From a virus: 24,962 nt of DNA. The stretch is from positions 1 through 24,962 of the IMG/VR virus record IMGVR_UViG_3300032287_001178. One strand, written 5' to 3'. Every line of letters begins with the position of its first letter. Position 1 is the first letter of the stretch. A program made the translations under genes and the position numbers. The notes under the pieces are model-generated. The model saw nothing but the letters and a program-made list of their open reading frames with translations, searched no databases and had not been told where the DNA came from. Positions 1 to 24,962 of this stretch are shown piece after piece.

Positions 1-1
1 G

Positions 2-892
2 GCCAGCAGCGGCTACGGTCAAACAGTTTTCAGCAGCCAAATAACAACCAGTAACAGAGTAGCAGTAAGTGATTGGACTGCATTAAAATATGATATCATT
101 AATGCTTACAATCATCAGGTTGGGACTGTACCTACAGCATTAGTAAACATTAATGTAGGAGACACAGTAAAAGCCAATACTGCTACAGCACCGTATAGAC
201 AATATGCTACCTGGGCAGATGTGATCTTAACACAAAAATTTGCCATTGCATCAAGCCAATCCATAGTTCGTACATTCCCAGCCGGAGGCGGCAATTGGTA
301 CACCGAAACATCATGGCCTGGTGGGCTCGGTGCAACATGGACTGGTCGAACCTATGCGTTGTTCAATGTCTATTGGGCAAATGCTGCTTCTGCTAGATAT
401 TTCTTTAACAGCGGTGGTGAAATTAGATTCACATCATCACGTACCGGAGGAACAACAGTGGGAGCGATTGCTGCTCAAAACACCAGTTGGACCACGATGT
501 TAAATGGTATAGGCACACAGGCATTTGGAGGAAATAAACCAACCGCTGACACTGGCGTACTGACCGGTGGAAACTTTTATAGATTAAACAATGGATTACA
601 AGCATGGTTTACTGGCACATCATCAAATCCCTATTCAACTAACACTTACAAAATCTATGCCAGAACACCCGGCGTTTCGGACAACTCTGCAGGCACAGCA
701 GCCAGTATCGAATTCCAAGTAGAATGGAACGACGTACACACAGGTCTCGGTAGTGCCACTGAAGGAGTCGATGGAACATTACGAGTAGATGTTTCTATAT
801 TAGAAGCATTTGGCACATTGTCACCTTCTGGTTCTGGGAACTTCCAAGTAACAACACCCACAATTCAAATAACCCAATCCCCAACAACTTAA
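2..892 (+). CDS. C-terminal part of a large virion structural (fibre-like) protein, 5' end outside window
   Basis: The frame is open from base 2 with no start, so this is the last 296 or so residues of a longer gene. The protein is rich in Gly, Ser, Thr and Asn, has few charged residues and no cysteine in the part seen, and consists of short beta-type segments (for example WTGRTYALFNVYW, EIRFTSS, SIEFQVEWND). This is typical of tail-fibre or other virion surface proteins of marine T4-like phages. The early segment DWTALKYDIINAYNHQVG resembles a spacer unit that recurs in long marine-phage structural proteins; that is recall, not a search. It is followed by a late promoter and a glycosyltransferase operon. 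An internal ATG-type start near 221 is possible but unlikely, because the same composition continues upstream. Exact virion role unknown. Confidence 0.75.
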   Translation, partial: ASSGYGQTVFSSQITTSNRVAVSDWTALKYDIINAYNHQVGTVPTALVNINVGDTVKANTATAPYRQYATWADVILTQKFAIASSQSIVRTFPAGGGNWYTETSWPGGLGATWTGRTYALFNVYWANAASARYFFNSGGEIRFTSSRTGGTTVGAIAAQNTSWTTMLNGIGTQAFGGNKPTADTGVLTGGNFYRLNNGLQAWFTGTSSNPYSTNTYKIYARTPGVSDNSAGTAASIEFQVEWNDVHTGLGSATEGVDGTLRVDVSILEAFGTLSPSGSGNFQVTTPTIQITQSPTT

Positions 893-897
893 TTTTT

Positions 898-944
898 CCC
901 CTGATTATCTAGCACAATAAATAAACTGCTACTTTAATCAGGGG
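898..944 (+). promoter_or_regulatory. Perfect 10-bp inverted repeat around a late promoter, hiding the next ribosome binding site
   Basis: CCCCTGATTA at 898-907 is the exact reverse complement of TAATCAGGGG at 935-944, with a 27-base loop. The right arm contains the AGGGG that serves as ribosome binding site for the ATG at 951. The loop holds the late-promoter candidate at 916-923. A read-through RNA from the upstream gene would fold and mask the site. An RNA started in the loop would lack the left arm. There is no U-run after the right arm, so it does not look like a simple terminator. Confidence 0.6.
916..923 (+). promoter_or_regulatory. Late promoter, NATAAATA type
   Basis: AATAAATA fits the NATAAATA late-promoter element of marine T4-like phages (T4 itself: TATAAATA). 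It lies 27 bases before the ATG at 951 in the only gap on the + strand, so it could drive the whole operon 951-8632. The expected RNA start is near 929-931. Confidence 0.55.
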
Positions 945-950
945 ATCATT

Positions 951-1301
951 ATGGATGAGCAATTTAAACAAGCTCTAGAATTTTCAAACTATCGACAGAC
1001 TTTTTCGGTCCAGCGTCGACTCCTTAAAGAAAAAATAGACGCCAAATTAACCATTGGACAAAATGGTGGGATTTTTAAAATTGATAGATCGTTAATTGCG
1101 TTTGTTCAAATGTTCGTCGATCAAGGCCGAACAGAAAACGTGCCATTGATCGACGACAACGAAAATCCAATTATGATTGAGGATCTAGAAAAGTTTAGAG
1201 ATGAGATAATTGATAGATACTACGATACTACATTGGAATATTATCAAGAATTCCAAGAACTTAAAAAAAGTCGCAGTGTAGAAAAATTATTGGATCTATG
1301 A
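951..1301 (+). CDS. Conserved small phage protein, mostly helical
   Basis: 116 residues, acidic, with charged helical segments at both ends (QFKQALEFSNYRQTF near the start; LEYYQEFQELKKSRSVEKLL at the end) and a more globular middle containing GGIFKIDRSLIAFVQ. I recall similar 115-residue proteins of unknown function next to structural genes in marine T4-like phages. The start ATG follows AGGGG by six bases, and that site lies in the stem of the hairpin at 898-944. It is the first gene of the + strand operon and overlaps the next gene by ATGA. A role in fibre assembly or as a chaperone is only a guess from position. Confidence 0.8.
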   Translation: MDEQFKQALEFSNYRQTFSVQRRLLKEKIDAKLTIGQNGGIFKIDRSLIAFVQMFVDQGRTENVPLIDDNENPIMIEDLEKFRDEIIDRYYDTTLEYYQEFQELKKSRSVEKLLDL

Positions 1302-2161
1302 CTCGCGGCGCACTGATATTTGCACATAATAATAGAGATATCGATTATGCATATATGTCGATATTATCTGCTAGACTGGCTAAAAAACATCTAGGAATTC
1401 CTGTATCCTTGGTAACAGATCCCTCTACACTAGAATGGACTAAATCATCAAACAGCTATGACCTATTAGTTTCGACTTTTGATAAAATTGTCGAAGTTGA
1501 TCGTCCTGTAACAGATAACATGAGAAGGTTACACGATGGGGTGCATTTTAAAAACATGCCTTTTGTTAATGCTAACCGATCCAATGTCTACGATTTAACT
1601 CCTTATGATCAAACGCTGTTGTTAGACAGCGATTATTTAATTTTTTCCAACAAACTAAATCATTATTGGGATGTTGATGCCGATGTGATGATTGGCAAGA
1701 GTATGTTAGATATCTATGATCAAAAAAGGCTAGGTTATCATGACAGATATATTTCAGATACCAGCGTTCATTTGTACTGGGCAACAACTGTGATGTTTAG
1801 AAAATCAAATTACAGCAAATTATTTTTTGAACTTGTTAATATCATAAGACAGAATTATCAATATTATTCAGATCTATTTAGATTTGATACAACACAATAT
1901 AGGAATGACATTTCATTCAGCGTTGCCAAACATATATTAGATGGATTCGAAACAAACACCAACGAAAGTCTTCCTCCGATATTAACAATAACAGACAAAG
2001 ACATTCTACATTCTGTAGATGATACTGGAAAATTAACAATATTAGTAAGTCCTAATAGTGATAAAAATTATTACGCGGCAGCAATCAAGGACACCGATAT
2101 ACACATAATGAACAAGCAAAGCATTATAAGACATTCAGAAGAGTTGATGAGATTAACATGA
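1298..2161 (+). CDS. GT8-like glycosyltransferase (copy A)
   Basis: 287 residues. The N-terminus (GALIFAHNN, about residues 4-12) and the segment VSLVTDP (36-42) suggest a Rossmann-like nucleotide-sugar fold. LLLDSDYLIF (107-116) contains a DXD motif (D110, D112), the usual metal and nucleotide-sugar ligand of GT-A enzymes. A later aromatic segment, HLYWATTVMFRK, is typical of the acceptor half. It shares this plan with the next gene, so the two are probably a diverged tandem pair. It starts in an ATGA overlap with a weak ribosome binding site, so it probably relies on translational coupling. Donor and acceptor are unknown; the gene context suggests virion or host-surface glycans. Confidence 0.7.
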   Translation: MTRGALIFAHNNRDIDYAYMSILSARLAKKHLGIPVSLVTDPSTLEWTKSSNSYDLLVSTFDKIVEVDRPVTDNMRRLHDGVHFKNMPFVNANRSNVYDLTPYDQTLLLDSDYLIFSNKLNHYWDVDADVMIGKSMLDIYDQKRLGYHDRYISDTSVHLYWATTVMFRKSNYSKLFFELVNIIRQNYQYYSDLFRFDTTQYRNDISFSVAKHILDGFETNTNESLPPILTITDKDILHSVDDTGKLTILVSPNSDKNYYAAAIKDTDIHIMNKQSIIRHSEELMRLT

Positions 2162-2997
2162 ATTTTGGTTATTTGATTTTTGTTTCGACAAATGATAAGA
2201 TAGACTATCTTAATCTAGCCTATGCCTTAGCACTTAGTATCAAGAATACTCAGAAAGAGGGCTACGACAAAGTGTGCCTAATGACAGACGATGTTATGGC
2301 TGTGAAAAAATTAAAATCTTCTTGGGTCTTTGATCAAGTAATCGAGATAGATAAATTCCAAGGATGGGATGCTAGATCTTGGATGGATGTTTATAGCCCT
2401 TTTGAACATACAGTTTGTTTAGATTCTGATATGCTGTTTACTAGAGATTATAGTCATTGGATTGAATATTTTATAGAAAACTCAGAATTATATATTGCCA
2501 ATAGCGCATACACTTATAGAGGAGATTTGGTAACCGATGATTATTATCGAAAAACATTTACAAAAAATAAATTACCCAACCTTTACAGTTTCTATACATT
2601 CTTTAAAAAAGACAGTGTGGTAGCCAAGGAGTTTTTTACATTAGCTAGATACATTATTAAAAATCCTGTAGAATTTTCAAATTTATTTTTAACTGAATTA
2701 AAACCTCGAGTAGTAGGCACTGATGAGGCATTCGCATTAGCAGCTAAAATTTTAGATATATCTGATGATATATCCTATGAATTAGATTTTCCAAAAGTAG
2801 TCCATATGAAAGGGATGATACAGGATTTTCCATGGCCTGCCGATGTATGGAGTGATCATATAGGTTTTTATCTCAATAGAAAAGGACAGATAAAAATAGG
2901 AAATTATCAACAACATAATATAGTTCATTATGTAGAAAAAGATAAAATTACACAAGAAGTAATTAACATACTAGAGGAAATAGCATGGAAGAAATAA
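2158..2997 (+). CDS. GT8-like glycosyltransferase (copy B)
   Basis: 279 residues with the same order of elements as copy A: FGYLIFVSTNDKIDY at the start, a strand ending KVCLMTDD (38-45), then VCLDSDMLFTRD (86-97) with the DXD motif D89/D91, and an aromatic segment YSFYTFFKKDS. VVGTDEAFALAAKIL in the second half matches the place where GT8 enzymes carry an acidic acceptor-side motif. It overlaps copy A by ATGA and the next gene by 13 bases. The two copies are diverged enough to act on different acceptors or to add successive sugars, which I infer rather than see. Confidence 0.68.
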   Translation: MNFGYLIFVSTNDKIDYLNLAYALALSIKNTQKEGYDKVCLMTDDVMAVKKLKSSWVFDQVIEIDKFQGWDARSWMDVYSPFEHTVCLDSDMLFTRDYSHWIEYFIENSELYIANSAYTYRGDLVTDDYYRKTFTKNKLPNLYSFYTFFKKDSVVAKEFFTLARYIIKNPVEFSNLFLTELKPRVVGTDEAFALAAKILDISDDISYELDFPKVVHMKGMIQDFPWPADVWSDHIGFYLNRKGQIKIGNYQQHNIVHYVEKDKITQEVINILEEIAWKK

Positions 2998-3578
2998 TTT
3001 TATTTCCTGTAGAATTTTTTGCGGCATTTAATCCCACAACAGGAGCGATAATCGCAGTTGGTCCTAAAGCGGCATTTGAAAATGAAGAGCATAAGATTCC
3101 TATGGATCAAGAAGTTGCTGAACTTATTATCGAAGGTAGAATAAATCTTCATTCTTGTTCTGTGGATATCACAGGCGAGGGCTATGTAATTTCCGAGACT
3201 AGATCACTATACAGAATTGACGATGTTCTACATCGAATAATTGAAATTGAACATGCTGATGTTGATAAGCCCAATGTGTTTTTAACCTATAAGAAAAATT
3301 CATTAACAATAGAATTAACCGAAGAATACGGCGGTACAAAAAAACTAGCTAAAAAATTTCAACCAGTGAAAAAGAAAAAAATTAACTGGTCTGGAAATAC
3401 AGAAATGAATTTTTTAATTACAGATTATAATGATCCTAATTCTTTGTACAAACCGTTTTCTATAAAAATATCAGATCTTGTAGGAAAGAAATTCGTACTT
3501 AAAAATTTAGAACTGCCTACGAAATTTAGTGTATACACTAGACGCCTGTTTAAAAATTATGTAATGGAGATTAAATGA
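2985..3578 (+). CDS. Unknown protein between the glycosyltransferase pairs
   Basis: 197 residues; I do not recognise a family. The first 100 residues include PVEFFAAFNPTTGAIIAVGP and read like a small beta-rich domain. The segment after about residue 105 is Lys-rich (QPVKKKKINW near 126-135), followed by another beta-rich part. There is no signal peptide, membrane segment or cysteine cluster. The start ATG has a good GAGGAAA six bases upstream, inside the end of the previous gene, and the stop overlaps the next ATG (ATGA). The beta-rich make-up could suit a virion or carbohydrate-binding protein made together with the transferases, but this is speculation. Confidence 0.7.
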   Translation: MEEIILFPVEFFAAFNPTTGAIIAVGPKAAFENEEHKIPMDQEVAELIIEGRINLHSCSVDITGEGYVISETRSLYRIDDVLHRIIEIEHADVDKPNVFLTYKKNSLTIELTEEYGGTKKLAKKFQPVKKKKINWSGNTEMNFLITDYNDPNSLYKPFSIKISDLVGKKFVLKNLELPTKFSVYTRRLFKNYVMEIK

Positions 3579-4471
3579 AAATAGTAGAGTTTGATATTAT
3601 TTTTATTAGCTATGATGAACCAAATGCTGATATAAATTACGCAGATTTATGCGATAAAGCACCGTGGGCTAAACGTGTACACGGAGTCAAAGGTAGCGAT
3701 CATGCACATAAAGCTGCTGCAAATCTAAGTGACACTGATTGGTTGATAACCGTTGATGCTGATAATATTGTAGATCCTAAATTCTTTGATTTAGATCTTG
3801 ATATGTCAGATCCAAAGATACAGGTATATGGCTGGTGCGGAAGAAATAAAATCAATGGACTTAGATACGGCAATGGCGGAATTAAAATCTGGAAAAAAGA
3901 TTTTATTCTTAATATGAAAACACACGAAGCCAGCGAAAGTGATCGAGCCCAAGTAGATTTTTGTTGGGAAGATGGGTATAGAAACTTTCCTGTAGTTTAC
4001 AGTGATAGTATTATTACAGGAAGTCCATTCCAAGCATGGCGAGCAGGATTCCGTGAAGGTGTTAAGATGACTCTCAAAGACGGTGTTAAGGTTCCTGCTA
4101 TGGAATTACAAGATCATATTTGGTGGCACAATATACATAGACTTCGTATGTGGTCAACAGTAGGGGCTCACGAGATAAATGGAATCTATGCTGTGCTAGG
4201 GGCTCGTATGGGCACCTGGATGACTAATTGTACAGATTGGAACTATGTTGATGTTAGAGATTTTGAAATTTTAAGAAACATCTATAACGACGAAGTTAAA
4301 TCTATCGAAAATAATAAAGACGCTGTTCTTGAAAGAACAAGCTATTATGGTAATGAAATAAAATATAAGTTAGGATTGGATTGGCCTAACTTCGATGCAC
4401 AACAGAGCAAATATATTTTAGATTTATATGACGAAACAATAAATCTAGGACTAACTTATTTTAGACAATAA
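3575..4471 (+). CDS. GT2-like (GT-A fold) glycosyltransferase, pair member 1
   Basis: 298 residues. The opening FDIIFISYDEPNAD (6-19) and the strand LITVDADNIVDP (57-68), with DXD at D61/D63, are the nucleotide-sugar parts of a GT-A enzyme. RVHGVKGSDHAHKAAAN (34-50) is the conserved link between them. GLRYGNGGIKIWKK sits where GT2-type enzymes have the acceptor-side strands. The next gene repeats the same N-terminal plan, so the two are tandem paralogues. The start has GGAG a few bases upstream and an ATGA overlap. Aromatic and His-rich segments later (HIWWHNIHRLRMW) are not seen in copy 2 and may set the acceptor. Substrate unknown. Confidence 0.68.
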   Translation: MKIVEFDIIFISYDEPNADINYADLCDKAPWAKRVHGVKGSDHAHKAAANLSDTDWLITVDADNIVDPKFFDLDLDMSDPKIQVYGWCGRNKINGLRYGNGGIKIWKKDFILNMKTHEASESDRAQVDFCWEDGYRNFPVVYSDSIITGSPFQAWRAGFREGVKMTLKDGVKVPAMELQDHIWWHNIHRLRMWSTVGAHEINGIYAVLGARMGTWMTNCTDWNYVDVRDFEILRNIYNDEVKSIENNKDAVLERTSYYGNEIKYKLGLDWPNFDAQQSKYILDLYDETINLGLTYFRQ

Positions 4472-5166
4472 TGTACGATATCATTTTTATCAGTTATAAC
4501 GAACCAAATGCAGATGCTAACTTTGAAAAGTTAAAAGCAAGATTTCCTTACGCACATAGAGTCCACGGAATCAAAGGTATACATCAAGCACACATTGCTG
4601 CTGCCAAAAAGGCATTTACAAAAATGTTTTGGGTAGTAGATGCTGACGCCGAAATATTAGACACATTTAATTTTGATCATGAAGTTAGCAAATATGATCT
4701 GGAATGTGTACATGTATGGCGAAGTCGTAATCCTATTAATAATTTAGAATATGGTTATGGCGGAGTTAAGTTGTTACCTAAGAGGTTAACTCAGAATATG
4801 GACACGTCAAAGCCAGATATGACTACTAGTATTAGTTCATTGTTTAAGGCAATGCCAGAAGTTTCAAACATTACAGCATTCAACACAGATCCATTTAATA
4901 CGTGGAAATCAGCATTTAGAGAATGTTGCAAGTTGGCAAGTAAAACTATTGATCGTCAAGACGATATAGAAACACAACAACGATTAGATGTATGGTGTAC
5001 ATTAAATGAATCGGTGCCGTATGGTGCTCATGCCTACCTAGGGGCAATTGCAGGAAAATATTTTGGTTTATTTTGGCAAAATGCACCTAGCGAGTTATTA
5101 AAGATAAACGACTTTGATTGGTTAAAAGAACAATATGAAATGTCAAAGGATAAACTAAATGGATGA
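4471..5166 (+). CDS. GT2-like (GT-A fold) glycosyltransferase, shorter pair member 2
   Basis: 231 residues. YDIIFISYNEPNAD (2-15), RVHGIKGIHQAHIAAAKK (30-47) and FWVVDADAEI (53-62; DXD at D57/D59) match the previous gene almost position for position. LEYGYGGVKLLPKR matches its acceptor strand. It is about 67 residues shorter. The segment FNTWKSAFRECCKLASKT corresponds to FQAWRAGFREGVKMTLKD upstream. It starts at TAATG, one base overlapping the preceding stop, with no clear ribosome binding site, so it probably depends on coupling. A tandem duplication followed by divergence is the simplest explanation. Confidence 0.68.
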   Translation: MYDIIFISYNEPNADANFEKLKARFPYAHRVHGIKGIHQAHIAAAKKAFTKMFWVVDADAEILDTFNFDHEVSKYDLECVHVWRSRNPINNLEYGYGGVKLLPKRLTQNMDTSKPDMTTSISSLFKAMPEVSNITAFNTDPFNTWKSAFRECCKLASKTIDRQDDIETQQRLDVWCTLNESVPYGAHAYLGAIAGKYFGLFWQNAPSELLKINDFDWLKEQYEMSKDKLNG

Positions 5167-6523
5167 TAAGGTAAGGATTAAGAAATTCATTCCTATAATG
5201 AATGAAATCTCTCCTACGTTTTGTCTCGCCAAGTGGCACCACACCACTATATATTTAGGCACAGGTGAAACACACAGTTGTTATCATCCAGCGCCTCATA
5301 AGATTCCCTTAGAAGAAATTGTCATAGACCCAAGCGCACTACATAATACCAAAGAAAAAATCAGCCAACGTGCAGAAATGATGGCAGGTGAAAAACCTGC
5401 AGGCTGTAATTATTGTTGGAACATCGAAGCATTAGGTGAAGATTTTATTTCAGATCGACATGAACGCAATGCCAGCATCTTCACAGAACAACGTCTAGGA
5501 GCTATCAAGGCCGACCCATTAGCTCCTGTCAATCCTCAATATATCGAAGTAAGTTTTGGTAACGAATGTAATTTTAAATGTGGATATTGTCACCCAAAAC
5601 ATAGCAGTGCTTACTACAAAGAAATAAAAGATTTTGGTCCGTATTCGATGGTTAAAAATCATCGTAACGATATTGATTGGTTTGAAATATTTGAAGAAGA
5701 AACTAATCCTTATGTAGAAGCGTGGTGGCGTTGGTGGCCTGAAGTTCGCAAAACATTAACCATACTTCGTATCACAGGTGGCGAACCATTGTTACAATCT
5801 AGTACATGGAAACTGTTAGACGACTTAGTAGTAAATCCGTTACCTAATTTAGAATTAAACATCAACACAAACTTTGGAGTTAAACCTATTTTAATTGATA
5901 GACTTGTAGAAAAAGTAAATGCGTTGATTGCCAACGGATGTATTAAAGATTTTAAAATTTTTACTAGTATGGATACATGGGGTGCACCTGCAGAATATAT
6001 TCGAACAGGTCTAGACTTAACTGTGTGGGAACGCAATTTAGATACATATTTGACTAAAACACAGTTGCCAATTACTTTCATGATTACGTTTAATATCTTA
6101 ACTGTAACAAATTTTCAAAGCCTATTAGAAAAGATCCTAGAATGGCGTATAAAATACAATGGTAATAATCAAAACAAATGGCAGCGTGTGAGATTTGATA
6201 CTCCATTTTTAAAAGAGCCCTTGCAGTACGACATGAATATATTACCTAAAGACGAATTTATGCCTTACATGAAAAGTCATCTAGACTTCATTCTAGCCAA
6301 TTTAGACGATAAAAACCGTAGTAAATTCAACGACTTAGAGTATGCTAAATTTGAAAGAGTTGTAAAATACATGGAATCAGCTATCTATACCCCAGAGAAG
6401 CTAAAAGAAGGCAAACGAGACTTCTTTAATTGGTTTACCGAATATGATCGCAGAAGAGGTACTGATTTTATAAGAACCTTTCCAAAATTAGAAAATTTTT
6501 ATTTTGAGTGTGCGCAAGAATGA
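5159..6523 (+). CDS. Radical SAM enzyme with N-terminal twitch/SPASM-like domain
   Basis: 454 residues. The radical-SAM cluster motif CNFKCGYC (C137, C141, C144) binds the catalytic 4Fe-4S cluster, and TGGEPLL (206-212) is the family's SAM-binding GGE motif. Ahead of this, residues 20-90 carry FCLAKW, a Cys at 41 and GCNYCW (C83, C86), with the spacing style of a SPASM/twitch auxiliary-cluster domain. That domain is normally C-terminal. NCBI has a family with the N-terminal arrangement (N_Twi_rSAM), known mainly from phages and bacteria, whose function is unclear. The start is supported by AAGGA eight bases upstream; it overlaps the previous gene by 8 bases. Neighbouring transferases suggest action on a sugar or on a glycosylated peptide, but this is inference. 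Confidence 0.85.
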   Translation: MDDKVRIKKFIPIMNEISPTFCLAKWHHTTIYLGTGETHSCYHPAPHKIPLEEIVIDPSALHNTKEKISQRAEMMAGEKPAGCNYCWNIEALGEDFISDRHERNASIFTEQRLGAIKADPLAPVNPQYIEVSFGNECNFKCGYCHPKHSSAYYKEIKDFGPYSMVKNHRNDIDWFEIFEEETNPYVEAWWRWWPEVRKTLTILRITGGEPLLQSSTWKLLDDLVVNPLPNLELNINTNFGVKPILIDRLVEKVNALIANGCIKDFKIFTSMDTWGAPAEYIRTGLDLTVWERNLDTYLTKTQLPITFMITFNILTVTNFQSLLEKILEWRIKYNGNNQNKWQRVRFDTPFLKEPLQYDMNILPKDEFMPYMKSHLDFILANLDDKNRSKFNDLEYAKFERVVKYMESAIYTPEKLKEGKRDFFNWFTEYDRRRGTDFIRTFPKLENFYFECAQE

Positions 6524-7782
6524 ATTTAGTATTTGATGATCCTGTAAATTTTTTAAATTATTCGAATTGTTTGGATATTGTTTCATCTGGAGCGAGACGA
6601 TTCGCTCCTTCGCCTATGGCTGTGACATTATTGCATCGAACACAAATGGCAACAGGCTGCTCGGTTGAAAACAAACCACGCCCGTATATTATTCCTTCGG
6701 GCGTCAATCATAGTCCTAATGATTGGGCTGTTTATAATGGACAGTCGGTTTTTGATTCTATGAATAAAAAGCAGATTAATGATATAAGAGATGGCAAAGC
6801 TATGGTGTTATTTGACCAATCATTAGAAGGATATCATACATCGTGGTTGTGGGATTATTTTCATAAAGAATGCGCTAAACATAATATTTCGCCAGAAGCA
6901 ATAATCTATGTTACTGGAAATTCCTTATGTGCCGAACAATATGACAAGTGGGCCAAAGACAATTCTATTGAACATAGAATAACAACCATATCATACGTAC
7001 ACTTTGAAGCAGATGTTTATAATAATTCAGTCTGGACTTCTTTGAATATGTCCGTTGACAAACATCTAGAATATAAAAAAAATAATGAAATTAAAGATTT
7101 CAACTGCCTACAGAAACGTTTGAGAGCCCATAGGATTTGGTTTTATATTAAAATGTTTGAAGAGAATTTATTAGTAAATGGATTAGTAAGTATGAATCCA
7201 TTTAATACCGATAACGTGTGTTTTGAAAATCAAACAATCAACAAAGAAAGAGCCGACTCTGCGAATTCCGTTTTGCCATTAATGGTCCATGGAAAAGCAA
7301 ATAACGAATTTGATGACGGGTTTTATATACGTCGAATTCAAGATCAAACTTGTTTAGATTCTTGGTGTACTGTTATATCAGAAGCTTCTTTTTCCGATCT
7401 TGATCAACAGCTATTCTTAAGTGAAAAGATTTTTAAACCGATTGTCTGTTTCCATCCGTTCATCATATTAGGGAATAGAGGCAGTTTAAAAGAACTACAT
7501 AAGATGGGCTATAAAACATTTGATGGCTGGATCGATGAAAGCTATGACGATTTGCCAACATTTGAAAGATATGATGCCATAGTTGAATCAATAAAAAAGA
7601 TAATTGCTATCGAAGATAAATTTGCATGGTTCGAATCTATGCGCCCTATCTTAGATCATAATTATGAAAATTTAAAAAAGAATTCAACAGCAATAAATTC
7701 AGCGTTTGTCATCGCTGAAAGAACTTATAAGAAATATTTTAAATTAGGGAAATATAAAGATGCATCCAGGTATTCAAATTAA
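6520..7782 (+). CDS. Probable glycosyltransferase (unclassified marine-phage type)
   Basis: 420 residues from the ATG at 6520, which forms an ATGA overlap with the previous stop. A GTG start at 6508 would add four residues and is less likely. Near the C-terminus it has SEKIFKPIVCFHPFIILGNRGSL-type sequence (shown in part), followed by MGYKTFDGWIDESYDD. This E-K-x-F-K-P-I / H-P-F-I-x-x-G pattern is like the donor-binding half of GT-B enzymes such as GT10 fucosyltransferases, and I recall it in unannotated marine-phage proteins. The N-terminal half is divergent, with PYIIPSGVNH and AMVLFDQSLEG. It lies between the radical-SAM and SGNH genes. The transferase call is moderate; the fold needs checking. 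Confidence 0.55.
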   Translation: MNLVFDDPVNFLNYSNCLDIVSSGARRFAPSPMAVTLLHRTQMATGCSVENKPRPYIIPSGVNHSPNDWAVYNGQSVFDSMNKKQINDIRDGKAMVLFDQSLEGYHTSWLWDYFHKECAKHNISPEAIIYVTGNSLCAEQYDKWAKDNSIEHRITTISYVHFEADVYNNSVWTSLNMSVDKHLEYKKNNEIKDFNCLQKRLRAHRIWFYIKMFEENLLVNGLVSMNPFNTDNVCFENQTINKERADSANSVLPLMVHGKANNEFDDGFYIRRIQDQTCLDSWCTVISEASFSDLDQQLFLSEKIFKPIVCFHPFIILGNRGSLKELHKMGYKTFDGWIDESYDDLPTFERYDAIVESIKKIIAIEDKFAWFESMRPILDHNYENLKKNSTAINSAFVIAERTYKKYFKLGKYKDASRYSN

Positions 7783-8632
7783 ACCAGTAACTGCCGATTC
7801 CAAATTGATTATTGGTCTTGGCGATAGTTTTACACAAGGCGTAGGTAGCTGGAGTAAAGAAACATATAAAAAACATAAAGGCTTTATTGATCCTTTAAAC
7901 ATTCCAATTAATTTGGAAATCGATATGTACGAACACAGTTGGGTATCTCAGATGTGTAAAAATCATTTACCCAACTATACTCCTATGAATTTTGGCATAA
8001 TGGGTAGAGGCAATCGTGCAGCTCTTAAAGATTTATATTTTTATCCTAATTTAAATTTAGAAAAAGCATCTGAAGTGATAGTTGTTTATATGCTGAGCGG
8101 AATAGAAAGATTTGATTTTGTTAGTAGAGAATTTAATCGATTCCATCATTTTTTTGCTATGTGGCCAAATCCGGGAGATAAAAATTCAACACATAGACAA
8201 TTGTGGGAATCTTATGCTAAAGATATTTGGAGTGAGAAATTCGTCTGTTTGGAAGCAATTCTAAATATCAAAGAAGCTGAAATGATCTGTAAAGCGAACG
8301 GTTGGCACCTAGTGATAGCCAGTGCATTTGATCAAAGAATTACCAAAGAACGATTTTTAAAAGAAATCGGTAATCAAGATACAGAAATTATTGATTCTGT
8401 TCCTTGGGATAAATTTCTATATCCTCAAGGCTGCAATAGTTTTATGCAACTGTTGTTAAGATATGACGGTAGAGAAGAACTAGCCGACGGTGCATTCTAT
8501 GATTATTATTCTAAATTAAAAGAACCTACAAAATACATTACTAACTGTATGCACCCAACTAGAGAAGGTTATAGAATAATGGCTGAGGAAATATTTAAAT
8601 TTATAAAAGAAAAAGGCTATATTAAAGAATAG
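7760..8632 (+). CDS. SGNH/GDSL-type hydrolase 1
   Basis: 290 residues. Block I is GLGDSFTQG (19-27) with the nucleophile Ser23. Block III is MGRGNR (81-86) with the oxyanion residue Asn85. Block V is CMHPTREGY (263-271) with His265. In the usual D-x-x-H of block V the Asp position is Asn262 here, so the catalytic set may be a Ser-His dyad. SGNH enzymes of this type remove acetyl or other ester groups, often from glycans, which suits the preceding transferases. The ATG at 7760 follows AGGGA. The gene overlaps the previous one by 23 bases and ends in the terminator hairpin at 8612-8637. There is no signal peptide, so it acts in the infected cell or on virions. Confidence 0.75.
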   Translation: MHPGIQIKPVTADSKLIIGLGDSFTQGVGSWSKETYKKHKGFIDPLNIPINLEIDMYEHSWVSQMCKNHLPNYTPMNFGIMGRGNRAALKDLYFYPNLNLEKASEVIVVYMLSGIERFDFVSREFNRFHHFFAMWPNPGDKNSTHRQLWESYAKDIWSEKFVCLEAILNIKEAEMICKANGWHLVIASAFDQRITKERFLKEIGNQDTEIIDSVPWDKFLYPQGCNSFMQLLLRYDGREELADGAFYDYYSKLKEPTKYITNCMHPTREGYRIMAEEIFKFIKEKGYIKE

Positions 8633-8637
8633 CCTTT
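8612..8637. terminator. Bidirectional terminator between convergent operons
   Basis: AAAGGCTAT (8612-8620) pairs perfectly with ATAGCCTTT (8629-8637), leaving an 8-base loop. A-rich sequence on the left and TTTGTT on the right give a U-tract in either direction. Both convergent genes end inside it: the + gene's TAG at 8630-8632 and the - gene's TAA at 8624-8622. Confidence 0.75.
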
Positions 8638-8927
8638 GTTGAATTACCGATATCTTTTTTCAATCTTTCTACATCTATTTTAAAATCAATTTTTTTGATA
8701 TCGTCTTTATACTCTTGAAAAGTTTCCAGAAGTTTATCTGCAATTAATTCTGCAGCTTCGTCTGCTAATTGATGTTTGATATCAATTTGCCATACCCTGC
8801 CATTGACAAATTCTAGATGTACCATCTCTAGATATGCCACTGGCATGGTATTCATATACAAATCTTCAAAAACTTCTGGCCACTCTTTAACTAAATGACG
8901 TGGAGGTCTAAACAAAGGATTAGGCAT
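8622..8927 (-). CDS. Conserved small phage protein, last gene of the leftward operon
   Basis: 101 residues. The N-terminal part has FRPPRHLVKEWPEVFEDLYMN and a short beta pair (AYLEMVHLEFVNGRVWQIDI). The C-terminal third is a charged helix (KDDIKKIDFKIDVERLKKDI). I recall similar proteins of unknown function in marine T4-like phages. The ATG overlaps the previous gene's end by 8 bases and has only a weak ribosome binding site, so coupling is likely. The gene converges on the SGNH gene; the two coding ends overlap by 11 bases within the terminator. Confidence 0.75.
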   Translation of the reverse strand: MPNPLFRPPRHLVKEWPEVFEDLYMNTMPVAYLEMVHLEFVNGRVWQIDIKHQLADEAAELIADKLLETFQEYKDDIKKIDFKIDVERLKKDIGNSTKAIL

Positions 8928-9555
8928 CAGCGGTTTCGCTTACTTTAGTTGCCTTCTTCTTTGGTGGATCCAATTCGTCTGCTTGCTTACGTAATCTAGC
9001 CGCTTCTTTGTACATAGCATCTGCTTGACTACGATATGATTTAGCGATGTCAATATCGCTTAACACTTCGTTCTGTCCTGCTTGTGCTCTTACTGGCGCA
9101 GCTGGAGTTTCTTTAACTTCTGCAACTGTTTTAACTTCTGCCTTATCGTCTTTCTGATAACCTTTTACAAATGTACATAAGTCGTCAATTGAACAATTTT
9201 TCTGTTCAGCAATAAGAACATTCAAATCAGCTAGAAGAACTTCGCTTTGATTAGTTGGAGTCATAATAACTGTATCAGTCGCAACTTTTTGTAAACGGTT
9301 ATCCTGTTGCATTGCCTGTAACATTGGTCTTCCGTCTGGGAATAAACGAACAAACATCATCTCACCAAGCTCAAATGCCTGTTGTGCTTGATCAGTTTCA
9401 ACTAGAGACATCAACGAATTATGATATGCATCTGGTAATGTTGTAGTTGGTAATACTAATGCGGTATGTGAATCACCTGGTAATGTGCGAAAAACTACAA
9501 GAACTCTTGTTCCGGTATTTTTCATTTTACCTATATGTTTAATTGATGCAGCCAT
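8920..9555 (-). CDS. Conserved phage protein with charged C-terminal coiled-coil tail
   Basis: 211 residues. Residues 1-125 or so are globular (IKHIGKMKNTGTRVLVVFRT, ELGEMMFVRLFPDGRPM, VLLADLNVLIAEQKNCS). After a linker rich in Ala, Pro, Lys and Glu, residues about 165-200 form a helix (KSYRSQADAMYKEAARLRKQA) and a Lys-rich tail. It has the strongest ribosome binding site in the window, AAAGGAGG at 9569-9562, six bases before the ATG, so it is probably made in quantity. I recall this protein next to the Ala/Pro-rich 71-residue protein (9557-9772) in marine T4-like phages. Function unknown; a virion or scaffold role would fit the expression but is not shown. Confidence 0.8.
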   Translation of the reverse strand: MAASIKHIGKMKNTGTRVLVVFRTLPGDSHTALVLPTTTLPDAYHNSLMSLVETDQAQQAFELGEMMFVRLFPDGRPMLQAMQQDNRLQKVATDTVIMTPTNQSEVLLADLNVLIAEQKNCSIDDLCTFVKGYQKDDKAEVKTVAEVKETPAAPVRAQAGQNEVLSDIDIAKSYRSQADAMYKEAARLRKQADELDPPKKKATKVSETADA

Positions 9556-9556
9556 T

Positions 9557-9772
9557 TTAAGCCTCCTTTTTGCTCACAGACTCGATAAACGTGTTTAACT
9601 TATTAAAAGTTTTTCCCACGGCTTCTAGTTCTGCTGCTTTAAACGCCCCTCTTTGTGATGCAACTTCAATAATACTTTTAACAGCAACAAGATCGCTGAT
9701 GTTTAATTCGGCGGCTGGCGCTGCTTCTGGTGCTGCTTCTGGTGCTGCTGGTTCTTTAACTTCTTCTGTCAT
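9557..9772 (-). CDS. Small conserved phage protein with Ala/Pro/Glu-rich N-terminus
   Basis: 71 residues. The first 22 are an acidic Pro/Ala/Glu tract containing APEAAPEAAPAA, encoded by a short tandem repeat. The rest is a compact helical domain (LVAVKSIIEVASQRGAFKAA, VGKTFNKLNTFIESV). It begins immediately after the preceding stop and has AAGGAG eight bases upstream, formed by the last codons of that gene. It sits directly before the 211-residue protein, and I recall the pair together in related phages. Function unknown. Confidence 0.78.
   Translation of the reverse strand: MTEEVKEPAAPEAAPEAAPAAELNISDLVAVKSIIEVASQRGAFKAAELEAVGKTFNKLNTFIESVSKKEA
9720..9743. repeat. Two copies of a 12-base tandem unit in coding sequence
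   Basis: GCTGCTTCTGGT occurs at 9720-9731 and again at 9732-9743, followed by a partial copy. Read on the - strand it encodes the APEA-type tract of the 71-residue protein. It probably reflects slippage in a low-complexity linker. Confidence 0.7.
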
Positions 9773-10045
9773 TTAGTTTCTCCTTAAGTATGGACAGGCT
9801 AATGCAAAGTATGTTAGCTCTTTATGATCTTCAAATGCCAAAAATGTGGCTGATTTTAAATTGCCATTTTGGTCTATCGAAGGAGATCTTAACATACAAA
9901 ATCTGCCTTTTAATTTAGTTCTAACCCACCCTTTAACTTTTCCATCGAACAAATCTCCGTCGGAGATCTGTATCTTAGAGAAATGCGGCGGTAACACCTT
10001 CATCTCTCGTTGATTTAAAATATCAATAGGATTAAGATCAAACAT
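9773..10045 (-). CDS. Conserved small phage protein with uncertain start
   Basis: 90 residues from the ATG at 10045. The core has QISDGDLFDGKVKGWVRTKL and GRFCMLRSP, a small beta-rich domain of a type I recall in marine T4-like phages but cannot name. The start is unclear. A perfect TATAAATA lies only 8 bases upstream of this ATG, which would leave almost no leader, and no ribosome binding site is seen. An alternative ATG at 10003 (residue 15, MKVLPPHF) is preceded directly by GAGAG. Its last codons provide the ribosome binding site for the next gene. Confidence 0.72.
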   Translation of the reverse strand: MFDLNPIDILNQREMKVLPPHFSKIQISDGDLFDGKVKGWVRTKLKGRFCMLRSPSIDQNGNLKSATFLAFEDHKELTYFALACPYLRRN

Positions 10046-10053
10046 AGTAAAAA

Positions 10054-10061
10054 TATTTATA
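10054..10061 (-). promoter_or_regulatory. Late promoter, exact T4 consensus TATAAATA
   Basis: TATAAATA read on the - strand from 10061 to 10054, in the 27-base gap between two leftward genes. It is identical to the T4 late consensus. The RNA would start at about 10047, two or so bases before the ATG at 10045. It probably drives the genes down to the terminator at 8.6 kb. Confidence 0.65.
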
Positions 10062-10072
10062 GGGTTGGTGAT

Positions 10073-10471
10073 TTAGGCAGGGCAATCTTGGCTAAAGCGT
10101 TTAGCTAGGGCTTTGTTGTAGCCCATTTTTCTTATATCTCCTGAAAAGAGATAAAGTTCGAATGCTGCTTTTTCTTTTAACACAATGATGGATTTTTTTG
10201 TGATGTAAAAGGGAGAATCGATGAATTGATCTAACCAAATTAAAATCTGTGGGGTTATCGCGAAATCTTTCGGAAAGTCTATTTTATAAGTTTTAATTTT
10301 AGCATCGTCTTGAATAAAATTCAAACCTTCGTCTGTTAATCGCAGTCCGCCGCTAGATTTTCCTCTAACATTCCACCACCATGCAGAACGAAATTGTTTT
10401 ATGGTATCCCGGTCAACATCTTTATTGACTGCTTTTAGGAATACCTCAGTGTAGGTATCCTTGAGGTCCAT
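10073..10471 (-). CDS. Conserved phage protein, Trp- and Lys-rich
   Basis: 132 residues, basic. Notable segments are FRSAWWWNVRGKSSGGLRLTDEGLNFI (given in part by position 27-53), TPQILIWLDQF and SPFYITKKSIIVLKEKAAFELYLFSG by position 83-108. The first part, with G-x-R-L-T-x-x-G, looks like a winged-helix wing, so nucleic-acid binding is possible. I recall it as a conserved unknown of marine T4-like phages. The start is one base after the previous stop. It ends just before the late promoter at 10061-10054. Confidence 0.75.
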   Translation of the reverse strand: MDLKDTYTEVFLKAVNKDVDRDTIKQFRSAWWWNVRGKSSGGLRLTDEGLNFIQDDAKIKTYKIDFPKDFAITPQILIWLDQFIDSPFYITKKSIIVLKEKAAFELYLFSGDIRKMGYNKALAKRFSQDCPA

Positions 10472-10472
10472 G

Positions 10473-10757
10473 TTATTTTATTTCATCACCTTGTGTTAAT
10501 TTGACAACAGAAAAGTCTGTTGTCTTAAAAAGTCTATTCAATTTCTTGGCAAGATTATGTGCATGTCCTGGATTTGAAAAACTTACCTTCTTGTACTTCG
10601 GGCCAGGATAACTTGCTACCAAACTTCCGCTCTTCAAATTAAAAGGTTGCTTCTTATAAAAAACAGCCCAAATGGCTTCACTTTCAAGAATCTGTTCGAT
10701 CTTAAATGTTTCTTTATTTGCATATTCAAGCAAAACTTTAGGTTTTGGTCTACTCAT
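10473..10757 (-). CDS. Conserved small basic phage protein
   Basis: 94 residues, Lys-rich, one domain: VLLEYANKETFKIEQILESE, AIWAVFYKKQPFNLKSG, then KYKKVSFSNPGHAHNLAKKL. No cysteine, signal or membrane segment. It is the first gene after the late promoter at 10794-10787, and AGGAA at 10771-10767 lies nine bases before the ATG, so start and expression are well supported. I do not recognise a named family. Confidence 0.76.
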   Translation of the reverse strand: MSRPKPKVLLEYANKETFKIEQILESEAIWAVFYKKQPFNLKSGSLVASYPGPKYKKVSFSNPGHAHNLAKKLNRLFKTTDFSVVKLTQGDEIK

Positions 10758-10786
10758 TGATACGTGTTCCTAATTAACCACGTATA

Positions 10787-10794
10787 TATTTATC
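10787..10794 (-). promoter_or_regulatory. Late promoter, NATAAATA type
   Basis: GATAAATA read on the - strand from 10794 to 10787, in the 41-base gap upstream of the gene starting at 10757. The spacing is as expected: RNA start near 10780, then AGGAA at 10771-10767, then the ATG. Confidence 0.6.
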
Positions 10795-10798
10795 TCGG

Positions 10799-11047
10799 TT
10801 AGAAAGACCCGCCGTCGAATTTAACGTCAATATTAGTAGTAGATTCGCGTATTTGAGCTAACATTTGATGTATTTCGTGAACTGTCTTGCCTAACTTAGC
10901 AGTTATGATAGCTAATTCAGCGGTTAGTTCACGTGCTTCTTGAATTGACAATTTAATGTCTTTTTGTTGACTGCGTTCAGCAACTGCCACTCGCTGTATT
11001 AGCTTTTCTACGCTTGGTAGATTATTTGGAATATTACTTGCTGACAT
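10799..11047 (-). CDS. Small helical phage protein
   Basis: 82 residues. Residues 10-70 form long amphipathic helices (VEKLIQRVAVAERSQQKD, EARELTAELAIITAKLGKT, VHEIHQMLAQIRE), likely a coiled coil. It ends with a short FDGGSF tail, the kind of end seen on sliding-clamp or assembly-partner peptides, though that match is loose. It overlaps the previous gene by 14 bases. Function unknown. Confidence 0.75.
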   Translation of the reverse strand: MSASNIPNNLPSVEKLIQRVAVAERSQQKDIKLSIQEARELTAELAIITAKLGKTVHEIHQMLAQIRESTTNIDVKFDGGSF

Positions 11048-11510
11048 TACTTAGTACCTGTTTCATTTCAATTTCTGTTTTAAACGGGCCTTTGTATTCG
11101 TATCTCTGTAAAGTGATTAACTTAGGACAAAAAGATTTAACCCAACCCTTTTCAAATCGGATAACATAGTAACCTGCACAATATAAACTTTTTGAATCTC
11201 CACTCTTTGTAAACAGTGGTAATTTTCTCTGTATGTCAAACATTGCATTGTGAGGTTCGACGCTGGTTGAATAACCATGTACTTCATTCGGTAATGCATT
11301 GTTAGCTTCTTTAACAATCTTCGCAATAAAAAAGTCCTTGCCAAATTTATCAGTTAGGCTTTTTTTAGTATCAAATATTTTAATACCTTCTTCGTTACTT
11401 AATACAAATCGATTGTCTTCGTTCTTTCTTAGAGTCGCAAATTTTTCACCGTCCTTTTCAACGATCCAAAATTTATTTTCGATTATTGGCTTGGCGTGTA
11501 AGTCTGTCAT
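11034..11510 (-). CDS. Conserved phage protein of unknown function
   Basis: 158 residues. It opens with HAKPIIENKFWIVEKDGEKF and ATLRKNEDNRFVLSNEEGIK, strands of a small beta domain. The second half includes SLYCAGYYVIRFEKGWVKSF. I recall the opening in marine T4-like phages, next to the RNase H gene as here. It starts in an ATGA overlap with rnh, so the two are translated together, which hints at a replication-related job without proving one. Confidence 0.77.
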   Translation of the reverse strand: MTDLHAKPIIENKFWIVEKDGEKFATLRKNEDNRFVLSNEEGIKIFDTKKSLTDKFGKDFFIAKIVKEANNALPNEVHGYSTSVEPHNAMFDIQRKLPLFTKSGDSKSLYCAGYYVIRFEKGWVKSFCPKLITLQRYEYKGPFKTEIEMKQVLSNVSK

Positions 11511-12493
11511 AGTATGTACCTCGCATTTAATGGTTCCGCATAACTTTGTGCCTGTTCGGAAATTTTCTTTAGGTCGTATAGATTACAAAATTTCATTAAT
11601 CTTATTCCGACCTGATTGATATTTTTATTTGCCTGTGTCGCAGTAGAAATTGTATCTACAATAATTTGTTTAATGTGTTCGGGCTGATGACTCAAATCAA
11701 TCAGTCGACGATTGCGTTCATAGTCTTCTAACACACGATGCTCTTGACCTTCGTGGTCAGTCCATCTCTGAAGCATGAGATTGTTCCACGCATATCCGCG
11801 GCTTTTACGATCTTCGAACGCTTCAGTAAGACCCACTTTTTTGCTTGTGCCTTTAGTACGCACACCTGGATACGCCGAGAAGACATTATCACTGGTATCA
11901 CCACGCATACATTTCTCAAAGAGTTGCCATTCTGGATTCGGAGCAGCTTTGGGTTCTTGCGTTTTCTTGTCGATGATTGCTTTGCCTTTGTCATCAAAAT
12001 AGCCTTCGTGTGTAATTGTCATTTCCATTACACCATTGTACTGTTTTACATTCGGTGCAATTAACTGTGCAAAATCTGTATCTGTGCTGATAATAACATG
12101 ATTATCGTGTGGGTGTGTTTGTATCCAACCTGCAATAAGATCGTCTGCTTCTAATTGCTCGTTGCGTAACACTGTGCAGTTAGTTTTGTCTGTGATAAAC
12201 TCTTTGAATGTGTCAAATGCTTCCCAAAACACACGATCTTCTTCTGCTTCTTTTTCTGTATGTGCGGCACGAGCGTCTGCTCTATTGCGTTTATAAGGAG
12301 CATAATAGTCCTTTCGCCACGAGCGTCCTTCTAAACAGAAGATAACATGGCTACCATTGAACTGCTGCCATGCTTTACGAATGCTGTTTAGAGTAATATG
12401 AAAGGCCATGCCTAGTTTGATATCAGCGTCACCGTTGATAACGTGTCTAGCACGAAAGAATGTGTTTGCTGTATCAACTAAAATATATGTCAT
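11507..12493 (-). CDS. rnh: T4-type RNase H / 5'-3' flap exonuclease
   Basis: 328 residues, about the length of T4 RNase H. The fold is that of the FEN-1/5'-nuclease family, which removes RNA primers and flaps from lagging-strand DNA. Visible metal-site acids are D7 (ILVDTANTFFRARH), E115-D117-D118 (LEADDLIAGW), D138/D140 (STDTDFAQL) and D199/D202 (MRGDTSDNVFSAYPGV). The last is followed by the helix-three-turn-helix region with G-x-x-x-K (GTSKKVGLTEAF). All expected acidic positions are present, so it should be active. It overlaps both neighbours by ATGA. Polymerase-associated exonucleases share the fold, but the stand-alone size and phage context favour RNase H. Confidence 0.88.
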   Translation of the reverse strand: MTYILVDTANTFFRARHVINGDADIKLGMAFHITLNSIRKAWQQFNGSHVIFCLEGRSWRKDYYAPYKRNRADARAAHTEKEAEEDRVFWEAFDTFKEFITDKTNCTVLRNEQLEADDLIAGWIQTHPHDNHVIISTDTDFAQLIAPNVKQYNGVMEMTITHEGYFDDKGKAIIDKKTQEPKAAPNPEWQLFEKCMRGDTSDNVFSAYPGVRTKGTSKKVGLTEAFEDRKSRGYAWNNLMLQRWTDHEGQEHRVLEDYERNRRLIDLSHQPEHIKQIIVDTISTATQANKNINQVGIRLMKFCNLYDLKKISEQAQSYAEPLNARYIL

Positions 12494-12930
12494 TGGTTCT
12501 TTCTTTTAACTTCGTTAATATCAATAATTCCAGTGTTAATTGGCCCACCAAAGTCACCATCGACCACAACATTGGCACAAAGTTCACGGAACCAACGGTC
12601 TACAATTTCTTCATCTTTGTCACCATCTTCACCGTAACCTTCTTGCTTTAATTTTAACACAAACGGTTCATTCCAGTCAAGTTCAAAGAATCCATTTCGA
12701 ATATTGTCTTTGTTTACATGAGTTTCTAAAACACCAACCCAGGGCTCTTTGCGTCTTGTGGCACGTTCTTTTGGTGACAGTTTCGCAAGCTCTTCTTTTT
12801 CTTGAGCAGCTTTGGATGCCTGTTCTGCTGCTTCTAATCTTTTATTAGCTTCTGCTAAATCTTGTTCTGCTTTGGCAATAGACTCTTCTAGTTTGTCTAG
12901 ACCCATTACCTTTTTAATAAATTTTTTCAT
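12490..12930 (-). CDS. Conserved phage protein with N-terminal coiled coil
   Basis: 146 residues from the ATG at 12930, which makes a TAATG overlap with the queE stop and has GGGGAA just upstream. A start at 12942 would add four residues. Residues 10-55 form a charged coiled coil (LEESIAKAEQDLAEANKRLE and on). A conserved globular part follows, with RRKEPWVGVLETHVN, NGFFELDWNEPFVL and VDRWFRELCANVV. I recall this domain as a common unknown of T4-like cyanophages. It is tied to both queE and rnh by overlaps. Confidence 0.8.
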   Translation of the reverse strand: MKKFIKKVMGLDKLEESIAKAEQDLAEANKRLEAAEQASKAAQEKEELAKLSPKERATRRKEPWVGVLETHVNKDNIRNGFFELDWNEPFVLKLKQEGYGEDGDKDEEIVDRWFRELCANVVVDGDFGGPINTGIIDINEVKRKNQ

Positions 12931-13781
12931 TAAGTTCCCCATTCATTTTTAAACAATGGCACTTGCAATCTATCGCTGTAGCGTAATCCATTCTTCATAG
13001 CAAATTCTGCAACACGACGATTATTTAATGCGTAGACTGATTCGACACCGCCCACTGGCATTAGATATATCGGACCAGTAAATCCTTCTCCACGATATAT
13101 GTCTACAGCTTCTAATGCTTCTTCTGCATCATCTTCTGTAGCAACAACAAACTTTAGATATGTGTAACCAATTTCTTCGTACTCACGAACAATATCAGGA
13201 CGAATAGCTTCATCTGGATGTTCTCCCGAGCAACTTAATTTAGCACTTACACTAAATGTAACCTGACGCCACATGTCTTCTGTGTCACGCCAATTTGCAA
13301 GATATTCTTTAAATTCTTCTGTTAGCTTTTGAGTGCCATTTGTTTCAAATGTAATTTCTTTTAAGCCTGCCATTTTAGGATGACTTAACAAGTCTGGATA
13401 AGCACGTTGCCAACCTAGTAATGGCTCACCGCCTGTGATAACTAGATGCTCGTCCTGCCATTCGTTAAATGGAAGGATTTCACAGATACGATCTGCAATA
13501 GCATCTGTTGTAAGCATAGGACTTAGATCTTTAAAACGAGGATCCCAACTAGCGTAGCTATCACAGCCTGTGCTAACAAGTGGAAGTTCTTCATACGACT
13601 TAAACTCTGCAATACGTTGTGCAATTGATTCAACTTCTGCACTTAGTTCGCCTTTAGGCATGCCAAAGCCAGCACACTTAAAGTTACAGCCAAATGTGCG
13701 CAAGAAAACAGAAGGAACACCCATATAGCGTCCTTCACCTTGTATGCTGTAAAACAGCTCTGCAATTTTAATTTTACTCAT
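12930..13781 (-). CDS. queE: QueE-like 7-carboxy-7-deazaguanine synthase (radical SAM)
   Basis: 283 residues. QueE converts 6-carboxytetrahydropterin to 7-carboxy-7-deazaguanine (CDG), the third step of the 7-deazaguanine pathway. The opening FYSIQGEGRYMGVPSVFLRT (10-29) and GCNFKC (31-36) are QueE signatures, and ITGGEPLLGW (115-124) is the SAM-binding motif. The cluster cysteines are unusual: C32 and C36 are present, but the usual third Cys two residues later is absent. The residues aligning with the normal C-D-T-x-Y-x-W appear at TGCDSYASWD (71-80), giving CX3CX36C with C73. An insertion inside the cluster loop explains this. The start lies 6 bases after the upstream stop. FolE and QueD-like genes at 17.7-20.2 kb complete the steps to CDG. 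Confidence 0.85.
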   Translation of the reverse strand: MSKIKIAELFYSIQGEGRYMGVPSVFLRTFGCNFKCAGFGMPKGELSAEVESIAQRIAEFKSYEELPLVSTGCDSYASWDPRFKDLSPMLTTDAIADRICEILPFNEWQDEHLVITGGEPLLGWQRAYPDLLSHPKMAGLKEITFETNGTQKLTEEFKEYLANWRDTEDMWRQVTFSVSAKLSCSGEHPDEAIRPDIVREYEEIGYTYLKFVVATEDDAEEALEAVDIYRGEGFTGPIYLMPVGGVESVYALNNRRVAEFAMKNGLRYSDRLQVPLFKNEWGT

Positions 13782-13787
13782 AATATA

Positions 13788-13973
13788 TTATACACTCTTT
13801 TCAACAGTCTTGTCAATCTTTTTTGTTAGAGTCCAAGTACCGTTGTTATTGTTTTTCCAAACAATAGTATCACCGGCTTTCCATCCAACTGTTTCTAAAA
13901 TCTCATCTGTAAATGGAAGAACCAATTCTTTTGTTTCTGGATCTTCTTCAACGGTTAGGGTCCATTTGTTCAT
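13788..13973 (-). CDS. Small AbrB/MazE-like swapped-hairpin protein
   Basis: 61 residues. LVLPFTDEILETVGWKAGDT followed by IVWKNNNNGTWTLTKK has the strand, short helix, G-W-x-x-G-D and strand layout of the AbrB/SpoVT DNA-binding half-barrel, as in small phage and antitoxin proteins. No toxin partner is adjacent. The start is in an ATGA overlap with the membrane protein upstream. It might be a small DNA-binding regulator; the family call is from motif shape only. Confidence 0.65.
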   Translation of the reverse strand: MNKWTLTVEEDPETKELVLPFTDEILETVGWKAGDTIVWKNNNNGTWTLTKKIDKTVEKSV

Positions 13974-14188
13974 ATGAATATGGTCTTTCTTTCATTTTCA
14001 AATTGTTTTTGGTATTCTTGTTTTCTTAGATTTCTACATTCTTCTTTTACTTCTATAGGATAGTCAGGACTTATCTCAGCCAAACTACAATCATAGACAT
14101 GCACCCTACTTCCACTGATATCTGTGAACAACATAATATAGAGCATAATAAAAATTACTGTAATTAGAATGAGTATATCTCTCTTCAT
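13970..14188 (-). CDS. Small membrane-anchored protein
   Basis: 72 residues. Residues 4-22 (DILILITVIFIMLYIMLFT) form one hydrophobic helix after a short basic start, so the N-terminus is probably an uncleaved anchor. The remaining 50 residues, with two cysteines (in YDCSLAEI and KEECRNLRK) and a charged helical tail, would lie outside the membrane, possibly in the periplasm where the cysteines could pair. ATGA overlaps join it to both neighbours. It could act on the host envelope, for example as a lysis or exclusion accessory, but nothing specific is seen. Confidence 0.7.
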   Translation of the reverse strand: MKRDILILITVIFIMLYIMLFTDISGSRVHVYDCSLAEISPDYPIEVKEECRNLRKQEYQKQFENERKTIFI

Positions 14189-14382
14189 ATCCTGTCACTC
14201 AACAATATCTTACACATTAAGGCATCGTGTTCGTTAAAAAATTTAAAAATCATTTGATCTTCACTTGGATGCGAAGTATATCTTTCACCAGGCAATCCAA
14301 AGTGTTCTAGCACCATAGCACAGGTTTCGTTCCACCAGAAACCTGTTTGTTCGTTTTTCCAAGGAACAAGAATTTCGGTCAT
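14185..14382 (-). CDS. Small unknown protein
   Basis: 65 residues from the ATG at 14382, which overlaps the upstream stop (TAATG) and has AAGGA seven bases upstream. A TTG start at 14400 is less likely. One small domain: VPWKNEQTGFWWNETCAMVL, LPGERYTSHPSEDQMIFKFF and DALMCKILLSDRI. The last two look like a beta-alpha unit similar to short phage proteins of unknown role. Confidence 0.7.
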   Translation of the reverse strand: MTEILVPWKNEQTGFWWNETCAMVLEHFGLPGERYTSHPSEDQMIFKFFNEHDALMCKILLSDRI

Positions 14383-15203
14383 TAAATAGTCCTTAACCAA
14401 GGAATAAACTGAGTAGCAATTAAATGATGATATGCTTTATCATAGTGTTCGTTATCGGGTAAAAGATATTTAGAATGATCAATCATTCTTCCTGAGAAAA
14501 ATTTTTCTACAGTCTTTGGTGCTATTTTTGTACATTTTAATTTGCCATAGTATTCAAAGTTACTGGGATATTTTAATCTTTCTGTAAAATGAAAAAGATA
14601 TAACTTAGCACCGTGATCATTACAGATATTATCCCAAGTATATACACAATTTAAAAAATCACGTTTTTCTGTATAGGTATTTAGATCAAAGAATAATTTT
14701 ATTTCCATAAAAGTATTTTTTCTAAGATCAGGATTAATGAGACCTTTTTCTGGAGTAAGTTCAAACATAGGACCTTGTTTGTAATCATCCCAAATAGGTT
14801 TCTGAAACAATTGGATTCTTTCATTGGCCATTGTTGTATCGGCATACAGATGTACCATATCTGTAGACTTAGACTTATCAAACACTGTGAAATTATCTAC
14901 TGCAATTGGTTCATCCAATGCGCCCGGGTCGTATGCTATAGTGAAACGATTCAGTGCAGATAGGCATAAGAAAACTTCGTCAATTTCATTGTATCTCTCA
15001 AACATGGTTTTTAACCAATCAGTGTATACACGATTATTAACGCCAGCCATGGCATAAACAGCCACAGGTTTTTTATTTTCTTTACTATAGATATCACCGT
15101 AATTGTTATCGTTCCAATAGCTATAACTACCTAGTCCGACTTTGCCAGGAACTGCTACATAACCACAGGTATGACTATCTCCGATAAACAATGTTCTTGA
15201 CAT
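14382..15203 (-). CDS. SGNH/GDSL-like hydrolase 2
   Basis: 273 residues from the ATG at 15203 (TAATG overlap, AGGAAG five bases upstream; a GTG at 15209 is possible). Block I is FIGDSHTCGY (6-15) with Ser10. Block III is MAGVNNR (52-58) with Asn56 or Asn57. Block V is PDNEHYDKAY (249-258), which fits D-x-x-H with D250 and H253. Unlike the + strand SGNH protein, it keeps the acid. There is no signal peptide. It lies beside a HIT protein and a phosphoribosyltransferase and not beside transferases, so the substrate may differ. Lipase, esterase and deacetylase roles are all possible. Confidence 0.7.
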   Translation of the reverse strand: MSRTLFIGDSHTCGYVAVPGKVGLGSYSYWNDNNYGDIYSKENKKPVAVYAMAGVNNRVYTDWLKTMFERYNEIDEVFLCLSALNRFTIAYDPGALDEPIAVDNFTVFDKSKSTDMVHLYADTTMANERIQLFQKPIWDDYKQGPMFELTPEKGLINPDLRKNTFMEIKLFFDLNTYTEKRDFLNCVYTWDNICNDHGAKLYLFHFTERLKYPSNFEYYGKLKCTKIAPKTVEKFFSGRMIDHSKYLLPDNEHYDKAYHHLIATQFIPWLRTI

Positions 15204-15589
15204 TACCACTTCCTATAATTGCCACGTTCTGGAATAACGTGTCTTACGCCGCCTGTGGGATCTTCCATATCACCTTTGCGTCTAGGAATCAAATGAACAT
15301 GCGGCCAACCAACTGTTTGTCCAGCAGTAGCACCATAATTAAATCCTACATTAAAGCCGTCACACTCTCCAGATTCTACCATACGCATACCATCTCTTAC
15401 AGCATCTTCGAATGCATCCATAAGAACATGTAAGGTATTATATTTAGGCACAAATAACAAGTGACCTGGAGTTACAGGATATTTGTCTTTGAATACCTTT
15501 ACGTGAAAATCTTCTTCTAAAAGATCATCCCACGGTGCTGTTGAATCTTCGATACAAGGAGGTTGACCCTCCATAACTATTTCTCTCAT
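15203..15589 (-). CDS. HIT-family nucleotide hydrolase/transferase
   Basis: 128 residues, normal for HIT proteins, which cleave nucleotide phosphoanhydride or phosphoramidate bonds (Ap4A, AMP-linked molecules). Residues 37-50 (YPVTPGHLLFVPKY) are the conserved strand pair, and GQTVGWPHVHLIPRRKGD (90-107) is the HIT loop. In the usual H-x-H-x-H triad the first His is Trp95, while H97 and the nucleophile-position H99 remain. GGVRHVIPERGNY at the end is Fhit-like. The start is in an ATGA overlap. It probably acts on nucleotides, alongside the phosphoribosyltransferase two genes upstream. Confidence 0.82.
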   Translation of the reverse strand: MREIVMEGQPPCIEDSTAPWDDLLEEDFHVKVFKDKYPVTPGHLLFVPKYNTLHVLMDAFEDAVRDGMRMVESGECDGFNVGFNYGATAGQTVGWPHVHLIPRRKGDMEDPTGGVRHVIPERGNYRKW

Positions 15590-15813
15590 CTTTTATATTC
15601 CTTTCTTTCTGAAGGAAGCGCATCTTCTCGAATGACAAATTCGCGTCCACCTAAGCTGCCAACAAATGCTCTTGTACGTTCCATATAAGCTAAACGCATC
15701 TTGATTGTTTGAAATGCAACTTCTAAAAATGCTTTAGGCTTATAACCTAGAACATGCATATCAAAGTCTTTGCCTGCATCTGTACAGTGTACTTTTATTT
15801 TTGAATCAATCAT
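15586..15813 (-). CDS. Small conserved phage protein between HIT and phosphoribosyltransferase genes
   Basis: 75 residues, basic. KIKVHCTDAGKDFDMHVLGY, then a helix (KAFLEVAFQTIKMRLAYMER) and FVGSLGGREFVIRED. No known family is recognised, though similar small proteins occur in marine phages. ATGA overlaps on both sides tie it tightly to its neighbours. Confidence 0.74.
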   Translation of the reverse strand: MIDSKIKVHCTDAGKDFDMHVLGYKPKAFLEVAFQTIKMRLAYMERTRAFVGSLGGREFVIREDALPSERKEYKR

Positions 15814-16397
15814 TTAGTCCACCAATCTTCCCAAGGGAAATCTACCCATACATCATTTTCTGCTTTATTGATTTCCCTGCCAACATAATCCATTTTAACA
15901 TCGCATTTACTAGCGAGGTTATCGATTAGAACTGCAAATCGAACATTGCTGTTCCATACCTCTTCCCAGGCAGGATCATCTGGAAAGCAACCACTAGGCC
16001 AATCTTTCATAATCCAATTAATAGTTGCCCCAGTGTCATTAATGTCGTCTACTATGAGAATATTTTTGAAATTGGCTCCTTCTTCTAGTAAACTGCTGGC
16101 AGCATCTAAAATAGCACCGATGTCATTCTCGTCGTCTACAAATCTTTCATTGGTACGAGGTCCTAGAGCATCTTCTGCCATCCATAAATTGCTTTCAGAT
16201 TCCAAACCATCACGCAGTTGTACTTTTAAAGTTTCGCAGGGAATATTAAAATAATGACTGATCATTACAGCAGGGGTCAAACCTCCACGAGTAAGTCCTA
16301 CAACATAATCTGGCTTCCAACCGCTGATAATAATGTCTCGACAGATTTTACTAACTAATCCGTTAAGCTCTGTTTGATTGATTATGAGCTTGTTCAT
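15810..16397 (-). CDS. Type I phosphoribosyltransferase
   Basis: 195 residues. The PRPP-binding signature NILIVDDINDTGATINW (112-128) has the adjacent Asp pair and T-G-A-T loop of the type I family. VGLTRGGLTPAVM (33-45) carries the R-G-G pyrophosphate loop. GWKPDYVVG and the size resemble xanthine-guanine or hypoxanthine transferases, so salvage of a purine base is likely. In this genome it could also supply or recycle guanine released by the transglycosylase; that is inference. AGGAGAG lies four bases before the ATG. The start overlaps the cupin gene by an unusually long 35 bases. Confidence 0.85.
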   Translation of the reverse strand: MNKLIINQTELNGLVSKICRDIIISGWKPDYVVGLTRGGLTPAVMISHYFNIPCETLKVQLRDGLESESNLWMAEDALGPRTNERFVDDENDIGAILDAASSLLEEGANFKNILIVDDINDTGATINWIMKDWPSGCFPDDPAWEEVWNSNVRFAVLIDNLASKCDVKMDYVGREINKAENDVWVDFPWEDWWTK

Positions 16398-16839
16398 ATC
16401 TCTCCTTTAGATACTGTTCATTTTGTATCCATTTATTGTTAACTAAAAATCCCCAATCACGTTTGTGAGGTCCTGGCATAAACAAAGTCCATGCAGTTAC
16501 ACCTGGCTTTAATTCAATACGGTGATAACTGTTAGGAGTACAAATGCGGAAATGGCCGGGTCCACGCCATTTACGAATCTCGCAATTTTTTGTACCATCG
16601 GAATTAAATTGTGGAATCCATTCATAATAACCACCTCGTAAAATTAATGTAGCATAGGGCCAGGGATGATCGTGAACATCATCTGGATCACCTTTTAAGA
16701 ATTTGTGCAAGAACACATTAAAGGGAAAACGCTTTCTATCTTTTAAAAACAGATAGTAGCGTTCTAGATAAGGTTCATTATGTATGCGATCAAAGATGAT
16801 TCGCTTACGTCCTAATTTTTCTAACAGTTTAAGGAACAT
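16363..16839 (-). CDS. Cupin-fold protein
   Basis: 158 residues. VHDHPWPYATLILRGGYYEW (55-74) is the first cupin motif, with metal ligands H56, H58 and E73. NSYHRIEL (103-110), with H106, is the second. A single-domain cupin with a full 3-His/1-Glu set could bind iron or another metal and act as a dioxygenase, isomerase or nucleotide-sugar epimerase. I cannot choose among these. It overlaps the downstream phosphoribosyltransferase gene by 35 bases and the upstream glycosylase gene by 11. The start has AAGAGA upstream. Confidence 0.75.
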   Translation of the reverse strand: MFLKLLEKLGRKRIIFDRIHNEPYLERYYLFLKDRKRFPFNVFLHKFLKGDPDDVHDHPWPYATLILRGGYYEWIPQFNSDGTKNCEIRKWRGPGHFRICTPNSYHRIELKPGVTAWTLFMPGPHKRDWGFLVNNKWIQNEQYLKERYEQAHNQSNRA

Positions 16840-17239
16840 TAAAAATCTCTTCTTCCAAGTAACGTTTTAGTTCTTTATCTGTAGGCTCTACAGAAAAATT
16901 ATTTTTAAAGAAAATTTCATAGCTATCGCTGCCATATTTTCCTATCCCATATAACATTGTAGCATCATTTCCGTCCCAAGTCAAGTAGTCTTGGCTCATT
17001 CTAATCAAACGATTATAACGAACATTTACCATACCCAAAGGTTGAATTATACTTTTGACAAATTCTTCGTCTGCGTGTAACAGTGACAGTGCTGTAGGAA
17101 ACCAATATAGGAATTCTGGCAACGTAGTCTTTACAGCTTTACGGCCAGTTTGGTTAAGCATAATAACGCCAACAAAATGTTGCCAAGCATCATCTACTTG
17201 TTGTTGCACCATTAAATCATCACGCAGAGGTTTAATCAT
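16829..17239 (-). CDS. MBD4-like HhH-GPD DNA glycosylase
   Basis: 136 residues from the ATG at 17239 (ATGA overlap; a TTG at 17260 would add seven). It closely follows the catalytic domain of eukaryotic MBD4, a thymine/uracil glycosylase that acts on G mismatches. AWQHFVGVIMLNQTGRKAV (18-36) matches the family's start, IIQPLGMVNVRYNRLIRMS (64-82) the middle, and LYGIGKYGSDSYEIFF (96-111) the helix-hairpin-helix. VEPTDKELKRY (117-127) matches the segment that holds MBD4's catalytic Asp, here D121. No 4Fe-4S cysteine loop is present, as in MBD4 and unlike endonuclease III. It should remove a damaged or mismatched base from DNA. Its target in a phage with modified guanine is open. Confidence 0.82.
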   Translation of the reverse strand: MIKPLRDDLMVQQQVDDAWQHFVGVIMLNQTGRKAVKTTLPEFLYWFPTALSLLHADEEFVKSIIQPLGMVNVRYNRLIRMSQDYLTWDGNDATMLYGIGKYGSDSYEIFFKNNFSVEPTDKELKRYLEEEIFNVP

Positions 17240-17454
17240 TCTACAGCTTCTCCAAACCAATCGTCGACTTGGCGTTCTGCTTCTTCTTGTGTCATTGCAT
17301 GAACAAAGATTCTTGCAGGTTGTCCAACAGTGTGTTGTATATTAAATTTTACAACACCTGCAGGAATTAAACCCCAATCGCGCTCTACAACAAACTCTTG
17401 TAGATTTTTAGCACGATATATTAGATTATCTGTGAGATCCTTTGCGGTATTCAT
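17236..17454 (-). CDS. Small conserved phage protein
   Basis: 72 residues from the ATG at 17454 (ATGA overlap, GGGAG six bases upstream). It is an alpha-beta domain: TDNLIYRAKNLQEFVVERDW, PAGVVKFNIQHTV, ARIFVHAMTQEEAERQVDDW. No family is recognised. It overlaps the glycosylase gene downstream by ATGA, so the two are translated together. Confidence 0.72.
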   Translation of the reverse strand: MNTAKDLTDNLIYRAKNLQEFVVERDWGLIPAGVVKFNIQHTVGQPARIFVHAMTQEEAERQVDDWFGEAVE

Positions 17455-17651
17455 TCTGATCTCCCACTGGTACAACTATCGTTCCAAGTTTCTTGAGCAT
17501 GTTTTCTATATTCATTTAAATCCCATTCCGCCTGCTTGGCTTGATACTGCTCTTCGGATAGCCCATGCCACCCGATACAATCACCTGTAGGACTACGACC
17601 ACAACCGCATGAGCCTAATTTTTTTCCTTCTTCTGGTACTCTTACCTGCAT
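17451..17651 (-). CDS. Small CDGSH-like cysteine protein
   Basis: 66 residues. SCGCGRSPTGDCIGWHGLSE (14-33) has the pattern C-x-C-x2-S-x4-C-x-G-x-H. The 2Fe-2S CDGSH motif is C-x-C-x2-(S/T)-x3-P-x-C-D-G-x-H, so all three Cys and the His are present with one residue fewer and with Ile in place of Asp. The remainder is a charged helix. It may bind a 2Fe-2S cluster, or zinc. AAGGAGAT is a strong ribosome binding site. It directly follows folE and precedes the glycosylase pair. Confidence 0.72.
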   Translation of the reverse strand: MQVRVPEEGKKLGSCGCGRSPTGDCIGWHGLSEEQYQAKQAEWDLNEYRKHAQETWNDSCTSGRSE

Positions 17652-17660
17652 GATATCTCC

Positions 17661-18425
17661 TTATCTTGGCGCAAACTCTTGTTGCATTTTAATGTTGTCA
17701 AAGAACTCTTTCTTTGTACCCGGATCATCTTTAAATGCACCTTTAAGCACAGTAGTCTGCGTCAATGAACTATGTGCCATAATACCTCGATTCTCGCAAC
17801 AACCATGTGTTGCTTGAATATACACACCTAAGTCTTGTGCGCCTGTGGCTTTTTGGATTTCCCTAGCAATGTCATTGCAAAGTTCCTCCTGGAGAGTACC
17901 TCGACGGGCACACCACTGAGCGATCCTTGTATACTTGCTAAGTCCGATGAGTTTCTGAGCTGCAATAAGACCAATATAAGCAACGCCAACAACGGGTTGG
18001 TGATGATGGCTACACATACTGCGAAGCTCACTACGCACAACCAACATACCTTCGTAACGGTCCGCCGAATCATTTGGAAACGCTGTAGCGTCTGGTGCTG
18101 GGACATATCTGCCCTCCATAATTTCATTAAAATACATTTTAGCAAGACGTTTTGCTGTGCCACGACTGTTAGGATCGTTTTCACGATCAATCAACAGCGT
18201 GTCTAATACTAGTTCAAATGCTTCAGTGGCTTCTTTAATTAGGATTTCCTTATTTGCCTCACTAACATATTCGCTAATGTTATCTCCGGCCCAAAAGCGT
18301 TTCTTGTCACGTTTCATCTTAAAGCGAATAGCGTCTGCAAGATTACATTCTTCGTAGCCTTTGTCGCTCATATCGTCTGCACCTTTAAGTGCGCTTTGTA
18401 AATCTTCTGATGTAAATGTTGTCAA
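17661..18425 (-). CDS. folE: GTP cyclohydrolase I
   Basis: 254 residues. FolE converts GTP to 7,8-dihydroneopterin triphosphate, the first step of both folate and 7-deazaguanine synthesis. SMCSHHHQPVVGVAYIG (136-152) and THGCCENRGI (206-215) carry the zinc ligands C138, H141 and C209 and the catalytic His region. GLSKYTRIAQWCARR (161-175) is the conserved dimer-contact strand. The N-terminus is extended by about 25-30 residues relative to bacterial FolE. The chosen TTG start has GGAG seven bases upstream; an ATG at 18371 is a fallback. With queE and a queD-like gene in the window, the job is most likely DNA base modification rather than folate supply. Confidence 0.93.
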   Translation of the reverse strand: MTTFTSEDLQSALKGADDMSDKGYEECNLADAIRFKMKRDKKRFWAGDNISEYVSEANKEILIKEATEAFELVLDTLLIDRENDPNSRGTAKRLAKMYFNEIMEGRYVPAPDATAFPNDSADRYEGMLVVRSELRSMCSHHHQPVVGVAYIGLIAAQKLIGLSKYTRIAQWCARRGTLQEELCNDIAREIQKATGAQDLGVYIQATHGCCENRGIMAHSSLTQTTVLKGAFKDDPGTKKEFFDNIKMQQEFAPR

Positions 18426-18464
18426 TTAAATTCTCCGAGTTAATGTCGTGGATGACATATAATA

Positions 18465-19538
18465 TTATTTTAACTTCTCTAGCAAAGGTTTGCAACTAAA
18501 AAAGTTTTCTTTTAAGAAATCCACCTGTTTATTTAGGCTAGGCAACCGAGTTTTGTAATTATCCATATGCTCGATTATTTTACGGCATAAGTCTGGGCGA
18601 TACACAGTATAAGCATCATAACTTTCAGTCCATTTGCTAGGATACTTAAAAGTGTCTAATGCCATTTCGCTATAACTAAGTCTATCTGGTACCATTGGAA
18701 TAGCATCGACTATTGCACCTTCAAACCAACTAATACCTAGTGTTTCTTGCAAGTTAGCACTGAATACCATTTTTGCTTCACCTAGTAAATTATGATATTC
18801 ATTCTTAGTCAGTTGTTGTTCTTGACATACAATAAATTCATATTGTGGTAAGTGTTCTTTTAAGTCTCGGAAGATTTCAACTTGCTTCTCGGGCGCAATG
18901 CGATGGGGAAACAAGATAAGATCTCTTTTTGGCATACCCTTATACATTACTAAAGTATCGCCCATATATTCCATAGGCCAACCTGTCAATACAATTTTAC
19001 CTTCGTCGATGAATTCTTTAATTGTATCTTCGAAAGTTTCATCTAACAAGTTTTTGCAGAACATATCAATATGAAACTGTGTGGCAAAGTAGTTATGATC
19101 AATCGCAGCAAAGAAACTCTTTTCTGCGTGACGCACCCATGGAGCATCACCAATAAGACGACCTAGGAAATCTTGAGGATCATAACTGCCAGCATGCCAT
19201 AGTGCGTGAATAGTTACAGGGATCTGTAACAGCTCACTCATGTACTTTAAGTTTATAATGCCCGGATGCCAAGCATCAGTAAAAATAAAGTGGTCGCCGG
19301 GATGAACGGATCCACCACAAAATAAACGGCCCATCTGCTCAACTTGACTAGCTTTATATATGTTAGTTCCACCAAAATTGAGAAAAGCCCCAGGAGTGGT
19401 AGCATTCGGAATATCCGTAGGTCCGGAAATAATTTGAACATCATGTCCTGCCTTTCGCAGAAGTGCAGGCACATGGGACTTCCATTGTCCCGTGTACCTG
19501 GTTTCAACTGCTTCTAAATCAACGAGAAAAATTGTCAT
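18465..19538 (-). CDS. GT-B (GT4-type) glycosyltransferase
   Basis: 357 residues from the ATG at 19538, which lies 20 bases inside the previous gene; a TTG at 19553 would add five. The C-terminal half has LILFPHRIAPEKQVEIF (207-223) and QETLGISWFEGAIVDAIPMV (264-283), which holds the EX7E pattern (E265, E273) typical of GT4 donor sites. PDRLSYSEM follows. The N-terminal half has FIFTDAWHPGI and LWHAGSYDPQDFLG. I recall similar proteins in T4-like cyanophages. It sits between folE and the queD-like gene. The general order E-x7-E then Pro-rich then S/Y-x-E is also seen in the queuosine mannosyltransferase QTMAN (GTDC1), a weak parallel. Acceptor unknown: DNA base, virion or host glycan. Confidence 0.78.
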   Translation of the reverse strand: MTIFLVDLEAVETRYTGQWKSHVPALLRKAGHDVQIISGPTDIPNATTPGAFLNFGGTNIYKASQVEQMGRLFCGGSVHPGDHFIFTDAWHPGIINLKYMSELLQIPVTIHALWHAGSYDPQDFLGRLIGDAPWVRHAEKSFFAAIDHNYFATQFHIDMFCKNLLDETFEDTIKEFIDEGKIVLTGWPMEYMGDTLVMYKGMPKRDLILFPHRIAPEKQVEIFRDLKEHLPQYEFIVCQEQQLTKNEYHNLLGEAKMVFSANLQETLGISWFEGAIVDAIPMVPDRLSYSEMALDTFKYPSKWTESYDAYTVYRPDLCRKIIEHMDNYKTRLPSLNKQVDFLKENFFSCKPLLEKLK

Positions 19539-19764
19539 TACGTCTTTTTTCAAACCTTGGCTTATTACCTTGGTATGGTCTCCTTGGCCGCTTACTATTT
19601 AGGTAAGCCTGATAAATTGCGGAATCTTTGCGATAAAGATCTGCAGGGTTAAAGTCACATAGTTCAATGCGACAATAGTTGTGATATGACTCAAGGTCAT
19701 CAAAGATCCGAACAACGTCGGGGCGATTTTCAAAATAGGAATAATCCTTGTAGTTCTTAGCCAT
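19519..19764 (-). CDS. Small basic conserved phage protein
   Basis: 81 residues. The first part is aromatic and acidic (YKDYSYFENRPDVVRIFDDL, YHNYCRIELCDFNPADLY). The last 25 residues are strongly basic (SKRPRRPYQGNKPRFEKRRN) and would bind nucleic acid or another acidic surface. GAGG precedes the ATG. It lies between the queD-like and glycosyltransferase genes. Similar proteins occur in T4-like cyanophages by recall; function unknown. Confidence 0.75.
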   Translation of the reverse strand: MAKNYKDYSYFENRPDVVRIFDDLESYHNYCRIELCDFNPADLYRKDSAIYQAYLNSKRPRRPYQGNKPRFEKRRNDNFSR

Positions 19765-19776
19765 TGCAGCCTCTTG

Positions 19777-20178
19777 TTAATATTTGATAAATGAACCATT
19801 TTCTCCGTCTTCGGAGACCTCAATCCAAACCTCACGATCTGGATACTTTGCATGAATCTGAGCATATAAATCATCGCTCATCATCTCACAACTTTTATAA
19901 TCTAGCGACAATACACCTTCGTTGCTAGAATACAGTTTTTCGAGCCATCGCTTGAATTGTATAAATTCCACATCTCTGTCATTGTGGGTGACACTAAGCC
20001 ATACCCTAAAATGAAAAATATGGCGATGAGGATTAGCCAAAAACGAAACATCATATTCATCTCCTGTTGCTAGGTTGGGATCTGTAGCCGCTGCTGGATA
20101 TTTATGAATACCTTCCTTACGGAAAGTGACCCAGATCATTTTATTAGGACGCCAGTCATGTCTAAGAGTATTACTCAC
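19777..20178 (-). CDS. queD: QueD-like T-fold protein (6-carboxytetrahydropterin synthase family)
   Basis: 133 residues from a GTG start with AAGGA seven bases upstream; an ATG at residue 14 is possible. QueD converts dihydroneopterin triphosphate to 6-carboxytetrahydropterin. KEGIHKYPAA (21-30), PHRHIFHFRVWLSV (50-63) and RDVEFIQFKRWLE (68-80) follow the T-fold order. H25, H51 and H53 match the three zinc-binding His of the family (H in the F-x-A-A-H region, then H-x-H). SCEMMSDDL (96-104) and VSEDGENG (121-128) match the later acidic substrate-binding positions. The usual catalytic Cys a few residues before H-x-H is missing, so chemistry may differ. The placement between folE and dpdA-like genes supports the pathway role. 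Confidence 0.72.
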   Translation of the reverse strand: MSNTLRHDWRPNKMIWVTFRKEGIHKYPAAATDPNLATGDEYDVSFLANPHRHIFHFRVWLSVTHNDRDVEFIQFKRWLEKLYSSNEGVLSLDYKSCEMMSDDLYAQIHAKYPDREVWIEVSEDGENGSFIKY

Positions 20179-20398
20179 TTAGTAATCCTTTTGTCAGAGT
20201 TTTAATTTCATCTTGGGTCATAAAGAAATTGTAAACTTGACTGTCTTGTACAGTGCCGTCTTCTTTAAGACTTTCTTGAATAAAATTCAAAGAATACAAT
20301 CCTTTAGGATTAATAACTTCCCATTGTTCAACACGGACACGAAATCCAGTGTTTTCTTTTATTGTGAATTTTTTAAGTTTTATGCTTTCGTGTAACAT
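20171..20398 (-). CDS. Small conserved phage protein
   Basis: 75 residues: IKLKKFTIKENTGFRVRVEQ, then YSLNFIQESLKEDGTVQDSQ and VYNFFMTQDEIKTLTKGLL. A compact beta-alpha domain without cysteine. The ATG overlaps the previous stop (TAATG). It ends across the GTG start of the queD-like gene. I recall similar proteins in marine T4-like phages; no function known to me. Confidence 0.75.
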   Translation of the reverse strand: MLHESIKLKKFTIKENTGFRVRVEQWEVINPKGLYSLNFIQESLKEDGTVQDSQVYNFFMTQDEIKTLTKGLLSE

Positions 20399-20775
20399 TA
20401 GCGTAGTTGCTCCATGGTTATAATTTTGCTGAGTTCTTCACCAAGGTCTTTATCCTCAGTGACTACGTGTAGACTATGACGATTTTCGTCGCTCTTACGG
20501 TCATACTTGGTAGTTTCGATAATAGTACCACCGCTGGCACCATAGATATTTAGGCTGAAGCTGTTAGATGATAACTCTGGTCCGCTTTCGTCGACAGCAA
20601 TAGAATCTGCATAGTCGTCTAGATCGTTCATCAACCAGTTGCGAAGTCTTTGTTTGAATGTTAATTTCATAGGTTCGGTTTCTATGTACTGTTTTTTGCG
20701 TTTAATTTGATTTGCACTAACGATTCCTCTCCTACGTCGAGAACTTGTCGGTGCTACTGCGTATCCACCACTCAT
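20398..20775 (-). CDS. Conserved T4-like marine phage protein
   Basis: 125 residues. The N-terminus has the basic stretch TSSRRRRGIVSANQIKRKKQ. Then come MKLTFKQRLRNWLMND (36-51), IAVDESGPELSSNSFSL and IYGASGGTIIETTKYDRKSD, and the end is VVTEDKDLGEELSKIITMEQ. The FKQRLRNWL segment and the E-D-K-D-L-G end are features I recall in a widespread unknown family of T4-like cyanophages, whose members often start at the internal Met 36. That Met is at 20670. Here the ATG at 20775 in an ATGA overlap is preferred. Confidence 0.75.
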   Translation of the reverse strand: MSGGYAVAPTSSRRRRGIVSANQIKRKKQYIETEPMKLTFKQRLRNWLMNDLDDYADSIAVDESGPELSSNSFSLNIYGASGGTIIETTKYDRKSDENRHSLHVVTEDKDLGEELSKIITMEQLR

Positions 20776-21305
20776 CTGATAATCTCATCTTGACCATATT
20801 GATCCCAACTAGTAAACTTATTTCTATCTAGTAGGTCATGGAGGTTATGGCACCACACTCCAGGATTGGTTGCTTTAAAGTCTTTATCATCTATCTTGAT
20901 TGTAGCATTATATCCTAGCTGTTGTAAATAGGGCAATTTAACCGAAATCTGCGGAATAAATTGGCGTTTCTCAACAAGGCCGCTTTCAAGTAGTCCTTCT
21001 ACTTGTGCAACATCTAAATCTAATGTACACCAAAATTCATCTTCAGAGTCAAGACAAACATAAATCATATCTTCCCATAAGCGCCAGTTGACAGCATCAT
21101 TGACTTCTAATTTAGGAAAACTTTGATTAGCACCAAAATAGATATGCGTACATTGACTATTGCGAGCAAGTTCCATAATAACATAAGGATCTTGTACTCC
21201 GACAACAAACAATGTCTTCATTCCATAGGCAGGAGTGCGTTCAATCTCTGTACCTACAAAGTAAGTGATTGCTTCTTCAACACCAGTGGCATAGTTTCTT
21301 TTCAC
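20772..21305 (-). CDS. Conserved unknown phage protein
   Basis: 177 residues. MKTLFVVGVQDPYVIMELAR (29-48) and THIYFGANQSFP (53-64) look like a Rossmann-type beta-alpha pair. MIYVCLDSEDEFWCTLDLDV and QFIPQISVKLPYLQQLGYNA form the middle, ending with GVWCHNLHDLLDRNKF. I recall homologues in T4-like cyanophages with no assigned function. It lies three genes upstream of the queD-like gene with overlaps on both sides (ATGA), so a part in the deazaguanine pathway is possible but unproven. Confidence 0.76.
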   Translation of the reverse strand: MKRNYATGVEEAITYFVGTEIERTPAYGMKTLFVVGVQDPYVIMELARNSQCTHIYFGANQSFPKLEVNDAVNWRLWEDMIYVCLDSEDEFWCTLDLDVAQVEGLLESGLVEKRQFIPQISVKLPYLQQLGYNATIKIDDKDFKATNPGVWCHNLHDLLDRNKFTSWDQYGQDEIIR

Positions 21306-21907
21306 TGTTCGAATCCTTGTTTAAGTAATCTTTGTTCTTCACGTTTGTTTTCGCAAGATTCGCAGATAGTACGTACCCAACCACCAAGGCCGCCATTCTC
21401 TGCTTTGGGCCAATTTGTTTTAGCCTGGGAACCACAGGTTTCACAAGTACATCCGCTCATGCTTTCTGCCATACGTACCATACCGCTAATAACATCGTCA
21501 CCGCCTGTATAGTAAAAACGCAGTGTGCCAAACTTTTCCTTGACTTGATCTAACGTTACTTGCGGAATAGCATTGGGAATATCTTTAAATTCTCCGTCTA
21601 CGATTTCTTTGAGACGTTTTTCTTTAAACTCTTGATTGGTAATGCCTTTCATGCTTTCATCAAACAGATTAAAATTTCCGGCCTTTACTTGAGCAGCCAT
21701 ATAATTATAATCGAGGGAAGATTGTCGTTGTTTTAATTTCCAATCAATATGATGTTGTATATTACCCATGAGTTGATCTAGAATATTGAACCAACCATCA
21801 CCGCATTCAAATCCCCAACACATGCAAGTTTCCTGCATGTTCTTGTTGCGGTTCACCATCATCTTGGGATACTTCTCGCACAACAACTTATCTAGTTCTT
21901 GTTTCAT
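21302..21907 (-). CDS. Phage zinc-ribbon protein
   Basis: 201 residues. The N-terminal part has CMCWGFECGDGWFNILDQL (28-46), typical of a broad phage family of unknown function. VKEKFGTLRFYYTGGDD (122-138) is its second conserved segment. The C-terminal CETCG (155-159) and CESCENK (182-188) form a CxxC-CxxC zinc ribbon separated by W-V-R-T. Such proteins may bind nucleic acid. The start is a TAATG overlap with the upstream gene; the end overlaps the downstream start by ATGA. Confidence 0.8.
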   Translation of the reverse strand: MKQELDKLLCEKYPKMMVNRNKNMQETCMCWGFECGDGWFNILDQLMGNIQHHIDWKLKQRQSSLDYNYMAAQVKAGNFNLFDESMKGITNQEFKEKRLKEIVDGEFKDIPNAIPQVTLDQVKEKFGTLRFYYTGGDDVISGMVRMAESMSGCTCETCGSQAKTNWPKAENGGLGGWVRTICESCENKREEQRLLKQGFEQ

Positions 21908-22113
21908 TACCAGGTACTCACATCAGTGATGTCAACGGTGGTGTCGATGTCTTTGTCATCATCGTTAAACAGATTGAATTTGACAGTGACCGTAGGGCCA
22001 ATGCCGCTTGTATTTGATTCCTCAAGAGTAAACCATTCTACTTCTTTGAAGTGTTCTGTCATCTTAGCAAGTTTTTCAACTTGCGTTCGATTAAGGGTGA
22101 AACTTGCTGCCAT
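21907..22113 (-). CDS. Small acidic phage protein
   Basis: 68 residues. A helix (NRTQVEKLAKMTEHFKEVEW) is followed by two or three strands (FTLEESNTSGIG, TVTVKFNLFNDDDK). Asp-rich near the C-terminus. The ATG is one base after the upstream stop. Similar small proteins occur in marine phages by recall; function unknown. Confidence 0.72.
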   Translation of the reverse strand: MAASFTLNRTQVEKLAKMTEHFKEVEWFTLEESNTSGIGPTVTVKFNLFNDDDKDIDTTVDITDVSTW

Positions 22114-22114
22114 A

Positions 22115-22300
22115 TTATGCCTGTGTGTGGAGTTCTTGTTTATGCTTTAGTATAGCAATATTATCCTTTAAGAGCAACCTTTGTTTCTTCAATTCTTCCA
22201 GTTTTAGATCTTCAAAAAGACCCGTTTGTTCCAAAGTATCAATGTGTTTGTTCAAAACACGATGTGCTTCTTCTAAGTGCTTGATTCGTTGTTCGTACAT
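22115..22300 (-). CDS. DUF465/YdcH-like small coiled-coil protein
   Basis: 61 residues, entirely helical. YEQRIKHLEEAHRVLNKHID (2-21), a short break at TGLFEDL, then LEELKKQRLLLKDNIAILKH. This helix, break and L-K-K-x-x-L-x-L-K-D pattern is that of the DUF465 (YdcH) family. GAGGAGG at 22314-22308, formed by the end of the HNH gene, lies seven bases upstream and marks the start. Role unknown. Confidence 0.75.
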   Translation of the reverse strand: MYEQRIKHLEEAHRVLNKHIDTLEQTGLFEDLKLEELKKQRLLLKDNIAILKHKQELHTQA

Positions 22301-22302
22301 AA

Positions 22303-22713
22303 TTATACCTCCTCAAAAAGATCGGAAAACATTCGATTAGTATATGTGTATCTTTTTTTATTGTCGCCAAATATTTTACTTTTTTTATTATGACAATTAG
22401 CACAAAGGATTTTTAAATTATCTGGGGAAGTGTTGAGCTTATCACCGTCGTGATGATCGATAGTTAAACTTTCGGTTAGGGGATCTCTACAGAACCATCC
22501 TAGATAACCTTCTTTGTTTTGGCATCCAATGGATTGCATCCACTCATCAACTTCGTGCCTTAGTACATTAAGGTGTGTGTTACAGAAAGTTTTCCATTTC
22601 CAAATGGGACTTCCGTTTTTCTTTACATATGATTTGTGATACCCTACCTGATTATAACAAGTAGGTAGACTGCATTTTGGAGCATGTAACTTTGCAGTTG
22701 ATTGCGATCTCAT
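22303..22713 (-). CDS. HNH endonuclease
   Basis: 136 residues. SLTIDHHDGDKLNTSPDNLK (82-101) with D86-H87-H88 and N99, then ILCANCHNKKS (102-112) with C104, C107 and H108, form the HNH beta-beta-alpha-metal site. A further Cys/His set in the N-terminal part (C14, C19, C44, H47) may hold a zinc ion. Free-standing HNH enzymes in phages are often homing endonucleases that cut phages lacking the insertion. This one sits immediately after the dpdA-like gene (10 bases), a plausible homing position. A DNA-processing or restriction role is the alternative. Confidence 0.85.
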   Translation of the reverse strand: MRSQSTAKLHAPKCSLPTCYNQVGYHKSYVKKNGSPIWKWKTFCNTHLNVLRHEVDEWMQSIGCQNKEGYLGWFCRDPLTESLTIDHHDGDKLNTSPDNLKILCANCHNKKSKIFGDNKKRYTYTNRMFSDLFEEV

Positions 22714-22723
22714 GGTGTTCTTT

Positions 22724-24334
22724 CTATTCTGCGACTAAACTATTCAACTCGTCGTCGTCTGGGTTTGAAAAATCAATTTCGTTTGACTTTTTGCCATCTT
22801 CAAAATCAAATAAATTACCAAATGTATTTGCTGCAGGACCACCCTGTAGTCGAGCACCTTCCAATGATTTCAAGAACTGCCCAGCAGTTTCAATCATGTC
22901 AAATGCTTCTGCTTTAGTTTTAGTATTAAATAATTCTTCAACAAATGTAGAAAAATATAGAATTTTGTTTGGAACCCAATCACTAAATTCAATTTCTTTC
23001 TTACCTTCAACGCTTTTTGTTCTCCAGTCTGGTTTGAATCTAGCACATTCAATGTCCATTAACTGTTGAGCACGTTGTACTGCCTTAATATGACATTCAA
23101 CATTGTGCCCCATCATCAGTGCATAACTGAAACTATCCCAACTAGTTTTATTTGGAATCTTTCCTAGTTTATTAAGTTTTGGAACTGTATGATAGTGTTC
23201 TGGATTTAAGTGATTAAATTTAACATCGCCGAGTTCTTCGTCGGTTTTACGAACACCGTAATCATAATATGCAATGTCACCCATAGTTAAACGACTTGCA
23301 AATTCACTTTCAAACGGAAACGGAATGTCATGACGTCCTGAAAGACCTTTATTATCTGGAGCCTTGTCCATAATAACACTCCAACGTTTGTTGGTATGTT
23401 GTGCGTTTGTGTAAACAAGACCGTGAGCAGTAGCAATAAACGGTGATGCACAGTCAAAACTAATTGTAAGTTCTGTATTAATATGTTTGCGAATCTGACG
23501 TTGTATTTGTGTTAGGTAACATGACCAGTCGAGTTGTGCTGTACCCAAGAAGTGGATCCAGTTCTTACCTGTAAGCATGCCTTCATCACGCATTGTCATT
23601 AGACGCTTGAGCGTAATGTCCATCTTACACATATTAGCACCACCAAATGCCCACCCTTCTGCTTCTTTGCCAGCGTATGGGCCTTTGGGATCACTAAACT
23701 CTTTAACACCATTATACCATTTCTCAGCAGTATCCCAGTCTGAACCCTGTAATACATTTAACCACTTAGTCTGTCCTAACCGATTATCTAAGAAATATTT
23801 GTTATTAAAGGCAGTTTTTTCTAAACAATCTTCAAAAGATTTCAAACCTGTCTTTGGACTGTGTATATGATCACAGGCCCAAGTCGGAACGTCCAGCATC
23901 ATAGACCAATCAGCAGTTAATTCTAACCACTCTAAAATCTTTTTGCGAGTTTTGTTGGCTTCTGGACCTTCAAAGTTCAACCAATCAAACTTAAGAACAC
24001 CTTTACCAATCTGGTAGCCACCGGAGTCGCCTAAAATCATCGTCTGTCCACGATCACGTTGTTGGATCATAGACTCTTGTTCCATAGATTTTTCTAAATC
24101 AAGCTGTGCATGACCTGCTGAATACAAAGCATACTTGTAGGTAAAGTATCCTTGATCTGCATTTAAGAAGTTCATACCTTCAATGCCTCGATCAAATCCT
24201 GCAGGAATGCGTTCTTTAGAAACAAATTCTTCTAGTCGTTGTTTTGCTACATAAGTTGAATAAAAAGAACTGATTGCTGGCAGATACACAGCATAGTCCT
24301 TTTGTAATGGTGTTAGGTTAACTGGTTGTTTCAT
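22724..24334 (-). CDS. dpdA: DpdA-like DNA transglycosylase (tRNA-guanine transglycosylase superfamily)
   Basis: 536 residues. ILGDSGGYQIGKG (100-112) carries the D-S-G-G-(F/Y)-Q signature, whose Asp (D103) is the general acid/base of the family. NVLQGSDW (193-200) and GWAFGGANM (227-235) match the substrate-pocket glycine strands. SFDCASPFIATAHG (292-305) matches the F-D-C-x-x-P segment with the nucleophile Asp (D294). The C-x-C-x2-C zinc site of bacterial TGT is not seen. DpdA enzymes exchange guanine in DNA for a 7-deazaguanine. With FolE, QueD-like and QueE in the same operon direction, I assign a DNA-modifying role. A tRNA role is less likely, because the zinc site is absent and length is above that of bacterial TGT (about 375). 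The first 17 bases overlap the previous gene. Confidence 0.83.
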   Translation of the reverse strand: MKQPVNLTPLQKDYAVYLPAISSFYSTYVAKQRLEEFVSKERIPAGFDRGIEGMNFLNADQGYFTYKYALYSAGHAQLDLEKSMEQESMIQQRDRGQTMILGDSGGYQIGKGVLKFDWLNFEGPEANKTRKKILEWLELTADWSMMLDVPTWACDHIHSPKTGLKSFEDCLEKTAFNNKYFLDNRLGQTKWLNVLQGSDWDTAEKWYNGVKEFSDPKGPYAGKEAEGWAFGGANMCKMDITLKRLMTMRDEGMLTGKNWIHFLGTAQLDWSCYLTQIQRQIRKHINTELTISFDCASPFIATAHGLVYTNAQHTNKRWSVIMDKAPDNKGLSGRHDIPFPFESEFASRLTMGDIAYYDYGVRKTDEELGDVKFNHLNPEHYHTVPKLNKLGKIPNKTSWDSFSYALMMGHNVECHIKAVQRAQQLMDIECARFKPDWRTKSVEGKKEIEFSDWVPNKILYFSTFVEELFNTKTKAEAFDMIETAGQFLKSLEGARLQGGPAANTFGNLFDFEDGKKSNEIDFSNPDDDELNSLVAE

Positions 24335-24683
24335 AATCTCTCGCTAATTTTGTTGTGATGTCTAATTGTTGTCTTGCCTGTTCTAGGTTGTCTAATGCTA
24401 TTTTAACAGCCTTATTATCTTTTGCCAAGCTCTGCCACTGTATTTCCTCGTCACGTTTCTTACGTGCCCATTGTACTATGTCTAGTACATCTTGATCTAA
24501 GCCTACTGTAGCATAGCTAGTAGATAGCTGTAGCCAACTGCTACCGTTAAACACTTCCATCTCTGTACCGTTAATACGCATCATTCCAGTCATTGGATTT
24601 TGAATGTTTGGGCCGACATACGGTAGGGCAGTATTGCCGCCACTAACCATAATGCCTGAAATGCCTTGTAGACCTTTAATCAT
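24318..24683 (-). CDS. Probable virion-associated protein with helical C-terminus
   Basis: 121 residues. The first half is Gly/Ser/Asn-rich (LQGISGIMVSGGNTALPYVG, MMRINGTEMEVFNGSSWLQL), a style seen in small structural or head-fibre-like proteins of marine T4-like phages. The rest is helical (VLDIVQWARKKRDEEIQWQS, ALDNLEQARQQLDITTKLAR). It starts two bases after the previous stop, and its end overlaps the dpdA-like gene. Virion role is inferred from composition alone. Confidence 0.72.
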   Translation of the reverse strand: MIKGLQGISGIMVSGGNTALPYVGPNIQNPMTGMMRINGTEMEVFNGSSWLQLSTSYATVGLDQDVLDIVQWARKKRDEEIQWQSLAKDNKAVKIALDNLEQARQQLDITTKLARDYETTS

Positions 24684-24685
24684 AT

Positions 24686-24961
24686 TTAGGCAGCTTGTGC
24701 TGGAATAATGTATTTGTAAGTTGCTAAACCACTGTCAAGAGTAATTTGAATAGCACCTTCGTTTGACAAACTCATCTTTGTGTTATTGACATCTGCAATC
24801 TTAAGAATGCTCAAGATTGGAAGTACCGGCCAAGTCCAACCGCGATCTAATGATCCTGCAATATTTTGTGCAAATATAAACTCACCGCCGTGTGTTGAAG
24901 CATCACCAAATATAAACTTCAAATTACCGCCTTCTGTCTTAGCAAGGAATGTCGGATGCTC
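24686..24961 (-). CDS. Virion-type protein, 5' end possibly outside window
   Basis: The frame is open to the window edge (91 or so residues). A TTG at 24922 gives a 78-residue protein but has no clear ribosome binding site, so the gene probably continues beyond the edge. Sequence: FIFGDASTHGGEFIFAQNIA, then WTWPVLPILSILKIADVN and IQITLDSGLATYKYIIPAQA, ending in a short hydrophobic tail. I recall short marine T4-like phage proteins with the same G-D-A-x-T-H and D-S-G-L-A pattern. Structural role is likely but not shown. Confidence 0.65.
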   Translation of the reverse strand, partial: EHPTFLAKTEGGNLKFIFGDASTHGGEFIFAQNIAGSLDRGWTWPVLPILSILKIADVNNTKMSLSNEGAIQITLDSGLATYKYIIPAQAA

Positions 24962-24962
24962 A

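Follow-up and report, generated by a model that had tools for sequence, protein, structure and literature searches.

A phage protein of the MBD4 catalytic-domain family, predicted to be a glycosylase that repairs deaminated cytosine in phage DNA

A 24,962-nucleotide stretch of viral DNA (IMG/VR virus record IMGVR_UViG_3300032287_001178, positions 1 to 24,962; hereafter the window) encodes a 136-residue protein that is a member of the MBD4 catalytic-domain family. Judging from its sequence and a structural model, we predict that this protein is a monofunctional phage glycosylase that repairs deaminated cytosine in the phage's own DNA, a reading to which we assign a probability of roughly 0.6. 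The gene and those neighbors to which we refer below are as follows.

11507..12493, minus strand: 5'-3' exonuclease, T4 RNase H-like (PF02739), a conserved neighbor
12930..13781, minus strand: QueE-like radical SAM protein, 7-carboxy-7-deazaguanine synthase (PHROG 2076, E 1e-54)
15203..15589, minus strand: HIT-family protein (PF01230), a conserved neighbor
15810..16397, minus strand: phosphoribosyltransferase (PF00156), a conserved neighbor
16363..16839, minus strand: cupin-like protein matching PHROG 4786 'cysteine dioxygenase' (E 1.9e-36), downstream of the glycosylase gene and overlapping it by 11 bases; kept in 77/80 loci
16829..17239, minus strand: MBD4-type HhH-GPD DNA glycosylase, 136 aa (ATG at 17239, TAA at 16829-16831)
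17236..17475, minus strand: small ORF of 79 aa, upstream, with an ATGA stop/start overlap with the glycosylase gene; kept in 69/80 loci
17661..18425, minus strand: FolE, GTP cyclohydrolase I (PF01227, E 2.3e-38)
22724..24334, minus strand: putative DpdA/TGT-like base-exchange enzyme (TGT-like motifs GDSGG and DCASP, found by eye)

The open reading frame that the original prediction had placed at 16829-17239 is real and lies on the minus strand, the plus strand across this interval being full of stops. Its ATG is backed by the N-terminus MIKPLRDDL, which is kept in relatives, and further by the 4-base and 11-base overlaps with the upstream and downstream ORFs. Comparison with relatives gave pS values of 0.59-0.86 and pN values of 0.04-0.12, with a median pN/pS of 0.15 (78 pairs), that is, strong purifying selection; because the synonymous sites are near saturation and the non-synonymous sites are not, we take it to be a functioning gene. 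The scan for close relatives alone detected at least 470 viral loci in IMG/VR, and the carriers of the window's gene type are large aquatic phages.

The assignment to MBD4, also made in the original prediction, was borne out by profile, fold and tree, all of which put the protein closest to MBD4. HhH-GPD was the sole Pfam domain reported (E 1.8e-7, over the cut-off); PF03167 (UDG superfamily) did not match the window protein, for which PHROG and NCBIfam gave no useful assignment. MBD4 was the sole strong match in a single-sequence search of the PDB (E 1e-18), followed by MutY (E 0.18). When a profile of 46 family members was searched against the PDB, MBD4 (6.6e-32, 113 bits) led endonuclease III (4e-13, 52.6 bits) by about 60 bits, followed by MIG (5.5e-12) and MutY (1e-6), and among these four only the MBD4 alignment extended through the catalytic Asp; no other HhH family came closer. 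The AlphaFold2 model of the window protein (mean pLDDT 94.9, pTM 0.90) retrieved MBD4 structures at ranks 1-16 in Foldseek (TM 0.83-0.86), with MutY (TM about 0.67) and MIG (TM 0.76, E 1.3e-3) after them. A maximum-likelihood tree grouped 50 phage proteins with two vertebrate MBD4 proteins in one clade (SH-aLRT 99.6), with MIG, MutY, Nth and bacterial homologs on the other side of the branch. Within this clade, MBD4 branched from among the phage proteins; support for this placement was weak (83) and the alignment columns were few. The 4Fe-4S motif C-x6-C-x2-C-x5-C, found in MIG, Nth and MutY, occurs in no phage member of the family, in agreement with the absence of a 4Fe-4S loop noted earlier. 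The protein is a single domain; a methyl-CpG-binding domain is absent, and so is the C-terminal extension of the Fe-S HhH-GPD enzymes (MutY/Nth/MIG). It could be argued that the protein is instead a member of the MutY/Nth/MIG branch, since its wedge position, like that of MutY, is occupied by Gln, and its best NCBIfam match is mutY (a weak 20.7 bits vs a cut-off of 286.5); given that profile, fold and tree favor MBD4 and that the Fe-S motif is missing, we find this scarcely tenable.

Relatives in cellular genomes were searched for in two phyla with the family profile and among genome contigs with one motif. Across 399 Pseudomonadota and 297 Actinomycetota genomes, all that the profile found, save in the two seed genomes, was partial matches to proteins of greater length. 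A bacterial origin was considered and rejected, as the 398 further Pseudomonadota and 296 further Actinomycetota genomes yielded partial Nth/MutY-like matches only. Seven loci came out of the one-motif scan of genome contigs; every one of them belongs to a metagenome-assembled genome, and some have phage-like neighbors. A plasmid search gave one partial match. In a viral structure library, the only strong match was a granulovirus HhH-GPD protein (BFVD U5KBB0; E 5e-7, TM 0.83), hinting that MBD4-type domains also occur in insect viruses.

Among 48 aligned relatives, N29, G69, Y102, D105, S106, D121, L124 and Y127 are invariant. The proposed catalytic residue D121, in the segment TDKEL, was thus retained in 48/48, and no loss was seen in close relatives. 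In human MBD4, the thymine is read by V448, Q449 and Y540, with L447 and L466 packing on it, D560 activates the water, and recognition of the T:G pair falls to R468; the R468Q substitution abolishes the activity completely or nearly so. The equivalents of D560, Y540, N467 and L466 are D121, Y102, N29 and L28, respectively. Position 30, which we equate with R468 because it is flanked by the invariant N29 and the near-invariant T31, is Q in 32, L in 11, C in 4, M in 1 and R in none of the 48 relatives, the window protein having Q30. The pocket Gln (Q449) aligns exactly in 12 of the 48, which are the divergent members; on the window's branch, a gapless alignment sets V11 opposite Q449. In the predicted models, the helix runs from V11 to Q14 in the window protein and from R15 to V18 in the relative L188, with Gln second in each, and the loop that follows the pocket Gln is one residue shorter in the window protein than in L188. 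The two models favor Q12, rather than V11, as the helical counterpart of Q449. The T/U pocket seems to be retained in the phage enzymes while the finger is gone, so that U/T chemistry is likely and strict T:G specificity is not. The removal of T or U opposite G, as first proposed, stands in part: the base-pocket residues seem to be kept, but the arginine finger needed by human MBD4 is replaced, and because human R468Q loses activity, the window protein may excise T from T:G only weakly.

The absence of a finger that contacts the opposite strand also favors a general uracil-DNA glycosylase, which would remove uracil whatever stands opposite (U:A included) and, together with ThyX and a MazG-like pyrophosphohydrolase, keep the phage DNA free of dUTP-derived uracil. 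A UDG-superfamily gene (PF03167) was found in 0/13 phage records of 58-353 kb, a search that was positive in 13/14 cellular genomes used as control, so that the tested phage genomes have no other UDG, a result that counts for the repair of deaminated cytosine as well. Furthermore, a 281 kb contig of a relative (G001) encodes UvdE, ThyX and a MazG-like protein, the latter two being encoded in G005 as well, and MazG/PRA-PH genes adjoin the glycosylase gene in AXL_1, L073, L181 and L183. However, the characterized members of the MBD4 family act on bases mispaired with G, and the association with dCMP-type enzymes described below points to deaminated cytosine, not to misincorporated dUMP. On balance we consider a general uracil-DNA glycosylase unlikely, and prefer the repair of deaminated cytosine.

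In the window's jumbo-phage clade, the glycosylase gene is accompanied by folE, two small ORFs and genes for the cupin-like protein, phosphoribosyltransferase, HIT protein, QueE and exonuclease, the main neighbors being kept in 68-77 of 80 loci, some of which are too short to show them. Marine relatives (55-60% identical) have an identical gene set around the glycosylase gene in shuffled order. QueD is found in several large contigs, and QueC weakly; QueD lies ~1-5 kb from the glycosylase gene in L064, L131, L190, L194 and L195. The gene at 22724-24334 had no Pfam, PHROG, NCBIfam or PDB match; a marine relative of its product matched a TGT-annotated phage protein at E 0.03, a weak chain. A PDB profile search bearing on the DpdA identity matched no TGT. 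Judging from these genes, modified guanine is plausible in this clade.

Several other features of these phages may be mentioned. The 536-aa DpdA-like family is common to PA5oct, MIJ3, Phosso and Vibrio phage 2.275.O, in all of which it is annotated as hypothetical, and it is possibly a new DpdA subfamily. The contig G001 (L094-L097, L086-L087, L100) has a gene content unusual for a phage, as it also encodes NifU-like and Fe-S biosynthesis proteins, superoxide dismutase and Bax1-I beside UvdE, as well as a malonyl-CoA decarboxylase C-terminal domain, DnaJ, PhoH and glycan synthesis genes. A second radical SAM gene of the window (5159-6523) has several related paralogs in G001/G005, partly in tandem.

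The functional link between the glycosylase and folE or modified guanine, which had been proposed from their close packing, holds as conserved synteny in the window's jumbo-phage clade but is not general. In S-TIM54, AXL_1 and Donnerlittchen, whose genomes are complete, the glycosylase gene is present and QueC, QueD and QueE are absent, which rules out a deazaguanine link as a general rule; PA5oct-type phages encode FolE and the DpdA-like protein without this glycosylase. The association with folE belongs to a single phage clade. We therefore see little to recommend, and rate as quite improbable, an enzyme adapted to 7-deazaguanine, either acting on T/U opposite a preQ0-type guanine or serving as a step in a DpdA-type modification pathway; its place among FolE, QueE, phosphoribosyltransferase, HIT and DpdA-like genes despite the shuffled order, with QueD close by in the five loci, speaks for such an enzyme, but the co-occurrence mostly reflects the shared ancestry of one clade.

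Outside this clade, three other glycosylase lineages have no QueE and carry a thymidylate synthase (TS) homolog with N177D, located within a few kb of the glycosylase gene in two of the three. The Asp at the position of E. coli ThyA N177 is present in AXL_1, Donnerlittchen, S-TIM54, seven Bosavirus-like contigs and L187-L189; no TS homolog was found in the L186 contig or the 33-kb L129 contig, both from non-jumbo glycosylase carriers. N177D converts thymidylate synthase into a dCMP methylase (PMC8670742), and the equivalent Asp179 determines the dCMP specificity of T4 dCMP hydroxymethylase (PMC6400193). In AXL_1 and Donnerlittchen, the glycosylase gene is followed directly by genes for a pyrophosphohydrolase, a TS-like protein and a dCMP deaminase; about 2 kb lie between it and the TS-like gene in L187-L189, and S-TIM54 encodes a ThyX distinct from its TS homolog and, in addition, a C5-methyltransferase. 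Among 50,697 phage records, TS homologs numbered 1,819 with the AXL1 query and 3,867 with the E. coli ThyA query; at such frequencies, the presence of one in all three lineages is hardly a matter of chance, although the independent units here are lineages rather than genomes and the lineages were not picked at random. The glycosylase is optional in Bradleyvirinae, since the dCMP-type operon is present without it in DLP4, AAT-1 and Mallos. One of the lineages with a dCMP-type enzyme takes in relatives of Xp12. According to its authors (PMC9206674), the ENDO3c protein of AXL1 (gp65) is found elsewhere only in Xp12, in which every cytosine is 5-methylcytosine (5mC), and the DNA of AXL1 is refractory to most restriction enzymes that have G/C in their sites. 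Taken together, the phages that carry relatives of the glycosylase probably alter their own cytosines or guanines chemically. Hypermodified thymine in Bosavirus-type phages was also considered and was rejected on account of the dCMP-type Asp at position 177.

Some annotations in these lineages are affected. The genes annotated as 'thymidylate synthase' or 'ThyA' in AXL_1, Donnerlittchen and S-TIM54 (L083:16400-17341, L084:21211-22050 and L238:30398-31240) have Asp at 177 and more likely encode a dCMP methylase or hydroxymethylase, and this applies equally to those of DLP4, AAT-1, Mallos, RcRudolph, RDJL6 and JWT. Outside the main synteny block, a PRA-PH/MazG-like pyrophosphohydrolase gene adjoins the glycosylase gene at L073:5398-5766, L181:10401-11294 and L183:10395-11411, and the gene for a DUF6378 protein does so at L188:10418-10684.

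The phage DNA being probably modified and the host's not, one can conceive of a weapon that acts selectively, damaging host or competitor DNA by base removal. We hold this to be very improbable, because the protein consists of a 136-aa catalytic domain with no recognition or extra domain, like plant MBD4L, and the glycosylase gene stands beside DNA-precursor genes in unrelated phages.

Under the preferred reading, repair of deaminated cytosine, the enzyme would flip from the helix a base presenting O2/N3-H/O4 (uracil, thymine or a 5-substituted uracil), activate a water molecule through D121 and release the base, leaving an abasic site to repair enzymes of the phage or host; deaminated cytosines would thereby be removed from the phage's own DNA. 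Without the arginine finger, the opposite base should be read less strictly than by MBD4, or differently. In the window's clade, a C5-methyltransferase as a source of 5mC was absent from 13 related contigs and a TS-family enzyme was searched for and absent, and because no route to 5mC was found, the likeliest target would be uracil opposite G. In the sister lineages with a dCMP-methylase-type enzyme, the glycosylase would act on the deamination products of 5mC and 5hmC, namely T and 5-hydroxymethyluracil, opposite G, and T:G would be the natural substrate in the Bosavirus-like branch despite Leu at the finger position. The link to cytosine modification is thus, for the window's clade, borrowed from these lineages, whose dCMP-type genes are the stronger functional clue.

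5-Methylcytosine deaminates to thymine, a normal base, and for this reason a genome rich in 5mC needs a mismatch-specific remover of thymine. We know of no description of how 5mC phages such as Xp12 cope with deamination. The replacement of all cytosine by 5mC in Xp12 has been on record since 1968 (cited in PMC8670742). MBD4-type glycosylases encoded inside dCMP-type modification operons make this question directly testable, and the presence of the family in jumbo phages with a deazaguanine pathway raises the question of its repair target there. It is a tentative idea, possible rather than probable, that phages own an MBD4 branch without the finger, hardly present in the cellular bacteria sampled and adapted to deaminated bases in genomes that carry chemical modifications, namely T/hmU in phages with 5-modified cytosine and U/T opposite 7-deazaguanine in jumbo phages. 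If true, this branch would correspond, on the viral side, to the means by which eukaryotes deal with 5mC deamination, and would possibly be the evolutionary source or a relative of MBD4. Natural MBD4-type enzymes without the finger would also allow the prevailing view of how T:G is recognized to be put to the test, and the Leu of the Bosavirus-like branch would be informative in this respect.

The catalytic domain of vertebrate MBD4 (MED1; 4e9e, 4ofa, 6vjw and others) resembles the window protein (TM 0.83-0.86, 32-36% identity over about 135 columns) in the lack of an Fe-S motif, the catalytic Asp, the pocket Tyr, the N467/L466/G507 equivalents and the domain length. The phage protein differs in being phage-encoded, in having no methyl-CpG-binding domain, in the replacement of R468 by Q/L/C/M and probably in the loop after the pocket Gln, which is one residue shorter. 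Plant AtMBD4L, which we liken to it by description, also has the catalytic domain without the MBD, and has been characterized (PMC6728418) as excising T less well than U and 5-substituted U. The thermophilic G:T mismatch glycosylase MIG (1kea) shares the HhH-GPD fold, and its T:G function is a possible analog, but MIG has a 4Fe-4S motif and Arg at the finger and sits outside the clade of phage proteins and MBD4. AXL1 gp65, an 'ENDO3c domain-containing protein', belongs to one family with the window protein (26% identity) and has the invariant motif GxGxYxxDS...D..L..Y in common with it, but differs in its N-terminal extension, Leu at the finger and dCMP-type modification operon. In the available part of PMC9206674, its authors do not name it MBD4-like; they predict D141 to be catalytic and report no canonical endonuclease III active-site motif, which fits an MBD4-type rather than an Nth-type enzyme.

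Follow-up and report, generated by a model that had tools for sequence, protein, structure and literature searches.

DpdA enzymes are established together with 7-deazaguanine DNA (PMC6884629), and dPreQ0 occurs in the DNA of phage nt-1, which encodes a DpdA2 (PMC6884629). A deazaguanine synthesis and incorporation system was predicted in the jumbo phages PA5oct and Motura by Iyer et al. (2021, PMC7824862). The gene analysed here lies on a 25-kb fragment of a jumbo or large phage, hereafter the window (the whole 24,962 nucleotides of IMG/VR record IMGVR_UViG_3300032287_001178, positions 1 to 24,962), and its 536-residue product was unannotated. DpdA3 and DpdA4 subfamilies were reportedly defined in a 2023 study; the protein was compared with DpdA1, DpdA2 and TGT. 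From its sequence and predicted fold it is read, with a probability of about 0.83, as a zinc-less DpdA-type DNA transglycosylase, and it would form a subfamily of its own. The features discussed are collected in Table 1.

Table 1. Window positions of the dpdA-type gene, its key codons and the conserved genes around it.
Feature	Position	Strand	Evidence
dpdA-type transglycosylase gene (predicted)	22724..24334	(-)	536 aa, ATG start; TGT fold without zinc cluster; AlphaFold2, PDB structure matches, DpdA2 profile link
D103 codon (DSGGYQ)	24026..24028	(-)	155/155 invariant; aligns with E. coli TGT D89 and nt-1 DpdA2 D76
D148 codon (LDVP), putative base recognition	23891..23893	(-)	155/155 invariant; aligns with TGT D143 (FDECTP) and DpdA2 D112
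H261 codon (HFLG)	23552..23554	(-)	155/155 invariant; aligns with 9g DpdA H196 and nt-1 H235
D294 codon (FDCASP), presumed nucleophile	23453..23455	(-)	155/155 invariant; aligns with TGT D264 and DpdA2 D266
FolE, GTP cyclohydrolase I, first 7-deazaguanine step	17661..18425	(-)	phrog_2197 E 3e-44; NCBIfam FolE models below curated cut-off
QueE, 7-carboxy-7-deazaguanine synthase, radical SAM	12930..13781	(-)	phrog_2076 E 1e-54; NCBIfam QueE models below curated cut-off
GT4-like glycosyltransferase	18465..19553	(-)	34/38 loci; AlphaFold2 pLDDT 88.5; GT-B matches Z up to 25.8
Purine-type phosphoribosyltransferase	15810..16397	(-)	26/38 loci; PF00156 E 1.3e-12; xanthine phosphoribosyltransferase model E 1e-7, below cut-off
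Uncharacterised protein near dpdA	20772..21305	(-)	33/38 loci; no library match
Uncharacterised phrog_17812 protein	19777..20178	(-)	32/38 loci

The original prediction described a divergent DpdA, longer than bacterial TGT, with both catalytic signatures intact and no visible C-x-C-x2-C cluster, and each of these points held. In the translated open reading frame, DSGGYQ starts at D103 and D294 lies within FDCASP; both aspartates, together with D148 and H261, were invariant in 155/155 relatives. E. coli TGT has 375 aa. CxCx2C was absent from the protein and from all 155 extracted relatives, as were the shorter motifs CxC and CxxC. The family, DpdA1, DpdA2, E. coli TGT and an HVTV-1 protein were placed in one alignment of 24 sequences, in which D103 stood opposite TGT D89 and D294 opposite TGT D264 in 24/24, and D148 opposite TGT D143 in 23/24. 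The profile alignment of the family with DpdA2 also paired D103 and D294 with DpdA2 D76 and D266. At the positions aligned with the three TGT zinc cysteines the family has unrelated residues, and the protein lacks the canonical zinc site of tRNA TGT (CxCx2C plus His).

Two histidines were considered as markers. H410, kept in 154/155 relatives and part of a conserved HN pair, is at most a possible relic of the zinc histidine of E. coli TGT (H333, in TIHNL), with which sequence alignment did not pair it. H261, where E. coli TGT has Tyr, was rejected as a hallmark of DNA-type enzymes; archaeal tRNA TGT also has His there (VHLFG, 1iq8). According to a 2019 paper (PMC6884629), DpdA2 lacks the histidine that is conserved in DpdA (H196 of 9g). 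Contrary to that paper, nt-1 H235 (locus L086, 5913-7304) aligned with 9g H196 and was invariant in nine DpdA2 sequences.

Scans of Pfam, PHROGs, NCBIfam and PADLOC with the 536-residue protein gave no meaningful match, and PDB sequences searched with phmmer and with a profile gave none either. The TGT model PF01702 did not match it at E up to 10, and the same model worked in all 14 control genomes. A structure was predicted by AlphaFold2 from 27 diverse relatives (pLDDT 86.3, pTM 0.85), with low confidence only in the C-terminal tail, residues 495-536. Its best PDB match by VIA-align was T. maritima TGT (Z 20.0; 305 residues at 4.5 A, covering model residues 8-460), and the best 50 PDB structure matches were all TGTs. 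Foldseek matched TGT at E 4.8e-8. The original prediction was to fall if the fold were not a TIM barrel; the predicted fold is a TIM barrel of the TGT type. In the model, D103 ends the strand 99-103 and D294 is near the end of the strand 290-295, positions consistent with the C-terminal rim at which TGT has its pocket; taken with the alignment, they would put the two aspartates in that pocket. This barrel, with the catalytic and base-binding aspartates, places the protein in the TGT superfamily. It resembles bacterial TGT in fold (Z about 19-20) and in having the DSGG, FD, QGS, GG and FDC motifs in identical order, and differs in length, in the CxCx2C-H zinc site and in escaping PF01702; about 15% of structurally aligned residues are identical.

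Within a viral structure library, the best matches were A0A2I7SB39, several unnamed phage proteins, the Achromobacter phage Motura TGT and nt-1 DpdA2 (the last at Foldseek E 5.7e-10). A0A2I7SB39 has 596 aa, the same length as the homologue in Vibrio phage 2.275.O. The likeness of the Motura enzyme to the protein is only structural.

BLASTP of the protein against nt-1 DpdA2 and against 9g DpdA1 returned no significant match. The Vibrio 2.275.O homologue matched DpdA2 weakly by BLAST (E 8e-4), and profile-profile comparison of the family with DpdA2 gave probability 92 and E 6.2e-7, which points to remote kinship. The family profile found no credible match in the nt-1, 9g, HVTV-1 or CP220 genomes, the last two examined with DpdA3 and DpdA4 in view; a CP220 match at E 0.11 fell within the gene of an annotated prohead scaffold protein and was discarded. 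In the tree each group lay on one side of a branch, with support of 86/88 for the family, 100/98 for DpdA2 and 100/100 for DpdA1, under long-branch warnings. The phylogeny called for by the original prediction thus put the three on separate branches and left the deep forks unresolved. BLAST, the family profile and the tree set the proposed subgroup of phage DpdA apart from DpdA1, and make it a probably separate group from its remote relative DpdA2.

At least 584 related IMG/VR stretches were found in one scan, and at least 594 matches when a four-sequence alignment was used to scan more widely. Outside IMG/VR the family includes PA5oct-like, Phosso and Vibrio 2.275.O jumbo phages. The homologue is 43% identical in PA5oct (EST35_0316) and ten near-identical P. 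aeruginosa records, 30% in Sinorhizobium phage Phosso and 31% in Vibrio phage 2.275.O; among the phage records listed, all carry the label "hypothetical protein". Against four relatives dN/dS was 0.045-0.093, an approximate range as synonymous distances were about 1 or above, and it suggests strong purifying selection. The open reading frame is more than a chance one because of the 584 related stretches, this selection and the invariant residues.

Genes for 7-deazaguanine synthesis accompany the family, as expected of a DpdA in the broad sense. QueE was identified in 13/14 and FolE in 13/14 of the family records first searched. QueD was not found in the window, a 25-kb fragment in which its absence says little; it was present in PA5oct, Phosso, Vibrio 2.275.O and many large contigs, and was not found in some other large contigs. 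Vibrio 2.275.O was the only record in which QueF was found, and the only one of 25 family records with a strong QueC. There (locus L084, 14907-21299) the full pathway stands beside the dpdA homologue, whose neighbours encode QueF, a PF02592-type transporter, QueC, an aminohydrolase, FolE, QueE and QueD; the gene adjoining dpdA weakly resembles an amidoligase. PA5oct has two nearby QueD-like PTPS genes (locus L124, 9207-9725 and 11502-11972), only the first annotated QueD; the second may do something else within the pathway.

Since the PA5oct/freshwater branch has no clear QueC and QueF, CDG (7-carboxy-7-deazaguanine) is the last base that such a phage would make alone, as it is for PA5oct and Phosso by their gene content, and CDG or a CDG derivative is predicted to be the likeliest inserted base in that branch. 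A base preference of its own, also part of the original prediction, stays a prediction, as a host QueC could convert CDG. QueC genes are present in hosts such as P. aeruginosa. With the host enzyme completing the phage pathway, preQ0 or a preQ0 derivative would be inserted and no special preference for CDG would be involved, an alternative given nearly even odds: within the family, Vibrio 2.275.O has genes for both QueC and QueF, and weak QueC-family matches in three contigs leave preQ0 possible for those. One of them, a 278-residue PP-loop protein of the QueC family whose tail carries CxxCxxC, on contig G001 (locus L091, 1480-2316), lies away from dpdA, adjoins radical-SAM, SGNH-like and dehydrogenase-like genes, and could be QueC or a repurposed relative. 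The G006 matches that were examined resemble other PP-loop proteins. Against preQ0, no QueC match was obtained in the complete PA5oct and Phosso genomes or in 11 further contigs, all of which keep FolE and QueE. A CDG product had also been raised already for a phage without QueC, Mycobacterium phage Bipper, in which QueC is the only gene missing (Hutinet et al., PMC6884629). Both dCDG and dDG are said to have been reported in phage DNA in a 2023 paper.

The protein probably exchanges bases in phage DNA in the manner of DpdA, replacing G with a 7-deazaguanine and so protecting the DNA from host nucleases; DNA as substrate, the identity of the base and the protection are all inferred, and the residue roles are taken by analogy from TGT. 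The TGT-like barrel would bind a G in phage DNA, and D294 would attack C1' to give a covalent enzyme-DNA intermediate from which guanine leaves. The guanine-like edge of the incoming 7-deazaguanine would be read by D103 and D148, and the new base would be joined to the same deoxyribose with assistance from D103. FolE, QueD and QueE would supply that base, the phage-encoded path ending at CDG in this branch, and the resulting DNA would be poorly recognised by host nucleases or bacterial defences. The zinc-less DpdA identity would account for the presence of FolE, QueD and QueE in these phages.

The enzyme could instead act on tRNA or another RNA, as a phage TGT that boosts a queuosine-like modification. 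Such a role would suit the TGT fold and the H261 shared with archaeal tRNA TGT (1iq8), and some phages that have preQ0 genes without DpdA have been proposed to raise queuosine in the tRNA of their hosts (PMC6884629). It is judged unlikely: every member has lost the motif of the zinc subdomain, the closest characterised group is DpdA2, which is linked to modified DNA, and no tRNA gene was found in the window. Reuse of the TGT fold for another reaction, such as conjugation of deazaguanine to protein as reported for CBASS Cap10 (PMC11996544), is highly improbable, given that the catalytic and base-recognition positions are all kept, the gene sits among pathway genes on phage genomes and no PADLOC model matches.

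Gene neighbours were counted at 38 dpdA loci, which are not independent and of which some are truncated. QueE was present in 31/38 and FolE in 25/38. The glycosyltransferase gene overlaps dpdA by one base in PA5oct. The glycosyltransferase model is GT-B, with sucrose-phosphate synthase (Z 25.8) and BshA (Z 24.8) as best matches and many GT4 enzymes scoring alike; kinship to the queuosine mannosyltransferase GTDC1 was considered and had no Pfam support. If DNA base exchange takes place, the glycosyltransferase may decorate the inserted base, and the phosphoribosyltransferase could recycle the guanine freed by exchange. In a conceivable but unlikely joint scheme, CDG or a derivative put in place by DpdA would be glycosylated by the GT4-like enzyme, and the phosphoribosyltransferase would return the released guanine to GMP, feeding GTP to FolE; the product would be a glycosylated deazaguanine in DNA. 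Glycosylated deazaguanine occurs in tRNA (queuosine) and is not known in DNA.

Other genes of the window were recorded as follows. An HNH endonuclease gene (22303-22713, minus strand) lies directly downstream of dpdA and looks like a recent homing insertion, as just 1/38 loci has a homologue of it close to dpdA. A gene matching a cysteine dioxygenase PHROG (phrog_4786; 16363-16839, minus strand) and one for a HIT-domain protein (15203-15589, minus strand) lie between FolE and QueE, each in 17/38 loci. On the plus strand, a run of genes at 1298-8632 includes, by eye, candidate glycosyltransferases, a candidate radical SAM protein (CxxxCxxC, about 5159-6523) and an SGNH-like hydrolase (7760-8632), and is possibly a separate modification or surface-glycan cluster.

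An abundant enzyme family of jumbo phages has been labelled "hypothetical" and has escaped Pfam, PHROGs, NCBIfam and PDB sequence searches. Modified DNA is predicted in PA5oct, Callisto and Paride, P. aeruginosa phages that laboratories already have. The family offers a natural test of the purpose of the TGT zinc subdomain, and, with QueC missing, the question of which base is inserted can be put to a direct test. As far as checked, what is new here is the assignment of this abundant unannotated family to the TGT fold, apart from DpdA1 and DpdA2, together with its consistent loss of zinc, its mostly QueC-less pathway and its conserved glycosyltransferase and phosphoribosyltransferase partners.

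Among described enzymes, the protein is like DpdA2 (nt-1 YP_008125322, and KVP40-like phages) in being a phage TGT-like enzyme without zinc cysteines, and its D103/D148/H261/D294 align with D76/D112/H235/D266 of nt-1. It is unlike DpdA2 in its separate tree branch and lack of a significant BLAST match, and nt-1 has QueC. With DpdA1 of Enterobacteria phage 9g (317 aa) it shares the aligned Asp residues and the H196 position; the two are on separate branches and no sequence or profile similarity of 9g DpdA1 to the family was detected. In its available part, the account in PMC7824862 describes neither this protein nor the zinc loss or the partners. In PA5oct, one of the two phages with the system predicted by Iyer et al. 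2021, EST35_0316 is the 43%-identical homologue and the genome also carries FolE, QueD and QueE.
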